NCBI GenBank assembly: GCA_017410525.1
Contig: JAFQQQ010000002.1
Coordinates: 1-64,000, forward strand
Origin: Bacilli bacterium
Lineage (GTDB): Bacteria; Bacillota_I; Bacilli_A; RF39; UBA660
Length of the DNA stretch: 64,000 bases
Direction of reading: 5' to 3'
Shown here one piece after another: positions 1 to 64,000 of this stretch. Made by a program: the position numbers and the translations under genes. The number at the start of each line of letters is the position of its first letter. Position 1 is the stretch's first letter. Below the pieces are notes generated by a model, which worked only from the letters and a program-made list of their open reading frames with translations, was not told the DNA's origin and searched no databases.

Positions 1-132
1 AAAAAAGCACAAGGACGTTTTACAAAAAGATTAATAGCAGCAGCCTTGATATTTATAATACCATTTATAATAGAATTTATATTAGTAAAAATGGGATTTG
101 CTGCTAACGCATGCGGAATTATAGATTTATAA
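1..132 (+). CDS. C-terminal end of a VirB2-like small membrane protein (cut by window edge)
   Basis: Only the last 43 codons are present, in frame 1, ending at TAA 130-132. The tail has a KKAQGRFTKR segment, then a hydrophobic helix (LIAAALIFIIPFIIEFILV), then a short polar end with one Cys. It aligns by eye with the second membrane segment of the 285-residue protein at 7647-8504 (KKAQSSLIKKIIASVMVFF), so the two are probably paralogues. That layout, a basic loop followed by a hydrophobic helix, resembles VirB2/TrbC-type small membrane proteins. Function is unknown; the start lies outside the window. Confidence 0.6.
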   Translation, partial: KKAQGRFTKRLIAAALIFIIPFIIEFILVKMGFAANACGIIDL

Positions 133-186
133 TTCCTTTTTCTTTACACATTACTAAAAATTTCAATTAATTTTTTTAAAAATATA

Positions 187-216
187 TTGAAACTAATATA
201 TAAAATAAACTATAAT
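187..216 (+). promoter_or_regulatory. sigma-A-type promoter of rnr
   Basis: TTGAAA (187-192) and TATAAT (211-216) are 18 bases apart. The -10 lies just upstream of the GGAGG ribosome binding site of rnr. Confidence 0.6.
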
Positions 217-235
217 ATAATTGGAGGATAGTACT

Positions 236-2326
236 ATGGAAGATAAAATAATAGAAATATTAAGTGAAGATAATGGTGCCTTAGATGTTCATGAAATAGA
301 GTCAAAATTAGGATTTAATACTGTTGAAGAATTAAAAGAGTTATTAAAAGAATTAAACCGTCTGGAAGATGAATATAAAATTTATAGAACTAAAAAAGAT
401 AAATATATGTTATTTAATAATAGTAATTTAAAATTAGGTAAATTAATGGGTACTAAAAAAGGGTATGCTTTTGTAGATATTGAAGGCGATGAAGATGTTT
501 TTATTGCGCAAGATAATTTAAATGGTGCTATAAATAATGACCAAGTAATAGTAGAAATAACTTCTAAAAAAGGTTTAAGATTAGAAGGCAGAATACTTAA
601 AGTAATAGAAAGAAAGTTACAACACTTTGTAGGTAAAGTTTATTTTAAACATAATAAGTGTTTAATTGATTTAGATGATAAGAAGGTAAACTTAAATATA
701 ATAGTTGATGCTGATAAGAGTTTGGGTGCTGTTAGTGGACATAAGGTTGTTGTAAGATTATTAAATAAAATAGATAATATTAATTATAAAGGTGCTATTA
801 TTAAAATATTAGGTCATGTAGATGATCCTGGAGTAGATATTTTAAGTATAGCTGCTAAATATGAAATAGAAGATGAATTTCCAAGAGAAGTAGAAGAACA
901 ACTAAAAGATATACCAGATCACGTATTAGAGCACGAATACGAAGGTAGAACTGACTTAAGAGAAGAAGTAATATTTACTATTGATGGTGATGATACTAAA
1001 GATATAGATGATGCTATATCAATAGAAAAATTAGATAATGGGAATTATAAATTAGGTGTACATATAGCTGATGTAAGCTATTATGTAACTGAGCACAGTG
1101 CTTTAGATGAAGAAGCCTATAAAAGGGGGACAAGTGTATATCTAGCTAATACTGTTATACCTATGTTGCCACATCAATTATCTAACGGAATATGTTCATT
1201 AAATCCTAATGTAGATAGACTTGCTGTTAGTTGTGTTATGGAAATAGATACTAATGGTGAAGTAGTAGAGTATGATATATTTGAGAGTGTTATTAAATCT
1301 AGAATACAAATGACATATAAAAAAGTTAATGCTATATTAGAAGAAAATATAGTTGCTGAAGGTTATGAACCATATGTAGAAAAACTAAATTTAATGAAAG
1401 AATTAGCTGAAATACTAAGAGCTAATAAAGTTAGAAAAGGTTATATTGATTTTGACATAGATGAAGCTAAAATTATAACAAACGAAGATGGAGAAGCTAT
1501 AGATGTTAAATTAAGAGAACGTGGAACTGGTGAAAAGTTAATAGAAGATTTCATGATAGCTGCTAATGAAACAGTTGCGCGTCATATAACTTATATGGAA
1601 TATCCATTTATATATCGTATTCATGGTGAACCAAATGAGGAAAAAATAAATACTTTCTTAAATTTTGTTAGTATACTTGGACATAGTGTTCATAAAATGA
1701 AGAAGATTACTCCTAAGGCTATGCAAGAGTTACTTAACGAATTAAAAGATGTAAAGGAATACAATATATTGTCACCTCTTTTACTTAGAAGTATGCAAAA
1801 AGCTGTATATGATAAAACTAATATAGGTCATTTTGGCCTTGCAAGTAAATGTTATACGCACTTTACATCTCCAATAAGAAGATATCCAGACACAACTGTA
1901 CATAGACTTCTTAGGACGTACCTATTCAATAAAAATATAAATATGGATACAATTAATTATTGGGATCAAAAACTTTTGCCTTTAGCTGTTCATACATCAG
2001 AAAGAGAAAGAGCTTCTATTGAATGTGAAAGAGAAGTAGATGATATGAAGATGGCTGAGTATATGGAAAAACATATAGGTGAGGAGTTTGAAGGTATAGT
2101 ATCAAGTGTTATGAGTTTTGGTATGTTTATTGAACTTCCAAATAAAATAGAAGGATTAGTTAGAATAGATGATTTAACTGATGATTACTATAGATATGAC
2201 GAATCTACATTCGCACTTATTGGAAATAATAATAAACGAGGATATAGACTTGGTGATGAAGTTAAAGTTATAGTAAAAGCAGCCAGTAAAATAAATCATA
2301 CAATAGATTTTATAATCAAAAAATAA
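236..2326 (+). CDS. rnr: Ribonuclease R
   Basis: 3'-5' exoribonuclease of the RNB family, which degrades structured RNA and takes part in tmRNA-linked decay. The protein is 696 residues, normal for Gram-positive RNase R. An N-terminal winged-helix region (about 1-65) is followed by cold-shock/OB domains, then the RNB core with the Asp-rich metal motif DGDDTKDIDDAISI near residue 250, and a C-terminal S1 domain (about 615-695). The ATG at 236 is chosen because GGAGG (223-227) precedes it; an upstream TTG at 221 lies before that site. smpB lies downstream, as in many Firmicutes, but here two extra genes separate them. Confidence 0.95.
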   Translation: MEDKIIEILSEDNGALDVHEIESKLGFNTVEELKELLKELNRLEDEYKIYRTKKDKYMLFNNSNLKLGKLMGTKKGYAFVDIEGDEDVFIAQDNLNGAINNDQVIVEITSKKGLRLEGRILKVIERKLQHFVGKVYFKHNKCLIDLDDKKVNLNIIVDADKSLGAVSGHKVVVRLLNKIDNINYKGAIIKILGHVDDPGVDILSIAAKYEIEDEFPREVEEQLKDIPDHVLEHEYEGRTDLREEVIFTIDGDDTKDIDDAISIEKLDNGNYKLGVHIADVSYYVTEHSALDEEAYKRGTSVYLANTVIPMLPHQLSNGICSLNPNVDRLAVSCVMEIDTNGEVVEYDIFESVIKSRIQMTYKKVNAILEENIVAEGYEPYVEKLNLMKELAEILRANKVRKGYIDFDIDEAKIITNEDGEAIDVKLRERGTGEKLIEDFMIAANETVARHITYMEYPFIYRIHGEPNEEKINTFLNFVSILGHSVHKMKKITPKAMQELLNELKDVKEYNILSPLLLRSMQKAVYDKTNIGHFGLASKCYTHFTSPIRRYPDTTVHRLLRTYLFNKNINMDTINYWDQKLLPLAVHTSERERASIECEREVDDMKMAEYMEKHIGEEFEGIVSSVMSFGMFIELPNKIEGLVRIDDLTDDYYRYDESTFALIGNNNKRGYRLGDEVKVIVKAASKINHTIDFIIKK

Positions 2327-2338
2327 ACAGGAGAACTT

Positions 2339-2998
2339 ATGTTATCAAATGAAATACTAGAAAAATTAGAACAAGAACACACTTTAACTGTTGAAGAAAT
2401 AAAGTATGTTTTGGATTATATAATACAAGAGTCAAAAAAGAATAGTGGAATATTTGAAACAAACCAGGAACTATATCTTAAAAAGCCAGATCAAATAGTG
2501 ATAAGCGATTATACAGTTTGTGAAGAGTGTAGTAAAGAAATATCTAAACTCTGTTGTGGATTTAAAATTAAAAATTGTATAGTTGATACTCAAGCACTAG
2601 GAATTTCGGATTTAAAACATTATTTTGAAATAATAAAATTTAATAGTGAAGAAAATTTGATTTTTATAGTAGATTTAACATATATTCAATTTTTAAAAGA
2701 TAAGTATCCTATTTATATAGATGGTAAAACTGTAGATGTAATAGCGCCCGGTAAATTTTTTTCTAGGAAAAACAAGAATGAATTAATGTGGAATGGATAT
2801 ATAACTTGTACAGAACAAAATTTTAAAGACTATATCTCTGCTTTTATAAAATCAAATAAAACTGGAAGGAATATTCATGAAAATACAATTTTAGATTTTG
2901 CTATTTCACAAATTTCATCTACATTAGGTTTTACAAATGTTAAAGATTTTGGGCAATTACTTGATGATGAGTTAGAAAAAAGTAAAATTAATAGTTAA
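2339..2998 (+). CDS. Unknown 219-residue protein with a Cys cluster
   Basis: Not recognised. It starts 12 bases after rnr, with GGAGA before the ATG, so it is probably cotranscribed. The protein has no signal peptide or membrane segment. Residues 60-80 hold a Cys group (CEECSKEISKLCCGFKIKNC) that could bind metal or form a papain-like or zinc-ribbon site. The middle is predicted to be beta-rich (ENLIFIVDLTYIQFL), and the end is acidic. The position between rnr and capA/smpB hints at neither metabolism nor RNA decay specifically. Confidence 0.75.
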   Translation: MLSNEILEKLEQEHTLTVEEIKYVLDYIIQESKKNSGIFETNQELYLKKPDQIVISDYTVCEECSKEISKLCCGFKIKNCIVDTQALGISDLKHYFEIIKFNSEENLIFIVDLTYIQFLKDKYPIYIDGKTVDVIAPGKFFSRKNKNELMWNGYITCTEQNFKDYISAFIKSNKTGRNIHENTILDFAISQISSTLGFTNVKDFGQLLDDELEKSKINS

Positions 2999-3011
2999 AT
3001 TTATGTATTTT

Positions 3012-3037
3012 AAAGAGATAGACATTATCTCTTTTTT
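3012..3037 (+). terminator. Rho-independent terminator after the 219-residue gene
   Basis: AAAGAGATA and TATCTCTTT form a stem around GACAT-type loop sequence, followed by a T run. Confidence 0.7.
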
Positions 3038-3063
3038 GTTTTATAATAATATTAGGTGATAAG

Positions 3064-4188
3064 ATGCAAAAAAGAAGATTGAAAAAAAGTGTATATGTAG
3101 TTTTTGTCATAATCCTTGTTTTAGTAGCAGGAATAGTAATATTGTCACTAAATCAAAATGAAAAAAATGTCGATAAAAGTAAAGATGATGTAAATGAAAA
3201 CATAGATGAAGTAGTAGAGGAAGTACCTAAAGAAAAAAGAATGTCAATAATTACTGTAGGCGATATATTAATACACGAGAGTGTATATAAGGATGCTAAA
3301 AAAGAAGACGGTACTTATGATTTTCACTATATGTTTACAGATATAGAACCGATAATAAATAAATACGATTTAAAGTTTTGTAATCAAGAATCTAATATAG
3401 GTGGTAAAACTTTAGGAATAAGTGGATATCCTAGTTTTAATTCACCAGATGAGATAGGTGATGAATTAGTTAATTTAGGATTTAATCTTATAAGTTTAGC
3501 TAATAACCATACATTAGATAAAGGGGAGGATGCAGCTTTATATTCTAATAGTTATTGGAAGAGTAAAAATGTAAATTTTGCTGGAAGTTATTCTAGTGAT
3601 TATGAAAGAAATGAAGTAAAAGTATATGAACAAAATGGAATTAAATATGCGTTTTTAGCTTATACAACTATATCAAATGCAAAAGTTAGAAAAGATTATT
3701 TGTTAAATATGTATAGTGCAGATAAAGTTAAAACTGATATAGAAAAGGTTAAAGATCAAGTAGATGTAATACTTGTTTCAATGCACTGGGGAGTAGAAAA
3801 CACTAATACACCTACAGAAAGTCAAAGACAAATTGCAGATTATTTATCTAGTTTAGGTGTAAATATGATAATTGGACATCATCCACATGTAGTTCAACCT
3901 GTTGAATATATAAACGATACTTTAGTAATATATTCTTTAGGTAATTTTATATCTAATCAATTATCAATTAGATTAAATAATGGTATTGGACTTATGTATG
4001 GGACTGATATAGTGGTAGATGACAATGGAGTTAGATTTGAAAATGAGTATAAAGAATTAGTGCTTAGCTATGCTATTCAAAGTACTAACTTTAAAGTAAT
4101 ACCTTTTTCAAAATTAAATAATCATTTATTAAATAATTATAAAAGTATTGAACAAGAGTATATGAAAATAGTTAATGGTGGTGAATAA
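3064..4188 (+). CDS. CapA-family metallophosphatase-like protein, membrane anchored
   Basis: Member of the CapA/PgsA family (poly-gamma-glutamate synthesis-like, calcineurin-type fold). The 374-residue protein has a basic N terminus and one membrane helix (about 9-28), then an acidic linker. The family motifs follow: VGDILIHESV near 65, NQESNIGG near 108, LANNHTLDKG near 147 and GHHPHVVQPVE near 270. The ATG at 3064 has AGGTGAT upstream. No capB/capC genes are adjacent, so a role in polyglutamate synthesis is uncertain; single CapA proteins are common in Firmicutes. It ends two bases before the smpB start. Confidence 0.85.
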   Translation: MQKRRLKKSVYVVFVIILVLVAGIVILSLNQNEKNVDKSKDDVNENIDEVVEEVPKEKRMSIITVGDILIHESVYKDAKKEDGTYDFHYMFTDIEPIINKYDLKFCNQESNIGGKTLGISGYPSFNSPDEIGDELVNLGFNLISLANNHTLDKGEDAALYSNSYWKSKNVNFAGSYSSDYERNEVKVYEQNGIKYAFLAYTTISNAKVRKDYLLNMYSADKVKTDIEKVKDQVDVILVSMHWGVENTNTPTESQRQIADYLSSLGVNMIIGHHPHVVQPVEYINDTLVIYSLGNFISNQLSIRLNNGIGLMYGTDIVVDDNGVRFENEYKELVLSYAIQSTNFKVIPFSKLNNHLLNNYKSIEQEYMKIVNGGE

Positions 4189-4189
4189 G

Positions 4190-4630
4190 ATGATAGAAAT
4201 AAAAAATAAAAAAGCAAGTTTTGATTACTTTATAGAAGAAGAAATAGAGTGCGGAATAGTTTTAAAAGGAACTGAGATAAAATCTATAAGAAATGGTCAA
4301 GCAAATATAAAAGATTGTTATGCTATAGTAAAAAATAATGAGGTTTTCTTACTCAATATGTATATAGCTAAATATAATGATGCTAGTATATTTAATCATG
4401 ATGAAAGAAGAACAAGAAAATTGTTGCTTAATAAAAGAGAAATACTAAAATTAAGAGATAAAGTAGAAATAAGTGGTTATACACTTGTACCACTCAAACT
4501 TTATTTTAAAGGTAATAAGGCTAAAATACTTCTTGGTGTATGTAAAGGTAAGAAAAATTATGACAAGAGAGAGTCAATAAAGGAAAAAGATGTAAAGAGA
4601 GATATAGAAAAAGCATTAAAAAATAAATAA
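4190..4630 (+). CDS. smpB: SsrA-binding protein
   Basis: SmpB binds tmRNA and brings it to stalled ribosomes. The 146-residue length is typical. It has the conserved opening KKASFDYFIEEEIECGIVL, the GTEIKSIR motif and the basic C-terminal tail (CKGKKNYDKRESIKEKD) that enters the ribosomal decoding channel. The ATG at 4190 is chosen over the ATG at 4175 because the GGTGGTG site (4177-4183) lies between them. It is translationally close to capA. The tmRNA gene itself was not seen in this window. Confidence 0.95.
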   Translation: MIEIKNKKASFDYFIEEEIECGIVLKGTEIKSIRNGQANIKDCYAIVKNNEVFLLNMYIAKYNDASIFNHDERRTRKLLLNKREILKLRDKVEISGYTLVPLKLYFKGNKAKILLGVCKGKKNYDKRESIKEKDVKRDIEKALKNK

Positions 4631-4702
4631 TACTTGCTTTTTTTTTTCATTTATTATATACTTAAAGTGTGATATATGATAACGGAAGGAGATGGCTTTT
4701 AT

Positions 4703-4960
4703 ATGAAAATTACGTCAGTCAATGTTCACAAAAAAAATGATGAAACAAGAATGAAAGGAATAGCTTCAGTATTACTAGATGATTGCTTTGTAATTCGTGA
4801 TATTAGAATTATCGAAGGAAAAGATGGTTTATTCATCGCAATGCCTAGTAGAAAAAATGCTGATGGTGAATACCATGATATAGCACACCCAATCAATGCT
4901 GAAACAAGAAAAATGTTTGAGGATGCTATATTTGAAGCGTATAATAAAGAAGAAGAATAA
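4703..4960 (+). CDS. spoVG: Septation/sporulation regulator SpoVG
   Basis: SpoVG is a small RNA/DNA-binding regulator of asymmetric septation and spore cortex formation. It opens with MKITSVNVHKK and has the hallmark segments ASVLLDDCFVIRDIRIIEG and GLFIAMPSRK. The 85 residues fit the family (84-100). The start at 4703 is chosen because the family begins at this Met and AGGAGATGG lies upstream; an in-frame ATG at 4676 gives a non-conserved extension. It is monocistronic, ending in a terminator. Confidence 0.95.
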   Translation: MKITSVNVHKKNDETRMKGIASVLLDDCFVIRDIRIIEGKDGLFIAMPSRKNADGEYHDIAHPINAETRKMFEDAIFEAYNKEEE

Positions 4961-4964
4961 AAAG

Positions 4965-4986
4965 AAAACTCGAAAGAGTTTTTTTC
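4965..4986 (+). terminator. Terminator after spoVG
   Basis: AAAACTC-GAAA-GAGTTTT hairpin followed by a T run. Confidence 0.75.
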
Positions 4987-5012
4987 ATATTGCGTAAAAT
5001 CTCACATACAAT
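4986..5012 (+). promoter_or_regulatory. Sigma-E-type (mother cell) promoter of yabP-yabQ
   Basis: CATATT (4986-4991) and CATACAAT (5005-5012) are separated by 13 bases. They match the B. subtilis sigma-E -35 (ATATT) and -10 (CATACAAT) consensus. yabP is known to be sigma-E dependent in B. subtilis. The assignment is by pattern only. Confidence 0.65.
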
Positions 5013-5027
5013 GTAGTAGGTGAGAAA

Positions 5028-5312
5028 ATGGACAAGGATATAATAACGGGAAGTCATAATGTTACTATAAGTGCGAGAAAAAGTATAAACTTAACTGGTG
5101 TAAAAAAGATAGAAAACTTCGATGAAAATGAGTTTTTACTTGAAACTAATATGGGATACTTAATGATAAAAGGAACTAACTTAGAAATAATAAAATTAGA
5201 CACATATCAAGGAGATGTATCTATAAAAGGAAAAATAGATAGTTTAAATTATTTAGAAAACAATAAAAAGCAAGAAAAACAAGAAAGTGTATTTTCTAAG
5301 TTATTTAAATGA
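5028..5312 (+). CDS. yabP: Sporulation protein YabP
   Basis: YabP-family mother-cell protein needed for sporulation. The 94 residues show the family pattern: SHNVTISARKSINLTGVKKI at the start, then FDENEFLLETNMGYLMIKG and LEIIKLDTYQGDVSIKGKI. AGGTGAG precedes the ATG. A sigma-E-like promoter lies directly upstream. It overlaps yabQ by 4 bases (ATGA), so the two are translationally coupled, as in the yabP-yabQ-divIC order of B. subtilis. Confidence 0.92.
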   Translation: MDKDIITGSHNVTISARKSINLTGVKKIENFDENEFLLETNMGYLMIKGTNLEIIKLDTYQGDVSIKGKIDSLNYLENNKKQEKQESVFSKLFK

Positions 5313-5596
5313 TTGATTTGACTTTACAATTTAAATTAATCTTTTTTTCTTTTATATTTGGATTTATGTTTTCAGCATCCTTAGAAGGTTTTAATAAGAT
5401 AATAAAAAAATATTCCACATTTATAGAAATACTATTTTCTTTTTTATATATAATTTTTATGACGTTTCTTTATTTTATAGGTATACAAAGAATAGGTAAT
5501 GCTATATTTCATATATATTCAATATTAAGTATTATATTTGGATTTTTTCTTTATGATATCATAATAAAGATAATTGCAAATAACAATAAAAAATGA
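5309..5596 (+). CDS. yabQ: Spore cortex biosynthesis membrane protein YabQ
   Basis: YabQ localises to the forespore membrane and is needed for cortex formation in B. subtilis. The 95-residue protein is almost entirely hydrophobic, with three predicted membrane segments (about 7-27, 38-62 and 66-90). Sequence identity with YabQ is low in this family; the call rests on size, membrane layout and the conserved yabP-yabQ-divIC order. Its start overlaps the yabP stop. Confidence 0.8.
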   Translation: MIDLTLQFKLIFFSFIFGFMFSASLEGFNKIIKKYSTFIEILFSFLYIIFMTFLYFIGIQRIGNAIFHIYSILSIIFGFFLYDIIIKIIANNNKK

Positions 5597-5617
5597 TATA
5601 CTTTATATGGTGATAAT

Positions 5618-6040
5618 ATGGCTAAAAGAAGAATATCAAGGGCTTCTAAAAGAAGGCTGACAATTTTTGGTACAATTAGTTTAGTAGTCATTGTATATTT
5701 CGGTTTTAGTTTAATATATAATATATATACAATTTATGATTTGTCTATGGAAAAAAAGAGAATGGAAAAGTTGTATGTAGATTTACAAGAAGAGGCAGAA
5801 TCGCTTAAAATAGAAATAGAAAAATTAAATGATGATAGTTATTTAGCTAATTATGCTAGAGAACATTTCTTATATTCTAAAGATGGAGAATATATACTTC
5901 AAATAGATGATATAGAAAAAATAGAGGATGATATAACTTTTGAAATAAATAAAACTTATGTAATAATAGGTTTAAGTTTATCGATGTTCTTTATCTTTGT
6001 GTATATTTTATCTAAAGGAGCAAGAAAAAAATATAAATAA
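5618..6040 (+). CDS. divIC: DivIC/FtsB-like septum formation initiator with an extra C-terminal membrane segment
   Basis: Divisome protein linking FtsL and DivIB. It has a basic N terminus, a membrane helix (about 13-38), and a coiled coil (about 45-75: KKRMEKLYVDLQEEAESLK). The YAREHFLYSKDGEYILQI motif typical of DivIC follows. At 140 residues it is longer than usual because a second hydrophobic helix (about 112-132: VIIGLSLSMFFIFVYIL) follows the DivIC domain. It sits 21 bases after yabQ with GGTGAT before the ATG, matching B. subtilis order. The extra segment may be lineage specific. Confidence 0.88.
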   Translation: MAKRRISRASKRRLTIFGTISLVVIVYFGFSLIYNIYTIYDLSMEKKRMEKLYVDLQEEAESLKIEIEKLNDDSYLANYAREHFLYSKDGEYILQIDDIEKIEDDITFEINKTYVIIGLSLSMFFIFVYILSKGARKKYK

Positions 6041-6069
6041 AAGGTGCTATAATTTTATAGCACCTTTTT
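6039..6069. terminator. Bidirectional terminator between divIC and the LemA-like gene
   Basis: AAAAGGTGCTATA and TATAGCACCTTTTT form a strong symmetric stem with A and T runs on both sides. It serves the convergent genes and overlaps the last codons of the LemA-like gene. Confidence 0.85.
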
Positions 6070-6589
6070 CCATGTCTACATTGTTTCCATCAAAATAATC
6101 TTTTGTTTTGTATCCCTTTAAGATAGCTATAAAGTTTGATGGACAAGTTTTAACTAATTTATTATAATCAGTTATTATATCGTTATAATATTTTCTAAGC
6201 CCTACTATTTCTGATTCGGATTCCATTAAATTTATATCTATTTTCATGAATTCTTCATTAGTATGTAACTCTGGGTATTTTTCTTTTATGACATGAAATT
6301 CATTAATTGCAATATATAAATTTCTATCTAATTCAAAATTAGTAAGTTTTTTAGATCTAAGTTTAACTATTATATCTAATATTTCCTCTTCCGTTTTTAT
6401 ATTTGCTTTAATTATTCCAATTGACTTATTAAGTAAATCAAATCTTTTTCTTAATACAGAGTCGATATTCTCATCTGCTTCATTTATTCTAATTATATAA
6501 TCTTGAAAATGATTATAAGTAGCTATTAATAGTATTAGAATTAATCCAATAACAATAACTACAGATAATGTTACGATTGCTATAGTCAT
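6047..6589 (-). CDS. LemA-family membrane protein
   Basis: LemA proteins have one N-terminal membrane helix followed by a helical bundle; their function is poorly known. Here a hydrophobic helix covers about 3-24. It is followed by the family signature region YNHFQDYIIRINEADENIDS and VLRKRFDLLNKSIGI, matching the YN.L...R..ID..L.RR.DL pattern. The end has the expected YYNDIITDYNKLV segment. The length of 180 residues is normal. AGGTGGT precedes the ATG. It sits alone, convergent to divIC. Confidence 0.85.
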   Translation of the reverse strand: MTIAIVTLSVVIVIGLILILLIATYNHFQDYIIRINEADENIDSVLRKRFDLLNKSIGIIKANIKTEEEILDIIVKLRSKKLTNFELDRNLYIAINEFHVIKEKYPELHTNEEFMKIDINLMESESEIVGLRKYYNDIITDYNKLVKTCPSNFIAILKGYKTKDYFDGNNVDMEKGAIKL

Positions 6590-6642
6590 TTATACCACCT
6601 TATGACCATTATAGCAAATCCCCCAAAATCAATCAATAGTTT

Positions 6643-7017
6643 TTAACCTTTTTGTGGATAAAATTGTTCAACGGTATTTATTTCCTCATCAAACTTTATA
6701 AAGTTAACATAAATCATTAAAAGTAAATACCAATTGCCTGTATTAGGATCGCTTAAAATGATGTGATCCCTACCTGATTGTTCAATGATTCCAGTAAATA
6801 TTCTATCTTTCCATTCACCAGCATCCGCAAAAGATTGGTAAATAGAAACTCTTTTACCTTTATTAACTCTTAATATATTTTCTATATAAGATTGTTCGTC
6901 TGGTATATATTCATTCATAGATGTATTAGCTAAACTTTGATTAGGAGTAGCTATATTACCTGAATATAAGGGCGCTCCTTGAAAATTATGGTTAGTATTT
7001 AAATAATTATTATTCAT
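6643..7017 (-). CDS. gerQ: Spore coat protein GerQ
   Basis: GerQ is an inner-coat protein that localises the cortex-lytic enzyme CwlJ and is crosslinked by transglutaminase. The N-terminal half is low complexity and Asn/Gln rich. The conserved C-terminal domain (about 42-115) reads SYIENILRVNKGKRVSIY, then GIIEQSGRDHIILSDP and WYLLLMIYVNFIKFDEEI, nearly identical in pattern to Bacillus GerQ. The 124-residue length is typical (about 180 in Bacillus with longer tail). GAAAGGATG precedes the ATG. No clear sigma-E promoter was recognised. CwlJ is not in the window. Confidence 0.93.
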   Translation of the reverse strand: MNNNYLNTNHNFQGAPLYSGNIATPNQSLANTSMNEYIPDEQSYIENILRVNKGKRVSIYQSFADAGEWKDRIFTGIIEQSGRDHIILSDPNTGNWYLLLMIYVNFIKFDEEINTVEQFYPQKG

Positions 7018-7086
7018 AAAATCATCCTTTCTTTAAAATATATTTAAAAAAATAAAAAAATATGATACAATAATAATGGTGATGAT

Positions 7087-7650
7087 ATGAAAGTTAGTAT
7101 CGGAGTATCAAATAGACATATACATTTAACTAAAGAACACTTAGAAGTGTTGTTTGGTGAGTGTTATGAATTAGAGAAAAAAAGTGATTTAACCCAGCCT
7201 GGTATGTATGCATCTAAATCCTTAGTTACTATAAAAACTGAAAAGAGTGAAATAGAAAATGTAAGAATAGTTGGACCTGTTAGACCTTATACACAAGTTG
7301 AGATAAGTAAAACAGATGCTTATAAATTAGGAATAAATCCACCAATTAGAGATTCAGGAGATATTAGTGGTAGTAGTCCAATAACCATTATAGGTCCTGT
7401 TGGTACTTTAAATCTTGAAGAAGGTTGTATAATTCCAACAAGACACATTCACATATTACCAAGTCAAGTTAGTATGTATGAACTTGAAGGTAAGGAAGTA
7501 GTTAGTGTTAAACTAGGAGGAGAAAAAGGTGGAATAATCACTAATGTGCATTTAAAAGTTAGTGAAGATTCTTTTTTTGAATTACACCTGGATACAGATG
7601 ATGCTAATGCACATCTAATAAAAAATGGAGACATAGGAGAAATTATATGA
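7087..7650 (+). CDS. pduL: PduL-type phosphate acyltransferase
   Basis: PduL transfers an acyl group between CoA and phosphate (acetyl- or propionyl-CoA to acyl-phosphate), usually paired with acetate kinase. The 187-residue protein has the two-zinc-site signatures: VSNRHIHLTKEHLE at the start and IPTRHIHILPSQ near 116, plus VRIVGPVRPYTQVEIS and a late HLDTDDANA. No microcompartment genes are near, so it probably serves as the main cytosolic phosphotransacetylase. It overlaps the next gene by 4 bases (ATGA). Confidence 0.93.
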   Translation: MKVSIGVSNRHIHLTKEHLEVLFGECYELEKKSDLTQPGMYASKSLVTIKTEKSEIENVRIVGPVRPYTQVEISKTDAYKLGINPPIRDSGDISGSSPITIIGPVGTLNLEEGCIIPTRHIHILPSQVSMYELEGKEVVSVKLGGEKGGIITNVHLKVSEDSFFELHLDTDDANAHLIKNGDIGEII

Positions 7651-8504
7651 AAAAATTAAAATTATTATTATTTTCGTTATTGGTTTGTTTAATATCAATT
7701 AGTGGTGTAGATGCAGCTAAAAAAACAACTTGTCATTATCAACAAGGCCATCGAGAGTATAAGGTTACCTATAATATTAATGGTGGTTCTACAGTTATAG
7801 AAAAGATACTTTTAACAACAGATACTGTGACGGATAGTGATGTAACTGAATTATATAAAAGTTGGTTTCAACAAAGTATATCTGAAGGTGGTACGTGTAA
7901 GGAAACTATAACACAAGATGAAGTTACGTTAAAATTGGTTCCTGAATATTCAGAACCTTCTCAATGTTATGATTATAAAATTGAATCTGATTGTAAAAAG
8001 TCAATGTTAAACATTAAAGTTGCTTGTGTTTGGGTAGAAAATAAAAATGCTCCAAATAAAAAAGGTTATTGCAATGTAGATAATTTATTATATGTAGGTT
8101 GTGGTGGTGCTAGTGATATTCCAGAGCAAGTGCCTGCTTTAATAAGTTTTGCTGTAAATTTATTAAAAATAGCTACTCCAATAATTTTAATATTTATAAG
8201 CATAATAACACTTTTAAAAGCACTTACAGCTGGCAAAGAAGATGAAATAAAGAAAGCCCAATCTTCTTTAATCAAAAAAATTATAGCATCCGTAATGGTA
8301 TTTTTTGTAATTTCAATTGTTCAATTTATTGTATCAAAAGTTGCTTCTGATCGTGATTATAAAGGGATTACAGAATGCTTTAATTGTTTCTTGAATAATA
8401 AATGTGAAGTAAACACATATTATAAGACCGTAGTTTATGGACAAGATTTGTGTACAAAGCTTACAAGTGGTGAAACTATGTCATGTAAAGATATGTTTAA
8501 ATAG
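7647..8504 (+). CDS. Secreted/membrane protein with Cys-rich ectodomain and VirB2-like membrane hairpin
   Basis: Not assigned to a known function. A clear signal peptide (1-23, MKKLKLLLFSLLVCLISISG) is followed by a Cys-containing domain with about ten Cys. Two membrane helices (about 160-190 and 208-228) are separated by a basic-acidic loop TAGKEDEIKKAQSSLIKK, and a Cys-rich tail follows. The two-helix hairpin resembles VirB2/TrbC-like pilin or channel subunits. It shares the loop and second helix with the truncated protein at 1-132. No type IV secretion ATPase is nearby. It is coupled to pduL by a 4-base overlap. Confidence 0.75.
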   Translation: MKKLKLLLFSLLVCLISISGVDAAKKTTCHYQQGHREYKVTYNINGGSTVIEKILLTTDTVTDSDVTELYKSWFQQSISEGGTCKETITQDEVTLKLVPEYSEPSQCYDYKIESDCKKSMLNIKVACVWVENKNAPNKKGYCNVDNLLYVGCGGASDIPEQVPALISFAVNLLKIATPIILIFISIITLLKALTAGKEDEIKKAQSSLIKKIIASVMVFFVISIVQFIVSKVASDRDYKGITECFNCFLNNKCEVNTYYKTVVYGQDLCTKLTSGETMSCKDMFK

Positions 8505-8505
8505 T

Positions 8506-8534
8506 TTGACAAAAACTATTTAATATGATAATAT
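8506..8534 (+). promoter_or_regulatory. Sigma-A promoter of the U32 gene pair, overlapping a terminator
   Basis: TTGACA (8506-8511), a 17-base spacer and TAATAT (8529-8534). The predicted start of transcription, near 8541, lies inside the terminator stem of the upstream gene. The new transcript would therefore lack the 5' arm of that hairpin. Confidence 0.6.
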
Positions 8535-8535
8535 T

Positions 8536-8563
8536 AAGGCGTCTTTAATAAGACGTCTTTTTT
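8536..8563 (+). terminator. Terminator after the 285-residue gene
   Basis: AAGGCGTCTT and AAGACGTCTT pair around a TAAT loop, with one G/T bulge, and a T run follows. Confidence 0.75.
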
Positions 8564-8580
8564 TATATGGTGGTGATAAT

Positions 8581-9447
8581 ATGTCAAAAATATTAACTAT
8601 TCCATCTAACTTAAATGAGATAGAAAAAACTATAGATTTAGTAGATGGATTTATAATAGGTATTAAAGATATGTGTGTAAATACTAATTTTTGTATTGAT
8701 ATAGAAGATTTAAATTTATTAAATAAAATAAAAGATAAAGATATTTTCATAAGTTTAAATAAAAATATGCATAATAAAGATTTAGAAATAGTTAAAGAAA
8801 TACTAATAAAATTAAATAGTTATAATATAAAAGGTGTATTATATTATGATGTCGGGGTATTAAATATATATAATAAACTAGACTTAAATTATGATTTGGT
8901 TTGGTCTCAAGAACACCTAACTACAAACTATAATACAATTAATTATTGGAATAGCAAGGGTGCTAAATATGCAAACATATCAAGTGATATAACTGAAGAA
9001 GAAGTAATAAAAATAATAGAAAAAAGTAAAAGTAAATTAATGGTTACTTTATTTGGATATTTACCTATGTTTGTATCTAAAAGACATATTGTTAAAAATT
9101 ATTTAGAATATTTTAAATTAAATGATGAATCAAATATAAATTATATAGAAAAAGAAGATAAAACTTATCCAATAATAGATAATTCTATTGGAACGCAAGT
9201 CTACTCAAATAATATACTAAATGGAATAAAAAGTAGTTTAAACATAAATATAGACTATATAGTACTTAATAGTTTTAAGGTAGAGTTAGATAAGTTTATT
9301 ATCGTTATTGAAATGTTTAAAACAGTTAATAAAGATAATGTAGAAGAATATAATGAAAAAATAAATAGTATGTTTACTAACGTAGACTATGGTTTTTTAA
9401 ATACTAAAACGATATATAGGGTGAAAAAAAATGATAAAAAAGCCTGA
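8581..9447 (+). CDS. trhP1: U32-family protein, small subunit of tRNA U34 hydroxylation (TrhP1/YrrN-like)
   Basis: A 288-residue U32 peptidase-family relative without the Cys-rich motif of the larger subunit. It shows the family's barrel-like repeats (DGFIIGIKDMC, KGVLYYDVGVLN, SKLMVTLFGYLPMFVSKR). In B. subtilis the yrrN-yrrO pair acts in prephenate-dependent hydroxylation of tRNA wobble uridine. The same two-gene arrangement is followed here by greA, matching the yrrM-N-O-udk-greA neighbourhood. GGTGAT precedes the ATG. It overlaps the second subunit by 17 bases. Confidence 0.8.
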   Translation: MSKILTIPSNLNEIEKTIDLVDGFIIGIKDMCVNTNFCIDIEDLNLLNKIKDKDIFISLNKNMHNKDLEIVKEILIKLNSYNIKGVLYYDVGVLNIYNKLDLNYDLVWSQEHLTTNYNTINYWNSKGAKYANISSDITEEEVIKIIEKSKSKLMVTLFGYLPMFVSKRHIVKNYLEYFKLNDESNINYIEKEDKTYPIIDNSIGTQVYSNNILNGIKSSLNINIDYIVLNSFKVELDKFIIVIEMFKTVNKDNVEEYNEKINSMFTNVDYGFLNTKTIYRVKKNDKKA

Positions 9448-10633
9448 GTTATTAGCTCCTGCAGGAGATTTAGAAAGATTAAAAATTGCTTTAAAGTATG
9501 GCGCAGATGCAGTATATATAGGAGGACCTTTATTAAACTTAAGGGCTAATGCGATTAACTTTACATTTGATGAAATAAAAGAAGGTGTAAAGTTTGCTCA
9601 TTCTTTAAACAAAAAGGTGTATGTTACTGTAAATATTGTTCTTCATAATGAAGAATTAGAAGAGTTAGAAGAGTATTTAAAAAAACTAGAAGAGTGTAAA
9701 GTGGATGCTATTATAGTAAGTGATCCAATAGTAGTAAAAGAAGCCTTAGAAAAAACTAATTTAGAAGTACACTTATCAACTCAAGCAAGTACTATAAATA
9801 AGGAAGCTTGCGAGTTTTGGAAAAATCAAGGTGTGTCTAGAATAGTTTTAGGACGTGAATGTACTAAAGAAGAAATAAAAGAAATTATAGATAATGTAGA
9901 TATTGAAATAGAAACATTTATCCATGGAGCAATGTGTGCTGGATATAGCGGTAGATGTGTTATGTCTAATTTTTTAACCAATAGAGATGCAAATCGTGGT
10001 GGATGTAGTCAAATATGTAGATGGGATTTTGATTTGTTAAATGAAGATAAAGAACAAATAAAGGGAGATATGCCATTTACATTCTGTTCTAAAGATTTAT
10101 CTATGTTAAAATATATACCTGATATGATAGATATGGGGATAACATCTTTCAAAATAGAAGGTAGAATGAGAAGTGTATATTATATTGCTACAGTAATATC
10201 AATATATAGAAAAGTTATTGATGAATATTGTGACAAAAATGATAAATACACATATAATAATTTAAATGAATTAATACTTAGAAGATGTGCGAATAGAGAT
10301 TCGGTACCACAATTCTTTAATGGAGTATATGATTCAAGTTGTAGTTATTATAATGGTAGGGCAGAAATATCTAACCAAGATTTCTTGGGAATAGTTCTTG
10401 ATTATGATGTACATACAAAGATTGCTACAATAGAACAAAGGAATTACTTTAAAAGTGGAGATGTTGTAGAAATATTTGGCCCTGAACATAATATAATTAC
10501 ATATAAGTTAGATAAAATATTTGATGAAGATGGTAACGAAATAGATGTAGTTAGACATCCAAAGCAAATAGTTAAAATTAAAATAGAAGAAACTCTTAAT
10601 ATAGATGATATGATAAGAGTTAAACTAGTTTAG
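9431..10633 (+). CDS. trhP2: U32-family protein, large subunit of tRNA U34 hydroxylation (TrhP2/YrrO-like)
   Basis: The 400-residue protein has the classic U32 opening KPELLAPAGDLERLKIALKY and GADAVYIGG. The family signature is near 165-200: E-T-FIHGAMCAGYSGRC, then GGCSQICRW, with Cys residues thought to bind an iron-sulfur cluster. Later comes SFKIEGRMRS. It was long annotated as a collagenase-like peptidase, but YegQ/YrrO homologues hydroxylate tRNA U34. It is translated from an ATG inside the end of the preceding gene, so the two subunits are made together. Confidence 0.88.
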   Translation: MIKKPELLAPAGDLERLKIALKYGADAVYIGGPLLNLRANAINFTFDEIKEGVKFAHSLNKKVYVTVNIVLHNEELEELEEYLKKLEECKVDAIIVSDPIVVKEALEKTNLEVHLSTQASTINKEACEFWKNQGVSRIVLGRECTKEEIKEIIDNVDIEIETFIHGAMCAGYSGRCVMSNFLTNRDANRGGCSQICRWDFDLLNEDKEQIKGDMPFTFCSKDLSMLKYIPDMIDMGITSFKIEGRMRSVYYIATVISIYRKVIDEYCDKNDKYTYNNLNELILRRCANRDSVPQFFNGVYDSSCSYYNGRAEISNQDFLGIVLDYDVHTKIATIEQRNYFKSGDVVEIFGPEHNIITYKLDKIFDEDGNEIDVVRHPKQIVKIKIEETLNIDDMIRVKLV

Positions 10634-10640
10634 AAAATAG

Positions 10641-10669
10641 TTGACAAAATAATAAATATGTAGTATTAT
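10641..10669 (+). promoter_or_regulatory. Sigma-A promoter of greA
   Basis: TTGACA (10641-10646), a 17-base spacer and TATTAT (10664-10669). Confidence 0.7.
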
Positions 10670-10704
10670 TTTGTAGGTTTACGAAAAAGAATGAGGTGAA
10701 CAAA

Positions 10705-11169
10705 ATGTCAAAAGAATTATATTTAACACAAGAAGGATTGGATGAATTAAGAAAGGAATTGGATGAACTAATACAAGTTAGACGTCCAGAAGTTATAAAT
10801 GCTTTAAAGGATGCTAGGGCACAAGGTGACTTAAGTGAAAATGCTGAATATGATGCAGCTAGAACTGAACAAGCTATTGTTGAATCTAGAATTAAAGAAT
10901 TAGAAGCTATGCTTGAAAGAGCTGTAATCATTACTAAAGTTGATACTGATGTAGTATCTATTGGTACTAAAGTTACTTTAGAATATGTAGATGATGAAGA
11001 AGAGGAAGAGTATTCTATTGTTGGTAGTAGTGAGGCAGATCCTTTTACAAACAAAATATCTAATGAATCTCCAATCGCAAAAGCTATTATGGGTTTAAAA
11101 GTAGGAAGTGTTGTTTCTGTTGAAAGTCCTAATGGCAAGTATGATGTTAAAATTTTAGCTATAAATTAA
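10705..11169 (+). CDS. greA: Transcription elongation factor GreA
   Basis: GreA stimulates transcript cleavage by backtracked RNA polymerase. The 154-residue protein has the N-terminal coiled coil with the tip motif ARAQGDLSENAEYDAAR and the C-terminal FKBP-like domain (SPIAKAIMGLKVGSVV). The ATG at 10705 is preferred over the GTG at 10696, because GAGGTG (10694-10698) would overlap the GTG. It has its own promoter and terminator. Confidence 0.96.
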   Translation: MSKELYLTQEGLDELRKELDELIQVRRPEVINALKDARAQGDLSENAEYDAARTEQAIVESRIKELEAMLERAVIITKVDTDVVSIGTKVTLEYVDDEEEEEYSIVGSSEADPFTNKISNESPIAKAIMGLKVGSVVSVESPNGKYDVKILAIN

Positions 11170-11190
11170 AAGTTGTTTACAACTTTTTTT
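11168..11190 (+). terminator. Terminator after greA
   Basis: AAAAGTTGT-TT-ACAACTTTT stem followed by a T run. Confidence 0.8.
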
Positions 11191-11246
11191 CTTTACTTAG
11201 AAGTATTAGAGTGTTATAATTTAAATAGAATAGTAGTGGTGATTAT

Positions 11247-11933
11247 ATGTTTAGAAAAGCAATTTTAATAATACACGGATTTGCAGGTGGTACATACGAT
11301 CAAGAACAACTTGCAAACCATTTACAACTTAATAGAAATTTTGATGTGTTTCAATTTACACTTCCGGGTCATGATAAAAATTTAAGTAAAGTAGAGCACC
11401 AAGAATGGATAAGTGCAAGTGCAGATCAAATAGAATGGTTAATTAAAAATGGTTATAATAAAATATATTTAATTGGTCATAGTATGGGTGGTGTTATAGC
11501 TACTTATCTTGCTTGTAGATATAAACAAATAAATAAATTAGTTTTAGCCGCCCCAGCATTTCATTATCTAAATGTTATAAAAGATGAATTAAATGTGGGA
11601 GAATCTCTTAAAAGTGCTCCTAAAATAATAAAGGACTATGGTAGTGATGAGATAATTGCTAGAATGTTAAAACTCAATGTTTCTGTTTTAAAAGAATTTA
11701 TGAATTTAGTAAAAGAATATTATGATTATCCAAAACAATTAACTTGTAAATTATTAATATTACAAGGCAAAAGTGATAATTTAGTGCCTATTTCATCAAG
11801 TGAATATGTTTATGAAAAGGCTAAATCTAAAGATAAACAATTAGTTCTTTTAGATGATGTAACACATGATATATTTAGGACAGAAAAGAAAGAAGAAATA
11901 TTTAAATTAGTAGAAAAATTTTTGAAATATTAG
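11247..11933 (+). CDS. Alpha/beta hydrolase, carboxylesterase-like
   Basis: A 228-residue esterase resembling Bacillus Est30-type carboxylesterases or monoglyceride lipases. The oxyanion-hole segment IIHGFAGG lies near 10, the nucleophile elbow GHSMGG near 79, the acid in GKSDNLVP near 177, and the His in DVTHDIF near 206. There is no signal peptide, so it is cytosolic. The substrate is unknown. A TGTTATAAT extended -10 lies upstream, and GGTGAT precedes the ATG. Confidence 0.87.
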   Translation: MFRKAILIIHGFAGGTYDQEQLANHLQLNRNFDVFQFTLPGHDKNLSKVEHQEWISASADQIEWLIKNGYNKIYLIGHSMGGVIATYLACRYKQINKLVLAAPAFHYLNVIKDELNVGESLKSAPKIIKDYGSDEIIARMLKLNVSVLKEFMNLVKEYYDYPKQLTCKLLILQGKSDNLVPISSSEYVYEKAKSKDKQLVLLDDVTHDIFRTEKKEEIFKLVEKFLKY

Positions 11934-11941
11934 GTGATATT

Positions 11942-12118
11942 ATGACAGAAAAAGAATTAAAAAGAGCGCTTTTTGATATAAAATTCGAATATATGATGCA
12001 TACTCCTGAAGAAAGAGAAGCGTTGTATGAAGAATATCTAAAAAAACGTGGTGAAATAAGAAAAGAACTTGCTAAATTAATCAGAGAACAAAGAGAAAAA
12101 GAAGTAAAAACAAAATAA
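11942..12118 (+). CDS. Small charged protein (58 residues)
   Basis: Not recognised. The gene begins 8 bases after the esterase stop, with AGGTGAT before the ATG, and ends inside a strong terminator, so it is the last gene of that transcript. The protein is helical and highly charged ([17 protein letters not shown], then [18 protein letters not shown]), without hydrophobic segments. The good ribosome site, tight spacing and coding-like composition support a real gene. Confidence 0.7.
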
Positions 12119-12140
12119 TCATTTTGATTATTTTGTTTTT
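12106..12140 (+). terminator. Terminator after the 58-residue gene
   Basis: A perfect 16-base stem (12106-12121 with 12125-12140) with loop TTT and terminal T run. It overlaps the stop codon of the small gene. Confidence 0.88.
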
Positions 12141-12174
12141 GTGTTATAATAACTTTGTTGTTGGAGATGATTTT

Positions 12175-13197
12175 ATGAAAACTGATGATTTTGACTTTTG
12201 TTTACCTGAAAAATTAATCGCACAAACACCTTTAGAAAAAAGAGATTCTTCTAGATTGCTTGTGCTTGATAAAGAGACTGGAAATATAACTCATGAATCT
12301 TTTTCAAATATAATAAATTACTTAAATAAAGGAGATGTTCTAGTTTTAAATGATACAAAAGTAATGCCGGCTCGTATTTTTGGAACAAAGGAAGATACAG
12401 GTGCTGTTATAGAACTTTTAATGCTTAAAGAGACTGAAAGGGATACGTGGGAAGTTTTAAGTAAACCAGCAAAAAGAATTAAAATAGGTACTATAGTTAA
12501 ATTTTCTGATAAGTTAAAAGCAGAATGCATAGGTCTTGGAGAAGAAGGTATTAGAATATTTAAGTTTATTTATGATGGAATATTCTATGAAATATTAGAC
12601 GAACTAGGAGAAATGCCTTTACCTCCTTATATACATGAAAAACTTGAAGATAAAGACAGATATCAAACTGTGTATGCTAAAAATATAGGTAGTGCTGCTG
12701 CTCCAACAGCAGGGCTACATTTTACTAAAGAACTTATAGAAAAAATTAAAGATAAAGGCATAAAAATAGAGTATATTACTCTACATGTAGGACTTGGAAC
12801 ATTTAGACCTGTAAGTGTAGAAGATGTAACTAATCATAAAATGCATAGTGAGTTTTATCAAATGAGCGAAACTACAGCAAAAACACTAAATGTGGCAAAG
12901 AAAAATAATAATAGAATAATTAGTGTAGGGACAACTTCTACAAGAACTTTAGAAACTATTATGAATTTATATGGAGAGTTTAAAGAATGTAGTGGCTGGA
13001 CTGATATATTTATATATCCAGGATATCAATTTAAAGCTATTAATTCTTTAATAACTAACTTCCATTTACCAAAAAGTACTCTAATTATGTTAGTGAGTGC
13101 TTTGGCTAGTAAAGAAAATATAATGAACGCTTATAATGAAGCAGTAAAGAGTGAATATAGATTTTTCTCTTTTGGAGATAGTATGTTTATAAAATAG
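12175..13197 (+). CDS. queA: tRNA preQ1(34) S-adenosylmethionine ribosyltransferase-isomerase
   Basis: QueA builds epoxyqueuosine on tRNA from SAM. The 340-residue protein has the family opening [34 protein letters not shown] near 55, [13 protein letters not shown] near 177, [11 protein letters not shown] near 203 and [16 protein letters not shown] near 300. The ATG at 12175 follows GGAGATG; an in-frame upstream ATG would add an unconserved hydrophobic tail. tgt is not in the window. A TGTTATAAT extended -10 lies just upstream. Confidence 0.95.
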
Positions 13198-13206
13198 GTG
13201 AAATTT

Positions 13207-13881
13207 ATGGATATAGAAGATTTTATGAGTAAAAAATTATTAAAAAAAGGGACGACTGCTAAATGTTTTTTGCTTAAAAATGGTAATGTGTTTAAACAAT
13301 TTAATAGTCCTTTAGATATAAGTGATGTAGAGAGGTTTAAATATTTTTTAAATTTTGAAAACGAAAATATTTTGTTTCCTTTTGATTTTGTTTATGATAA
13401 TAAAAAGTTTTATGGATATGTTACTAAAAGAGCTATGGGACAAACTTTAAGTGAATCTTTTGCAAGCAGTAATTTGGAAAAATTATCTATTCATTCTATT
13501 AAAACAGAAAAAAATATAGATTTAGTATCACAAGGTAAAATAATAATGCATGATCTTCATTCGGATAATGTTATATATGATGGTAATTTAATACAAATAA
13601 TAGATCCTGATGAATACGGTATAAGAGATATTTATACTGTAGAAGAAATAAAAGATACTAATTTTAAATACTATAGGACTCTTATTTCTAATCTATTTAT
13701 TGCAAATATACATGGAATAACAAATAGACATTCTGATTATCTTATTGATAGAATAAATCGTTATAAGTATTCTGGGTATAGAACTAGTGAAATTATAATA
13801 AAAATAAAAGATGATATGGAAAAATATACAAAAGAGCAAATAGAAATACCAAATGATTTCAATAGAATCATAAGAAAGTAG
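13207..13881 (+). CDS. Small protein-kinase-fold protein
   Basis: A 224-residue protein with a minimal kinase-like core. It has a Gly/Lys N-lobe (KKGTTAKCFLLKNGNVFKQF, with a likely ATP-binding Lys). The catalytic loop HDLHSDNVIYD is near 118 and the metal site IIDPDEYG near 132, in place of DFG. The layout resembles small aminoglycoside-phosphotransferase or ABC1-type kinases. The substrate cannot be inferred. It is placed between queA and miaA, both tRNA modification genes, and shares their transcript. The ATG at 13207 is chosen because AGGTGA (13196-13201) precedes it. Confidence 0.75.
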   Translation: MDIEDFMSKKLLKKGTTAKCFLLKNGNVFKQFNSPLDISDVERFKYFLNFENENILFPFDFVYDNKKFYGYVTKRAMGQTLSESFASSNLEKLSIHSIKTEKNIDLVSQGKIIMHDLHSDNVIYDGNLIQIIDPDEYGIRDIYTVEEIKDTNFKYYRTLISNLFIANIHGITNRHSDYLIDRINRYKYSGYRTSEIIIKIKDDMEKYTKEQIEIPNDFNRIIRK

Positions 13882-13889
13882 TGAAAAGT

Positions 13890-14771
13890 ATGACAAAAGT
13901 TATATGTATAGTAGGTCCAACTGGAGTAGGAAAGACTAAACTAAGTATAGAGCTTGCTAAAAAATTAAATGGTGAAATTATAAATGCGGATAGTACTCAA
14001 ATATATAAAGGGATGAATATTGCTACTGCTAAAATAACAGAAGAAGAAAAAGAAGATATTCCTCATCACTTATTTGATATTAAAGATATAGAAGATGATT
14101 ATACAGTTTTTGATTATCAAAAAGATTGTAGATTAAAAATAAAAGAAATACAAGAAAAAGGCAAAACACCTATATTAGTAGGTGGTAGTGGATTGTATAT
14201 AAAAGCTGCTTTATATGATTATAAGTTTGAAGTAGAAAATAATTTAAATAGTTATGATGAATACCCAAATGAACAACTTTATAATAAATTACTTAGTATA
14301 GATCCAATGACTAAAATACATATGAATAATAGAAAAAGAATTGTAAGAGCTTTAAACTATTTTGATAACACCAACACACCTTTAAGTAATAAAGAAAAAA
14401 CAGATAAACTATTATATAATGTAACATTTATAGGACTTACTACTAATAGAGAAATACTTTATGATAGAATAAATAAAAGAGTAGATATAATGCTTGAAAA
14501 TGGTTTATTAGAAGAAGCAAAAAAGATATATGATACTAATATAAGAAGTAAGGCGGTATTAACTCCTATAGGTTATAAAGAATTATTTGAATATTTTGAT
14601 AATAAGTGTATTTTAGAAGAATCTATAGAATTAATAAAACAAAGAAGTAGAAAGTATGCTAAAAGACAATATACTTGGAATAAACATCAAATACCAGTTA
14701 ATTGGTTCGATGTAGATTTTAATAATTTTGATAATATAGTAAAAGAGGTTATAGATTTTATAAATAAGTAA
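13890..14771 (+). CDS. miaA: tRNA dimethylallyltransferase
   Basis: MiaA adds the isopentenyl group to A37 of tRNAs reading UNN codons. The 293-residue protein has the P-loop GPTGVGKTKLSIELA, then NADSTQIYKGMNIATAK, HHLFDIKD, GGSGLYIKAALYD and the late KRQYTWNKH. The start is ATG 13890, or possibly GTG 13881, which abuts the previous stop. It ends in a strong terminator. Confidence 0.95.
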   Translation: MTKVICIVGPTGVGKTKLSIELAKKLNGEIINADSTQIYKGMNIATAKITEEEKEDIPHHLFDIKDIEDDYTVFDYQKDCRLKIKEIQEKGKTPILVGGSGLYIKAALYDYKFEVENNLNSYDEYPNEQLYNKLLSIDPMTKIHMNNRKRIVRALNYFDNTNTPLSNKEKTDKLLYNVTFIGLTTNREILYDRINKRVDIMLENGLLEEAKKIYDTNIRSKAVLTPIGYKELFEYFDNKCILEESIELIKQRSRKYAKRQYTWNKHQIPVNWFDVDFNNFDNIVKEVIDFINK

Positions 14772-14793
14772 AAAATAATTTACTTATTTTTTT
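14762..14793 (+). terminator. Terminator after miaA
   Basis: AAATAAGTAAA and TTTACTTATTT form a stem followed by T7; it overlaps the miaA stop. Confidence 0.85.
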
Positions 14794-14832
14794 AATGGTG
14801 TTATAATTTAGTAGGAAAATAGGAGGTATGTT

Positions 14833-16020
14833 ATGAGATGTGTAGGTACTGTTGTTAGGGGTATTAGAACTCCAATAATTAAAGAAAACGATGATTTAAC
14901 TAATATAGTAGTTGATTCACTATTAAAAGCAAAAGAGAATGAAGGATTCGAGTTTAGAGATAGGGATATAGTTGCTATTACTGAAGCGGTAGTAGGAATA
15001 AGTGAAGGTAATTATGTAACTGTTGATGATATTGCATTAGATATGCAAAATAAGTTTCCGTCTAAAAATATAGGAGTTGTATTTCCAATACTAAGTAGAA
15101 ATAGATTTTCTATGATTTTAAAAGGAATAGCTCGAGGTATGGATAAGATAACTATGTTACTTAGTTTTCCATCTGATGAAGTAGGTAATGGAATATTAGA
15201 TGAGGACAAGTTAGATAAAAGCAAGTTTAATTTAAGTAGTGTTATCAGTCAAGATGATTATAAAGAAACGTTTGGCTCATATATTCATCCTTTTACTGGT
15301 ATAAATATGGTAGATTTTTATAGGGATTTAATTGAAAGTGAAAATTGTGAAGTCGAATTTGTATTTGCTAATGATCCAAAAGTTATATTAAATTATACAA
15401 ACGATGTTTTAACTTGCGATATTCATACGAGATTACGTACCAAAAAGCTGTTAGAAGAAAATGGTGCTAATGTTATTTATGGGTTATATGAAATAATGAA
15501 TGAATCTATAAATGGTAGTGGCTTTAATCCTAGTTATGGACTTTTAGGTTCTAATAAATCAACAGAAGAAAGATTAAAATTATTTCCTAAAACAGGAGAT
15601 AAATTAGTTACTGACATTCAAAACAAATTAAAAGAATTAACTGGAAAAACTATAGAGGTAATGGTATATGGTGATGGGGCATTTAAAGATCCTGTTGGAC
15701 ATATATGGGAACTTGCTGATCCGGTTGTTTCTCCTGCACACACAGAAGGATTAAATGGTACTCCAAACGAATTAAAATTAAAATACATCGCAGATAATAA
15801 GTTTGCTAATTTAAAAGGTGATGAGTTAAAAGAAGCAATTAAAGAAGAAATAAAACAAAAAGAAAGTAACTTAGTAGGAAATATGTTATCCCAAGGGACT
15901 ACACCTAGAAGGCTTACAGATTTAATAGGGTCTTTATGTGATCTTACTAGTGGTAGTGGAGATAAAGGCACTCCTGTTGTGTTTATACAAGGTTATTTTG
16001 ATAATTTATCTAATGAATAA
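14833..16020 (+). CDS. CofE-like gamma-glutamyl ligase family protein
   Basis: It resembles the coenzyme F420-0:L-glutamate ligase family (CofE). The opening GTVVRGIRTPIIKENDDL is followed by RDRDIVAITEAVVGISEG near 43 and a long C-terminal part with VMVYGDGAFKDPVGHIWELA near 280. At 395 residues it is longer than archaeal CofE (about 250). No other F420 genes are seen, and sporulating low-GC Firmicutes do not generally make F420, so the substrate is probably different (another glutamyl ligation). AGGAGG precedes the ATG. It stands alone between two terminators. Confidence 0.75.
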   Translation: MRCVGTVVRGIRTPIIKENDDLTNIVVDSLLKAKENEGFEFRDRDIVAITEAVVGISEGNYVTVDDIALDMQNKFPSKNIGVVFPILSRNRFSMILKGIARGMDKITMLLSFPSDEVGNGILDEDKLDKSKFNLSSVISQDDYKETFGSYIHPFTGINMVDFYRDLIESENCEVEFVFANDPKVILNYTNDVLTCDIHTRLRTKKLLEENGANVIYGLYEIMNESINGSGFNPSYGLLGSNKSTEERLKLFPKTGDKLVTDIQNKLKELTGKTIEVMVYGDGAFKDPVGHIWELADPVVSPAHTEGLNGTPNELKLKYIADNKFANLKGDELKEAIKEEIKQKESNLVGNMLSQGTTPRRLTDLIGSLCDLTSGSGDKGTPVVFIQGYFDNLSNE

Positions 16021-16042
16021 AAAAGTATTTTCATACTTTTTT
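16019..16042 (+). terminator. Terminator after the CofE-like gene
   Basis: AAAAAAGTAT-TTTC-ATACTTTTTT hairpin. Confidence 0.8.
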
Positions 16043-16083
16043 AATATAATTTTATTGATAGTGTATAAACTTTGTGTATATAG

Positions 16084-16275
16084 AGGGTTGAAAGACTTCA
16101 AAAGTGGAGTAATTCTAATGGTATTAGGATGCCTAATATTATTTTAAAGACACTTAATTTAAAGTTTAATGATAAAGTTGAGATAAGAGAAGAAAATGAA
16201 CAAATAATTATATCAAAAGTAAAAAATCAAAGTTTAACTTTGAAATCTTTATGTTTAACATTATACATGTTATAA
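16084..16275 (+). pseudogene. Decayed MazE/AbrB-type antitoxin
   Basis: Frame 1 encodes LQKWSNSNGIRMPNIILKTL, then KFNDKVEIREENEQIIISKV, which is the MazE/AbrB swapped-hairpin pattern (RKWGNSxGIRIPK... GDKVEIxxEDGxIII). A stop (16081-16083) directly precedes the conserved part, and no start codon or ribosome site lies before it; the first ATG (16129) would remove half of the fold. The 3' end runs into the next promoter and lacks the usual TLEELL tail. No toxin gene is adjacent. It is best read as a remnant. Confidence 0.6.
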
Positions 16276-16291
16276 TATTAGTGGTGATTTT

Positions 16292-16699
16292 ATGTTGAAA
16301 GTAGTTGGTACAATATTTATTAGAGATGACAAATTGCTTTTAGATAAACCTAGAAAAAGACCAACATACCAAATGATTGGTGGTAAAGTAGAAGAGAATG
16401 AAACTGTGCTTGATGCAGCTATAAGAGAATGTCATGAAGAGTTGGGATTTGAAGCGATATTCGATGAAACTAAGTTTGAACAAGTCATGGATTTTGTTGA
16501 AACGGCAACTAGTGATCCTAATTTAAAAATCCATTTCCACCTTTTTAATTATACAGGTAATTTACAAGGAAAACTTACTACTTCAGATGAAATAGAAAAC
16601 TTTGTTTGGTATGATACAACTATGAAAGATATACCATTATCACATGTTCTAAACAATAAAGTAATCCCTTATTGTTTAGATAAAAAAATAATAAAATAG
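16292..16699 (+). CDS. Nudix hydrolase (MutT-like)
   Basis: A 135-residue Nudix protein with a full Nudix box near 34-56: GKVEENETVLDAAIRECHEE followed by LGF. The family hydrolyses nucleoside diphosphates linked to a group X; the short, cytosolic form fits 8-oxo-dGTP or other nucleotide pyrophosphatases. A TGTTATAAT extended -10 (16269-16275) and GGTGAT precede the ATG. It is followed 11 bases later by recD2, so the two may form a DNA-maintenance unit. Confidence 0.85.
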   Translation: MLKVVGTIFIRDDKLLLDKPRKRPTYQMIGGKVEENETVLDAAIRECHEELGFEAIFDETKFEQVMDFVETATSDPNLKIHFHLFNYTGNLQGKLTTSDEIENFVWYDTTMKDIPLSHVLNNKVIPYCLDKKIIK

Positions 16700-16710
16700 G
16701 ATGTGCATAT

Positions 16711-18924
16711 ATGAAAGATTTTGTAAAAGGAGTGTTTAAACAATCTATATTTAGAAGTGAAAAGGGCTATATAATAGGCCTTTTAAAAGTGACTGAAACT
16801 AATATTATAGAGATGCAGGAATACATCAATAAAACTATAACTTTTACAGGATATTTTGCTGATTTGCGCGAATTTGAAAAATATACAATGTATGGAGAAA
16901 TAACTAATCATCCTAAATATGGATTTCAATTTAATGTAAGTGATAGTGAAAGAATAAAACCTGATGATAAAGATGGAATAGTAGAGTTTTTATCTAGTGA
17001 TTTATTTAAAGGTATTGGCCAAAATTTGGCTATTAGAATAGTAGATACATTAGGTGAGGAAGCACTCGATTTGATACTTAAAGATAAAACTTGTTTATAT
17101 AATGTGCCTAAATTAAGTGAAGCAAAAATAAATATAATTTATGATACATTAGTAAAGTATGAAGAGTCACATGAAACAATAGTAAAATTAACTGAACTTG
17201 GATTTTCTATGAGGGATTCTTTAAGTATTTATAATACATACAAGAGTAATACAATAAGAATAATTGAGAACGATATATATAGAATAATAGATGATGTAGA
17301 AGAAATTAATTTTCTTAAAGTGGATGAGATTGCCACAATATTAAATGAAGATAAGTTTAATTTAAATAGAATTAAAGCTTGTATAGTTTATACAATAAAA
17401 GAATTAAGTTTTAAAAAAGGTGATACTTACCTATATTATGGTGAAATATATGAAGGTATAAGTTTTTATTTGAAAAATGATATTGATAGTACTTTATTTG
17501 ATGAAGCAATAAGTGAATTAGACGCAGAATTAAAAATAAAAATAGAAGATGACAAGTATTATCTTTTTGAAGAATATGATGCAGAAGAATATATTGTTGA
17601 TAAAATAAATTATTTAATAGAAAAGCAAGTAACAAACTATAAAAATATAGATTTAAGAATAAAAGAGTTAGAAGATAAGTATGCAATAGAGTACAGTGAA
17701 AAACAAAAAGAAGCTATTATAAAAGCTTTGGAAAATAACATACTAATAATAACAGGTGGACCTGGAACAGGTAAAACAACAATAATTAAAGCTATAGTAG
17801 AACTTTATAAAACGTTAAATAAATTTAATGATAAAGATCTAATAAGCAATATTGCTTTACTTGCGCCTACAGGAAGAGCTAGTAAAAGAATGAGCGAATC
17901 AACAGGATTGCCTGCTTCAACTATTCATAGGTTTTTAAAATGGAATAAGGAAACAGATGAATTTATGATAAATGAATATAATCCTGATTATTCTAATTTA
18001 GTAATAGTGGATGAAGTAAGTATGATAGATAATAGACTTATGAATAGTCTTCTTAGAGGATTAACAAATAATATAAAATTAGTACTTGTTGGGGATTATA
18101 ATCAATTACCTAGTGTTGGTAGTGGTAATGTTTTAAAAGATTTAATAGATAGTGATGTTGTTGATACTGTAGAACTTGATTTACTATATAGACAAGATGA
18201 ATATAGTTATATACCTGTGCTTGCTAATGAAATAAAAAATGAAACATTAGAAGAAGATTTCTTAGTAGATAGAGATGATTATAAATTTTTAGAGTGTCAT
18301 AGTGATGTTATTATTCCTAGTTTAGTAAATATTGTTAAAAAAGTAATAAGTAAAGGATATGATTATAAAAGAGTACAAATAATGGCTCCTATGTATGCAG
18401 GAGTAAATGGAATAGATAATATCAATAAAGTATTACAAGATGTGTTTAATCCTGTTGAATTAAATAAAAAAGAAATAAAATATGGAGAAGTAATATATAG
18501 GCAAAATGATAAAGTATTACAACTAGTAAATGATCCTGATAATAATGTTTTTAATGGAGATATAGGTGTTATTAAAAATATTGAATTTAAAGGGAAAAGT
18601 GGTAAACCTGAGATAACAATAGATTATGACTCTAATATAGTAACATATACGTCAAAAGATTTTAATAAGTTTAAACATGGCTTTATTATAAGTATACATA
18701 AATCACAAGGTAGCGAGTTTGAGTTTGTTATCATACCAATGAGTAATTCTTACAAAAGAATGCTTTATAAAAAACTTATTTATACTGCTGTAACTCGTGC
18801 TAAGAAGAGGTTAATTATAATAGGTGAACCAATGGCGTTTATGTATGGGATAAGAAACAATAATGAGTTAAAAAGGAAAACAGGTATTTTAGAAAAAATA
18901 TTTAATACTTTGAATAAAAAATAA
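16711..18924 (+). CDS. recD2: RecD2-type DNA helicase
   Basis: RecD2 is the RecBC-independent 5'-3' SF1B helicase of Firmicutes, linked to replication-fork maintenance and mismatch repair. The 737-residue protein has the long N-terminal region with HhH-like repeats (about 95-230). Walker A IITGGPGTGKTT is near 350, motif II VIVDEVSMID near 432, GDYNQLPSVGSG near 465, and the C-terminal UvrD-like motif ISIHKSQGSEF with YTAVTRAKKRLIIIG. The full length matches the family. The ATG at 16711 gives the conserved MKDFVKGVF start. Confidence 0.93.
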   Translation: MKDFVKGVFKQSIFRSEKGYIIGLLKVTETNIIEMQEYINKTITFTGYFADLREFEKYTMYGEITNHPKYGFQFNVSDSERIKPDDKDGIVEFLSSDLFKGIGQNLAIRIVDTLGEEALDLILKDKTCLYNVPKLSEAKINIIYDTLVKYEESHETIVKLTELGFSMRDSLSIYNTYKSNTIRIIENDIYRIIDDVEEINFLKVDEIATILNEDKFNLNRIKACIVYTIKELSFKKGDTYLYYGEIYEGISFYLKNDIDSTLFDEAISELDAELKIKIEDDKYYLFEEYDAEEYIVDKINYLIEKQVTNYKNIDLRIKELEDKYAIEYSEKQKEAIIKALENNILIITGGPGTGKTTIIKAIVELYKTLNKFNDKDLISNIALLAPTGRASKRMSESTGLPASTIHRFLKWNKETDEFMINEYNPDYSNLVIVDEVSMIDNRLMNSLLRGLTNNIKLVLVGDYNQLPSVGSGNVLKDLIDSDVVDTVELDLLYRQDEYSYIPVLANEIKNETLEEDFLVDRDDYKFLECHSDVIIPSLVNIVKKVISKGYDYKRVQIMAPMYAGVNGIDNINKVLQDVFNPVELNKKEIKYGEVIYRQNDKVLQLVNDPDNNVFNGDIGVIKNIEFKGKSGKPEITIDYDSNIVTYTSKDFNKFKHGFIISIHKSQGSEFEFVIIPMSNSYKRMLYKKLIYTAVTRAKKRLIIIGEPMAFMYGIRNNNELKRKTGILEKIFNTLNKK

Positions 18925-18994
18925 AAACTTACTAAAAATAAAAATGTATATATTAGTTTATATACATTAGTCATATTTCTAGTGAGGTGATAGA

Positions 18995-19147
18995 ATGAAA
19001 GTTTTAAGGTCAATGGCACTTATTGCTATGGGTGCTGGTGCAGTGCTTGCTTATCAGAAATATAGTGAGCCAGTAATGCAAAAATTAGAGGATTTAGCCG
19101 AAGATACGATGCAAAAGGCTACTAAAAAACTAGAAGATATGATGTAA
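18995..19147 (+). CDS. Small membrane-associated protein (50 residues)
   Basis: Not recognised by name. A short hydrophobic N-terminal segment (MALIAMGAGAVLAYQKY) is followed by an amphipathic Glu/Lys helix (DLAEDTMQKATKKLEDMM). This layout resembles small YtxH-like membrane-anchored proteins. GAGGTGAT precedes the ATG and a terminator follows at once, supporting a real gene. It is too short to infer a role. Confidence 0.7.
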   Translation: MKVLRSMALIAMGAGAVLAYQKYSEPVMQKLEDLAEDTMQKATKKLEDMM

Positions 19148-19150
19148 AAA

Positions 19151-19172
19151 CAAGGCATAGCCTTGTTTTTTT
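19151..19172. terminator. Terminator between the 50-residue gene and the CPBP protease
   Basis: CAAGGC-ATA-GCCTTG stem with a T run on the plus side; the convergent gene ends right next to it. Confidence 0.85.
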
Positions 19173-19878
19173 ATGTTAATAATATTAATAAAATTTGTAG
19201 ACTCATCATGATTCCATTATGTATAAAGTGAATTGACATTGGAATACATATATTTTTTTCTTTTGAATAAATATAAGCAAATATAAATCCTGGTATACTA
19301 TAAGGAATAATAAATAATAAATCTATTGGATTGCTTAATGTTCCTAAAACATGCATCCCGCCAAAAAATAATCCTGAAAAAAATATAAACAAAGTATTAG
19401 TGTGTTTAAATATTTTTCTAAATGATAGTCTAAATACTAATTCTTCTAGTATAGGTGCAATAAATACTGTTAATATAAAAGTGTAAATTGGGGCTTTGTC
19501 TAATGTATCAACAATTGCCTGTTGATTTTCAGATGTCATAGTAGTTGTAAACATAGTTATAATAAAATTACTTGATATCATAAGTCCTAACATTATAAAC
19601 CAATATTTAATATATTTTTTAAAATATTTAATATTATTTTTCAAGAAATCTTTAAAATTAGGAATAAAATCCTTTTTATAAATATATACTATTATGAGTA
19701 TTAGAGCTACTTCATAAAGTATTAAATATATTTGTTTAGATATAAGATTTAAGTTATTATAGTTGAGTCCAAAAATTTTTATAAAGTCATAAGGCAAAGC
19801 TGAGGCTATTAAGTATAAAAATAACACTCCAAAACCGATAAACATATCTCTTAAGTCATAATTTTTCTCTTTTTCCAT
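19171..19878 (-). CDS. CPBP-family intramembrane metalloprotease
   Basis: A 235-residue polytopic membrane protein with about seven membrane segments. It has the CAAX-protease/bacteriocin-processing (CPBP) motifs: EELVFRLSFRKIF near 145, FFSGLFFGGMHVLG near 165-180 and HFIHNGIM near 220. These Glu and His residues form the presumed metal site. Such proteins act in prenyl-peptide processing, bacteriocin immunity or anti-sigma cleavage; no peptide precursor is visible nearby. The ATG at 19878 is chosen because GGAGG lies 6 bases upstream. Confidence 0.87.
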   Translation of the reverse strand: MEKEKNYDLRDMFIGFGVLFLYLIASALPYDFIKIFGLNYNNLNLISKQIYLILYEVALILIIVYIYKKDFIPNFKDFLKNNIKYFKKYIKYWFIMLGLMISSNFIITMFTTTMTSENQQAIVDTLDKAPIYTFILTVFIAPILEELVFRLSFRKIFKHTNTLFIFFSGLFFGGMHVLGTLSNPIDLLFIIPYSIPGFIFAYIYSKEKNICIPMSIHFIHNGIMMSLQILLILLT

Positions 19879-19939
19879 ATAAACCTCCACATATTATATA
19901 TATATTATATCAAAAATTTACAAAAAGATTAAAAAAAGT

Positions 19940-19967
19940 TTGAAAAATTATAAAAGTGTGGTATAAT
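19940..19967 (+). promoter_or_regulatory. Sigma-A promoter of the rimP-nusA-infB operon
   Basis: TTGAAA (19940-19945), a 16-base spacer and TATAAT (19962-19967). Confidence 0.65.
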
Positions 19968-19993
19968 TTAGTTGTTGAAGCAATAAAAAGATC

Positions 19994-20017
19994 AAGAGTG
20001 GGAAATTTCCCACTCTT
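19994..20017 (+). promoter_or_regulatory. rimP leader hairpin
   Basis: A perfect 24-base palindrome with core AGAGTGGG and CCCACTCT lies in the 5' untranslated region, about 14 bases before the AGGAGG site of rimP. It resembles the rimP-leader RNA motif described upstream of rimP in Bacilli. No terminator-like T run of useful length follows, so a structured leader rather than an intrinsic terminator is likely. Confidence 0.6.
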
Positions 20018-20038
20018 TAACTTAGTAAGGAGGTATCT

Positions 20039-20302
20039 ATGGATATTGCACAAAATGTTAAAGAACTTATAGAAGAAGCGGTTAAGGAAAATGGTTATAT
20101 AATAGACGAAGTATTATATGTTAAAGAAGATGGTAACTATTTTTTAAGAGTAGTTATTGATAAGAATGGAGTTATTGATGTAGAGGATTGTGTTGTTGTA
20201 ACACGTTTAATTGATCCTATGCTAGATACTATAGATTATATAACTGATAGTTATATACTAGATGTTTGTTCAAAAGAGAAAGGTTGTGAAGAAGATGAAT
20301 AG
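20039..20302 (+). CDS. rimP: RimP, N-terminal domain only
   Basis: RimP assists 30S subunit maturation. The N-terminal alpha/beta domain is complete (IAQNVKELIEEAVKENGY, FLRVVIDKNGVIDVEDCVVV, DYITDSYILDVCSKEKG). The protein stops at 87 residues, against about 150 usually. It ends where the family normally has VSSPGLDRPL and then an SH3-like C-terminal domain. The stop codon overlaps the nusA start region by 8 bases, so the missing domain is not hidden in another frame nearby. AGGAGG precedes the ATG. It is the first gene of the operon. Confidence 0.82.
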   Translation: MDIAQNVKELIEEAVKENGYIIDEVLYVKEDGNYFLRVVIDKNGVIDVEDCVVVTRLIDPMLDTIDYITDSYILDVCSKEKGCEEDE

Positions 20303-21479
20303 TAAAGAATTTGCTAAGGCGTTAGATTTATTAGAAGAACGTGGAATGGACAAAGAATATATTTATGAAGCAATGGTACTTGCTTTAACAAGTGCTTATA
20401 AAAAGAATACTGGACTTTCTAATGTTCGTGTAGAATTAGATAAAGATAATAATGCATTTAAATTATTTTCATTCAAAACAGTAGTACTAGATAGAAACCA
20501 TAAAGAATCTTTAGAAGAAGATAATATTCCTATGGCTGATGAAGAAGTGTTAACAGAAGAAGAATTAGAAAATGAAGAATTAGAAGATTTACCAGAAGAG
20601 TTTAGATATAGACCATTTGTATTTAATGAAAAAATACATATTACTTTAGAAGATGCTAGAAAATTAGATCCAGAAATAAATATTGGAGAAACTATAGAAG
20701 AAGAAGTAGATGCTTCTAAATTTGGTCGTGTAGCTGCTGCCACTGCTAAACAAGTTATAATTCAAAAAGTTAGAGAAGCAGAAAGAAATAATATAGCTTT
20801 AGAATTTGGAGAAAAACAAGATGAAATGATGTCAGGATTAGTTGAGATGGAAGATGAAAATAACTACTATATCAACTTAGGAAAGACTCAAGGATTACTT
20901 CCTAAATCAGAAATCATTCCTGGTGAAGAAATTAAAATGGGATCTAATATTAAAGTATATATTAGTAAAGTTGATATTAACTCTAAAGGTGCTTTAATAC
21001 TTTTATCAAGAAAACATTATGGCTTCATTAAAAGACTATTTGAACTTGAAATACCTGAAATTAGTGATGGTACAGTACTTGTTTATAGCGTTGCTCGTGA
21101 AGCAGGAAATAGAACTAAAATTGCTGTTTACTCAGAAGTTAGTAATGTAGATCCAATAGGTGCTTGTATTGGTGAAAGAGGTACTAGAATTGCTAATATC
21201 TTAAAAGAATTAGGTAATGAAAAAATAGATATAGTTAAATATTCTAATGATCCTGTTGAATTTATACAAAATGCGCTTAGTCCTGCTAAAGATTTAAGAG
21301 TATTTGTTCTAGATGAAAAAACTAAAGAAACTATGGTAGTAGTAAATCAAGAAAATTTAAGTTTAGCTATTGGTAAAAAAGGTATCAATGTTAAACTTGC
21401 AAGTCGTTTAACTCATTATAATTTAGAAATCAAAACAATAGAACAAGTTCGTGAAGCTGGTATCAATATTTTAGAGTAG
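20295..21479 (+). CDS. nusA: Transcription termination/antitermination factor NusA
   Basis: NusA binds RNA polymerase and controls pausing and termination. The 394-residue protein has the N-terminal polymerase-binding domain (about 1-150, with an acidic insertion rich in Glu near 75-100), an S1 domain (about 165-235), and two KH domains with IGACIGERGTRIANIL near 290 and AIGKKGINVKLASRL near 357. The length is normal for Firmicutes, which lack the C-terminal acidic repeats. The ATG at 20295 lies inside the end of rimP with GTGAAGAAG upstream. Confidence 0.95.
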   Translation: MNSKEFAKALDLLEERGMDKEYIYEAMVLALTSAYKKNTGLSNVRVELDKDNNAFKLFSFKTVVLDRNHKESLEEDNIPMADEEVLTEEELENEELEDLPEEFRYRPFVFNEKIHITLEDARKLDPEINIGETIEEEVDASKFGRVAAATAKQVIIQKVREAERNNIALEFGEKQDEMMSGLVEMEDENNYYINLGKTQGLLPKSEIIPGEEIKMGSNIKVYISKVDINSKGALILLSRKHYGFIKRLFELEIPEISDGTVLVYSVAREAGNRTKIAVYSEVSNVDPIGACIGERGTRIANILKELGNEKIDIVKYSNDPVEFIQNALSPAKDLRVFVLDEKTKETMVVVNQENLSLAIGKKGINVKLASRLTHYNLEIKTIEQVREAGINILE

Positions 21480-21486
21480 GTGAAGC

Positions 21487-21744
21487 ATGAAGAAAATACC
21501 TATGAGATCATGTGTTGTTACAGGAGAAAAATTGCCTAAAAAAGAACTTATTAGAGTAGTTAGAACTCCTGAAGGAAATGTTGTTGTAGATGAAAGTGGT
21601 AAGGCTAATGGTAGAGGTGCTTACCTAAAGAAATCTATTGAAACATTTGATAAAGCTAGTAAGTCTAAAATATTAAATAAAAAATTAGAAGTAGAAGTAC
21701 CAGATTCTATATTTGACGAATTAAAAAAAATAGTAGGTGAGTAG
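21487..21744 (+). CDS. rnpM: RNase P modulator RnpM (YlxR)
   Basis: The 85-residue YlxR-family protein has the signatures MRSCVVTGEKLPKKELIRVV and GKANGRGAYLKK. YlxR was shown in B. subtilis to bind and modulate RNase P, hence RnpM. It sits between nusA and infB as is conserved, 7 bases after nusA. The ylxQ (L7Ae-like) gene that usually follows is absent here and replaced by two deaminase genes. Confidence 0.92.
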   Translation: MKKIPMRSCVVTGEKLPKKELIRVVRTPEGNVVVDESGKANGRGAYLKKSIETFDKASKSKILNKKLEVEVPDSIFDELKKIVGE

Positions 21745-21745
21745 T

Positions 21746-22225
21746 ATGAAAAGACAGGATTATTTATCTTGGGATGAATATTTTATGGGTCTTGCAATGC
21801 TTTCTTCTGAGAGAAGTAAAGATCCTAGTACACAAGTAGGTGCTTGTATAGTTAATCCTGAATTAAAGATAGTTTCAGTAGGATATAATGGCGCACCTAG
21901 AGGTTATGATGATGATAAAGATATGACTTGGGAAAGAGTTGGAGATTTTCTTGATACTAAGTATGCATATGTTTGTCATTCAGAGTTAAATGCAATATTA
22001 AACTCAGATGTGCCTGTTAAAGATTGTAAATTATATGTTACTTTATTTCCTTGTAATGAATGTGCTAAAGTAATTATTCAATCCGGAATAAAAGAAATAG
22101 TTTACTTAAGTGATAAATATGAAGGTACAAAAGAAAATATTGCTGCTAAAAAAATGTTTGATGCTTGTAATATTAAATATACAAAATATGAATCAAGCGG
22201 AAAAAACATAAAAATAACTTTATAG
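21746..22225 (+). CDS. Deoxycytidylate (dCMP) deaminase family protein
   Basis: A 159-residue zinc deaminase converting dCMP to dUMP for thymidylate synthesis, by family. It has the SKDPSTQVGACIV opening, YNGAPRGYDDD near 55, the zinc motif CHSELNAIL near 84, and the second zinc motif LFPCNECAKVIIQSGI near 105. The ATG at 21746 follows AGGTGAG at the end of rnpM. It resembles phage and eukaryotic dCMP deaminases (HAE-type centre, here HSE) more than the neighbouring copy. It is inserted in the translation operon. Confidence 0.88.
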   Translation: MKRQDYLSWDEYFMGLAMLSSERSKDPSTQVGACIVNPELKIVSVGYNGAPRGYDDDKDMTWERVGDFLDTKYAYVCHSELNAILNSDVPVKDCKLYVTLFPCNECAKVIIQSGIKEIVYLSDKYEGTKENIAAKKMFDACNIKYTKYESSGKNIKITL

Positions 22226-22233
22226 GAGATAAT

Positions 22234-22659
22234 ATGGATAGAGTTTATATGGATATGGCTTATGAACAAGCAGAAAAGTCTGTTTGTTTAAGAGCTAAAG
22301 TAGGAGCAGTTATCGTAAAAGATGGTGCTGTAGTTGCTCAAGGATATAACAATGTAGTAGGTGGTGTTAGACCATGTGCTGAAATTGGATGTTTAAGAGA
22401 TAAATTGAATATTCCTCATGGACAAAGAAGAGAAGTGTGTAGAAATATATGTGCTGAACAACTTGCTATTAGTGAAGCTGCAAGAAATGGTGTAGAAATT
22501 GATGGTGGCACAGCATACATTACAACATTCCCTTGTCATATATGTGCTAAATTACTTGTAAGTAGTGGTATAAGTGAAATAGTATATGATGTGGATTATC
22601 CAGATGAGTTGTCAAAAAACTTTTTGACGGAGGCAGGAATACTGGTTAGAAAAATATAA
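22234..22659 (+). CDS. Second dCMP/cytidine deaminase-family protein with a CAE zinc centre
   Basis: A 141-residue ComEB-like deaminase. It has [19 protein letters not shown], then [20 protein letters not shown] and [16 protein letters not shown]. The usual HAEQNAI of ComEB-type enzymes reads CAEQLAI, so the first zinc ligand is Cys, as in tetrameric cytidine deaminases. It starts 8 bases after the first deaminase. The two share only the fold pattern, so they are not a recent duplication. It could act on dCMP, or the pair may form a heteromer; neither can be shown here. Confidence 0.82.
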
Positions 22660-22675
22660 GAAAGAGGGTGTAATC

Positions 22676-24775
22676 ATGATGAGTGTATTAGAATATGCAC
22701 AAGATGTGAATAAAACCGTAAACGAAATACTTAATTTATGTAAAAGATTAAATATTCCCGCATTAACAGAAGATGATTATTTAGATGAAGACGCTATAAC
22801 TGAATTAGATAATCTTATTGCTAGAGAAGATGAAATGGATTTGGAATATGAAGAAGAATTGATAGAGAAAGAAAACAAAAAACAAGAACCTGCAACTAGT
22901 TCTTCTAAACAAATGAAACAAGTTCAAGTGACAGTTAATAAAGTAAAAGTAGGTAAAAAAGAGCTTGCTAAAAAGAAAAAAGAAATGTATAAAAACAAAG
23001 AAAAACTTATAAGTAATGGACCTATTGTTGATAATGAAAATGTAGTTACTTATAAAGATGGTATGACTATATCAGATCTTGCTAAGGCTTTAAATGTACA
23101 AGCAAGTGATTTAATTAAAAAGTTATTTATGTTAGGTGTGCTTGCTACTGTTAATAATAAAGTAGATTTTGAAAATGCTGAACTTTTAGTAAGTGAGTAT
23201 GGAAAAGAATTAAAAAGAGAACAAATAATTGATGAAACTAAATTTGAAGAATTTGAAATGAATGATAAAGAAGAAGATTTAGTTAAAAGGCCACCTGTTG
23301 TTACTATAATGGGACATGTTGACCATGGCAAAACAACTTTACTTGATACAATTAGAAAAGCTCATGTGGCAGATGGAGAAGCAGGTGGAATTACTCAAGC
23401 TATAAGTGCTTACCAAGTTAAAGTAAAAGATGAATTAATTACATTCATAGATACTCCAGGACATGCTGCGTTTACAGAGATGAGAGCTCGTGGAGCAAGT
23501 ATCACAGATATAGTTATAATAATAGTTGCTGCAGATGATGGTGTAATGCCTCAAACTAAAGAAGCAATAGATCATGCTAAAGCAGCAGGAGTACCAATAT
23601 TAGTTGCTATCAATAAAATAGATAAGCCTGGTGCTAATATAGATAGAGTTATGACTGAACTTGCGGAATACGGACTTACTCCAGATGCCTGGGGTGGAGA
23701 TACTATATATACTAAGATAAGCGCTAAAAATGGTACTGGTATAGATGAATTACTTGATAATATCTTGCTCGTTGCTGAAATGGAAAATTATAGAGCTAAT
23801 CCGAATAGATATGCAAGTGGTAGTGTTGTAGAATCTAGACTTGATAAACAAGTAGGATCTATTGTTACTATACTTGTACAAAATGGTACTTTAAGATTAG
23901 GAGATCCAATAGTAGTTGGAACAAGTTTTGGTAAAGTTAGAACTTTAAAAAATGATAAGGGAGAAGAAATAACTCAAGCTCTTCCAAGTCAACCGGTAGA
24001 AATTACAGGTGTTAATGAAACTCCTTCTGCTGGAGATAAGTTTATGGCTTTTGAAACTGAAAAACAAGCAAGAAGTATTGGTGAAGCAAGAAAAACTGAA
24101 CACCACCTAAAACAAAATAGTAAAACAACAGTATCTTTAGAAGATATTTTCAACAAAATAAAAGAAGGTACTAAAGAAATCAATGTAATTGTTAAAGCAG
24201 ATGTTAATGGTTCTGCAGAAGCAGTTAAAAACTCATTAGAAAAAATAGAAGTAGAAGGTGTTAGGGTTAAGGTGCTTAGAAGTAGTGTAGGTGCTATTAC
24301 TGAAAGTGACATAGTACTTTCGCATGCATCAAATGCTATTATAATTGGATTTAATATTAGACCTAATAATTCTATAAAAGATTATGCTAAAGAACAAGGT
24401 GTAGAAATTAGATTATATGATATTATTTATAAAGCAGTTGAAGAAATGGAAGCTGCTATGAAAGGTATGTTAGACCCAGAATATGAAGAAAAAGTTATGG
24501 GTACTGCAGAAGTTAGACAATTATTTAAATTCTCTAAAGTTGGTACTATTGCTGGAAGTTATATTCAAGATGGTATAATTAAATCTAATTCTAAAATAAG
24601 AATTATAAGAGATAGTGTTGTTATCTATGATGGAGAAATTAATTCTATTCAAAGAGAAAAAGACACTGTTAAAGAAGTTAAAAAAGGATTAGAATGTGGT
24701 ATTACTATTACTAACTTTAATGATATTAAAGTAGGAGATATCATAGAAGCATACGAAATGGTAGTTAAAAAATAA
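22676..24775 (+). CDS. infB: Translation initiation factor IF-2
   Basis: IF-2 is the GTPase that places fMet-tRNA on the 30S subunit. The 699-residue protein has a short Lys/Glu-rich N-terminal region, an IF2_N domain ([20 protein letters not shown] near 130), then G1 [12 protein letters not shown] near 218, G3 [18 protein letters not shown]4 NKIDKP, and domains II-IV ending in [26 protein letters not shown] precedes the paired ATG codons at 22676 and 22679. Confidence 0.96.
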
Positions 24776-24802
24776 ATGTTCAATAATTGAAATGATATGA
24801 TG

Positions 24803-24827
24803 AAAGTAGACTAAAGTCTACTTTTTT
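24803..24827 (+). terminator. Terminator after infB
   Basis: AAAGTAGACT-AA-AGTCTACTTT stem followed by T's. Confidence 0.85.
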
Positions 24828-24852
24828 GATAATAATATTGAAGAAAGTGATG

Positions 24853-24881
24853 TTTACTTATTTATGTATTTATGTTATAAT
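24853..24881 (+). promoter_or_regulatory. Promoter of rbfA
   Basis: TTTACT (24853-24858), a 17-base spacer and TATAAT (24876-24881), with the extended -10 TG (24873-24874). Confidence 0.65.
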
Positions 24882-24915
24882 TTGTATATAAAATTCATAT
24901 AAAAAGGAGATTATT

Positions 24916-25248
24916 ATGACTATAAAAAATGAAAGAATTAATAGTAATTTACAAAAAGAAATTAGTTATATAATAGCTAATGAAGTAAAAAATCCTAATA
25001 TAAAGTTTGTAACTATAACTGCTTGTGATGTCACTAGTGATTTAAGTTATGCTAGAGTGTATTTTACTACTTTAGGAGACCATATTGAGACTATAAAAGG
25101 ATTAAAAAGTGCTAAGGGATATATAAGAAAAACTTTATCAGATAGGGTAGAGTTAAGACATATACCTGAGTTAGATTTCATTTATGATGAATCAATTGAA
25201 TATGGTAAAAAAATAGAAGAAAAAATAAAAGAAATTAACGAAAATTAA
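24916..25248 (+). CDS. rbfA: 30S ribosome-binding factor A
   Basis: RbfA is a cold-shock 30S assembly factor with a KH-like fold. The 110-residue protein shows ERINSNLQKEISYIIANEVK, ACDVTSDLSYARVYFTTLG and the late LRHIPELDFIYDESIEYG. AAGGAGAT precedes the ATG. It follows infB as usual but has its own promoter. A hairpin at its end (25227-25256) serves as terminator. Confidence 0.94.
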   Translation: MTIKNERINSNLQKEISYIIANEVKNPNIKFVTITACDVTSDLSYARVYFTTLGDHIETIKGLKSAKGYIRKTLSDRVELRHIPELDFIYDESIEYGKKIEEKIKEINEN

Positions 25249-25256
25249 TTTCTTTT
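25227..25256. terminator. Terminator between rbfA and the transglutaminase-like gene
   Basis: AAAAGAAATTAA and TTAATTTCTTTT form a perfect 12-base stem; it overlaps the end of rbfA and separates convergent genes. Confidence 0.75.
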
Positions 25257-26133
25257 ATTTTGCTTCTATATAAACATTAGAATTAAAAGTATGTTCTATA
25301 ACATCCAATTTATGTAATTCATTAGTAGAAATTAAGAAGAAGTTATGTAGTAAATATTGATTATTCTCATCTACTGGATCATCCCAAGTAGCATCTAGAT
25401 GATACCAAGAACCATCTAAATTAACTAAATTCCATATATGATTTTCTGAATTTATTTTATAATTCTGTAAACCTATCCTATTTAAATATATTGACATAAT
25501 ATCACTATAGCCACCACAAATTGATTTACCAGTAGTTAATAAATCATATGCAGTGTATGACTCGTTAGCATGATCGCTATCATACTTTGTTATATTGATT
25601 ATATGGTCATGAAATGATTTTATCTTATCATAATTACTCATATTATCGATTTTATTATTAATAATAAACGTATCTATATATGCCTTAACAAAAATTATTT
25701 CTTCGTCAGTATATGCTTTTTTTGTTTTAATAGTTATCTTGCCACTATTAGAAATGTCTATATTTATTGAATTAAATGAATTAAAAGGATGAACAAAATT
25801 ATTTATATTTGATATTGCGTCTTTATCATCAATTAATTTTTTTACATCATCTATACAATTATCATAATCGCAATAGTAAGAATAACTGTTATCACCACTA
25901 TTTAAAAAAGTGTAAAAGATATTTAACATTTCTTGATAATTTTCAATGTTTGATTTATCTATGTTTTGAACATATTTATAATCATAATCTAAGTAATATT
26001 CGTTATAAGTTAAAACCTTATTACCTCCACCATAAATTAAGTTATCTGATATGAAGGTTGTTATATTATCTTTAAATATATAGACAACTATTACTAGACC
26101 AATCATAAAACCAATTTTTAATAAATCTTTCAT
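25255..26133 (-). CDS. Membrane-anchored transglutaminase-like domain protein
   Basis: A 292-residue protein with one N-terminal membrane helix (about 5-20) and an outside-facing domain. The transglutaminase-like (papain fold) triad is visible: Cys in GKSICGGYSDIMSIYLN near 205, His in NSENHIWNLVNLDGSWYH near 232 and Asp in LDATWDDP near 250. Such proteins may be crosslinkers or peptidases acting at the cell surface. No substrate is evident. A spore role (GerQ crosslinking) is possible but speculative, since the helix suggests membrane location. Confidence 0.82.
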   Translation of the reverse strand: MKDLLKIGFMIGLVIVVYIFKDNITTFISDNLIYGGGNKVLTYNEYYLDYDYKYVQNIDKSNIENYQEMLNIFYTFLNSGDNSYSYYCDYDNCIDDVKKLIDDKDAISNINNFVHPFNSFNSINIDISNSGKITIKTKKAYTDEEIIFVKAYIDTFIINNKIDNMSNYDKIKSFHDHIINITKYDSDHANESYTAYDLLTTGKSICGGYSDIMSIYLNRIGLQNYKINSENHIWNLVNLDGSWYHLDATWDDPVDENNQYLLHNFFLISTNELHKLDVIEHTFNSNVYIEAK

Positions 26134-26203
26134 AGCATCACCATACTAATTATAACACACTTTATTTTATTATCAATAATAAAATAAAAAAAGAAGTAAA
26201 TAA

Positions 26204-26467
26204 TTACTCCATTGAATTAACTTTTTTACTTAATCTAGATTTGTTTCTAGCACTTGTGTTTTTAGAAGTTACTCCTTTTTGAGTAGCTTTATCTATAGCT
26301 TTTATAGCTACTTTTAATTTATCATTAGCTTTTTCTTTATCTTTTGAAGCAACAGCTCTTTCTACATTTTTAATAGCAGTTTTCATACTAGCTTCAAACT
26401 TGTTGTTAGCTTCTTCTTTTCTGATATTTACTAAAACTCTTTTTTTAGCATTTTTCATATTTGGCAT
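26204..26467 (-). CDS. rpsT: 30S ribosomal protein S20
   Basis: The 87-residue protein has the S20 pattern: an N-terminal NMKNAKKRVLVNIRKEEANN, a helical middle and KAIDKATQKGVTSKNTSARN followed by KSRLSKKVN. GGAGGTGAA precedes the ATG. It is transcribed away from gpr, the usual neighbour of rpsT in B. subtilis, and upstream of the transglutaminase-like gene. Confidence 0.95.
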   Translation of the reverse strand: MPNMKNAKKRVLVNIRKEEANNKFEASMKTAIKNVERAVASKDKEKANDKLKVAIKAIDKATQKGVTSKNTSARNKSRLSKKVNSME

Positions 26468-26565
26468 AAGTTCACCTCCAAGTCACATATACACATATTT
26501 TAACAAAAAAATAAATAAAATGCAATAAAATAAGTGAATTTGTTCAAAATAATAAGGGTGATTTG

Positions 26566-27582
26566 ATGAATAAAGAGATAGATTTAAGTAAATATGAGAT
26601 AAGAACTGATTTAGCAATCGATCAAATAGAAGAAAAAATAAAACTAAAAGGAGTAAAACATAATACTGAAATTATTAATAATATTAAGGTGACAACTGTA
26701 AAGTTAGATGAGAGCAATGATTTAAATAAGAAAAAAGGAAAGTATATAACACTAGAATTTGAAGATGTAACAGATTATGAAAATAGGGAAAAGGTTACCA
26801 ATGTTTTAACAAATGTATTAAAAAAAATATTAAAACTTAATAATGATTCTTTTGGGCTTGTTGTTGGGCTTGGTAACGATAAATCTACTCCAGATTCATT
26901 AGGCCCGCTTGTAGTTAATGATATAGTAGTTACTAATCATTTATATATATTAAATGAACTCAGTGATAATTACAAAAGACTAGCTGCTATAAATCCAGGT
27001 GTAATGGGTGAAACTGGTATTGAAACAAGTGATATTATAGAATCTGTTGTTAAAAAAATTAAACCTAATTTTTTAATAGTTATAGATTCACTTGCTAGTA
27101 AATCTATTGAAAGATTAAACAAAACTATACAAATAACAGATACTGGTATACATCCTGGAAGTGGTATAGGTAACAAAAGAAAAGAAATAAGTTTTGAAAC
27201 ATTAGGTATACCTGTTATTGCTATAGGAGTTCCTACTGTTGTAGATGCTACTGTAATAGTTTCTGATACTATAAACTTTATTTATAAAAATTATGCATTT
27301 AATAAAGAATATATGAATAATCCCAAAAGTAAATTAACATTCAATAATGTAAATTACTTAAAAAAAGAATTGAAAGAAGATAAAAAAGATAAACAAGAGT
27401 TATTAGGATTAGTAGGTACTTTAAATGAAGAAGAATTACAAACTTTGCTTTATGAAGTATTGAATCCTATAGGATATAACCTTATGGTAACCCCAAAAGA
27501 AATAGATTTTGTTATAAAAAAACTTTCAAATATAATTTCACATTCTATAAATAATTCAATTCATGATATTGACAAAAACTAA
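26566..27582 (+). CDS. gpr: Germination protease (SASP endopeptidase)
   Basis: GPR is made in the forespore as a zymogen and degrades small acid-soluble proteins on germination. The 338-residue protein starts with the pro-segment ending at the conserved YEIRTDLAID. It continues with VGLGNDKSTPDSLGPLVV near 102, INPGVMGETGIETSDII near 142 and IVIDSLASKSIERLNKTIQI near 172, as in family A25. GGTGATTTG precedes the ATG. It is divergent from rpsT. Confidence 0.95.
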   Translation: MNKEIDLSKYEIRTDLAIDQIEEKIKLKGVKHNTEIINNIKVTTVKLDESNDLNKKKGKYITLEFEDVTDYENREKVTNVLTNVLKKILKLNNDSFGLVVGLGNDKSTPDSLGPLVVNDIVVTNHLYILNELSDNYKRLAAINPGVMGETGIETSDIIESVVKKIKPNFLIVIDSLASKSIERLNKTIQITDTGIHPGSGIGNKRKEISFETLGIPVIAIGVPTVVDATVIVSDTINFIYKNYAFNKEYMNNPKSKLTFNNVNYLKKELKEDKKDKQELLGLVGTLNEEELQTLLYEVLNPIGYNLMVTPKEIDFVIKKLSNIISHSINNSIHDIDKN

Positions 27583-27597
27583 ATTTGTTGATATATT
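27569..27597 (+). promoter_or_regulatory. Strong sigma-A promoter of the pilin gene
   Basis: Exact TTGACA (27569-27574), a 17-base spacer and TATATT (27592-27597). The -35 lies within the last codons of gpr. Confidence 0.75.
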
Positions 27598-27630
27598 ATT
27601 ATCGTAGGACAAAAGTAAGGTGGTGAGAGA

Positions 27631-28038
27631 ATGAAAAAAGGTTTTACATTAATCGAATTATTAGCTGTAATCGTTATCTTAGCTATCATCGCTTTAATCG
27701 CAACTCCAATTATTTTAGGAATCATTAACGATGCTAGAGAAGAAGCTGAAACTAGAACAGCTGAATTAGTAGCAAGCAGTGTTGAATTAGCTTATACTGG
27801 ATATTTATTTGAACACGGAGGAAATACTCCAGCAGATCTTTGTGCATTTATGAATGATCATTTCGCAATGGATGGTGCTACATTAACAACTTGTACTGCA
27901 GGATCAAATAACGGTACAGTAACAGTTGGAGAAGATACTTACACAGTAACTTATGCTAATGGTATGGCAACAGTTGCAGGAGGAACTAACGTTCATGCTG
28001 GACTTACTCCTATAAATGTTAAATTAGCTACTAAATAA
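27631..28038 (+). CDS. Orphan type IV pilin-like protein
   Basis: The 135-residue protein has a class-III/type IV prepilin leader MKKG/FTLIELLAVIVILAI, with processing expected after Gly4. A hydrophobic helix continues to about 32, and a Thr/Gly/Ala-rich globular part has two Cys (AD-LCAF, TTCTAG). Codon use is strikingly richer in ATC, GCT and GAA than the neighbours, which, with the strong promoter, the GGTGGTGAG site and a strong terminator, suggests high expression. No pilus ATPase, prepilin peptidase or other com/pil gene is in the window. Confidence 0.87.
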   Translation: MKKGFTLIELLAVIVILAIIALIATPIILGIINDAREEAETRTAELVASSVELAYTGYLFEHGGNTPADLCAFMNDHFAMDGATLTTCTAGSNNGTVTVGEDTYTVTYANGMATVAGGTNVHAGLTPINVKLATK

Positions 28039-28052
28039 TAAATTTAGTATAA

Positions 28053-28084
28053 GAAAAGTTTAGTCTATACTAAACTTTTTTTAT
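28053..28084 (+). terminator. Terminator after the pilin gene
   Basis: AAAGTTTAG-TCTATA-CTAAACTTT stem followed by a T-rich tract. Confidence 0.85.
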
Positions 28085-28140
28085 TTTACTTTTTTTCTAT
28101 TTAATGATATAATACTTTTGTTTTGAAAGGGGCTGATATT

Positions 28141-29454
28141 ATGAAAAAGCCTGTAGTTGCTTTAGTAGGAAGACCTAATGTAGGAAAAAGTACTATATTT
28201 AACAAATTAGTAGGTAAAAAATTATCAATAATAGAAGATACTCCTGGTGTTACAAGAGATAGAGTATATGGAAGTGTAAATTATGGAGACTATAAGTTTC
28301 ACTTGATTGATACAGGTGGTATTGAACTTGGAAATGAAGATTTTAATAATGAAATAAGAGTTCAAGCTAGTCTTGCTATTGATGAAGCAGATATTGTTGT
28401 ATTTGTAGTTGATGGTAAAGATGGACTTACTAGTGATGATTTTTTAGTTAGAGATATGTTAAAGAAAATTTCTAATAAAGTTATAGTTGCCATAAACAAG
28501 TGTGATAGTAAAAATATAAAAGAAACTGAGTATGAGTTTTATGAATTAGGTTTTGAAAATTATATTAAAGTTAGTGGAGAACAAGGTGATGGTATTTATG
28601 ATTTATTAGATGCTATTACTGAGAATTTTCCTAAGTTTGAAGAAGATATAGAAGATGGTATAGTTAAGTTTTCTATAATAGGAAGACCTAATGTAGGAAA
28701 GAGTAGTTTAGTAAATGCAATACTTAATGAAGAAAGAGTTATTGTAAGTGATATCGCTGGTACTACTAGGGATGCTATTGATACTGAATTTAATTATAAT
28801 AATGAAAAATATGTAGTAATAGATACTGCTGGTATGAGAAAAAAAGGTAAAATATATGAAAATGTAGAAAAATATAGTTTGCTTAGAAGTTTAAAAGCAA
28901 TTGATAGATCTGATGTATGTGTACTTGTTATAAATGCTGAACAAGGTATAATAGAGCACGATAAACATATTGCTGGATATGCACTTGAAGCAGGAAAGGC
29001 TATTGTAATAGTAGTTAATAAATGGGATTTAATAGAAGATAAAGATAGTGCAATTAAAAGATGGAAAGAAGATATATATGCTAATTTCCAATTTATGAGT
29101 TATGCTAAAATTGTATTTTTAAGTGCTAAAACTAAAAAGAGAATACATACACTTATGCCTGAAGTATTAAATGCTTATGAAAACAGTAAAAAAGAAATAA
29201 AAACTAGTTTACTTAATAAGGTTATTGCTGATGCTTATGAGTTGAATTTACCACCTAGTTATAAAGGCAAAAGACTTAAAATATATTTTGCTTCACAAGT
29301 AAGAACTCAGCCCCCAACATTTAATATTCAAGTAAATAGTAAGGGTTTAGTACACTTCTCTTATGAAAGATATTTAGAAAATAAAATAAGAGAGTCATTT
29401 GATTTTAGCGGTACTCCAATAGTTATAAATTTCAAAAGTAAAGGGGAACAATAG
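28141..29454 (+). CDS. der: Double GTPase Der (EngA), 50S assembly factor
   Basis: Der has two GTPase domains in tandem and a C-terminal KH-like domain. G1 GRPNVGKSTIFN is near 9 and GRPNVGKSSLVN near 180; NKCD and NKWD are the two G4 motifs. The C-terminal LPPSYKGKRLKIYFASQV follows. The 437-residue length is normal. AAAGGGG precedes the ATG at 28141; the in-frame ATG at 28123 precedes that site and is rejected. Confidence 0.96.
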   Translation: MKKPVVALVGRPNVGKSTIFNKLVGKKLSIIEDTPGVTRDRVYGSVNYGDYKFHLIDTGGIELGNEDFNNEIRVQASLAIDEADIVVFVVDGKDGLTSDDFLVRDMLKKISNKVIVAINKCDSKNIKETEYEFYELGFENYIKVSGEQGDGIYDLLDAITENFPKFEEDIEDGIVKFSIIGRPNVGKSSLVNAILNEERVIVSDIAGTTRDAIDTEFNYNNEKYVVIDTAGMRKKGKIYENVEKYSLLRSLKAIDRSDVCVLVINAEQGIIEHDKHIAGYALEAGKAIVIVVNKWDLIEDKDSAIKRWKEDIYANFQFMSYAKIVFLSAKTKKRIHTLMPEVLNAYENSKKEIKTSLLNKVIADAYELNLPPSYKGKRLKIYFASQVRTQPPTFNIQVNSKGLVHFSYERYLENKIRESFDFSGTPIVINFKSKGEQ

Positions 29455-29468
29455 TTCCTTTTTTTTGG
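29440..29468 (+). terminator. Terminator overlapping the end of der
   Basis: AAAGGGGAAC-AATA-GTTCCTTTTTTT stem and T run. Confidence 0.8.
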
Positions 29469-29498
29469 TTTTTATGTTATTATTATAAAGGTGATAGA

Positions 29499-30842
29499 AT
29501 GGAAAAGATAATAAATAAAAAAATATTAACTATATTTACTCTATGTATATTAATAATTGTTCCATTTCTTAAATTTTTTTCTATGAATTTAGAAATGTTT
29601 GGAGTAATGAATAATTATGATTTTATAAATCCAGCAATCATTTTATATGTATCAGTTCCATTTTTAATATTTGTATATATAAAAGATATAGTAGATAAAA
29701 AGAGAAAATTGGATATATATGATTATTTATTTTATATACTTGTTATTGTAGGAATAGTTTCTTGTATATTTTCAATTGATAAAATGATTTCTATATTTGG
29801 GAAAGATTTTAGACATGAGGGATTCTTGTCAGTATTAAGTTATTGTTTATTATTTATAAATTGGAAAGAAAATGGTAGTAAAGAAGATATAAAAAAGTTT
29901 TTAAAATTGTTGATTACAATAGCTGTTATAAACTCCATATATGCATTGTTTCAAACATATACAAACTTTGATTTTGTATTAACATATTTTGATTATGATG
30001 GTAAAATGGCATCAGGTATGTGTGGAAACCCTAATTTTTTTGGAAGTCTAATTGTAACCGTGTTAGCTATTGTTACTTGTAATTTTTTGATTGATAAAGA
30101 AAAATTAAATTATAGAAAAATATTGTTATTAATACTTTTATTTATAGCGTTAATAAATAGTGAATCTACAGGTCCAATATTAACTTATATAATATTTTTA
30201 ATATTTTTGTTTGTATTTCTTTATATAAAAAAATACAAAGTACTAAAAAGAGCCCTAGTGCTTTGCGCTATATTAATAACATCTTATTTAACTTTAATAC
30301 CACTAAATAATAATTTTGTATTAGATAAAGATGGAAATAAGATAAATAAAAATGAAACTAGTATTTCTTCTATTAAAAAAACCATAGGAAGTGGTGGAAC
30401 TGGAAGATTAAAAATATGGGAAAATAGTTTAAATATAGTAAAAGATAATCCTGTAATAGGTGTTGGTTTTGATAATTTTGTGTTAGCATATCCAAATCCA
30501 AAAGTAGAAAACAAAGTAAGTTTAGTTTTAACTAACGATGGAGCGCATAAGGAAGTATTATATTATTATATAGTTGATAATGCCCATAATGTTTATCTGC
30601 ATACAGCTGTTTCATCAGGCTTATTAGGGCTTATTCCATATTTATTGCTTTGCTTATTGGTATTTATTAAAGGGTTAAAATTTAAAAATAAATTAGGTAT
30701 ATTACTTTTAAGTGGATTTGTAGCTTACTCAATTCAAGCATTCGCTAATATAAGTGTAATTCAAGTTGCACCTATCTACTATATAATAATGGGCTTAATA
30801 TTATCTTTAAAAGAAGAACCTAATAAAACCTCTAACATATAA
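29499..30842 (+). CDS. O-antigen ligase/polymerase-family membrane protein
   Basis: A 447-residue polytopic protein with about eleven membrane segments. It has the Wzy_C/WaaL signature pattern: GNPNFFGSLIVTVLA near 172, a large extracytoplasmic loop with TGRLKIWENSLNIVKDNPVI and GVGFDNFV near 300-325, and DNAHNVYLHTAVSSGLLGL near 363. This family polymerises or ligates lipid-linked saccharides to acceptors. No glycosyltransferases are adjacent. It could act in wall teichoic or protein glycosylation; the substrate is unknown. Confidence 0.83.
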   Translation: MEKIINKKILTIFTLCILIIVPFLKFFSMNLEMFGVMNNYDFINPAIILYVSVPFLIFVYIKDIVDKKRKLDIYDYLFYILVIVGIVSCIFSIDKMISIFGKDFRHEGFLSVLSYCLLFINWKENGSKEDIKKFLKLLITIAVINSIYALFQTYTNFDFVLTYFDYDGKMASGMCGNPNFFGSLIVTVLAIVTCNFLIDKEKLNYRKILLLILLFIALINSESTGPILTYIIFLIFLFVFLYIKKYKVLKRALVLCAILITSYLTLIPLNNNFVLDKDGNKINKNETSISSIKKTIGSGGTGRLKIWENSLNIVKDNPVIGVGFDNFVLAYPNPKVENKVSLVLTNDGAHKEVLYYYIVDNAHNVYLHTAVSSGLLGLIPYLLLCLLVFIKGLKFKNKLGILLLSGFVAYSIQAFANISVIQVAPIYYIIMGLILSLKEEPNKTSNI

Positions 30843-30860
30843 TAATGTAGGAGGTTTTTT
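30829..30860 (+). terminator. Hairpin at the end of the O-antigen-ligase-like gene that holds the spoVIF ribosome site
   Basis: AAAACCTC and GAGGTTTTTT pair around about 15 bases, followed by T's. The GGAGG of spoVIF lies in the 3' arm, so the same hairpin could end transcription and hide the ribosome site. Confidence 0.65.
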
Positions 30861-30861
30861 C

Positions 30862-31104
30862 ATGGCTTTTTCGGATTCTTTCTTTAATAGAATAGAGAAA
30901 AAAACTAATGTTGGTAAGGACACTATATTAGAACTTGCTAAAAAGTTACAACAAAATGATTTAAAAAATGAAGGTACTTTAAGAGAGGTTATTCAAACTT
31001 TAAGTCAAATGACAGGTAGGAATGTTACTAAGGAACAAGAAGATAAAATTATAAATGCGGTGGTTACTGATAAAGTGCCTAAAGATATAGATAAGTTAAT
31101 TTAA
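30862..31104 (+). CDS. spoVIF: Stage VI sporulation protein F
   Basis: SpoVIF is a late mother-cell protein needed for coat assembly and expression of GerE-dependent coat genes in B. subtilis. The 80-residue protein is conserved over its length: FSDSFFNRIEKKTNVGKDTI, DLKNEGTLREVIQTLSQMTG, then VTKEQEDKIINAVV. The ribosome site GGAGG sits 7 bases before the ATG, inside a hairpin arm. The presence of spoVIF and gerE together in the window fits a Bacilli-type late sporulation network. Confidence 0.9.
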   Translation: MAFSDSFFNRIEKKTNVGKDTILELAKKLQQNDLKNEGTLREVIQTLSQMTGRNVTKEQEDKIINAVVTDKVPKDIDKLI

Positions 31105-31148
31105 TTAACTTTTTTAAATTTTACTATTTTTGTAAAACTGTAATAGTT

Positions 31149-31187
31149 AAAACTACAGATATTAAAAAAATGTTTGTAGTTTTTTTA
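31149..31187 (+). terminator. Terminator after spoVIF
   Basis: AAAACTACA and TGTAGTTTTTTT form a stem around an A-rich loop. Confidence 0.65.
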
Positions 31188-31273
31188 TTACTGTAAAAAT
31201 TATAATGTAATTAATCCAAAATGTTCATTTGATTAGTATTTTAATATGTGTTATAACCTTAATGGGTGAAAAA

Positions 31274-32161
31274 ATGAACTATTTAAATGATATAAAAAAC
31301 TTAATAGAAAAAGATATAGTATTAAATAAAAAACATAGATTGATAGAAGAAAACTCTAGATTAAATACTTATTTTGGGATTGGAAAACTTATAGTAGCGG
31401 CTCAAGGCGGAGAATTAAGAGCTAAATATGGAAATGGTTTAATAAAAGAATGGAGTAAGGAGTTAACTAAGTTATATGGTAAGGGTTATGATATATCTAA
31501 TTTAAAAAGAATGAGGAAACTTTATTTGATTTTTCAAAAAGGTGGCCCACTGGGCCACTTATCTTGGACACATTATAGATACATACTTCCAATAAAAGAT
31601 GAGTCAAAAAGAAATTATTATATTAATTTGTGTATAAAACAAAATCTAAGTAAAAATCAGTTAATTGAAAAGATAAAAAATAATGAGTATGAAAGATTAG
31701 AGTATAAAGATAATATAGAACTAATAACTAATGATAGTAGTGTTACAATAAAAGATATGATAAAGAATCCTATATTAATAAAAACCAATAATAGAGTGGA
31801 TAAATTAAGTGAGAAAGCGTTAAAGAAATTTATTTTAGAAAAGATAGAAGATTTTTTATTAGAACTAGGTTATGGGTTTACGTTTGTAGGTAGTGAATAT
31901 AAATTAGGTAATCATAAATGCGATTTATTATTCTTTAATTATGAACTTAATTCTTTTGTAGTTATAGAACTTAAAATAAGAAAATTAAAACCGATAGATA
32001 TAGGTCAAATAAAATATTATATGAATTATATAGATACAAATATAAAGAAAGATTATATGAATAAATCTATTGGAATAATTCTTTGTAAAGAAGATAATGA
32101 AATAGTTGTAAAGTATGTTACAGATGAAAGAATATTATTTAGTACTTATCAGTTAAATTAG
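31274..32161 (+). CDS. DUF1016/YhcG-type PDDEXK nuclease-family protein
   Basis: The 295-residue protein has a helical DNA-binding N-terminal domain (LNTYFGIGKLIVAAQGGELR, KYGNGLIKEWSKELTKLYG, LSWTHYRYILPI). A PDDEXK nuclease domain lies near 200-295, with LELGYGFTFVGSEY, the HKCDLLFFN Asp and the VIELKIRKLKP Glu-x-Lys. YhcG-family proteins often travel with restriction-modification loci or mobile elements; here it stands alone between terminators. The ATG at 31274 with GGGTGAA upstream is chosen over 31229. Confidence 0.87.
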   Translation: MNYLNDIKNLIEKDIVLNKKHRLIEENSRLNTYFGIGKLIVAAQGGELRAKYGNGLIKEWSKELTKLYGKGYDISNLKRMRKLYLIFQKGGPLGHLSWTHYRYILPIKDESKRNYYINLCIKQNLSKNQLIEKIKNNEYERLEYKDNIELITNDSSVTIKDMIKNPILIKTNNRVDKLSEKALKKFILEKIEDFLLELGYGFTFVGSEYKLGNHKCDLLFFNYELNSFVVIELKIRKLKPIDIGQIKYYMNYIDTNIKKDYMNKSIGIILCKEDNEIVVKYVTDERILFSTYQLN

Positions 32162-32206
32162 TTTTAAAATATTATAATGTGTGTTAAAATTGAATTAGGT
32201 GGTTTT

Positions 32207-33187
32207 ATGTTTAAAATAGGTAATGTAGAAATAAAAAATAATGTAGTACTTGCTCCTATGGCTGGTATTTCTAATAGTGCATATCGTACTATAATAAAAG
32301 AAATGGGTGCAGGTTTAATAGTAGCAGAAATGGTTAGTGATAAAGCAATAATGTACGGTAGTAAAAAAACTATTGATATGCTTTATATGACTGAATATGA
32401 AAGACCTATTTCTCAGCAAATATTTGGTAGTGATAAGAAGTCTTTTGTAATAGCTGCCAAATATATATATGAAAATATGAAACCAGATATAATTGATATA
32501 AACATGGGATGTCCAGTACCTAAGGTTGCAATAGGATCCCAAGCAGGAAGTGCTCTTTTAAAAGATCCAAATAAAGTCTATGAAATAGTTAAAGCAGTAG
32601 TACAAAGTGTGCCTATACCAGTAACTGTAAAAATAAGAAGTGGTTGGGATGAAAGCAGTATAAATGCAGTTGAAATTGCTAAAGTAATAGAAAGTGCAGG
32701 CGCTAGTGCAATTACAGTACATCCAAGAACACGCGCTCAAGGTTATAGTGGTAAAGCTAATTGGAATATTATTAAACAGGTTAAAGAATCCGTTAGTATA
32801 CCTGTAATAGGTAATGGAGATATAAATAGTTGTTATGATGCTAAGAGAATGATAGATGAAACTAATTGTGATGCTGTTATGATAGGTAGAGGAGTATTAG
32901 GTAATCCTTGGTTAATAAAAGAATGTATAGATTATTTAGAAAAAGGAATAGAACCAAAAGAAATAAGTAAAAACGAAAAAATAGATATGATAAAAAAACA
33001 TTTGGATTTACTTATAGAAACTAAACCGTATAAAGTTGCTATGCTTGAAATAAGAAGTCATGCTGCTTGGTATTTAAAAGGGGTACCTAACACTAAAGAT
33101 TTAAAGGAAAGTATTTTTAAATCAAACACTAAAGAAGAATTAATAAAATTGTTAGATAATTATATGCTTGAACACAGCAAGGATTAA
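32207..33187 (+). CDS. dusB: tRNA dihydrouridine synthase
   Basis: Dus enzymes reduce uridine to dihydrouridine in tRNA using FMN. The 326-residue TIM barrel has NNVVLAPMAGISNSAYRTI at the start, the catalytic Cys in DINMGCPVPKV near 100, KIRSGWDESSINAVEIAK near 140, HPRTRAQGYSGKANW near 170 and GNGDI and GRGVLGNPW flavin motifs. GGTGG precedes the ATG at 32207. Its stop codon overlaps the stop of the sigK 3' part on the other strand. Confidence 0.94.
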   Translation: MFKIGNVEIKNNVVLAPMAGISNSAYRTIIKEMGAGLIVAEMVSDKAIMYGSKKTIDMLYMTEYERPISQQIFGSDKKSFVIAAKYIYENMKPDIIDINMGCPVPKVAIGSQAGSALLKDPNKVYEIVKAVVQSVPIPVTVKIRSGWDESSINAVEIAKVIESAGASAITVHPRTRAQGYSGKANWNIIKQVKESVSIPVIGNGDINSCYDAKRMIDETNCDAVMIGRGVLGNPWLIKECIDYLEKGIEPKEISKNEKIDMIKKHLDLLIETKPYKVAMLEIRSHAAWYLKGVPNTKDLKESIFKSNTKEELIKLLDNYMLEHSKD

Positions 33188-33204
33188 ACATCCTTGCTGT
33201 GTTT
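33171..33204. terminator. Bidirectional terminator for dusB and sigK
   Basis: AACACAGCAAGGAT and ATCCTTGCTGTGTT form a perfect 14-base stem across the two overlapping stop codons. Confidence 0.88.
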
Positions 33205-33555
33205 TAAAAATTCTCGGAGTATTTTAGTTAATGCTCTTTTTTCTATTCTAGAAACATAACTTCTAGAAATACCTAATTTTTTAGCTATTTCCTTTTGGGT
33301 TATTTCATCTTTGTCATTTAAACCATATCTTTCAGTAATTATTTTTTTTTCTCTATCTGTTAAAACAGAAAAATAAGTTTTTAAATCAGCAATATTATCA
33401 TCTTTATGGATATCAAGAGCAAAATCTGGAGCTGGAGTTTTTAATATATCTAATATTGTTATTTCATTTCCTTCTTTATCAAATCCAACAGAGTCATTTA
33501 TGCTTATGTCTTTGCTCCTTTTTTTATTGTTTCTAAAATACATTAAAATTTCATT
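33184..33555 (-). CDS. sigK: sigK 3' part: sigma-K regions 3-4 (spoIIIC-like)
   Basis: This is the C-terminal portion of mother-cell RNA polymerase sigma factor K. From the AAT at 33555-33553 it reads NEILMYFRNNKKRSKDISIN, then GFDKEGNEITILDIL. It includes the region 4 motif TQKEIAKKLGISRSYVSRIE, close to Bacillus SigK throughout. There are 122 codons after the junction Asn. It has no proper start; the upstream GTG/ATA codons belong to the recombinase end. After removal of the 6.9-kb element it joins in frame to the part at 40788-40462 to give a 231-residue SigK (Bacillus 241). Confidence 0.93.
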   Translation of the reverse strand, partial: NEILMYFRNNKKRSKDISINDSVGFDKEGNEITILDILKTPAPDFALDIHKDDNIADLKTYFSVLTDREKKIITERYGLNDKDEITQKEIAKKLGISRSYVSRIEKRALTKILREFLKHSKDV

Positions 33556-35320
33556 CGCTACTATCACTTAAAAGAACGATTTGTCCGCCATGAGTACTGG
33601 TTTCGGACGTTTCTGAACCCTCAAATACCGGTTGCATTGTTGTAGTGTGATTTCTTGAACCGATTAAGTCAATATGTATGTCTTTACCATCAGTTGAACA
33701 ATTACCAATAAATAACTTCAAGAAGTTTCTTTGTGATAGTAAATCAAGTTCAGTAAAGTTATTCATATAGTTATCAAGTATGTAGACAAGCATTTTAGCA
33801 GTTTCTTGGTCTGTGTAAGAGTCTGGTTGTTCTGCTTTTAACTCTTGAAGTTTCGCTACAACTTCCTTATCTTTTTGTTTTAATTCTTTTATTTTCTTTT
33901 GTACGTCATCAAATAATTCTTCATCAACATATTCAATACGAGAGATATAATTTTTAATACTAGCAAGGTTTTGGTTATGTTTCTTTTCTAAAACCTCAAT
34001 TTCATTAGTTTGGCTATTCTTACCATAGTTCTCATCTTTTATAACTTTAGCAAGTTCTTGATAGAACTGACTAGTAGGCTTAGCAAGTTGCTTAATACCG
34101 TCAATAACAAGTTTATCTGCCTCATTACCATTAACATTAGGACAATTACATTGTTTACCTCTAGACCTCATTTTAAGGTCGCATATATAGTTAAACTTCC
34201 TATCACCATTAGGTAGTGATGTATCTTTTAGTTTAGGTCGCATTAAGTTGCCACAATGTTCACATCTAAGTATTCCGGCTAGAATAGAATTGTTTTTAAC
34301 TGGCTTTCTATATGCTTTGTTTTGGTTGCTATTAAGAAGTGCTTGAACTTCTACCCAGTCTTTACCTCTGATAATTCCTTGATGTCTACCAATAGCATTT
34401 ATCCATAGTTCTTTGTCCTTAACTTTAGTGCTACCAGTTTTAGTTTTACTAGTTTTGTTATAACTCATAACACCATAGGTTCCGTCCCACTCATTTTCTT
34501 CATTGAAGATGTCCATATCATTGTCTTTAAAGTAGTTGAACATATCTATATCTGCAACTGCATAAACTGGGTTAGTTAATATCTTTTTAAGCCCCCAACG
34601 TGCAAAGTCGCACTCACGTCTAGTCTTTAGATTATTGTTAAGCAAAAACGTTTCTAGGGTGGTTAGAGACTTTAACTCAAGATATTTATCATATATTAGT
34701 TTTATGATTTCTAACTCATCATCAATAGGGCTTAATCTAAATAGAGAAACCTTTTTACCATTGATATTAAGTTTTTCCATTTTCTCAGAGTCAAAGCCCA
34801 TAGGTGTATTACCACCAAGCCAACGTCCAGTCTTAGCAAGTTCCATCATATTGTCTCTGATACGTTCTGCAATAGTCTCACGTTCTAGTTGTGCAAAGGT
34901 CATTGTTATCATAAGCATTGCACGTCCCATTGAAGTAGTAGTGTCAAAACTTTCTGATACACTTGCAAACTTAGTGTCATATTGTTCTAGTTCGTTATAC
35001 ATCTCACAGAAGTCTAGAACATTACGAGATAGTCTATCTAGTTTATATACAACTATCATCTTAACTTGTTTTTCTTTAACTAGAGCCATCATTTCTTGAA
35101 ACTGAGGACGTTTAACATCTTTACCACTAAAGCCCTCATCTTGTTTAATGATGATGTCCTCATCTTTAACATTTATATCGAATTTACTTTTAATGTAAGC
35201 CTTACATATCTCAATTTGGTTTTCTACTGATTCACCTTTACCAGTGAACTTAGATTTACGAGAATAGATTATGTACTTACGCAAATCATTTCTAATTTTT
35301 GCTATATCATCATTACCCAT
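33551..35320 (-). CDS. spoIVCA: Large serine recombinase (SpoIVCA-like) of the skin element
   Basis: The 589-residue site-specific recombinase would excise the element. The resolvase domain (about 14-165) has the nucleophile in YIIYSRKS (Ser23), YKLDRLSRN near 95 and ERETIAERIRDN near 145. A recombinase domain (about 185-290), a Cys zinc ribbon (CEHCGNLMRPK near 352 with later ICDL and CNCP), and a coiled coil (about 430-490) follow. It ends in a Ser/Thr/Glu tail (SETSETSTHG). Its stop TGA lies in the attachment core, so excision removes the stop and extends the frame. AAAGGAAG precedes the ATG, and an extended -10 (TGATATAAT) lies upstream. Confidence 0.93.
   Translation of the reverse strand: MGNDDIAKIRNDLRKYIIYSRKSKFTGKGESVENQIEICKAYIKSKFDINVKDEDIIIKQDEGFSGKDVKRPQFQEMMALVKEKQVKMIVVYKLDRLSRNVLDFCEMYNELEQYDTKFASVSESFDTTTSMGRAMLMITMTFAQLERETIAERIRDNMMELAKTGRWLGGNTPMGFDSEKMEKLNINGKKVSLFRLSPIDDELEIIKLIYDKYLELKSLTTLETFLLNNNLKTRRECDFARWGLKKILTNPVYAVADIDMFNYFKDNDMDIFNEENEWDGTYGVMSYNKTSKTKTGSTKVKDKELWINAIGRHQGIIRGKDWVEVQALLNSNQNKAYRKPVKNNSILAGILRCEHCGNLMRPKLKDTSLPNGDRKFNYICDLKMRSRGKQCNCPNVNGNEADKLVIDGIKQLAKPTSQFYQELAKVIKDENYGKNSQTNEIEVLEKKHNQNLASIKNYISRIEYVDEELFDDVQKKIKELKQKDKEVVAKLQELKAEQPDSYTDQETAKMLVYILDNYMNNFTELDLLSQRNFLKLFIGNCSTDGKDIHIDLIGSRNHTTTMQPVFEGSETSETSTHGGQIVLLSDSSE
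33552..33555 (-). other. Left skin attachment core (AATG)
   Basis: Minus strand AATG, followed by A from sigK to give AATGA, the same 5-base core reported for B. subtilis skin. The recombinase stop TGA (33553-33551) is formed here. Together with 40461-40464 it marks the ends of the element; exchange within AATG gives the sigK codons GAA AAT GAA ATT. Confidence 0.85.
33562..33577 (-). other. Left recombinase-binding arm of the attachment site
   Basis: It matches the right arm (40441-40456) in inverted orientation at 12 of 16 bases (shared TCAC, T, AAAGAAC). The two arms are equidistant from the AA of the AATG core when the circle is closed. Binding by the recombinase is inference. Confidence 0.5.
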
Positions 35321-35449
35321 AAAGCACTTCCTTTCTTTTAAGTGATTACATATATATTATATCACATAAACAAGAAAAATAATAGTAAATATGGGCAGAT
35401 TTTAAGGGAAAAGTGTGTTATAATAGTTGACTAACTGGAGATGATACTC

Positions 35450-36397
35450 GTGTCTTATACTAAAACTAAATTTCATAAAAAAGTTTTTGACTCTGCTAAT
35501 GGTATGCATAGATGTTTTTTGTTTTATATGTTATATAATGACGCTGAATACTATTCGTATCAATACCCAAAAGTATTTGATTTGTTAATATCAGTTAATA
35601 ATGCTTTATCAAAACGAGGTTTAAATAAAGAAAAAAGAATTGCTTTAGCAAAGAAAACAATTTCTGATACTTTTAATCATAAATATTATTTAGATACTAC
35701 AACAACAAGAGAAGAATGGTATAAAAGTTTTAAAGAAAATTCTTTTGGAATGAAACTAATAAAAAAACTTGAACAATGGGAAAATCTTTCAGAAAGCAAT
35801 TATGAAGAATATGTTAAAGAAATAATATGTTGGATTGAATATTTAGATGCAATTCATTTTGATTGGAAAGTAGATGGTGAAATAGTATACGAGAAAAGCC
35901 CATATACTAGAATAGCAAGAACATATAGTTTGGCTATTCATAATGACAAAGAATATGATAGTTTTAAGAAGATTTATAAAGATATGGTTTTTATTCAAGC
36001 AGATGAACTTGATAGTATGTGTGATGTAATATATGATTATTATTCCATCTTAGAAACAACGATTAACTCAATAGTAAGAAAAGATGACGAGGCTTTAAGT
36101 GATTTAATAAATTATTTTGAAGATAGTATTTTTATGAATGAGTTTAAAGATATCTACATACAAGCAAGTTATAACAAATTGAAAAAGGTTCAAGAGTATT
36201 TAGAAAAAAGATATTATGATAAAGCAAATAAAGAGTTGAGGAAGATAATTGAACTTGAAAACTATAAGTTTAATAAATATAAATTCAAGTTATTCAAATT
36301 ATTACAAGTAGACTTAAAAAATGATTTGTACCAAATTCCTTTATCAAAAGCAATAGAAGATTATGAAAAATATACAAAAAAATATATGACCTCTTAA
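35450..36397 (+). CDS. Unknown 315-residue skin-element protein
   Basis: Not recognised. A soluble, mostly helical protein rich in Tyr, Lys and Glu (FHKKVFDSANGMHRCFLFYM near the start; MVFIQADELDSMCDVIYDYY in the middle). It has no membrane segment and no obvious catalytic motif. It has its own promoter (TGTTATAAT at 35416-35424) and is divergent from the recombinase. The GTG at 35450 is chosen because GGAG (35437-35440) sits 9 bases upstream, whereas the ATG at 35441 abuts it. A terminator follows. Confidence 0.75.
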   Translation: MSYTKTKFHKKVFDSANGMHRCFLFYMLYNDAEYYSYQYPKVFDLLISVNNALSKRGLNKEKRIALAKKTISDTFNHKYYLDTTTTREEWYKSFKENSFGMKLIKKLEQWENLSESNYEEYVKEIICWIEYLDAIHFDWKVDGEIVYEKSPYTRIARTYSLAIHNDKEYDSFKKIYKDMVFIQADELDSMCDVIYDYYSILETTINSIVRKDDEALSDLINYFEDSIFMNEFKDIYIQASYNKLKKVQEYLEKRYYDKANKELRKIIELENYKFNKYKFKLFKLLQVDLKNDLYQIPLSKAIEDYEKYTKKYMTS

Positions 36398-36398
36398 A

Positions 36399-36433
36399 AA
36401 AATGTATGTGTAAAATCATATACATTTTTTTTG
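36399..36433. terminator. Terminator in the skin element
   Basis: AAATGTATGTG and CATATACATTT pair, with T's following. Confidence 0.75.
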
Positions 36434-36514
36434 CGATTTGATACTATGGTTATGCAAAGAAGAAACCGGTTTATTATTTGCACATAGGGGGAAAGGAGAT
36501 GTATTATCATCAAG

Positions 36515-36706
36515 TTGATTATTAACTTGCCAACTGATGATATTGGACAAAGTATGTTTGATGAACAATTTTCTAAACTACAAGCAAAATTAGTTGCAGA
36601 GTCAATAAAGAAACTTAATGTTGATGATACATCTAAACAAAAACTATGCTTAGGTGTTCTAGAACTACTTAATAATAAAGTCAAGGAGGTAAAGAAAAAT
36701 GACTGA
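36515..36706 (+). CDS. Small skin-element protein, paralogue A of a LIINLPTD family
   Basis: A protein of about 63 residues, unknown function. It aligns with the gene at 39774-39956 over its whole length (LIINLPTD, FSKLQ, LGV), so the two form a small family in this element. AAGGAG (36493-36498) lies upstream, but no ATG, GTG or TTG is at normal spacing. The paralogue's MKLIINLP start aligns with ATC-AAG-TTG here (36509), so initiation may be at ATC or ATT, or at the TTG at 36515. It overlaps the next gene. Confidence 0.65.
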   Translation: MIINLPTDDIGQSMFDEQFSKLQAKLVAESIKKLNVDDTSKQKLCLGVLELLNNKVKEVKKND

Positions 36707-37055
36707 TAGCGCAACTGCTAATGTAAATAATAAACAAAATGATATGAATAAAAAGGGAAATAGAAAAAAGACTACAAAGTCGCCTAGCGATATAAACGAA
36801 GAACAAATTATGAGATATGTACAAAGAGAATTTATAAAAGCATATATGTCTGCTTATGCTCAAAGAAGTATCACTGATAAAGAACTAGTTATGTTTACTA
36901 AATATCTAAAGAATATAAAACCAGTAAACACATCTAGCAACCATTATGTTAATAGACTAAAGAGTCTATGCAACGAGATGAAAGGTTATTATAGCCAATT
37001 TCAAAAACTTAATTACATCTTAGGTATAAATTTTAACCAAGATAGAACTAACTAA
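36699..37055 (+). CDS. Unknown 118-residue skin-element protein
   Basis: Not recognised. The N terminus is Asn/Lys rich and disordered (NNKQNDMNKKGNRKKTTKS). The remainder is helical with EEQIMRYVQREFIKAYMSAY and ELVMFTKYLKNIKPV. The basic character suggests nucleic-acid binding, but there is no named motif. AAGGAGGT precedes the ATG, and it overlaps the end of the preceding gene by 8 bases, so the two are coupled. Confidence 0.75.
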   Translation: MTDSATANVNNKQNDMNKKGNRKKTTKSPSDINEEQIMRYVQREFIKAYMSAYAQRSITDKELVMFTKYLKNIKPVNTSSNHYVNRLKSLCNEMKGYYSQFQKLNYILGINFNQDRTN

Positions 37056-37107
37056 GAACTAATCTAGAACTAGTTAACAACTAATTAGAACATCTAGCAA
37101 ACGTTTA

Positions 37108-37140
37108 AAATGTATAATTGTCAATAATTATACATTTTTT
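37108..37140 (+). terminator. Terminator after the 118-residue gene
   Basis: AAATGTATAATT-GTCA-ATAATTATACATTT stem followed by T's. Confidence 0.8.
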
Positions 37141-37197
37141 ATATATGAAACCTAGACTTTTTGTGCTATAATGATTATGGAAGGTAGGTTGTTATTT

Positions 37198-37725
37198 ATG
37201 TTTTCAAATGAAATTTATAAAAAACAAAATGGTTTTGTATTTGTAGTTCTTTCTTGGATTACGGCTTTCTTATTTTTGTTGCTACTAATTATAATTTTTA
37301 TGCCTGGTCAAATATCATATCCTGGTTTTTTGGAAAATTATGCTGATTTTCTAAGTATGTTCATAGGTTGGCTTTGTGTAATAGGTTTCGTTGGCTTTCC
37401 TTTATCATTGAGTTTATATAAAGGAATGAAAAATTTATATGTAAAGAGTGCATTGAAATTAGAAGACAACAAAATTATCTATAATAAACAAGCATCATAT
37501 GAATGGTCTGCTGTTGGACGTATTGATGAAAAGCATAATTTTTGTATAAGCAAAGTAAATAATTATGTTGTTTCAAAAAGATGGATTAAAATTGATGGAC
37601 AGATAGAGAAAACTATTATTAACAAAGATAGACATTTAGATACAAAAGAAGTTAGTAGTGTCAAGATAGCGCGTGCTTTTGATACAGACCAAAAAATAAT
37701 TGAATTTTTACAAAAATCAAAATAG
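37198..37725 (+). CDS. Unknown membrane protein of the skin element
   Basis: A 175-residue protein with two to three membrane helices: about 13-38 (VFVVLSWITAFLFLLLLIII) and 55-78 (MFIGWLCVIGFVGFPLSLSL). A soluble, charged C-terminal part (about 85-175) follows and has no known motif. The ATG at 37198 follows AAGGTAGG; the upstream ATG at 37171 precedes that site. TGCTATAAT lies just before. A hairpin follows. A role in the skin element is unknown. Confidence 0.75.
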   Translation: MFSNEIYKKQNGFVFVVLSWITAFLFLLLLIIIFMPGQISYPGFLENYADFLSMFIGWLCVIGFVGFPLSLSLYKGMKNLYVKSALKLEDNKIIYNKQASYEWSAVGRIDEKHNFCISKVNNYVVSKRWIKIDGQIEKTIINKDRHLDTKEVSSVKIARAFDTDQKIIEFLQKSK

Positions 37726-37726
37726 T

Positions 37727-37755
37727 ATATAGCGATTGCTATATGCTTTTTATTT
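37727..37755 (+). terminator. Terminator after the membrane protein gene
   Basis: ATATAGC-GATT-GCTATAT stem then a T-rich stretch. Confidence 0.65.
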
Positions 37756-37815
37756 TGCTAAAAATTATACAAAATTAGAGAAAAGTTCTAGGGAATCTAC
37801 TATATATATGAGGAG

Positions 37816-38001
37816 GTGTTAGATATTAAAGATTTGATACCATTAAAGGTTGCTAGTAAAGAACTAGGCATATCTTATAAAACTCTATATAGTTGGGTAA
37901 AGAACAATGAAGTGTCCTACACTAAAGTTGGTAATAGATACTACCTATCAAGTGAGCAATTGAACTCACTTGTTTTTGTTTTTACAAAATCTAGAAATTA
38001 G
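37816..38001 (+). CDS. Excisionase-like HTH protein
   Basis: A protein of about 60 residues with a MerR/excisionase-type winged helix: LIPLKVASKELGISYKTLYS followed by WVKNNEVSYTKVGNRYYLSS. It is a candidate recombination directionality factor for the recombinase, or a regulator. The GTG at 37816 overlaps the AGGAGG site (37811-37816) by one base, so it is an unlikely start. The ATT at 37825 is at ideal spacing (8 bases), and would remove only three residues. Confidence 0.75.
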   Translation: MLDIKDLIPLKVASKELGISYKTLYSWVKNNEVSYTKVGNRYYLSSEQLNSLVFVFTKSRN

Positions 38002-38351
38002 CCACCAAAAGATTTTATAATTTAATTGTAAAAATATAATGAGGTCATACCATAAGGCTTATAGGCATTATTTTAAGGCTTTCTACAAGGTTTTATGTGC
38101 AAGAGTATATTTATATATTATTATACTTCCTTGTATATATATCTAATAGTAGAGATGAACTTGTAAAATTATGATATGAGGATTTAAATTAGAAAAGAAT
38201 AAGAAGAACAATAAGCATTATAGCATTATTTTATAAGGAATTTATTAAAAATAGATACCAATGTATTGGTACGTAAGACACCAACTATATGGGCTCTATT
38301 GAAGTTATTTTTAAGCCAAAACTGGTATGTATTTTTACAAGGAGGAAACCA
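38002..38351. other. 350-base non-coding stretch of the skin element, candidate replication control region
   Basis: No credible gene on either strand. It holds a perfect 7-2-7 palindrome TACCAAT-GT-ATTGGTA (38256-38271) and imperfect direct repeats (GCATTATTTT near 38067 and 38223; AAGGCTT twice near 38054-38082), followed by a GGAGG site for the RepL-like gene. Placement upstream of a replication protein suggests an operator or origin. This is inference. Confidence 0.4.
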
Positions 38352-38879
38352 ATGGAACAATTAAAACGAAAGGAGATTAAGGAAGAAGAAGTTGTATGTA
38401 GTTTTATGGATACTGAAACTGGTGAAGTCAAATATACTTTACGTGAGGGGGATAGTATTCGTATTGATACAAGAGAACAAAAAGAATATAGAGATAATCA
38501 TAGATATATCAAGAAGAACAACTCATTTGTCAAAGTATATAAGGACACTATTGGTATTTTAGCAAAAGAAGAACTAACTAAAAGCGAGTTCAAGATTATT
38601 CTAACTGCACTAGCATACTTAGATAAAACTAGTGGCATACTCACCGAAGATGGTGTGAATATAGGAAAGCAAAGATTTATGGAATTAGTAGATATATCAC
38701 ACAATACATTTACTGAGGGTGTTAACCATTTAATAGAACTTAATATTATGGCAAGAACCAAGTCCGGTAAAAATAGTGTCTATCTAATGAATCCTTTTAT
38801 TTTTATGAACGGAACTTACATCAATGCAACTTTGTATAGAATATTTAAAAGAAGTAAATGGAATACCCAAAATGACTAG
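38352..38879 (+). CDS. RepL-like winged-helix replication protein
   Basis: A 175-residue protein resembling plasmid RepL initiators. It has FVKVYKDTIGILAKEELTKS near 60, a winged-helix part (ISHNTFTEGVNHLIELNIMA near 118), and the diagnostic end VYLMNPFIFMNGTYINATLY (VYxxNPxxxxxG). RepL proteins start rolling-circle-independent or phage-linked replication in small Firmicute plasmids. Its presence suggests the excised circle can, or once could, replicate. AGGAGGAAA precedes the ATG at 38352. Confidence 0.75.
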   Translation: MEQLKRKEIKEEEVVCSFMDTETGEVKYTLREGDSIRIDTREQKEYRDNHRYIKKNNSFVKVYKDTIGILAKEELTKSEFKIILTALAYLDKTSGILTEDGVNIGKQRFMELVDISHNTFTEGVNHLIELNIMARTKSGKNSVYLMNPFIFMNGTYINATLYRIFKRSKWNTQND

Positions 38880-38890
38880 GGAATTTTATG

Positions 38891-38924
38891 TAGGGGCATA
38901 GGGCTATATGTCCTTTTTTTTGTG
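38891..38924 (+). terminator. Terminator after the RepL-like gene
   Basis: GGGCATA and TATGTCC pair with a G-T pair, and T8 follows. Confidence 0.65.
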
Positions 38925-38968
38925 GTTGAATTACTAAACCTACCCCCACCCATATAATAGGAGGAACA

Positions 38969-39157
38969 ATGTTAACAAGATTTTATACACTAACTGAGAT
39001 AAGTGAAATGACACACACTTCAATACCTTATCTCAAAGGCTTAATAGATAAAGGAACGATTAAAGCAACTAAGACTTCAAAATGTTTTTTAGTTAATGAG
39101 TATGAGTTGCTCAAATTTTTAGAAAGTATGGAGGTAAAGCCAAATGAAAAACAATAA
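38969..39157 (+). CDS. Small HTH (excisionase-type) protein
   Basis: A 62-residue winged-helix protein of the Xis/HTH_17 type: FYTLTEISEMTHTSIPYLKG, then LIDKGTIKATKTSKCFLVN. It is a second candidate directionality factor or repressor in the element. AGGAGGAACA precedes the ATG. It overlaps the following gene by 14 bases. Confidence 0.78.
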   Translation: MLTRFYTLTEISEMTHTSIPYLKGLIDKGTIKATKTSKCFLVNEYELLKFLESMEVKPNEKQ

Positions 39158-39452
39158 GATAGATATAGAATTAGATGTGGAAGATTTATTAGGCTTACTT
39201 CCATATAAGAAAGGTACACTAGAATACGATTTGAACTTTATTATAGAAAATGGTATGGACAAGTATTTAGAAGTACAACAAGAACACGAAAATAAGAAAC
39301 GAGAGTTTATAGAATTATTCAAAGAGTGTTATAGTGATATAGTTAAGATTATGGAACTTGACCCACATAAAAGAGTTGCAGTAAATTGTTTTACTTGTAT
39401 CAAGGGTATGGACTTATCTAAGCAATATGGAAAGCCCAAAATAAAGGAATAA
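39144..39452 (+). CDS. Unknown 102-residue skin-element protein
   Basis: Not recognised. A charged, helical protein (KIDIELDVEDLLGLLPYKKG, then FIIENGMDKYLEVQQEHENK and the HKRVAVNCFTCIKGMDLSKQ end). No known motif. GGAGGT precedes the ATG, which lies inside the end of the HTH gene, so they are coupled. The stop lies in a palindromic terminator. Confidence 0.72.
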   Translation: MKNNKIDIELDVEDLLGLLPYKKGTLEYDLNFIIENGMDKYLEVQQEHENKKREFIELFKECYSDIVKIMELDPHKRVAVNCFTCIKGMDLSKQYGKPKIKE

Positions 39453-39475
39453 GACGTCTTATTCCTCTAATTTTT
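39446..39475. terminator. Palindromic bidirectional terminator
   Basis: A perfect 20-base palindrome with arms GGAATAAGA and TCTTATTCC, with T8 on the plus side; it lies between convergent genes. Confidence 0.75.
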
Positions 39476-39476
39476 T

Positions 39477-39719
39477 TTATTTATTGATTAACTCTTTGTA
39501 CAACTTAATTTGCTCAATGTTGTTTCTTTGAAACTCTAGTCTAAACTGTTCAAGAAGTTCTGCTTTGTGATGTTCTAGTAGTTTTCTATCACGTTTAGAT
39601 AGTTTGTTTTCATTTAACATTTGTTGAGTTAGCAGAAGTTCTATCATAGTGTTGTTTAGTTCTTCAGTCAAATTAAATCTTAGCTCCTCAATAGAATTAA
39701 CGTTTATCAGTTTTACCAC
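39477..39719 (-). CDS. Small helical protein of the skin element
   Basis: An 80-residue coiled-coil-like protein (LTEELNNTMIELLLTQQMLN, KLSKRDRKLLEHHKAELLEQ). Function unknown. The GTG at 39719 overlaps the AGGAGG site; a CTG at 39710 is at normal spacing, so the start is uncertain. It is divergent from the 60-residue gene at 39774. Confidence 0.6.
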   Translation of the reverse strand: MVKLINVNSIEELRFNLTEELNNTMIELLLTQQMLNENKLSKRDRKLLEHHKAELLEQFRLEFQRNNIEQIKLYKELINK

Positions 39720-39773
39720 CTCCTTTCGTGTTCAGTTTCAAAGTATTTAGTCATATACTTAACTGGTGATAGT

Positions 39774-39956
39774 GTGAAACTGATAATCAACTTACCAACT
39801 GATAAAGATGGTTGGTGTGAGTTCAATAGTGAGTTTTCTAAACTACAAAGTGAACTAGTTTTACTAGGTATTAGAAAATTAAATATTAGTTATGATGATA
39901 GAGAACGTGTACTACTAGGTGTTATAGATAAAATAAAAGAGAGACTTGCAGATTAA
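39774..39956 (+). CDS. Small skin-element protein, paralogue B of the LIINLPTD family
   Basis: A 60-residue unknown protein beginning MKLIINLPTDKDG. It aligns with the gene at 36515-36706 (FSKLQSELVLLGIRKLNI; LGVIDKIKE). GGTGAT precedes the GTG start. It overlaps the 3' end of the double-HTH gene on the other strand by 4 bases. Confidence 0.7.
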   Translation: MKLIINLPTDKDGWCEFNSEFSKLQSELVLLGIRKLNISYDDRERVLLGVIDKIKERLAD

Positions 39957-40345
39957 ATATAATCTTTCAGTCTCTCGTATTTTTTTCTACTTATCTGACA
40001 ATTTCCGTGTTCCCAACGTCTTACTGATGTATCACTTACACCAAGTAGTTCACCAAATTGTTGTATGGTGAGTTTTAATTTCTTTCTTGCTTTCCTTATT
40101 TTTTCACAAGGGTTATCAAGCAAGAACTTTATGTAGTCATCATTTATGTTGATTTCGTTTTCAATACCAAGTTCTTCTATTATTCCTTTTATTAGGTTGA
40201 CGTTTACCAATTTCATTTCACGATTTTCAAGGTGGTTTAGTGTACTTCTTTCAAAGTTTAGTTTAACACCTAAGTCAGTTTGCTTAACATCATTAAGTCT
40301 TCGGTAGTACTTGATTTGTTCACCTAACGTACTTTCAGACGTCAA
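39953..40345 (-). CDS. Double helix-turn-helix (XRE-type) ORF at the right end of the element
   Basis: At least 130 residues with two XRE-like HTH units: LGEQIKYYRRLNDVKQTDLG (about 7-60) and IRKARKKLKLTIQQFGELLG followed by VSDTSVRRWEHGN (about 80-130). The only start is a TTG at 40345 without a ribosome site. The frame is open for 39 more codons upstream to the attachment core, with coding-like sequence (LFDRTNDLFKRIG, THTCWNLTPL). It is in the same frame as the recombinase when the circle is closed, so this is probably the C-terminal part of a longer recombinase rather than an independent gene. Confidence 0.75.
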   Translation of the reverse strand: MTSESTLGEQIKYYRRLNDVKQTDLGVKLNFERSTLNHLENREMKLVNVNLIKGIIEELGIENEININDDYIKFLLDNPCEKIRKARKKLKLTIQQFGELLGVSDTSVRRWEHGNCQISRKKYERLKDYI

Positions 40346-40374
40346 AGGTGTTAAGTTCCAACACGTATGGGTTG

Positions 40375-40788
40375 TTAACGTATAAGAAAGTTGTAATTGT
40401 GTACCAATTCTTTTAAATAGGTCATTAGTTCGGTCAAAAAGTTCTTTGAGGTGAACATTGCATTTTCAATGCACCTAGCCGCATATGTAGTTAGTCTGGT
40501 ATTTTTCTTTTTAGAATAACTATCAACACCCTTAATAAGCCCTATAGTGCCTATACTTATTAAATCATCCGTATCTTCATTTTTGTTATCATATTTTTTT
40601 ACTATATGCGCTACTAATCTAAGATTGTGTTCTATTAGTTTTGATCTTGCCTCCTTATCTCCAAACTTTGCTTTCTCTACACATAAATCTTCTTCATCCT
40701 TAGTTAATGGATCAGGAAAACTATTGTTTGAATAAGCTGCAGAAAAAATATAGAAATCTTTAAATAATTTTTTTAAGAAATTAAACAT
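40375..40788 (-). CDS. sigK: sigK 5' part: sigma-K pro-sequence and region 2
   Basis: The N-terminal part of mother-cell sigma-K. The first 20 residues (FNFLKKLFKDFYIFSAAY) are a pro-sequence-like segment before NNSFPDPL, aligning with the Bacillus site processed by SpoIVFB. Region 2 follows: ARSKLIEHNLRLVAHIVKK, DLISIGTIGLIKGVDSY and RLTTYAARCIEN. The sigK codons end at Asn109 (40464-40462); the frame then reads 28 foreign codons of the element and stops. GAGGTG precedes the ATG at 40788. Active SigK would form only after excision joins this to 33555-33184. Confidence 0.93.
   Translation of the reverse strand: MFNFLKKLFKDFYIFSAAYSNNSFPDPLTKDEEDLCVEKAKFGDKEARSKLIEHNLRLVAHIVKKYDNKNEDTDDLISIGTIGLIKGVDSYSKKKNTRLTTYAARCIENAMFTSKNFLTELMTYLKELVHNYNFLIR
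40441..40456 (-). other. Right recombinase-binding arm of the attachment site
   Basis: Inverted match to 33562-33577 (12 of 16 bases), lying the same distance from the central AA of the core. Confidence 0.5.
40461..40464 (-). other. Right skin attachment core (AATG)
   Basis: Minus strand AATG within GAA AAT GCA of the sigK 5' part; partner of 33552-33555. Confidence 0.85.
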
Positions 40789-40803
40789 AAAACACCTCAA
40801 AAT

Positions 40804-40834
40804 ACTATATGCTTTACACATTTTGTCCTATTCT
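40804..40834 (-). promoter_or_regulatory. Sigma-E-like promoter of sigK with SpoIIID-like box
   Basis: On the minus strand, AGAATAGG (40834-40827) and CATATAGT (40811-40804) are 15 bases apart, close to a sigma-E promoter. TAGGACAAAA across the -35 matches the SpoIIID consensus (WWRRACARNY) at nine of ten positions. In B. subtilis sigK needs both sigma-E and SpoIIID. Confidence 0.5.
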
Positions 40835-40911
40835 GTGTAAATAAAATAAAAAAAATAGAAATATAGTTGAATAATAATTTTATATTGTTTAAAATAATAG
40901 TAGGTGATAGT

Positions 40912-41367
40912 ATGGCTATAACTAAAATAATAAGTGAAAATGAAAATAATATAAAAAATGCTACTATAGAAGGAATTAGTGGAGAGGCAGTAGGTGCTAC
41001 TTTGGAAGATGTTATAAGTGTTGCTGATTCTAAGGGAGCAACACCTATGCAAGTAAAAGATACTGTAGAGGCAATAGTTGAGATGAAAAGTGATGTTGAA
41101 AATAAAAATGATGAAAAATATGCATCAGAACTTTTAAAAGAAAATAGTGGGAAAATAGAAGAAGCAATAAGTACAGGGATAACGCCAAAAGAAGTTGCTA
41201 CTACTTTAGTTAATTCTACCAATAATTCTAATACTAGAAAAGGTAAAAATTGTTTAAGATTTCTTGTTAATTTAATTTCTAAAATGAAGAAAAAAGAGTT
41301 GAGATTAAATAAAAATAAAGAGAATGTAGAACAAAAAGGGTATCAGAAAGTTTATACTGATAAATAA
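40912..41367 (+). CDS. Unknown 151-residue protein
   Basis: Not recognised. The first 105 residues have repeated short helices (ENNIKNATIEGISGEAVGAT, KDTVEAIVEMKSDVENKN, KIEEAISTGITPKEVATTLV). The basic tail (KMKKKELRLNKNKENVEQK) has no motif. GGTGAT precedes the ATG. It is divergent from sigK, and its upstream region overlaps the sigK promoter region, so coregulation is possible. Confidence 0.72.
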   Translation: MAITKIISENENNIKNATIEGISGEAVGATLEDVISVADSKGATPMQVKDTVEAIVEMKSDVENKNDEKYASELLKENSGKIEEAISTGITPKEVATTLVNSTNNSNTRKGKNCLRFLVNLISKMKKKELRLNKNKENVEQKGYQKVYTDK

Positions 41368-41369
41368 TA

Positions 41370-41398
41370 TTGACTAAATAGGTCATAAGTGTTAAAAT
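41370..41398 (+). promoter_or_regulatory. Promoter of the serS leader
   Basis: TTGACT (41370-41375), a 17-base spacer and TAAAAT (41393-41398). Confidence 0.65.
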
Positions 41399-41410
41399 AA
41401 TTACATAAAT

Positions 41411-41592
41411 CGTTGATGGAGAATAGTAATAAAATATTATTTTAAAGAGAGTTAATGGTTGGTGAGAATTAACACTTGTATTTTATGAATCTACTCCTAA
41501 GAGGAATTAATAATTCCCGGTAATGCCGTTATACTAATTAAGACTATTGTTAGGATGGTACCGTGCTAGGCACTCCTAATAGTGGTCTTTTA
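41411..41592 (+). promoter_or_regulatory. Serine T-box riboswitch
   Basis: The T-box sequence AGGATGGTACCGTGC (41552-41566) and a downstream terminator (GACTATTGTTAGGA with TCCTAATAGTGGTC, then T's) are clear. A stem-I region lies near 41425-41500, with a possible UCU serine specifier at 41490-41492 (GAATCTAC). Uncharged tRNA-Ser would bind the T-box and prevent termination, turning on serS. Confidence 0.88.
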
Positions 41593-41612
41593 TTTGTTTT
41601 AAGGAGGAAAAT

Positions 41613-42896
41613 ATGATAGATATAAAATTAATTAGAGAAAACAAAGAATTAGTAAAAGAAAATATTAAAAAGAAATTTCAAGATCAAAAATTACCTTTGG
41701 TAGATGAAATAGAAGCGTTAGATATTGAATATCGTGACTGTAAGAAAAAAGGTGACGATTTAAGAGCTTTAAAAAATTCTAAGAGTGCTCTAATAGGTGC
41801 ATTAATGAGAGAGGGAAAAAGAGAAGAAGCGGAACAAATTAAAGCAGATGTTTCTAAATATGGAACTGAATTAGAAGATCTTGGAAGAAAAGAAGAAGAA
41901 TTAGAAAAAGTAATAAGAGAAAAAATGATGACTATACCAAACATTATTGATGATAGTGTACCTGTAGGAAAAGATGATAGTGAAAATGTAGAAGTTGAAA
42001 GATTTGGAGAACCAATAGTTCCAAATTATGAAATACCATACCATGCAGATATTATTAATGCATTAAAAGGGCTTGATAAAGATGCATCAGGTAGAACAAG
42101 TGGTAATGGATTCTATTACTTAATGGGAGATATTGCTAGACTTTCTACTGCTATGATTAGTTATGCTAGAGATTATATGATAGATAAAGATTTTATTTAT
42201 TGTATACCACCTTTTATGATTAGAAGTGATGTAGTAAATGGTGTTATGTCTTTTGCTGAAATGGATGCTATGATGTATAAGATTGAAGGAGAAGACTTAT
42301 ATCTTATAGGTACTAGTGAACACTCTATGATAGGTAAGTTTAAGGGTCAAATAATTAAAGAAGAAGAACTTCCTATAACTATGACATCATACTCACCATG
42401 TTTTAGAAAAGAAGTAGGTGCTCATGGCTTAGAAGAAAGAGGTATATATAGAGTTCATCAATTTGAAAAACAAGAAATGATAGTTCTATGTAAACCAGAA
42501 GACTCTATGGAATGGTATAACAAAATGTGGAAATATACTGTTGAAATATTTAGAAATATGGATATTCCTGTTAGACAACTTGAATGTTGTAGTGGAGATT
42601 TAGCTGATTTAAAAGTTAAATCTTGTGATATAGAAGCTTGGAGTCCAAGACAACAAAAATACTTTGAAGTAGGTAGTTGTTCTACATTAGGAGATGCTCA
42701 AGCAAGACGTCTAGGTATCAGAGCAAAAGGAGAAAATGGCAACTATTACTTACATACCCTAAACAATACAGTGCTCGCTAATACTAGAGCTTTAATCGCA
42801 TTATTAGAAAATAATTATAATGAAGATGGAAGTATTAATATACCAAAAGTACTTAGACCTTATATGGGCGGAAAAGAAAAGATAGAGAGAAAATAG
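41613..42896 (+). CDS. serS: Seryl-tRNA synthetase
   Basis: Class II synthetase, 427 residues. The N-terminal coiled-coil arm (about 30-105) binds the long variable arm of tRNA-Ser. Motif 2 is SPCFRKEVGAHGLEERGIYR near 262-281, followed by VHQFEKQEM, and motif 3 is NTVLANTRALIALLENN near 388. AGGAGG precedes the ATG. It is regulated by the upstream T-box and ends in a terminator. Confidence 0.97.
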   Translation: MIDIKLIRENKELVKENIKKKFQDQKLPLVDEIEALDIEYRDCKKKGDDLRALKNSKSALIGALMREGKREEAEQIKADVSKYGTELEDLGRKEEELEKVIREKMMTIPNIIDDSVPVGKDDSENVEVERFGEPIVPNYEIPYHADIINALKGLDKDASGRTSGNGFYYLMGDIARLSTAMISYARDYMIDKDFIYCIPPFMIRSDVVNGVMSFAEMDAMMYKIEGEDLYLIGTSEHSMIGKFKGQIIKEEELPITMTSYSPCFRKEVGAHGLEERGIYRVHQFEKQEMIVLCKPEDSMEWYNKMWKYTVEIFRNMDIPVRQLECCSGDLADLKVKSCDIEAWSPRQQKYFEVGSCSTLGDAQARRLGIRAKGENGNYYLHTLNNTVLANTRALIALLENNYNEDGSINIPKVLRPYMGGKEKIERK

Positions 42897-42920
42897 AATT
42901 CTTATGAATTCTATTTTTGT
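42893..42920 (+). terminator. Terminator after serS
   Basis: ATAGAATTC-TTAT-GAATTCTAT stem and T's. Confidence 0.82.
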
Positions 42921-42974
42921 GTCAGAAAAAATAAAAAAGATATTAGTTGTTTCTAATACCTTTAAATACTAAGA

Positions 42975-43051
42975 TGGTGTCCCAGAAGGGATTCGAACCC
43001 CTGACACTCGCCTTAGAAGGGCGATGCTCTATCCAGCTGAGCTACTGAGAC
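42975..43051 (-). tRNA. tRNA-Arg (anticodon UCU)
   Basis: A 77-base cloverleaf with encoded CCA. The acceptor GTCTCAG pairs with CTGGGAC. The anticodon stem TCGCC/GGCGA encloses the loop CTTCTAA, giving anticodon TCT (reads AGA and AGG). The T arm contains GGTTCGAATCC. AGA is a preferred Arg codon in this AT-rich genome. Confidence 0.95.
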
Positions 43052-43095
43052 ATCTCGTTCCAAGGAACAAGATAATTATATAATAAATTTATAAA

Positions 43096-44055
43096 TTATT
43101 CAATACTTTTTAGCACACTTTTGTAAATTTCTTTATCTTCTACATTAAAAACAACACTATTTACACTATAATTATCATTTATTGACATAGAAATAGTATA
43201 TATAACTTCTTCCAAAATCTCTTCAGTATTTATATCGTTAAAAATACCACTATTAAAATTAACTACTAATTCATTTTCGTTTTCATTAACAGAAAGCAAC
43301 TTAGTATTACTATTTAAATAACTCATTAAATTAGTTTTATAAACATTAGAACTACTTAGTTCATCAACAATAATTTCTATTTTACTTCTTTCGTCATTTG
43401 TTACTTTAGTAACAGGTACATAATATTGATTGTCATTAAACTCACTTATATAATAAATAGTAGTTTTATTTATGTCTTTTGTACTATTTAAATTATATTC
43501 TTTATTTATACCAAAACTTCTATCTAATGTAGAAGGTAGAGTTATTTTAGATTGTGGTAGAGTAGTGAGTAATTCTCCTTCTATATAAATAATAACAAAT
43601 TCTACATCTTCAATACTTGTTAAAGTATAAACTATTGCTTCTATAATTTTTTCTTCATTTTCTATATTTGTATTCATAAGATCACTACTAAAATCGACTT
43701 TAATTACTTTATTATCATAAGTTAAACTTCTAATTTTTGTATTACTAGGTATAAGTGCTTTAAACCCATTAGGAATGCTATCTTGCTTAGTTCCATCTAT
43801 AATTAAGGCTTCTAACAATTCTTTTGCTTTACTTACTGTATCTTTACTATTTGTAATTATTTTAGTCATACCTAAATAATTATTTGAATCATCTAAAAAT
43901 ATAGTTGATGTATCTAAATCTTTATTAACATATTCAACTTCTTCACTAATTTTTAATTTTTCATCTTCATTAGCTGGAATAACATAAATAAGTAAAATAG
44001 TAAAAATAGCCATCCCACAAACTAATAATTTTTTTAAATAAAACTTTTTTAACAT
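43096..44055 (-). CDS. gerM: Spore germination protein GerM (two GerMN domains)
   Basis: GerM is a mother-cell protein of the sporulation channel and cortex. The 319-residue protein has an N-terminal membrane helix (about 9-27) and two GerMN domains (about 55-165 and 195-310) with paired motifs (KAKELLEALIIDG and VIKVDFSSDLMN; IEIIVDELSSS and LVVNFNSGIFND). A weak sigma-E-like -10 CATATATT (44078-44071, minus) lies upstream of a poor -35. It lies beside gerE and spoIIIAH, forming a small sporulation cluster. Confidence 0.9.
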   Translation of the reverse strand: MLKKFYLKKLLVCGMAIFTILLIYVIPANEDEKLKISEEVEYVNKDLDTSTIFLDDSNNYLGMTKIITNSKDTVSKAKELLEALIIDGTKQDSIPNGFKALIPSNTKIRSLTYDNKVIKVDFSSDLMNTNIENEEKIIEAIVYTLTSIEDVEFVIIYIEGELLTTLPQSKITLPSTLDRSFGINKEYNLNSTKDINKTTIYYISEFNDNQYYVPVTKVTNDERSKIEIIVDELSSSNVYKTNLMSYLNSNTKLLSVNENENELVVNFNSGIFNDINTEEILEEVIYTISMSINDNYSVNSVVFNVEDKEIYKSVLKSIE

Positions 44056-44082
44056 TAAATCACCTATAAAAATATATGTAAA

Positions 44083-44104
44083 AAAACGTATAAAAATACG
44101 TTTT
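44083..44104 (-). terminator. Terminator after gerE
   Basis: On the minus strand AACGTA-TTTTT-TACGTT then a T run; it overlaps the last codon of gerE. Confidence 0.65.
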
Positions 44105-44309
44105 ATAAAGAAATTTCTCCAAGTCTTAATAATTCTACAACAGCACTAGCTCTTCCTTTAACTCCTAATTTTTGCATAGCGTTTGAAATATGATTCCTTA
44201 CTGTTTTTTCACTTATATTCAATGAACTAGCTATTTCTTTAGTAGTTTTATTTATAATCAACATTTCAAATACTTGTTTTTCTCTCTTAGTTAGAATGCT
44301 TTTTTTCAT
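44103..44309 (-). CDS. gerE: Sporulation transcription factor GerE
   Basis: GerE is the last mother-cell regulator, a stand-alone LuxR-type HTH that controls coat genes after sigma-K. The 68-residue protein has LTKREKQVFEMLIINKTTKE, then IASSLNISEKTVRNHISNAM and QKLGVKGRASAVVELLRLGE, nearly identical to Bacillus GerE (74 residues). The exact sigma-K consensus promoter lies upstream. It is a marker of Bacilli-type spore formers. Confidence 0.96.
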   Translation of the reverse strand: MKKSILTKREKQVFEMLIINKTTKEIASSLNISEKTVRNHISNAMQKLGVKGRASAVVELLRLGEISL

Positions 44310-44352
44310 TTTTACCTCACTTCCTAATAGAGTGGTTTATATTTTCTCATAT

Positions 44353-44379
44353 TATTTTATGTTGACTAAGTAATTAAGT
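44353..44379 (-). promoter_or_regulatory. Sigma-K consensus promoter of gerE
   Basis: On the minus strand, AC (44379-44378), a 16-base spacer and CATAAAATA (44361-44353) match the sigma-K consensus AC-N16-17-CATANNNTA. The gene is known to be sigma-K dependent in B. subtilis. Confidence 0.7.
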
Positions 44380-44393
44380 GATTGCATATACCC

Positions 44394-44417
44394 AAAAAAA
44401 TAACTCAAGAGTTATTT
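44394..44417 (-). terminator. Terminator after spoIIIAH
   Basis: AAAATAACTC-TT-GAGTTATTTT followed by T's on the minus strand. Confidence 0.75.
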
Positions 44418-44921
44418 TTGAAACTTAACAGTAATATATTTAGAATCTTTATAATTTGCTTGTATAGTTCTCATTATGTTATTCGCTAGATTGTTTGAGT
44501 GTTCAGAACTATTAATAGTAACTTGTATTTGATTACCATTGATTTTTATAAATGCATCGAGTTTATAATTTTCTTTTACTTGACTTTCTAACTTTTCTTC
44601 TTCACCTCTAACATCGTTCAATTCTTTTATTTTTTCATAAGCTTTATTTTTTTCATCAACAGAAGAATCTGCATTTGTAAGTATAAGTTGTAATTCTTCT
44701 ATTTCGTTAGTCATTTTTTCATCAGATTCAACTCTTAAAGCAACAAGCAAATCACTTTCTTCAATATCTATATTTACTTCTTCTTGTTCTTTTTCTTCAG
44801 TTAATAGATTAGATGTGTTAGTTGTAAGTAATAATTCACTAGGCATTGTTATATAGTAAATACTTAATACTAAAATTAAACTGAAGAGTGTTAAAAACCA
44901 TAAACTTTTTTTATTTATCAT
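44412..44921 (-). CDS. spoIIIAH: Stage III sporulation protein SpoIIIAH
   Basis: SpoIIIAH is the mother-cell YscJ/FliF-like ring protein that binds forespore SpoIIQ and forms the feeding-tube channel. The 169-residue protein has a membrane helix (about 5-26). The extracellular part has helical VALRVESDEKMTNEIEELQL and YEKIKELNDVRGEEEKLESQ, and the ring-building end KLDAFIKINGNQIQVTINSS. The ATG at 44921 has GGAGGAAAT upstream. It normally closes the eight-gene spoIIIA operon, but no other spoIIIA gene is present here. Confidence 0.88.
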   Translation of the reverse strand: MINKKSLWFLTLFSLILVLSIYYITMPSELLLTTNTSNLLTEEKEQEEVNIDIEESDLLVALRVESDEKMTNEIEELQLILTNADSSVDEKNKAYEKIKELNDVRGEEEKLESQVKENYKLDAFIKINGNQIQVTINSSEHSNNLANNIMRTIQANYKDSKYITVKFQK

Positions 44922-45043
44922 ATTTCCTCCTGTCTTATCTATTAGAGTATATTTGTTAAATTTTAAAATATTACAACTTTTTTGCGCACTTTTCTTTTGC
45001 ATACGACTAAAACAAATTGTGAGATAATATGTGTGGTGGTAGT

Positions 45044-45301
45044 ATGCAGAAAACTGAAAAATTTAAGTCAAAAGATGATGTACAATATATAGTAGGAGCT
45101 AATGTTAGAAAGGTATGTAAAGAAAAGAAAATAAATATGATGGAGTTTGCAGAAGAAATAGACATATCATATGAATATTTAAGACACATAGTTAGCCTTG
45201 GTGGTAAAAAATCATTATCATTTTACTCAATGTATAAGATAGCTAAAATACTAGGCGTTAGTATGGACGAATTATGTGAAGGAATATTTGAAGAAAATTA
45301 A
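45044..45301 (+). CDS. XRE-family HTH regulator
   Basis: An 85-residue DNA-binding protein with one Cro/C1-type HTH (about 17-75): VRKVCKEKKINMMEFAEEID, SYEYLRHIVSLGG, MYKIAKILGVSMDELCEG. Its target is unknown. The ATG at 45044 follows GGTGGTAG. It is divergent from spoIIIAH and may control it, but this is only suggested by position. Confidence 0.83.
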   Translation: MQKTEKFKSKDDVQYIVGANVRKVCKEKKINMMEFAEEIDISYEYLRHIVSLGGKKSLSFYSMYKIAKILGVSMDELCEGIFEEN

Positions 45302-45321
45302 AAAAGCTAAAGGGATAAAGA

Positions 45322-45352
45322 ATAAGAATTGAAGATTTCTTATTTTTTTTTG
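45322..45352 (+). terminator. Terminator after the XRE gene
   Basis: AATAAGAA and TTCTTATT pair around TTGAAGAT, followed by T's. Confidence 0.75.
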
Positions 45353-45409
45353 AAATAAAAAAGGAAATTTAAAAGTTTTGTAGAAAGATATATATAGGAG
45401 GTTTTATTT

Positions 45410-46279
45410 ATGAATGAATTACAAGAAATAAAAATAGAGAATCTTATATATGAGATTAGGGGTAAACAAGTAATGTTGGATAGCGATGTTGCTAGATTGT
45501 TTGGATATGAAACTAAAAATTTAAACAGACAAGTTCAAAGAAACCAAGAAAGATTTCCTAAGAACTATTGTTTTAAATTGACGGAAGATGAATATAAAAA
45601 CTTGAGGTGCCAAAATATCACCTCAAGTTTGGAAGAAAATTATGGTGGAAGAAGATATTTGCCATATGTATTTACTGAGTATGGAATAACCATGTTAGCT
45701 GGAATATTAAAAAGTCAAATTGCAGTAAAGACTAGTTTAAAAATAGTGGATGCATTTATAAATATGAGAAAGTTTTTAAATGAAAACAAAGATATATTTA
45801 AGAGATTAATAATGACAGAATATAAAATTTTAGAACATGATTCTAAAATTAATGAATTATTTGATAGATTAGAACCTAAAAAATTAGAGAAACAAAAAAT
45901 ATTTTTTAATGGCGAAATATATGATGGTTATAGTTTAATAATAGATTTAATTAAAGAAGCAAAGAGTAGAATAATCATAATAGATAATTATATAGATAAA
46001 AGTATATTAGATATGTTAGTTTATAAAAAAGAATATGTAAGTGTAGAACTAATAGCTAGTAGTCATTATTTAACTGAGTCTGATATAACTAAGTTTAATA
46101 AACAATATCCTAATTTAAAAATAAAGTATAGTAATATTTTTCATGATAGATTTATAATCATAGATGATAATTTATACCACTTAGGAGCATCCTTAAAAGA
46201 TTTAGGTAAGAAATGTTTTGGAATAAATAAAATAGAAGATAAGGATTATTTAAATAAAATTTTAACAACTATCGATTGA
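45410..46279 (+). CDS. ORF6N-domain protein with a PLD-like C-terminal domain
   Basis: A 289-residue protein. The N-terminal ORF6N domain (about 5-95) shows the pattern VMLDSDVARLFGYETKNLNR, QVQRNQERFPKNYCF, YLPYVFTEYGITMLAGIL. A linker helix follows. The C-terminal part (about 165-285) resembles a phospholipase D-like fold: IDLIKEAKSRIIIIDNYID and HDRFIIIDDNLYHLGASLKD. ORF6N proteins are typical of phages and defence islands; the gene is probably transferred. AGGAGG precedes the ATG. No other defence genes are adjacent. Confidence 0.85.
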   Translation: MNELQEIKIENLIYEIRGKQVMLDSDVARLFGYETKNLNRQVQRNQERFPKNYCFKLTEDEYKNLRCQNITSSLEENYGGRRYLPYVFTEYGITMLAGILKSQIAVKTSLKIVDAFINMRKFLNENKDIFKRLIMTEYKILEHDSKINELFDRLEPKKLEKQKIFFNGEIYDGYSLIIDLIKEAKSRIIIIDNYIDKSILDMLVYKKEYVSVELIASSHYLTESDITKFNKQYPNLKIKYSNIFHDRFIIIDDNLYHLGASLKDLGKKCFGINKIEDKDYLNKILTTID

Positions 46280-46320
46280 AAGAAATGAATGTTTGTGTTA
46301 AAATTATAATAGGTGATAAT

Positions 46321-47817
46321 ATGAAGAAGGTATTATTATGTATAATGGATGGAATTGGTATAAGAAAAGAAGATCATGGTAATGCTGTTAGAAAAGCACA
46401 TACTCCTAACTTAAATGCTTTATTAAAAAAATATCCTAAATGTTTATTAGAAGCAAGCGGAGGAAAAGTTGGGTTGCCTAAAGATCAAATGGGTAATAGT
46501 GAAGTAGGGCATACTAATATAGGAGCAGGCAGAATTGTTTACCAGCCTTTAGAACTCCTTAATAATATGATAAAAACTAAAAAAATATTTGATAATGAAA
46601 ATATAAATGAAGTCATGAATCATGTAAAAGAAAATGGTTCTAGCCTTCATCTATTAGGCCTTCTTAGTGACGGTGGAATCCATTCTCATATAAAACATTT
46701 ATTTAGCCTTCTTGATATGTGTAAAGAAAAGAAAATAAAAAATGTATATATACATATATTTACAGATGGCAGAGATACGCTTCCTAATTCCGGGGTAAAA
46801 TATATAAAAAGATTGCAAGAAAGATTAGAAAAGCTTGGTATAGGTAAGATTGCTACTATAAGTGGCAGATACTATTCTATGGATAGAGATAATAATTGGG
46901 ATAGAATAAGAAAGAGTTATGATGTTCTTGTAAATGGGTTAGGAAAGACTTATAAAGATCCAATAGAATATATGAAAAAGTGTTATAGTGAAGATATAAC
47001 AGATGAGTTTATAAAACCTGTATTAATAAATAAAAATGGAATAATAAAAAATAATGATGGGTTAATTGTATTTAATTTTAGACCAGATAGATTAAGAGAA
47101 TTATTTAAAGCAATTACAAATAAAGAGTTTAAAGAATTTCCACATAAAACATTTAAAAATATTAAACTTGTTACAATGATGCCAGTAAGTGATGAAGTTA
47201 AGTGTAAATCAGCTTATAATAATCAAAAGTTAAATAATACATTAGGGGATTATATATCAAGTTTAAATTTAAAACAATTAAGAATTGCTGAAACAGAAAA
47301 ATATGCTCATGTAACTTATTTTTTTGATGGTGGAGTAGATAAAACAATCGCTAACTGTGATAGAGTTTTAATACCATCTCCTAAAGTAGCTACTTATGAT
47401 TTAAAACCTCAAATGAGTGCTTATGAAATAACTGATAAATTATTTAAAATAATAGATAACTATGATTTTATCGTGCTTAATTTTGCTAATGGAGATATGG
47501 TTGGACATACAGGGGTATTTGATGCAACCGTTAAAGCAGTTGAAGTAGTAGATGAATGTGTAGGTATGTTATATACCAAGTGTTTAGAAAGTGATTTTAC
47601 TTTAGTGGTAACTGCAGATCATGGTAATAGTGATTATATGTTAGATGAAGAAGAAAATGTTATAACAAGTCATTCAAACGGTTTAGTGCCTTTAATTATA
47701 ACAGATACTAATTATACATTAAAAAATGGCAAACTTGCTGATATCGCGCCTACTATTTTAGATATTATGGGTGTAGAAATACCAAAAGAAATGACTGGGG
47801 ATAGTTTGATTAGATGA
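46321..47817 (+). CDS. gpmI: 2,3-bisphosphoglycerate-independent phosphoglycerate mutase
   Basis: Glycolytic interconversion of 3- and 2-phosphoglycerate using two Mn ions. The 498-residue protein is of the alkaline-phosphatase fold: CIMDGIGIRKEDHGNAV at the start, the phospho-Ser in QMGNSEVGHTNIGAGR near 60, HIFTDGRDTLPNSG near 147, ISGRYYSMDRDNNWDR near 180 and VVTADHGNSDYM near 428. The ATG at 46321 follows GGTGAT. It is normally in a gap-pgk-tpi-gpm-eno operon; here it stands alone. Confidence 0.95.
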   Translation: MKKVLLCIMDGIGIRKEDHGNAVRKAHTPNLNALLKKYPKCLLEASGGKVGLPKDQMGNSEVGHTNIGAGRIVYQPLELLNNMIKTKKIFDNENINEVMNHVKENGSSLHLLGLLSDGGIHSHIKHLFSLLDMCKEKKIKNVYIHIFTDGRDTLPNSGVKYIKRLQERLEKLGIGKIATISGRYYSMDRDNNWDRIRKSYDVLVNGLGKTYKDPIEYMKKCYSEDITDEFIKPVLINKNGIIKNNDGLIVFNFRPDRLRELFKAITNKEFKEFPHKTFKNIKLVTMMPVSDEVKCKSAYNNQKLNNTLGDYISSLNLKQLRIAETEKYAHVTYFFDGGVDKTIANCDRVLIPSPKVATYDLKPQMSAYEITDKLFKIIDNYDFIVLNFANGDMVGHTGVFDATVKAVEVVDECVGMLYTKCLESDFTLVVTADHGNSDYMLDEEENVITSHSNGLVPLIITDTNYTLKNGKLADIAPTILDIMGVEIPKEMTGDSLIR

Positions 47818-48326
47818 GTTTAAATTATAATATAATAGATACATTAAAATTATTAAAGTTAGCTTTTAAATACAATATATTTTATTCAATAATTATAAGT
47901 TCTATATTATTAGTTATACTTTTAATTTTAAATAAAGATAAGAAAATAGCTAATTATGTAGTAATGGGTTTAAATATAATATTTATAGGTGTAATTTGTT
48001 ACTTTTATATCAAAGATATTTTTACACTCAATTTTAATAATCCTATAAATAATATATATTTTTATTTCTTTAATAGTATTATATATTTAATAATAATGAC
48101 TATAATAAACTTTAAAACAAAGTATAAAAAAACAAATTATATGTTTTATGGATTAAGTTTAATAAATCTTTTGTATTCGTTATTTATGACTCATTATTTA
48201 CGTAACATTTCTTTAATAGTAATAGGAAATATATTTCCTATGATAAAGTTTGGAAATATAATATATTTTATTTATTATATATTATTAATATTTAGTAGAG
48301 GGAGAGTTTTATGGAAGAAAAAATAA
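47814..48326 (+). CDS. Unknown multi-pass membrane protein
   Basis: Not recognised. A 170-residue protein, five predicted membrane segments (about 18-41, 47-67, 78-98, 106-126 and 130-160), and few charged residues. It starts 4 bases inside gpmI (overlapping ATGA) and overlaps the next gene by 16 bases, so the three are translated together. Confidence 0.68.
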   Translation: MSLNYNIIDTLKLLKLAFKYNIFYSIIISSILLVILLILNKDKKIANYVVMGLNIIFIGVICYFYIKDIFTLNFNNPINNIYFYFFNSIIYLIIMTIINFKTKYKKTNYMFYGLSLINLLYSLFMTHYLRNISLIVIGNIFPMIKFGNIIYFIYYILLIFSRGRVLWKKK

Positions 48327-49339
48327 AGTTTATTGATACGACTTATATGGAAGTAAATGGTGATAGCGTTGATTACAATGATAAACAGTATGGAATAGAG
48401 GATTGTATACTTGTAAGAACTACAGATATATTCCCTATGGATGGAGTAGTTCAAACTCCTATAAATGGTAATGCATATGATTTTGGAAAATCATCAATTT
48501 TAGGAGAATCAATATCAAAAAAAGTAAGAGAAAAACATCCTAATTATTATATGTCAGAGGAAGCTGGGGAAAAATATTCAAGCGAACTTGATGAATTTGA
48601 TGTTTGTTTTGAAACTTGCAGAAGAACTATTCATTTTGCTATGAATGGTTTAGTAGGATCAACTGCTTATGGTAATTTTGATGGGAAACCTTTTGTTATT
48701 TTTGAACCACTTAAATATCACATAGATGAATCTTTAAAAAGTTTAAGGGTAGAAGATGTTTATTTTGATAATGATATGAAATTATCAAATGAGTGTTCAA
48801 TATTACTAGAAGAGAATTATTTGAAACAAAATTCTAATAATTTGGAGTTTTTAGAACAATTAAAAAAATTTAAGGTTTATGTATATCGTGGCAATCAACA
48901 AGCGGCTGTTTGTAAAGTTTTGAGCGATTTAGGATACGATTCGTTCTTGGTTTCTTCTAATGGCTATTCAAATGGATTATATGACGGAATGGCAGCTTCT
49001 AAAATGTGGAGATTTGTAAATAATTTTGCTGTTGAAAATAATATTAGTTTAGATAGACATTTTTATTCACAAATAAATTATGAAGATTCTATAAATAGAC
49101 AAGAAAAAGGAAAAGAAATAGATATAAAACATTTAACTTATATATTAGATAATTCTACTGCATCAGAAGAATTAAAAAATAAAATAGTTCCTCTTTTATA
49201 TGAAAATCCATATTATTTAGAACCACTAATGGATGAGTTAGTAAATGAATTAGGATTAGAGCAAATAAAAGAATTAACTAGACAATTTAATGATTTATAT
49301 ATACAAGAACTAAACAGTACTAAAACGAGGATAAAATAG
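48311..49339 (+). CDS. Unknown 342-residue soluble protein
   Basis: Not recognised. It has no signal or membrane segment. Notable segments are DVCFETCRRTIHFAMNGLVG (two Cys), FVIFEPLKYHIDESLKSLRV and YSQINYEDSINRQEKGKEID. The N-terminal half is beta-rich and the C-terminal half helical. A ribosome site (GAGGGAGAG) precedes the ATG inside the previous gene. Confidence 0.75.
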   Translation: MEEKIKFIDTTYMEVNGDSVDYNDKQYGIEDCILVRTTDIFPMDGVVQTPINGNAYDFGKSSILGESISKKVREKHPNYYMSEEAGEKYSSELDEFDVCFETCRRTIHFAMNGLVGSTAYGNFDGKPFVIFEPLKYHIDESLKSLRVEDVYFDNDMKLSNECSILLEENYLKQNSNNLEFLEQLKKFKVYVYRGNQQAAVCKVLSDLGYDSFLVSSNGYSNGLYDGMAASKMWRFVNNFAVENNISLDRHFYSQINYEDSINRQEKGKEIDIKHLTYILDNSTASEELKNKIVPLLYENPYYLEPLMDELVNELGLEQIKELTRQFNDLYIQELNSTKTRIK

Positions 49340-49344
49340 GGTTT

Positions 49345-49373
49345 TTGACAAAAAAAATATAACGTGTTATAAT
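49345..49373 (+). promoter_or_regulatory. Strong promoter of engB
   Basis: Exact TTGACA (49345-49350) and TATAAT (49368-49373) with a 17-base spacer, and TG before the -10. Confidence 0.8.
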
Positions 49374-49402
49374 CTTTTTATCATTTTTAAAGGAGTGAAA
49401 AA

Positions 49403-49984
49403 ATGAAGATTTCAAGTGTTGATTTGAAAATTAGTGCGGTTAGAAGAAGTCAGTATCCAACTGATAATCATTCTGAATACTTACTAGTTGGAAAAAGTAA
49501 TGTAGGTAAAAGTAGTTTTATAAACACTTTGATAAATAGAAAAAATTATGCGAGGACATCAGCTACTCCAGGAAAAACCCAAACAATAAATTTTTATCAT
49601 GTAAATGATAAGTTTTATTTAGTGGATGCCCCTGGATATGGATTTGCTATGTTAAGTAAGAAAAAACAAAAAAAATTTGGTTTAATGATGGAAGATTATT
49701 TACAAAATAGACCTAATTTAAAACAAGTATTTATGTTAATAGACTTTAGACATAAACCAACCAACGATGATCTTATGATGTATAACTATTTAAAACATTA
49801 CAAAATACCAGTTACAATAGTTGCTACTAAAACAGATAAAGTAGGTATAACACTTCATCAAAAACAAAGAAATATGATTCTTGAAGAATTGGACTTAGTT
49901 GTTGGTGATGATTTTATAATGTTTTCAAATGTTACTAAATTAGGTAAAAAAGAAATTTATGATAAAATTGAAAGAACAATGTAA
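49403..49984 (+). CDS. engB: Ribosome biogenesis GTPase EngB (YsxC)
   Basis: EngB/YsxC is an essential GTPase of 50S assembly. The 193-residue protein has G1 GKSNVGKSSFINTLI near 28, the RTSATPGKTQTINFY switch region near 52, G3 DAPGYGFA near 75 and G4 ATKTDKV near 145. AAGGAGTG precedes the ATG. In Bacillus it follows lonA; here lon is 4 kb away, separated by HAD genes and spoIVA. Confidence 0.95.
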   Translation: MKISSVDLKISAVRRSQYPTDNHSEYLLVGKSNVGKSSFINTLINRKNYARTSATPGKTQTINFYHVNDKFYLVDAPGYGFAMLSKKKQKKFGLMMEDYLQNRPNLKQVFMLIDFRHKPTNDDLMMYNYLKHYKIPVTIVATKTDKVGITLHQKQRNMILEELDLVVGDDFIMFSNVTKLGKKEIYDKIERTM

Positions 49985-50023
49985 TTATTTGTTCTTTTTT
50001 CATACTATAAAATAGGTGATAAA

Positions 50024-50464
50024 GTGAATATTAAGTTTATTGATGAATTAATTTTAGACATTTATATAAAAAAGGAATTAATAGACAATATTGACTTTAA
50101 CAATAAAGAAGATCTACAAAAATATCTTAAAAAATTATTTAAAATATTAAAAAATAAATATGGTGTAGTTATAGAAGGATTTTATGATATAACGGTATAT
50201 GTAGATAAATTTTATGGAGTAGTAATACATATGGAAAAAGATGATATTGAATATTATGATTATTATAGAAATCAGGTAGATATGAGAATAATAACTATAG
50301 AAACAAGTTTTTTATATTTAGTTGAAGATATACCTAAATATTTATTAAATAAAGTAGATATAATTATAATAGATAAAAATATATATTTAAAAATAAAGGA
50401 AGAATTAAGCAAAGTAGAAATGATGCAGTTACTTGAATTAAGTAAGGTTGTTTTTGATAGTTAA
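50024..50464 (+). CDS. Unknown 146-residue protein
   Basis: Not recognised. It is an acidic/aromatic protein of mixed alpha-beta character (DELILDIYIKKELIDNIDFN, GVVIEGFYDITVYVDKFYGV, MRIITIETSFLYLVEDIPKY). No known motif. The start is GTG (50024) after AGGTGAT. It lies between engB and two HAD genes and may share their transcript. Confidence 0.7.
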   Translation: MNIKFIDELILDIYIKKELIDNIDFNNKEDLQKYLKKLFKILKNKYGVVIEGFYDITVYVDKFYGVVIHMEKDDIEYYDYYRNQVDMRIITIETSFLYLVEDIPKYLLNKVDIIIIDKNIYLKIKEELSKVEMMQLLELSKVVFDS

Positions 50465-50500
50465 ATATGCTATAATACGATTAATATTTAAGGAGTAAAT

Positions 50501-51040
50501 ATGAAGGTAGTATTTTTAGATATAGATGGAGTATTAAATACATCAAAGACATTTGAAAGAGTATATAACTCATTTAAAAACACAGGAAAAAAAGAATTGG
50601 AAATAGATTGTTTTAGATTAGAGTATTTAAAAAAAATAATCGAGGAAACAAATGCTAAAATAGTATTAAGTTCTACTTGGAGAAGATTCTTTATAAAAGA
50701 AGATAATAAAATTATTCCGAGAAATGAAAAGGGAAAACAATTTTATTATTTATTAAATGATTATAATATTGAAATATATGATATATTAAGTTATGAAAGT
50801 GATTTAAATAGAGAAGGGTTGATAACAAATTGGTTATCTAAAAATGAAGTAGATTCTTTTGTTATAATAGATGATGAACCTAATTTATTTAATAATCTTC
50901 TTGATAGACTGATTAAAACAAGTAAAGTGAAAAATAATATAATGCTTACCAATATGGATGATTGCTTTGGACTTAGTGAACATCATATAGAACTTGTTGA
51001 AGATATGTTAAGAACTAAAGTAAAAGTAAAAAAATGGTAA
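50501..51040 (+). CDS. HAD-fold phosphatase-like protein, copy 1
   Basis: A 179-residue HAD protein with a complete motif I FLDIDGVLNT (two Asp). Motif II is VLSSTWRRFF and motif IV IIDDEPNLF. It resembles small HAD domains found in RNA-repair fusion proteins and phosphatases. It is the likely active copy of a tandem pair with 51097-51642. AAGGAG precedes the ATG. Confidence 0.83.
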   Translation: MKVVFLDIDGVLNTSKTFERVYNSFKNTGKKELEIDCFRLEYLKKIIEETNAKIVLSSTWRRFFIKEDNKIIPRNEKGKQFYYLLNDYNIEIYDILSYESDLNREGLITNWLSKNEVDSFVIIDDEPNLFNNLLDRLIKTSKVKNNIMLTNMDDCFGLSEHHIELVEDMLRTKVKVKKW

Positions 51041-51096
51041 TTTGTCTGTATTTAAAAAATATGATATAATACATCACTGGAATTGAGGGGATACTC

Positions 51097-51642
51097 ATGA
51101 AAGTGATTTTTTTAGATGTAGAAGGTGTTTTAAACACTAGGGAAACATATGAAAGAGCATACAGATTACACGGACATACTACAATGATAGATTTAGAATT
51201 GGATATGTTTAGAATAGGGTATTTAAAACAAATAATAGATGAAACGGGTGCAAAAATAGTATTAAGTTCTTCTTTTAGATATTTCTTTCATAAAGAAGAT
51301 GATAAGGTTTTTCCTGTTTCTTTAAAAGGAAAGAGACTTTATGATAATTTAAGAAAATATGATGTAGAAATATATGATATAACACCTACGACTATGGGAA
51401 GTAGAGAAGATCAAGTAAAAGAGTGGTTATCAAATAGAGATGATATAGAATCTTTTGTTATAATAGATGATGATGCCAATAATTTTGATGAACTTTATTC
51501 TAATTTAATTCAAACAAGTACTATGAAAAGAAATTATTTATCATCTTTTATGAAAGAAAGTACAGGTTTATGTGAAAGACATATTCCTGAAGCAATAGAT
51601 AAATTAAACCAAAAAACAAAAGTATTAAATAGATACTTTTGA
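51097..51642 (+). CDS. HAD-fold protein, copy 2 with altered motif I
   Basis: A 181-residue paralogue of the preceding gene (shared spacing and VLSSSFRYFF, IIDDDANNF). Motif I reads FLDVEGVLNT: the second Asp, the acid/base catalyst of HAD phosphatases, is Glu. It may have lost or changed activity while keeping the fold. GAGGGGATAC precedes the ATG. A promoter-like TGATATAAT (51061) sits before it, so it can be expressed apart from copy 1. Confidence 0.82.
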   Translation: MKVIFLDVEGVLNTRETYERAYRLHGHTTMIDLELDMFRIGYLKQIIDETGAKIVLSSSFRYFFHKEDDKVFPVSLKGKRLYDNLRKYDVEIYDITPTTMGSREDQVKEWLSNRDDIESFVIIDDDANNFDELYSNLIQTSTMKRNYLSSFMKESTGLCERHIPEAIDKLNQKTKVLNRYF

Positions 51643-51674
51643 CAACAAAAAGAAAACTGACTTTAAGTCAGTTT

Positions 51675-53150
51675 TTATATTACAATAGCAAACAAATTAC
51701 CAGAGCCTTTATTAACTAATTTAGTAAGTGTTTGTTGTAATTTATATCTAGCATTCTCAGGAGTAAGTGATAGTTTTGCTTGTATTCCTTCTTTAACTAT
51801 ATTATCAATACTTCTTCCAAAAATTTCGCTTTTCCATATGCCTTGTGGATCAGTATCTTTATCTTTCATGAGATAATCAATTAGTTGTTTGCTTTGTAGT
51901 TCAGTACCTATAATTGGTTCAAATGTAGATTCTACATCAACTCTAATCATATGTATAGAAGGTGCAACTGCTTTAAGTTTAATCCCATATCTTGATCCTT
52001 GTTTAACTACTTCAGGGGTTTCAAGTTTCATGTCTTTAAGAGTAGGGGATGCAACTCCATACCCAGTTGTTCTTACCATTTGTAGAGCAGATTTAATTTG
52101 ATCATATTCTATTTTTGCTTCGTTATAATCTTGGAATAACATTAATAAGTCTGCTTTGCTTTTAACACTTATTCCCATAGTCTCTTTAAGTATTTCATCA
52201 TATAAATAATCAGGTGCTTCTAAATTGATAGTAACAATACCAGTAGCAGTATCTACATCAGAGATATATGATTTTTTTATTTTATCACAGTTTTCAAAGT
52301 GTGTGGTTATATTTTCTATATCTCTTAACTTATCTACTTCAACAACGCTCTCTCTAATTTTTTCAATATATTCAAGTTTTAATGAATTAGTTGGATTTAA
52401 ACAAGCAATCCAATCTGGCATATTAACTTTAACTTCAGTAACAGGGAATTCATAAAGTGATTCTCTAAGTACTGAGTAAACATCTTTTTCTGTCATGCCT
52501 TCAATAGACATAGGAAGCACTGGAACCATATACTCATCTTTTAATTTTTCAGCCATTCTTTCTGTTTCAGGCAGAGTAGGATGGGCAGAGTTTAAAATAA
52601 CTATAAAAGGTTTACCAATTTCTTTTAATTCATTAACGATTCTATTTTCTGCTTCTATATAATTACTTCTAGATATTTCTCCAAAAGAACCATCAGTAGT
52701 AACTACAATACCAATACTTGAATGATCTTTTATAACTTTTTCAGTGCCAATTTCAGCAGCTTCTATGAAAGGAATTTCTTCATCATACCAAGGGGTTCTA
52801 ACCATTCTAGGGCCATTATCATCTTCATAGCCTTTAGCTCCTTCAATAACATATCCAACACAATCAACAAGTCTTACATTACAACTAAAACTATCTATAT
52901 TTATATTTGCAGCAGTACTAGGAACAAATTTAGGTTCTGTAGTCATAATCATTTTACCTTGAGCTGACTGTGGTATTTCATCTAAACATCTTTTTTTCTC
53001 ATATTCATCTTCTATATTAGGAACAACTAAATTTTCAATAAACTTTTTTATAAATGTAGATTTACCTGTACGAACAGCCCCAACAACTCCCAAATATAAA
53101 TCTCCGCCAGTACGCTCTGTAATACTTTTTATAATCTCTATTTTTTCCAT
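51675..53150 (-). CDS. spoIVA: Stage IV sporulation protein A (coat morphogenetic ATPase)
   Basis: SpoIVA forms the basement layer of the spore coat using ATP. The 491-residue length is normal. The P-loop VGAVRTGKSTFIKKF is near 24, the switch-like LVDCVGYVIEGAKGYEDD near 95 and TTDGSFGEISRSNY near 150. The C-terminal region ends in NLFAIVI, needed for coat attachment. It is divergent from lon. Only a weak ribosome site and no clear sigma-E promoter were seen. Confidence 0.96.
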   Translation of the reverse strand: MEKIEIIKSITERTGGDLYLGVVGAVRTGKSTFIKKFIENLVVPNIEDEYEKKRCLDEIPQSAQGKMIMTTEPKFVPSTAANINIDSFSCNVRLVDCVGYVIEGAKGYEDDNGPRMVRTPWYDEEIPFIEAAEIGTEKVIKDHSSIGIVVTTDGSFGEISRSNYIEAENRIVNELKEIGKPFIVILNSAHPTLPETERMAEKLKDEYMVPVLPMSIEGMTEKDVYSVLRESLYEFPVTEVKVNMPDWIACLNPTNSLKLEYIEKIRESVVEVDKLRDIENITTHFENCDKIKKSYISDVDTATGIVTINLEAPDYLYDEILKETMGISVKSKADLLMLFQDYNEAKIEYDQIKSALQMVRTTGYGVASPTLKDMKLETPEVVKQGSRYGIKLKAVAPSIHMIRVDVESTFEPIIGTELQSKQLIDYLMKDKDTDPQGIWKSEIFGRSIDNIVKEGIQAKLSLTPENARYKLQQTLTKLVNKGSGNLFAIVI

Positions 53151-53216
53151 AATTTACCTACTTTCTAATTAAATATATGAATATGAAAAAAACTTATTCA
53201 AAAAACATCTTTTTTA

Positions 53217-53245
53217 TTGACTTTTGTATTTTGTTTCACTATAAT
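53217..53245 (+). promoter_or_regulatory. Sigma-A promoter of lon
   Basis: TTGACT (53217-53222), a 17-base spacer and TATAAT (53240-53245). Confidence 0.8.
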
Positions 53246-53274
53246 AAAAATCAATTTACAGGAGGTGTCTTTTA

Positions 53275-55569
53275 ATGAAATTTAATTTACCAGTTATTGT
53301 ATTAAAAGGCACTATTATTTTGCCTGAGGCTGAAATTAAATTAGAGTTTGGAGATGAAGTAAGTAAAAACATAATAGAGGAATCTCAAATTTTTCATGAT
53401 AACAACTTACTTATAGTAACTCAAAATAGTATTGATGAAAATATATTAATCAATGAACTACCTAACATAGGTACAATTGCCCACATTACTCGCAAGTTAG
53501 AACTTCCTAACGGCAAGGTTAGAATAGTTTTAAAGGGTGTTAAAAGAGCACAAGTACTTGAATATTTAAATATATCAAAAGATTCATTAGAATCAATTGT
53601 TTCATCAGTAAGACATGAATACATAGATGAAGAAACAATTAAAGGGTTGCTTAGAAAATTAAATATAGAGTTAGAAAACTATATAAACAAAGTTCCTTAT
53701 ATGAGTAATAGTTTGCTATCTTTAATATCCAACACAACAGATATAAACAAAATAACAGATATAATAGTTAATTATCTTCCAATAAACATATCTAAAAAAT
53801 TAGAATATTTACTTGAAATAAACCCAGTAAAAAGAGTGGAAATGATACTTGAAGATATTTATAAAGAAGAACAACTCTTTAACATAGAAAAAAGTATTGA
53901 TACAAAGGTAAAAAAAGAACTTGATAATGATGAGAAGAATTTTTATTTAAAAGAAAAAATTAAATTATTAAAAAGTGAATTAGGAGAAATTTCTCCAAAA
54001 GAAGAGGAAATAGAACATTTAAGAAAAAGTGTTCATGAGTTAGATGTAAAAGAAGATATAAAAAATAAAATAATTTATGAGATAGATAGATATGAGAATA
54101 TGTCTAGTATATCTCCTGAACTTAGTATAGTTAGAAATTATATAGATTTTATACTTAGTCTTCCTTGGAATAAAACTACAACAGATATAGAAGATTTTAA
54201 ATTGATAAGGGAAAACTTAGATAAAAAGCATTATGACTTAAACGAAGTTAAACTTAGAATAATAGAATATTTAGCTGTAAAGAAACATTCTAATAGTGTT
54301 GATACACCAATAATATGCTTAGTAGGTCCGCCTGGAGTAGGTAAGACAACCCTTGCTTATTCAATTGCTGAAAGTATCGGTAGAAATTTTGTTAAAATAA
54401 GTGTGGGTGGAGTGGATGATGAAGCAATAATTAAAGGACATATCAGAACATATATAGGATCTAGTCCTGGTAAAATTATTGATGGCATTAGAAGGGCTAA
54501 AAGTTCTAATCCAGTATTTTTAATAGATGAAATAGATAAAATGAGTAATACTTATAAGGGTGATCCTAGAAGTGCTTTACTTGAAGTATTAGATTCTAAT
54601 CAAAATAAATATTTCAAAGATAATTATTTAGAAGAAGAATATGATTTATCTAATGTACTATTTATAACTACTGCCAATAACATTGATAATATCCCACAAG
54701 AATTAAGAGATAGATTGGAAATAATAAATATAAATGGTTATACAGAATTAGATAAATTAGAAATTACTAAAAAACACATAATACCTACGATATGTAGTAA
54801 ACATGGTATTAGTAATATTAAAATAAGTGATGAAGATATATTAAATATAATTAGATATTATACTAAAGAATCAGGTTTAAGAGAGTTAGAAAGACTTATA
54901 TCTAAAATAGTTAGAAAAATAGTAACTGAGAAAGTTATAAGTAATAAAAGAATTGTTTTAACTATTAAAAATATAGAAGATTATTTAGGTAAAAGAATAT
55001 ATGAAAAAGAAGAAATAATAAGCGAAGTAGGGATTGTTAATAGTTTAGTTTATACGAATTATGGTGGAGATATAACTCAAATAGAAGTTAATCATTATGA
55101 AGGTAGTGGTAATATAACTTTAACTGGATCTTTAGGAGATATAATGTTAGAAAGCGCTAAGATAGCTTTGAGTTATATAAAAGCAAACCATAAATTATTT
55201 AATATAGATTACAATATATTTAAAAATGATATACATATAAACATACCTAATATTGCTATAAAAAAAGAAGGACCGAGTGCAGGAATATCTATAACAACCG
55301 CAATAATAAGTGCTTTATCTAACTTTAGTGTTAATAAGAATATTGCTTTTACAGGTGAAATAACTTTAAGAGGTAATATACTTAAAATAGGTGGATTAAA
55401 AGAAAAAGTAATAGGCGCTTATTTAAATAATATAGATACAATATTTATACCACGCTCAAATATAAACGATTTAGATTTTATTCCAGTAGAAATAAAAGAT
55501 AAAATTAAATTTATCCCTGTAAAAAAATATGAGGAAGTGTATGAATATTTAAAAGGAGAAAATAGTTAA
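53275..55569 (+). CDS. lon: ATP-dependent protease Lon
   Basis: The 764-residue protein is a LonA-type AAA+ protease. The N-terminal substrate domain (about 1-200) is followed by a coiled region, Walker A GPPGVGKTTLAYSIAESIG near 350, Walker B FLIDEIDKMS near 418, and the protease domain with the catalytic Ser in EGPSAGISITTA near 662 and Lys in LKEKVIGAYLNN near 705. AGGAGGT precedes the ATG. It ends where the next gene begins. Confidence 0.96.
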   Translation: MKFNLPVIVLKGTIILPEAEIKLEFGDEVSKNIIEESQIFHDNNLLIVTQNSIDENILINELPNIGTIAHITRKLELPNGKVRIVLKGVKRAQVLEYLNISKDSLESIVSSVRHEYIDEETIKGLLRKLNIELENYINKVPYMSNSLLSLISNTTDINKITDIIVNYLPINISKKLEYLLEINPVKRVEMILEDIYKEEQLFNIEKSIDTKVKKELDNDEKNFYLKEKIKLLKSELGEISPKEEEIEHLRKSVHELDVKEDIKNKIIYEIDRYENMSSISPELSIVRNYIDFILSLPWNKTTTDIEDFKLIRENLDKKHYDLNEVKLRIIEYLAVKKHSNSVDTPIICLVGPPGVGKTTLAYSIAESIGRNFVKISVGGVDDEAIIKGHIRTYIGSSPGKIIDGIRRAKSSNPVFLIDEIDKMSNTYKGDPRSALLEVLDSNQNKYFKDNYLEEEYDLSNVLFITTANNIDNIPQELRDRLEIININGYTELDKLEITKKHIIPTICSKHGISNIKISDEDILNIIRYYTKESGLRELERLISKIVRKIVTEKVISNKRIVLTIKNIEDYLGKRIYEKEEIISEVGIVNSLVYTNYGGDITQIEVNHYEGSGNITLTGSLGDIMLESAKIALSYIKANHKLFNIDYNIFKNDIHINIPNIAIKKEGPSAGISITTAIISALSNFSVNKNIAFTGEITLRGNILKIGGLKEKVIGAYLNNIDTIFIPRSNINDLDFIPVEIKDKIKFIPVKKYEEVYEYLKGENS

Positions 55570-56255
55570 TGGAACCTATAAATATATACCAAACAAGAAA
55601 ACTTATATATCAAATAATGTTTGATTTTTATGAAAATAATTATGAAGAAGAACCCAACATGTTTAGTTTAAATATTCTTAAGTCATTAGAAGTTATAGTT
55701 GAATATCATACTAGTCAAAATGATTTAAGTAGAAACGTAATAGATAATATTGGTAAATTTTTAATGGCGGCGCGCGAATATAAAGATGAAAATAGAAATG
55801 AAAGAATTGAAATTATAAACAATATAATAAGACTTATGAATAATCAAGAAAAAGATCAATCTTTAGTATTTTATAGAATACAACTATATTCTCGTACTAA
55901 AGAATTTAGGTATCTTTTTCAAGCGAGTGATGCTGAAATAATTAGTCAAATAAATAATATACACGATTCAATATGCAATGATTTATTTGTTTTAGTAAGT
56001 CATTCAAGTAATGTAAGTGATGAGGAATTTATAAAAGAATATCTTACAGAACTTAAGGATTCAGATTTATATTATGAAAGTTTAAACGTAATTTTAAAAG
56101 AAAACCCGTTGGTATTTAAAGATCAACTTTTCTATAACAGAATGATATGTGTATTAGAATATAATAATTTAATTTATGAAGATTTAGTAGAGTATAATCA
56201 AAAGTTAGTTAAGAAAATAGATAAGAAAGTTAAAAAAATTAAATTGGAAAAATAA
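55569..56255 (+). CDS. Unknown 228-residue helical protein
   Basis: Not recognised. It starts at the last base of the lon stop (TAATG), so it is coupled to lon. The protein is soluble and all-helical, with an acidic middle (VSDEEFIKEYLTELKDSDLY) and a Lys-rich end. A role with lon is only suggested by the coupling. A hairpin follows near 56236-56270. Confidence 0.7.
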   Translation: MEPINIYQTRKLIYQIMFDFYENNYEEEPNMFSLNILKSLEVIVEYHTSQNDLSRNVIDNIGKFLMAAREYKDENRNERIEIINNIIRLMNNQEKDQSLVFYRIQLYSRTKEFRYLFQASDAEIISQINNIHDSICNDLFVLVSHSSNVSDEEFIKEYLTELKDSDLYYESLNVILKENPLVFKDQLFYNRMICVLEYNNLIYEDLVEYNQKLVKKIDKKVKKIKLEK

Positions 56256-56319
56256 TATTTTCCAATTTTTTTGTTGTTTTAAACATTTGTTTGTGTTATA
56301 CTTATAATGGTGATAGTAA

Positions 56320-56874
56320 ATGTATGAATATATAAAAGGTAAAATAGTTAATCAAGAAAGCAATTATATAGTAGTTGATAATAATGGTATAGGATATTTA
56401 ATATATGTTCCTAATCCATATTCTTTTCAATTAGATAAGGAATGTATAGTATATATTTATCAACAAGTAAGAGAAGATGAACAAAATTTATATGGGTTTA
56501 AAAGTAAAGAAGAAAAAGACTTGTTTTTAAAATTAATAAATGTTAAAGGATTAGGGTGTAAAATGGCATTACCTATGCTTGCTACTGGATCTATTAGTGG
56601 TATTATGGATGCTATTGAAAGGGAAAACATTTTATATTTAAAGAAATTTCCTAAGATAGGTGATAAAGTTGCTAAACAAATAATCCTTGATTTAAAAGGA
56701 AAAATTAATATTAGTAATGTTGCTAATATGCCTAAAGACTATGATGAAATAATAGAGGTATTGAAAGGATTGGGTTATAAACAAAGTGATATTAATAAGA
56801 TATTGCCTTCTATAAAAACTGATTTAAATATAGAAGATCAAATAAAAGAAGCTTTAAAATTAATGCTTAAATAG
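56320..56874 (+). CDS. ruvA: Holliday junction DNA helicase subunit RuvA
   Basis: RuvA binds Holliday junctions and loads RuvB. The 184-residue protein has the OB-fold opening YEYIKGKIVNQESNYIVVDN, then helix-hairpin-helix repeats (INVKGLGCKMALPMLATG, FPKIGDKVAKQIILDLKGK) and the C-terminal RuvB-binding domain. TGTTATACT and GGTGAT lie upstream. It is 12 bases from ruvB. Confidence 0.94.
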   Translation: MYEYIKGKIVNQESNYIVVDNNGIGYLIYVPNPYSFQLDKECIVYIYQQVREDEQNLYGFKSKEEKDLFLKLINVKGLGCKMALPMLATGSISGIMDAIERENILYLKKFPKIGDKVAKQIILDLKGKINISNVANMPKDYDEIIEVLKGLGYKQSDINKILPSIKTDLNIEDQIKEALKLMLK

Positions 56875-56886
56875 GGAGGTGTAATT

Positions 56887-57882
56887 ATGGATAGAGTAAT
56901 AACTGAAGAAGAATTAGTAGAAGATTCTTTTGAAAAGAACATAAGACCGGATAGTTTAGAAGAATATGTTGGTCAAAGTGAAGTAAAGGAAAATTTAAAT
57001 ATATTTATAAAAGCTGCTAAGTTAAGAGAAGAACCTTTAGATCATGTTTTATTATATGGTCCACCAGGATTGGGTAAAACTACTTTAGCTTTTATAATTG
57101 CGAATGAACTTGGAAGCAATATAAAAACTGCAAGTGGTCCTTCTATAGAAAAAAGTGGCGATTTAGCTGCAGTGCTTTCAAATTTAGAACCAGGTGATGT
57201 TTTATTTATAGATGAAATACATAGAATGCCTAGATTTGTTGAAGAAATATTATATTCCGCTATGGAAGATTTTACTTTAGATATAGTAATAGGTACTGAG
57301 AATTCTAGTAGAAATATAAAAATAGATTTACCACCTTTTACTTTAGTAGGCGCAACTACAAGAGCAGGTGATTTAACAAGCCCTTTAAGAGATAGATTTG
57401 GTATAATCAATAAATTGAATTATTATACAGTAGATGAGTTAAAGAAGATTGCTATTAGAACTAGTAAAGTTTTAGGGTGTGTTATAGATGAGGAAGCTGC
57501 AGTAGAACTTGCCAGAAGAAGCAGGGGGACTCCAAGAATCTGTAATAGATTGTTTAAAAGAGTTAGAGATTTTGCTATGGTTATGGGTAATGGAAGTATT
57601 GATTTAACTATAACTAAATTAGCTTTAGATAAACTTAAAGTAGATGAATTAGGCTTAGACGAAACAGACTATAATTTACTTAAATCTATTATAGAAAGGT
57701 TTAATGGGGGACCTGTAGGTATAGAAGCAATTGCTTCTTCAATTGGTGAAGAACAAACTACAATAGAGGATGTATATGAACCTTACCTACTTCAAACAGG
57801 ACTTTTAAAAAGAACTACAAGAGGTAGAATGGTTACTGAGAAAGCCTATAATCACCTAGGTATACCATATAAAGAAAAATAG
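56887..57882 (+). CDS. ruvB: Holliday junction DNA helicase subunit RuvB
   Basis: The 331-residue hexameric AAA+ motor has the opening [20 protein letters not shown]. Walker A is [20 protein letters not shown] near 58, Walker [21 protein letters not shown], sensor [20 protein letters not shown] and a winged-helix end [27 protein letters not shown] precedes the ATG. Confidence 0.97.
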
Positions 57883-57964
57883 AAGAAATAAGTAAAAACA
57901 TATTAATAATAATTCCAAAAACAGAAAAAATGTGTTATACTATATAAAGTAGGAGTGATCTTGT

Positions 57965-59035
57965 ATGGATTATTACAAAAATCAAAGTTATTATGATATA
58001 TTAGGCGTTACTGAAGATGCTACTTTAGAAAGTATAGAAAAAGCTAAAAACAGATTAAAATTTGGTGATGCAGAAGATAGAGCCCCTTTTAATATGTGGG
58101 ATAAGATAGATGAGGCTTATAAAGTTTTAACAAATCGAGAAGCAAGATCAGAATATGATAAAAAATTAGAAATGGAAAGAAAAAATATTTCTTCTTTTAG
58201 TCCAATAAGCTCAGATCATGTGTTTGAAGATATATATTCTAATAAAAATCATGAGAGTTCATCGATTTTATCTAGTTCTGAGGAGGTAATGGAATCTGAT
58301 ATAATTCCAAAATTAAAAAAAGCAGGTAAAAATCTAGTTTTAGCAATTCCAACAGCTGTTTTAGCAACCATAACAATAATTAAAGAGTTAAATCCAGAAA
58401 ATGATTACGTTGTAGAAAAAAGTACAACAGAAAAAGAAATAAAAGAACCGCAAACAGAGGACTCTAGGTTGGAAGAATTTTATAGAAAGAAGATAGAAGA
58501 ACAAATAAATCAGAAGATGAATGAGTACCATTATAATTATGATTTACAAATCGAAAAAGTAAGATTAGAAAATAGAATTGAATTATTAAAACAAAAGATT
58601 AGCCAAAAAGAGAATCAAGTAGTTAAAAAATTAGGATTATTAAAGTATAAATTGGAATTAACATCTTTAAAAAATCAATTAGAAGCGTTTTATAGATGTT
58701 TAGAAAAAGTAGAAGAAAAAATAAATGAAGTTAATAATAATAGAAATAAACAAAAGTTGACTAGAATGAATGATAAACTATTTGATGTAAATAAAAAGAT
58801 AAAAGAACTTTCCGACTCTCCTAAAGAAAAAATTTTTGCTTTGAAAAAATTGGAAGCTAAGAAAGCTAGTATTACAAAAGCGAGAAAAACAAAAATTCAA
58901 AAACAAATAAAAAGTATTGGTAATTATGCAGTTTTTAAAGAAAGTTTTGTTTCTGCTTATGCAAGAACGGAAAACTTTGTTGAAAATTTATTTGTTCCTA
59001 TGGATAAGATAGACGAAAAAAATAAAATTCATTAA
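57965..59035 (+). CDS. J-domain-like protein lacking HPD, with membrane segment and coiled coils
   Basis: The N-terminal 70 residues align with a DnaJ J domain (SYYDILGVTEDATLESIEKA; IDEAYKVLTNREARSEYDKK). The HPD tripeptide that stimulates DnaK is missing, replaced by FGDAEDR, so a normal co-chaperone role is doubtful. A hydrophobic segment (about 120-137, LVLAIPTAVLATITII) and long coiled coils (about 165-330) follow. GGAGTGAT precedes the ATG. It is probably cotranscribed with the next gene. Confidence 0.75.
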   Translation: MDYYKNQSYYDILGVTEDATLESIEKAKNRLKFGDAEDRAPFNMWDKIDEAYKVLTNREARSEYDKKLEMERKNISSFSPISSDHVFEDIYSNKNHESSSILSSSEEVMESDIIPKLKKAGKNLVLAIPTAVLATITIIKELNPENDYVVEKSTTEKEIKEPQTEDSRLEEFYRKKIEEQINQKMNEYHYNYDLQIEKVRLENRIELLKQKISQKENQVVKKLGLLKYKLELTSLKNQLEAFYRCLEKVEEKINEVNNNRNKQKLTRMNDKLFDVNKKIKELSDSPKEKIFALKKLEAKKASITKARKTKIQKQIKSIGNYAVFKESFVSAYARTENFVENLFVPMDKIDEKNKIH

Positions 59036-59051
59036 AAAGGGAGGATAATGT

Positions 59052-59510
59052 ATGGCTTTGAAAAAAGATTTTTATACAGAGATATTTGAAAAAGAGCAAA
59101 AATGGATAGAACTAATTAACACCAAATTATTGAATGCTATCTATTGTAAATTTTCTTTGCAACCTTTTTATATTTCGAAGAAAAAAGAGTTAGAACAAGA
59201 ATATTTTTTAACTCATAACGAAATAATGGGGAATGTAGTTAGTACTTTAGATTTATTAATAAGTCAATTAGAAGTTTTATATGAACAATTTAGAACAGGT
59301 TATACTGCTGATGCAAATTCTTTAATACCATTATTTTTAATTACTAAGATGAGTAATTCTTATAAAAATGAAAATATAAATGAAATGAGTCAACTTCAAA
59401 TCAAAAAACAAAAGTTAGAACAAGAAATACGAAATGCGAAACAAGAAGTTTCTTTTCAAGAAGATTATGTTTATGATGATTTTCCGGAAGAAGTGAGAAA
59501 AGTAAAATAA
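59052..59510 (+). CDS. Unknown 152-residue helical protein
   Basis: Not recognised. A coiled-coil-rich soluble protein (EKEQKWIELINTKLLN, QLQIKKQKLEQEIRNAKQEV) ending in acidic YDDFPEEVRKVK. It lies 16 bases after the J-like gene with GGGAGG before the ATG, and the two may form a complex. A terminator follows. Confidence 0.7.
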   Translation: MALKKDFYTEIFEKEQKWIELINTKLLNAIYCKFSLQPFYISKKKELEQEYFLTHNEIMGNVVSTLDLLISQLEVLYEQFRTGYTADANSLIPLFLITKMSNSYKNENINEMSQLQIKKQKLEQEIRNAKQEVSFQEDYVYDDFPEEVRKVK

Positions 59511-59513
59511 AAA

Positions 59514-59541
59514 AAACAACACAAGTTGTTTTTTATTTTTC
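59514..59541. terminator. Terminator shared with rpmB
   Basis: AAAACAAC-ACAA-GTTGTTTT stem followed by T's, between convergent genes. Confidence 0.7.
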
Positions 59542-59706
59542 AGATTTATTTAAAGTTCTTTTTTCTCTAGCACTCATTCTAACTTTAGAGCCATCTGCTA
59601 AAGTAACTAATTGTAAGTTAACTTTTTGCATATGTTTAGTAGCTCTACAAGAGTGTGATCTTCTATTTCCAGATAATGGTTTTTTGCTTGTTGCTTTAAC
59701 TGCCAT
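59533..59706 (-). CDS. rpmB: 50S ribosomal protein L28
   Basis: A 57-residue protein with the L28 pattern: a short N terminus, KPLSGNRRSHSCRATKHMQK, NLQLVTLADGSKVRMSARE and a basic tail. GGAGG lies 9 bases before the ATG. It stands alone on the minus strand. Confidence 0.93.
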   Translation of the reverse strand: MAVKATSKKPLSGNRRSHSCRATKHMQKVNLQLVTLADGSKVRMSAREKRTLNKSEK

Positions 59707-59840
59707 AATATTCCTCCATTCAAAGTTTTTTTCCCTATGCCAATAAAGTTTACCATATTTTTAAAAATAAGTCAAATATTTTATAAAAATTTGTTTAAAA
59801 TAAAAGCGATTTATAGTAAAATATATGTAGGAGGGATAAT

Positions 59841-62768
59841 ATGTATACACCACTTTATATAAAAACAGATAATAGTTTACAAACATCACTTATTAAAGTT
59901 ATTGAACTTATTGAGTTTGCTAAACAAAATAACATTAAATCCCTTACGATAACAGATAATAATATGTATGGAGTTATGGATTTTTATAAATTGTGTATAA
60001 CTAATAATATTAAACCTATAATTGGTTTGGAAGTAGAGTATAATGATAAAAAAATAGTGCTTTATGCGGAAAACTATGATGGATATAAAAATTTATTAAA
60101 GTTATGCACAATCCAATCGGAAAAAAAATTAGAAATACAAGATTTGGAAAAATATTCTAAAAATTTAGTGTGTATAACCCCTTATGAAAGTATATATATA
60201 TATAATAATATAAAAAAATTTTATAAAAATATTTTTATAGGGTATAGAACATTAGAAGAATTAAATAATATGGATTATGATAATACGGTTTATATGAATG
60301 AAACTTTGTATTTAACTAAAGAAGATAGTAAGTATATAAAATATATAGATGCAGTAAGGACAGGAGCAACTATAGATTTAGTAGTATCTAATAATTTAAA
60401 TAATTATATTTTAAAAGAAGAAGAGTTTGAATCTAATTATAAAGAAAGTATAGATAATAACCATTTAATTAATGAACTTTGTAATGTGGAAATACCTTTT
60501 AATCAAAAGCTAATGCCTAAGTTTGTTAATGATGAAGGTTTAGATAGTTATACATATTTAAAGAAAAAATGTATAGAAGGTTTACGTTATCATTTCGGTA
60601 ATAGTGTAAATAAAATATATAAAGAAAGACTTAAATATGAATTAGAAATAATAAATAAAATGGGATTTTGTGATTACTTTCTAATAGTTTCAGATTATGT
60701 TAAGTATGCGAAAGACAATAATATAATAGTAGGAACTGGTAGAGGTAGTGCGGTAGGATCTTTAGTATCGTATTGTTTAAGAATTACAGATGTAGATCCA
60801 ATAAAATATAACTTACTATTTGAAAGATTTTTAAATCCAGAAAGAGTAAGTATGCCTGATATTGATATAGATTTTGAACATGAAAGAAGAGAAGATATAA
60901 TTAATTATTGTATAGAAAAGTATGGTAGGAAAAAAGTTGTTCCTATTATAACTTTTGGGACTTTAGGAGCCAAACAAGCAATAAGGGATGTTGGAAAATC
61001 TATGGATATAGAATTAGGTTTAATAGACACTTTATGTAAATTAATTGATTCTAGAAAGACTTTAAAAGAAAATTATAATGATAACAAAAAAATAAAAGAA
61101 TTATTAGAAAGAAAAGAAATATTAAAAGAGTGTTATAAGATTGCTATCAAGTTTGAAGGTTTAAAAAGACATACCTCGATTCATGCGGCAGGAGTTATTA
61201 TGTCAAGTGTTGACTTAGATGAAATAATACCTTTAGATAAAAGTCATAATTTTTATCTTAGTGGATATGATATGACATATCTAGAAGAAATTGGACTTTT
61301 AAAAATGGACTTTCTTGCTATTAAATATTTAACAACTATACATAACATTATAGATAGTATAAATAGTGATTATAATTTAAATATTAAGTTTGATGAAATA
61401 CCTTTGAATGATTCTAAAGCGTTAAATATATTTAATAAGGCGGATACTATAGGTATATTCCAATTTGAATCAGATGGAATGATTAATTTTTTAAGGAAAC
61501 TCAAAGTAACTAGCATGGATGATATATTTGCTGCTATTGCTTTATTTAGACCTGGGCCTATGCAAAATATTCCAACTTATATAAATAGAAAAAATAGAAG
61601 AGAAAAAATAGATTACATAGATTCATCTTTAGAAAGCATTTTAAAATCCACTTATGGAATAATGATATATCAAGAACAAATAATGCAAATAGCTAGAACT
61701 ATGGCAGATTATACATTAGGTGAAGCTGATATACTTAGAAAAGCTATGAGTAAAAAGAAAAAAGATATATTACTTGAAGAAAAAGAAAAGTTTACTAGTA
61801 GAGCTATAAAAAAAGGATATGGTGCTAAATTAGTAGATAGAGTATATGAACTTATGCTTAAGTTTGCTGAATATGGATTTAATAAATCACATTCAATAGG
61901 TTATTCTATAGTTGCATATAAAATGGCTTACTTAAAAGCTCATTATCCTAAAAACTTTATTACTTATTTACTTTCTATGGAAATAAATGATGATAAAAAA
62001 ACAAAACAATATATATATGAGGCTAAAAAAAATAATATAGAGATACTTAAACCAGATATAAATTTAAGTGATAGGAAATATAAAATAGAACATAGTGGTA
62101 TAAGATATCCACTTTCTAATATAAGAAATGTAGGTACTCAGGGTTCTGAACTTATAATTAAAGAAAGAGAGTTGGGATTATATACAGATATATTTGATTT
62201 TATAAAAAGATGTTATGGTAAAAGTGTTACTAGAAAAACTTTAGAATCGCTTATATATGCAGGTGTATTTGATAATTTTGGTTATAATAAAAATACTCTT
62301 ATAAATAATTTAGATTCAATTATAAATTATGGTGAATTAATTAAAGATTTAGATAAAGAATTTGCTTTACAACCGGAAATAATAAGTTATGAAGAATATA
62401 CTAAAAAAGAATTGATGGAACAAGAACTTAATGTATTTGGATTTTATTTAACTAATAATCCAATAACTGAAATAAAATTAAAATATAAGAACATAGTTAA
62501 TTTAAGTGAGATAAGTTCTTATTTCGATAAAAATATAAATACAATTGTGTATGTAGATAGATTAAAAGAAACAACTACTTCTAAAGGAGATAAGATGTGT
62601 TTTATAAGTGGTAGTGATGAAATATCAACAGTAGATGTAGTTTTATTTCCTAAAGTTTATGAAAAATATAATAACATAAAACAAGGAGACATAGTATTTA
62701 TAAAAGGTAAAGTAGAGAAGAGATTTGATAAAAATCAAGTAGTTGTAAACTCAATAGAAAAGTTATAA
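59841..62768 (+). CDS. dnaE: DNA polymerase III alpha subunit (DnaE) with a degenerate PHP domain
   Basis: The 975-residue replicative polymerase has the catalytic motif MPDIDIDFEHERR near 338, a third acidic site region in TIGIFQFESDGM near 540, RPGPM near 575 and an OB-fold near 895-970. The N-terminal PHP domain has lost its metal ligands: the HxH of VHSDYS reads IKTDNS, and TDHGNMYG reads TDNNMYG. A proofreading PHP is therefore unlikely. It is shorter than the usual about 1100. AGGAGGGAT precedes the ATG. Confidence 0.93.
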   Translation: MYTPLYIKTDNSLQTSLIKVIELIEFAKQNNIKSLTITDNNMYGVMDFYKLCITNNIKPIIGLEVEYNDKKIVLYAENYDGYKNLLKLCTIQSEKKLEIQDLEKYSKNLVCITPYESIYIYNNIKKFYKNIFIGYRTLEELNNMDYDNTVYMNETLYLTKEDSKYIKYIDAVRTGATIDLVVSNNLNNYILKEEEFESNYKESIDNNHLINELCNVEIPFNQKLMPKFVNDEGLDSYTYLKKKCIEGLRYHFGNSVNKIYKERLKYELEIINKMGFCDYFLIVSDYVKYAKDNNIIVGTGRGSAVGSLVSYCLRITDVDPIKYNLLFERFLNPERVSMPDIDIDFEHERREDIINYCIEKYGRKKVVPIITFGTLGAKQAIRDVGKSMDIELGLIDTLCKLIDSRKTLKENYNDNKKIKELLERKEILKECYKIAIKFEGLKRHTSIHAAGVIMSSVDLDEIIPLDKSHNFYLSGYDMTYLEEIGLLKMDFLAIKYLTTIHNIIDSINSDYNLNIKFDEIPLNDSKALNIFNKADTIGIFQFESDGMINFLRKLKVTSMDDIFAAIALFRPGPMQNIPTYINRKNRREKIDYIDSSLESILKSTYGIMIYQEQIMQIARTMADYTLGEADILRKAMSKKKKDILLEEKEKFTSRAIKKGYGAKLVDRVYELMLKFAEYGFNKSHSIGYSIVAYKMAYLKAHYPKNFITYLLSMEINDDKKTKQYIYEAKKNNIEILKPDINLSDRKYKIEHSGIRYPLSNIRNVGTQGSELIIKERELGLYTDIFDFIKRCYGKSVTRKTLESLIYAGVFDNFGYNKNTLINNLDSIINYGELIKDLDKEFALQPEIISYEEYTKKELMEQELNVFGFYLTNNPITEIKLKYKNIVNLSEISSYFDKNINTIVYVDRLKETTTSKGDKMCFISGSDEISTVDVVLFPKVYEKYNNIKQGDIVFIKGKVEKRFDKNQVVVNSIEKL

Positions 62769-62784
62769 ATTTATAACTTTTTTG
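62758..62784 (+). terminator. Terminator after dnaE
   Basis: AAAAGTTATAA-AT-TTATAACTTTT stem and T's, overlapping the dnaE stop. Confidence 0.8.
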
Positions 62785-62856
62785 TTTATTTGTTGAGAGC
62801 AAGTATTTAAAATGATATAATTATACTGATATTATGATTAATGGTAAGGAGAGGTT

Positions 62857-63294
62857 ATGAAACAAATAAAACATATTGGAGCTTATGGATTAGTAATTAA
62901 AGATAATAAAATATTGTTAATAAAGAAAAAAGGTGGACCATATGATGGTAAATTAGATTTACCTGGCGGTACTATTGAATTTGAAGAATCAATAGAATCT
63001 GCTCTAAAAAGGGAATTATTAGAAGAAGTAGGAATAGAAATATTAGATTATAATTTGTTTGATGTAGTATCAACTAATATAAAATGGACTTATAAAGATG
63101 AATTAGTAGAAACAAAACATATCGCAATATTATATTTAATAAAAGATTATAAAAATGATATAAAAGAAAATATTGAAATAACAGAAATAAATGATGATTC
63201 AATGGGCGCTGAATATTTTGATATAGATAAATTAACACAAGAACAATTATCTAATATTGCTTTAATAAGTCTACAAAAACTTAAATTTATGTAA
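62857..63294 (+). CDS. Nudix hydrolase
   Basis: A 145-residue Nudix protein with the complete box GTIEFEESIESALKRELLEE followed by VGIEI. The opening GAYGLVIKDNKILLIKKKGG is typical of MutT-like enzymes. A different type from the copy at 16292-16699. GGAGAGG precedes the ATG. A terminator (63305-63336) follows. Confidence 0.86.
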   Translation: MKQIKHIGAYGLVIKDNKILLIKKKGGPYDGKLDLPGGTIEFEESIESALKRELLEEVGIEILDYNLFDVVSTNIKWTYKDELVETKHIAILYLIKDYKNDIKENIEITEINDDSMGAEYFDIDKLTQEQLSNIALISLQKLKFM

Positions 63295-63304
63295 AAATTG
63301 TATA

Positions 63305-63336
63305 AAAAAGATAATAAAACTCAATTATTATCTTTT
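63305..63336 (+). terminator. Terminator after the Nudix gene
   Basis: AAAAGATAATAA and TTATTATCTTTT stem. Confidence 0.72.
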
Positions 63337-63435
63337 TATATAATACTTTGTCAAAAAAATAGGTAAAAAATGTTTCATTTTTAAAAGAAGTGTGTTAAAA
63401 TGTTTATAGTAGACGTTAGAATTGGAGGAATAAAC

Positions 63436-63837
63436 ATGGGTTTTATTAAAAACTTGTTTGATAAAGATGAAGTACAAACAGGAAATGGAAATGAATACTA
63501 TGATATAAGTACAGAAGAAGCTGTTACTGAAGAAGGTGGAGCTAAGATGATTCTTTTAGAACCACGTGCTTATTCAGAAGCTCAACAAATAGCAGATCAC
63601 CTAAAGAAAAGAAATACTGTAGTAGTAAATCTTAAAAGAGTTACTAGTGATCAAGCAAAAAGAATCATGGATTTTTTGAGTGGAACAATATATGCTATTA
63701 AAGGTAACATTCAAAAAATAGGTAGTGGTATTTTCTTATGTACGCCAAACAATATTAATGTACAAGGAAAAATAACTGATGAAACTGAAAAAGATACTAA
63801 AGATAAAGATGATGATAATATAAATTACGAATGGTAA
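63436..63837 (+). CDS. sepF: Cell-division protein SepF
   Basis: SepF anchors and bundles FtsZ at the septum. The 133-residue protein has an amphipathic N-terminal membrane helix (MGFIKNLF), an acidic linker, and the core [40 protein letters not shown] and [13 protein letters not shown]. The ATG at 63436 with GGAGGAATA upstream is preferred to the upstream ATG at 63400. It is followed by a divIVA-like gene, as in the ylm division cluster. Confidence 0.95.
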
Positions 63838-63845
63838 AAAAATAC

Positions 63846-63874
63846 TTGAAAAAGAATATTAATTGTGCTATTAT
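63846..63874 (+). promoter_or_regulatory. Promoter of the divIVA-like gene
   Basis: TTGAAA (63846-63851), a 17-base spacer and TATTAT (63869-63874). Confidence 0.65.
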
Positions 63875-63901
63875 ATAAAGCACAACGTTTGAGGGATGCT
63901 T

Positions 63902-64000
63902 ATGGATAATAAAACGTTTAGAAATTATACTCCTGAGCAAGTAGATCAATTTTTAGACCAAGTTATTAAACAAGTAGAAAGAATGATAGAAGACAATAAG
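63902..64000 (+). CDS. divIVA: Start of a DivIVA-like protein (cut by window edge)
   Basis: The first 33 codons are present. FRNYTPEQVDQFLDQVIKQV matches the DivIVA/GpsB membrane-targeting pattern (F(R)xYxxxEVDxFLDxV). GAGGGATG precedes the ATG. It is adjacent to sepF, consistent with the division-gene cluster. DivIVA or GpsB cannot be separated from this fragment. Confidence 0.78.
   Translation, partial: MDNKTFRNYTPEQVDQFLDQVIKQVERMIEDNK

Follow-up and report, generated by a model that had tools for sequence, protein, structure and literature searches.

A sigK-interrupting element without recognisable phage genes and with a replication-like cassette in a Bacilli bacterium

The gene sigK is needed by the bacterium for completing spores, and elements that interrupt sporulation genes have mostly been described as prophage-like. 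The skin elements of B. subtilis and C. difficile, as far as the excerpted sources describe them, share with the locus studied here a large serine recombinase, an insertion in sigK and the predicted restoration of sigK by excision, and the C. difficile skin uses a 72-aa recombination directionality factor (RDF), CD1234 (PMC5025042). Both of them are prophage-like in these excerpts, whereas the skin described here has no recognised phage gene, carries a replication-like cassette and offers only a candidate RDF, orf60. Like our element, the gin element in gerE of B. cereus is gene-intervening and, in the excerpted description, without phage genes; it has the recombinase GirC together with the small factor GirX, and its authors suggested a composite of plasmid and prophage origin (PMC5595907). 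It differs from our element in its target, gerE, and in having three recombinases, and the word stem 'replicat' is absent from the gin element text (PMC5595907). In SPbeta and phi3T, according to the excerpted source, the integrase and RDF genes lie at opposite ends and become adjacent across attP in the circle (PMC6957869), which resembles the arrangement here, but these are full phages with other target genes.

PICI-type satellites, PLE and SGI1 are also integrated islands, and the excerpted sources have them excise and replicate with or through a helper, whereas our element comes without an identified helper, packaging or mobilisation function. SCC elements, with their CcrA, CcrB or CcrC recombinases, are likewise non-phage mobile cassettes and the recombinase found here matches CcrB and CcrC, but the SCC cargo is unrelated and the target gene is another one than sigK. 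SCC may replicate; a literature search for SCC replication brought up no paper.

The window, a stretch of 64,000 nucleotides from contig JAFQQQ010000002.1, contains a sigK gene split by a 6.9-kb element, with ORF and profile matches placing the two halves of sigK on either side of it (Table 1). Joining the halves at the common AATG removes the element precisely and restores a 242-aa sigK ORF, identical at 227 of 242 positions to the intact sigK of a genome of the same genus (G009). The site-specific recombinase lies within the element and adjoins the att site. Another CATT is found at position 40456, close to the regulator-side junction. Rfam gave no match in 33000-41600. Among the cargo ORFs scanned, neither phage-structural or packaging families nor relaxase or conjugation genes were recognised, as the first-pass annotation of this DNA had noted, and the element is accordingly classed neither as a prophage nor as an ICE or IME.

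Table 1. Features of the sigK element and its borders (positions in the window)
Feature	Position	Strand	Evidence or remark
sigK 3' half	33184..33567	-	Sigma70_r4 E 4.4e-16; SigK C-terminal half NF004471 E 7.7e-44
Large serine recombinase, 589 aa, at one element end	33551..35320	-	Resolvase, Recombinase and zinc-ribbon domains
Recombinase-side junction, common AATG (CATT on +)	33552..33555	.	Junction comparison
318-aa ORF	35441..36397	+	No family; distant relative in L005, 28% over 257 aa
orf63, orf60 paralogue	36515..36706	+	46.6% to orf60; same HMM family
orf118, backbone gene, also in tRNA-Lys element	36699..37055	+	First-pass HMM: L050 E 2.5e-8, L046 E 4.6e-6
184-aa ORF, variable cargo	37171..37725	+	No significant family; N-terminal half hydrophobic by inspection
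Excisionase-like HTH protein 1	37816..38001	+	HTH_17 E 5.6e-7, TIGR01764 E 4e-7, both above cut-off
Terminator-like palindrome, T-rich tail	37950..37971	+	Overlaps HTH gene 1 at its 3' end
Conserved non-coding region, operator or origin candidate	38002..38351	+	Identity to other elements; TACCA/TGGTA boxes
RepL-like winged-helix protein, 175 aa, candidate replication initiator	38352..38879	+	TIGR01610 E 5.7e-5; model and fold searches
Excisionase-like HTH protein 2	38969..39157	+	HTH_17 E 2.1e-5, TIGR01764 E 3.8e-5, both below cut-off
orf102	39144..39452	+	Adjoins RepL-like gene in L005, G242 and G093 too
orf80m, neighbour of RepL-like genes in skins and in tRNA elements	39477..39719	-	HMM matches
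orf60, candidate RDF, opposite end from recombinase	39774..39956	+	Conservation, position, two-helix model
Xre-type regulator, two HTH stretches	39953..40345	-	HTH_3 E 1.1e-12; 90% identical in L005
sigK 5' half, continues into element	40375..40821	-	Sigma70_r2 E 2e-14; NF004471 E 9.5e-46
Regulator-side junction, common AATG (CATT on +)	40461..40464	.	Junction comparison and sequence

Within the cargo, the first-pass annotation had proposed a RepL-like initiator, two excisionase-like HTH genes and several HTH proteins in all. The HTH genes were recovered, the second excisionase-like one with matches below the cut-offs, and the Xre-type regulator adds a further HTH protein. The initiator fared less well. 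Its ORF exists, is preceded by a Shine-Dalgarno-like AGGAGG and encodes a protein with weak matches to replication-initiation families, namely Phage_rep_O (Pfam: PF04492; E 0.0025, 18.7 bits against a cut-off of 28.7), which is the sole Pfam family at E 1 or better, and TIGR01610 (23.5 bits against a cut-off of 45.5); no Pfam match exceeded its cut-off. RepL itself (Pfam: PF05732) is absent among the first 25 of 34 families listed for 14 aligned relatives, and the best place of PF05732 in the genome, with E 0.04, is elsewhere than this gene. By profile, membership in the RepL family was rejected on these two results, and the name "RepL" is too specific for the protein. The lack of a RepL match in a profile search is one of the two outcomes that the first-pass annotation had named as speaking against its reading, although the weak matches to other replication-initiation families stand beside it. 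Two PHROG replication-initiation families were matched among the 14 relatives, phrog_270 by four (best E 4e-5) and phrog_678 by five (best E 5.6e-4). The third-ranking match of a fold search in BFVD is a protein named RepL (E 1.6e-4), and plasmid records yielded one weak match, annotated RepL, from Arsenophonus (24%, E 0.02). A search of solved structures by sequence gave nothing useful. Three distant relatives searched against plasmid records, and one against phage records, had no matches.

A predicted role as replication initiator is likely. Alternatively, the protein might be a winged-helix transcription regulator of the element, which we regard as somewhat doubtful. Its predicted structure is a winged helix, the PDB fold matches are ordinary winged helices (none with E < 0.001) and mostly MarR/ArsR regulators, and MarR/HTH models are the best Pfam matches of several relatives. 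The initiator entries 4pql and 4pt7 also align, over 85 residues and with Z of 8.7 and 8.6, though tied with regulators; together with the TIGRFAM and PHROG matches they speak for an initiator instead.

The region upstream of the RepL-like gene bears on the same question. The first-pass annotation had seen 350 bases with a palindrome and direct repeats there, and it is the region rather than the palindrome that held up. Compared with three other elements, the window sequence is 62.7-70.6% identical, with shuffles at 47-50% on average; the highest value, that for the element of G093, a genome of another genus, compares with a shuffle mean of 47.0% and a maximum of 53.9%. The best palindrome is at chance level against shuffles (p 0.38). 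TACCA/TGGTA occurs four times against 1.04 expected (p 0.0145, for a motif picked post hoc), and no clear iterons were found in the region, which would suit a regulator. A clear palindrome lies just before it (Table 1) and is read as a terminator, since it overlaps the HTH gene at its 3' end, a T-rich run comes after it and its arms covary across the other elements in the alignment. A palindrome as origin was therefore rejected.

Between the window and G093 the RepL-like proteins are 92.6% identical, with a dN of 0.046 and a dS of 1.81, where a dS above 1 means near saturation, and the protein is under purifying selection. It is dispensable for the presence of a skin. Only two of five close skins have an intact gene; the copy in G242 is frameshifted, which could be an assembly error, that in G006 is decayed, and none was found in the minimal skin L008, whose sigK halves enclose the recombinase, orf60 and a single 277-aa ORF. 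Other payloads include CRESS-like Rep and FtsK-like genes (G298) and restriction systems (G237 and G300). In G300, the coexistence of excised and integrated forms in one assembly was considered and rejected: with an identity of only 86% between its two sigK stretches, a mix of strains or species is likelier. A skin in G157 (contig C12) was likewise considered and rejected; what can be read there is the 3' half of sigK, in a frame of 129 aa close to the contig end, and nothing beyond it. In the window, PADLOC assigned no defence family to the 318-, 184- and 102-aa ORFs, and the 184-aa ORF has no relative among the other loci searched.

The cassette around the RepL-like gene has a separate history, as its genes show a dS of 1.48-2.39 or saturation between the window and L005, higher than the 0.59-0.77 of the recombinase, Xre, orf60 and orf118 genes. 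In G093 the cassette copy adjoins a tRNA-Arg gene, and neither a half of sigK nor a match to the recombinase is present in the stretch around it. A 10.5-kb tRNA-Lys element, fully bounded and with att repeats of 42-43 bp, holds a related cassette. It carries a tyrosine integrase, an Xis-like HTH gene and relatives of the RepL-like gene, orf80m and orf118, and no structural genes were recognised in it. HMM matches to orf80m come from the window, L005, L041, L040, L046, L049, L050 and L066. By these comparisons, the replication-like cassette is common to the skin and to tRNA-integrated elements.

Distant relatives of the RepL-like protein occur in loci with phage terminases (L045, L048 and L051), so the protein does not discriminate between a plasmid and a phage-related background. 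They would fit a phage satellite, a minimalist element packaged by a helper prophage, replicated by the RepL-like protein after induction and excised at sporulation only secondarily. We consider this unlikely. A satellite would suit the gene content, in which an integrase, Xis-like genes, an Xre regulator and an initiator-like gene are present but structural genes are not, and PICMIs are, in the excerpted source, satellites with reduced gene content and without capsid-remodelling genes. On the other hand, no packaging or capsid-interference gene was recognised in the element, and the RepL-like protein had no match in phage records and, like two distant relatives and the recombinase, no relative in viral contigs.

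Descent from an ordinary phage, stripped of its structural genes but still with a replication gene, is improbable, even though known skins are described as prophage-like (PMC5595907, in part) and active phages integrate in sigK as well (PMC13141910, in part). The cargo ORFs scanned lack phage-structural matches, the same cassette sits in a bounded, compact element in which no structural genes were recognised, and the purifying selection on the RepL-like gene and the recent movement of the recombinase unit misfit mere decay.

This movement is seen in the comparison of the recombinase with its host gene. Relatives of the recombinase, 77-93% identical, also adjoin sigK halves; against NCBIfam it matches CcrB (E 1.1e-36) and CcrC (E 5.6e-31), both far below their cut-offs. 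Between G006, which belongs to the genus of the window, and G242, which belongs to another, the recombinase has a dS of 0.17 and a dN of 0.034, far below the dS of 0.92 of the sigK 3' half (dN 0.24), which indicates that the recombinase unit moved between genera; in the comparison of L005 with G242 the values are 0.38 and 0.029 against 0.92 and 0.306. On these substitution rates, the unit has crossed genera recently, by horizontal movement. A domesticated skin, which would serve as a fixed timer of sporulation, no longer move and keep its cargo only as a neutral remnant, is very improbable: the reduced content of L008 and the decay of the RepL-like gene in G006 would fit, but the low divergence of the recombinase between genera contradicts it for the recombinase unit, unless the exchanged gene is sigK, and recombinase matches occur in 11 of 386 family genomes against 325 of 386 for sigK.

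The recurrent feature of close skins is orf60, a 57-69-aa protein. Its family occurs in 11 of the 16 loci that bear the recombinase and in all six skins with both sigK halves in hand. Its conservation and position make orf60 a candidate RDF. A CATATA box before it is kept in 5/5, no convincing sigma-E -35 element was seen there by eye, and the two-helix model had no informative PDB match.

Our preferred explanation, which we think probable as a whole, is a small mobile element that integrates at sigK, its attachment site, and combines a recombination unit with a swappable replication-like cassette. The unit would consist of the large serine recombinase at one end and orf60, as a small directionality factor, at the other. 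By analogy with known skins, the two would cut the element out in the sporulating mother cell and so restore sigK, while between hosts the excised circle would transport the cassette. The latter comprises an HTH gene, the conserved upstream region, the RepL-like winged-helix protein, a second HTH gene, orf102 and orf80m, and its likely job would be to initiate circle replication, which would let the element persist after excision in growing cells or during transfer. Transfer may use a helper plasmid, a helper phage or another route, and the element encodes no such helper.

The first-pass annotation had gone on to derive the skin from a plasmid-like integrative element rather than a prophage. 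The lack of phage genes, the cassette in tRNA elements and the movement of the recombinase unit strengthen an integrative, non-prophage reading of the sequence. The observation of the first-pass annotation is partly confirmed and its interpretation partly supported. A broader reading is possible but tentative: sigK may be a dock, in small-genome gut Bacilli, for a non-viral, plasmid-like element family that replicates as circles after excision, with a common unit (recombinase - attP - Xre - orf60), exchangeable payloads and intergeneric spread. Hosts would tolerate such elements because these excise themselves once sporulation calls for sigK. A sigK element that lacks recognisable phage genes, with a recombinase unit that recently moved across genera and a replication-like cassette common to tRNA-integrated elements, would show that plasmid-like or satellite-like parasites can keep up rearrangements of developmental genes. 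The finding also supplies a testable directionality-factor candidate in orf60 and raises the direct question of whether the excised circles replicate.

The interruption of sigK in the window is real, and the skin (sigK-intervening) element responsible is integrative and without recognisable phage genes. Joining both sigK halves at the AATG shared by the junctions gives a 242-residue ORF, of which 227 residues are identical to the intact sigK of G009, a genome labelled as the same genus, whose sigK neighbours match those of the window. The element measures 6,909 bases core to core between the AATG copies, in a genome of 1.04 Mb (10 contigs, 95% complete), probably of the order RF39. As the first-pass annotation had described, two excisionase-like HTH genes lie around the RepL-like ORF, and no phage-structural, packaging, relaxase or conjugation families were recognised among the cargo ORFs scanned. 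The products of orf63 and orf60 are paralogues (46.6%) within one element, and only orf60 is terminal. Near the sigK flank there is a YhcG/DUF1016-type nuclease gene (31229-32161), and a 289-residue ORF (45410-46279) has an N-terminus which by eye resembles phage antirepressor (ORF6N/KilA-N) proteins.

Features of the split sigK and of the element, ordered from the recombinase end
Feature	Position	Strand	Remark
sigK 3' half	33184-33567	minus	
Shared AATG	33552-33555 and 40461-40464		junction comparison
Large serine recombinase	33551-35320	minus	first
318-aa ORF			second; no known function
orf63	36515-36706		third
orf118			fourth
184-aa ORF			fifth; no known function
Excisionase-like HTH gene 1			sixth
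350-base stretch			non-coding
RepL-like ORF	38352-38879		
Excisionase-like HTH gene 2			directly after RepL-like ORF
orf102			
orf80m		minus	
orf60	39774-39956		
Xre-type regulator		minus	last
sigK 5' half	40375-40821	minus	

The gin element of B. cereus is a precedent for a non-phage intervening element (PMC5595907); it shares these two properties with the window's element, and its target is gerE. Phages integrating in sigK are known (PMC13141910, in part). A survey predicts sporulation in RF39 and, in its text, names 'sigK' once and 'skin' never (PMC10868615). Searches of mostly open-access literature on sigK or skin with replication, recombination directionality factors (RDFs) or transfer gave no title or abstract opening that describes a replicating skin.

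Membership of the RepL-like protein in the RepL family was not borne out. The Pfam model PF05732 found nothing at this ORF in a search of the window's genome and is absent among the first 25 of 34 families for 14 aligned relatives; the matches are to weaker, broader replication families, namely TIGR01610, for the N-terminal domain of phage replication protein O (E 5.7e-5), and PF04492 (E 0.0025) for the protein itself and the PHROG replication-initiation families phrog_678 (5/14) and phrog_270 (4/14) for the relatives. The structure model (mean pLDDT 77.8) includes a winged helix. Searching the PDB with this fold gave no match at E < 0.001; in a second comparison two initiator entries align over 85 residues (Z 8.7 and 8.6), tied with many transcription regulators. 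The third-ranked match among predicted viral protein structures carries the name 'Firmicute plasmid replication protein (RepL)' (E 1.6e-4). A winged-helix initiator is the likelier assignment and a regulator the less likely one; initiator function is probable, and the excised circle may replicate.

Upstream of this gene a palindrome and repeats had been reported. The obvious palindrome (37950-37971) exists, and we read it as a probable terminator, because it overlaps the 3' end of HTH gene 1, precedes a T-rich run and has two arms which vary in step across the three other elements aligned. Within 38002-38351 the best palindrome is not better than in shuffles (p 0.38), and TACCA/TGGTA, a motif picked post hoc, occurs four times against 1.04 expected (p 0.0145). 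The same region is 70.6% identical between the window and G093, a genome labelled as another genus (shuffle mean 47.0%, maximum 53.9%), while only about 32% of synonymous sites in the two RepL-like genes are identical (pS 0.683), a contrast suggesting that the non-coding stretch is constrained.

Five close skins were compared: those of the window, L005, G242 (on two contigs, L041 and L042), G006 (L007) and L008. The RepL-like gene is not required for a skin, since it is intact only in the window and L005, broken in G242 by a frameshift that may be an assembly error, decayed in G006 and not found in L008, where the skin consists of the recombinase, orf60 and one 277-residue ORF. Among 386 family genomes, 325 have a sigK match (most frames intact among the matches listed), 14 match the RepL-like protein and 11 the recombinase (E 1e-60 or better).

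By Nei-Gojobori counts, G006 and G242 have a dS of 0.17 and a dN of 0.034 between their recombinases, and of 0.92 and 0.24 between their sigK 3' halves; for L005 and G242 the values are 0.38 and 0.029 against 0.92 and 0.306. With recombinases so much less diverged than the sigK 3' halves, horizontal transfer of the recombination unit is well supported, and vertical descent does not explain the divergences. Between the window and L005, dS is 0.59-0.77 for the recombinase, Xre, orf60 and orf118, and 1.48-2.39 for the genes of the RepL cassette (orf102 beyond estimation), where values above 1 are near saturation and mean 'older' rather than a quantity; this difference points to separate histories for the two parts. 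The RepL-like genes of the window and G093 have dN 0.046 at a similarly near-saturated dS of 1.81, and by this measure the gene is under purifying selection.

The cassette is also found at other sites. In G093 a RepL-like protein 93% identical to that of the window is encoded next to a tRNA-Arg gene, and its neighbours include counterparts of the two HTH genes and of orf102 and orf80m; neither a sigK half nor a recombinase match was found in the 12.4 kb read there. Distant versions adjoin tRNA-Arg in G105 and tRNA-Lys in G250. The G250 element is fully bounded by a 42-43-base direct repeat, at the tRNA 3' end and again 10,459 bases on, and encodes a tyrosine integrase (PF00589, E 1.1e-25), an Xis-like HTH protein and relatives of orf80m and orf118. 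Relatives of orf80m lie beside RepL-like genes in the window, L005, L041, L040, L046, L049, L050 and L066, most of which were chosen by their RepL-like match, so that their number gives no independent frequency. Distant relatives in three loci with terminases (L045, L048, L051) indicate that the RepL-like family occurs in prophage-like loci too.

We propose orf60 as a candidate RDF, by analogy with SPbeta and phi3T, which place integrase and RDF at opposite ends (PMC6957869, in part), and with the small size of known skin RDFs such as CD1234 (72 residues; PMC5025042, in part). The orf60 family has 57-69 residues, and its HMM finds 14 ORFs at E < 1e-3 among 1,872. It is present in 11 of 16 recombinase-bearing loci (the window, L005, G242, L007, L008, L054, L056, L057, L059, L060 and L061), a count which leaves out L062 and L047, with recombinases only 22-26% identical. 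Both sigK halves were recovered for six skins, and each of these has orf60 at the sigK 5' end, across the element from the recombinase. Not all of the 11 loci are in sigK: no sigK half was found in L056, L059, L060 and L061. The family was not found in L052, L053, L055 and L058, where the stretches read contain no sigK 5' half, nor in the Lachnospiraceae locus L009, where no sigK half was found. The predicted structure of orf60, a two-helix hairpin (pLDDT 91.4), has no informative PDB match. The L057 skin also encodes a 501-residue protein (17711-19216 of that locus) that weakly matches class I lysyl-tRNA synthetase (E 0.0069). The G300 assembly contains two sigK stretches (L070 and L052) at 86% identity; one of them is intact, the other lies at the skin, and mixed strains or species are the probable source.

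Other sigK elements carry different genes. The more distant G298 element (L054) encodes, at 2084-4663 of that locus, a CRESS-like Rep of 355 residues (Viral_Rep E 7.1e-6, RNA_helicase E 2.8e-4) and weakly FtsK-like ORFs. Type III restriction-modification genes, for a restriction subunit and a methylase, lie inside the G237 element at L057:12049-15911. Beside the skin recombinase of G300, at L052:460-7070, are genes for an HKD/SNF2 (DISARM-like) helicase and for a restriction-methylation protein of type IIG. These differences, as read from the gene content, support a common chassis with changing payloads.
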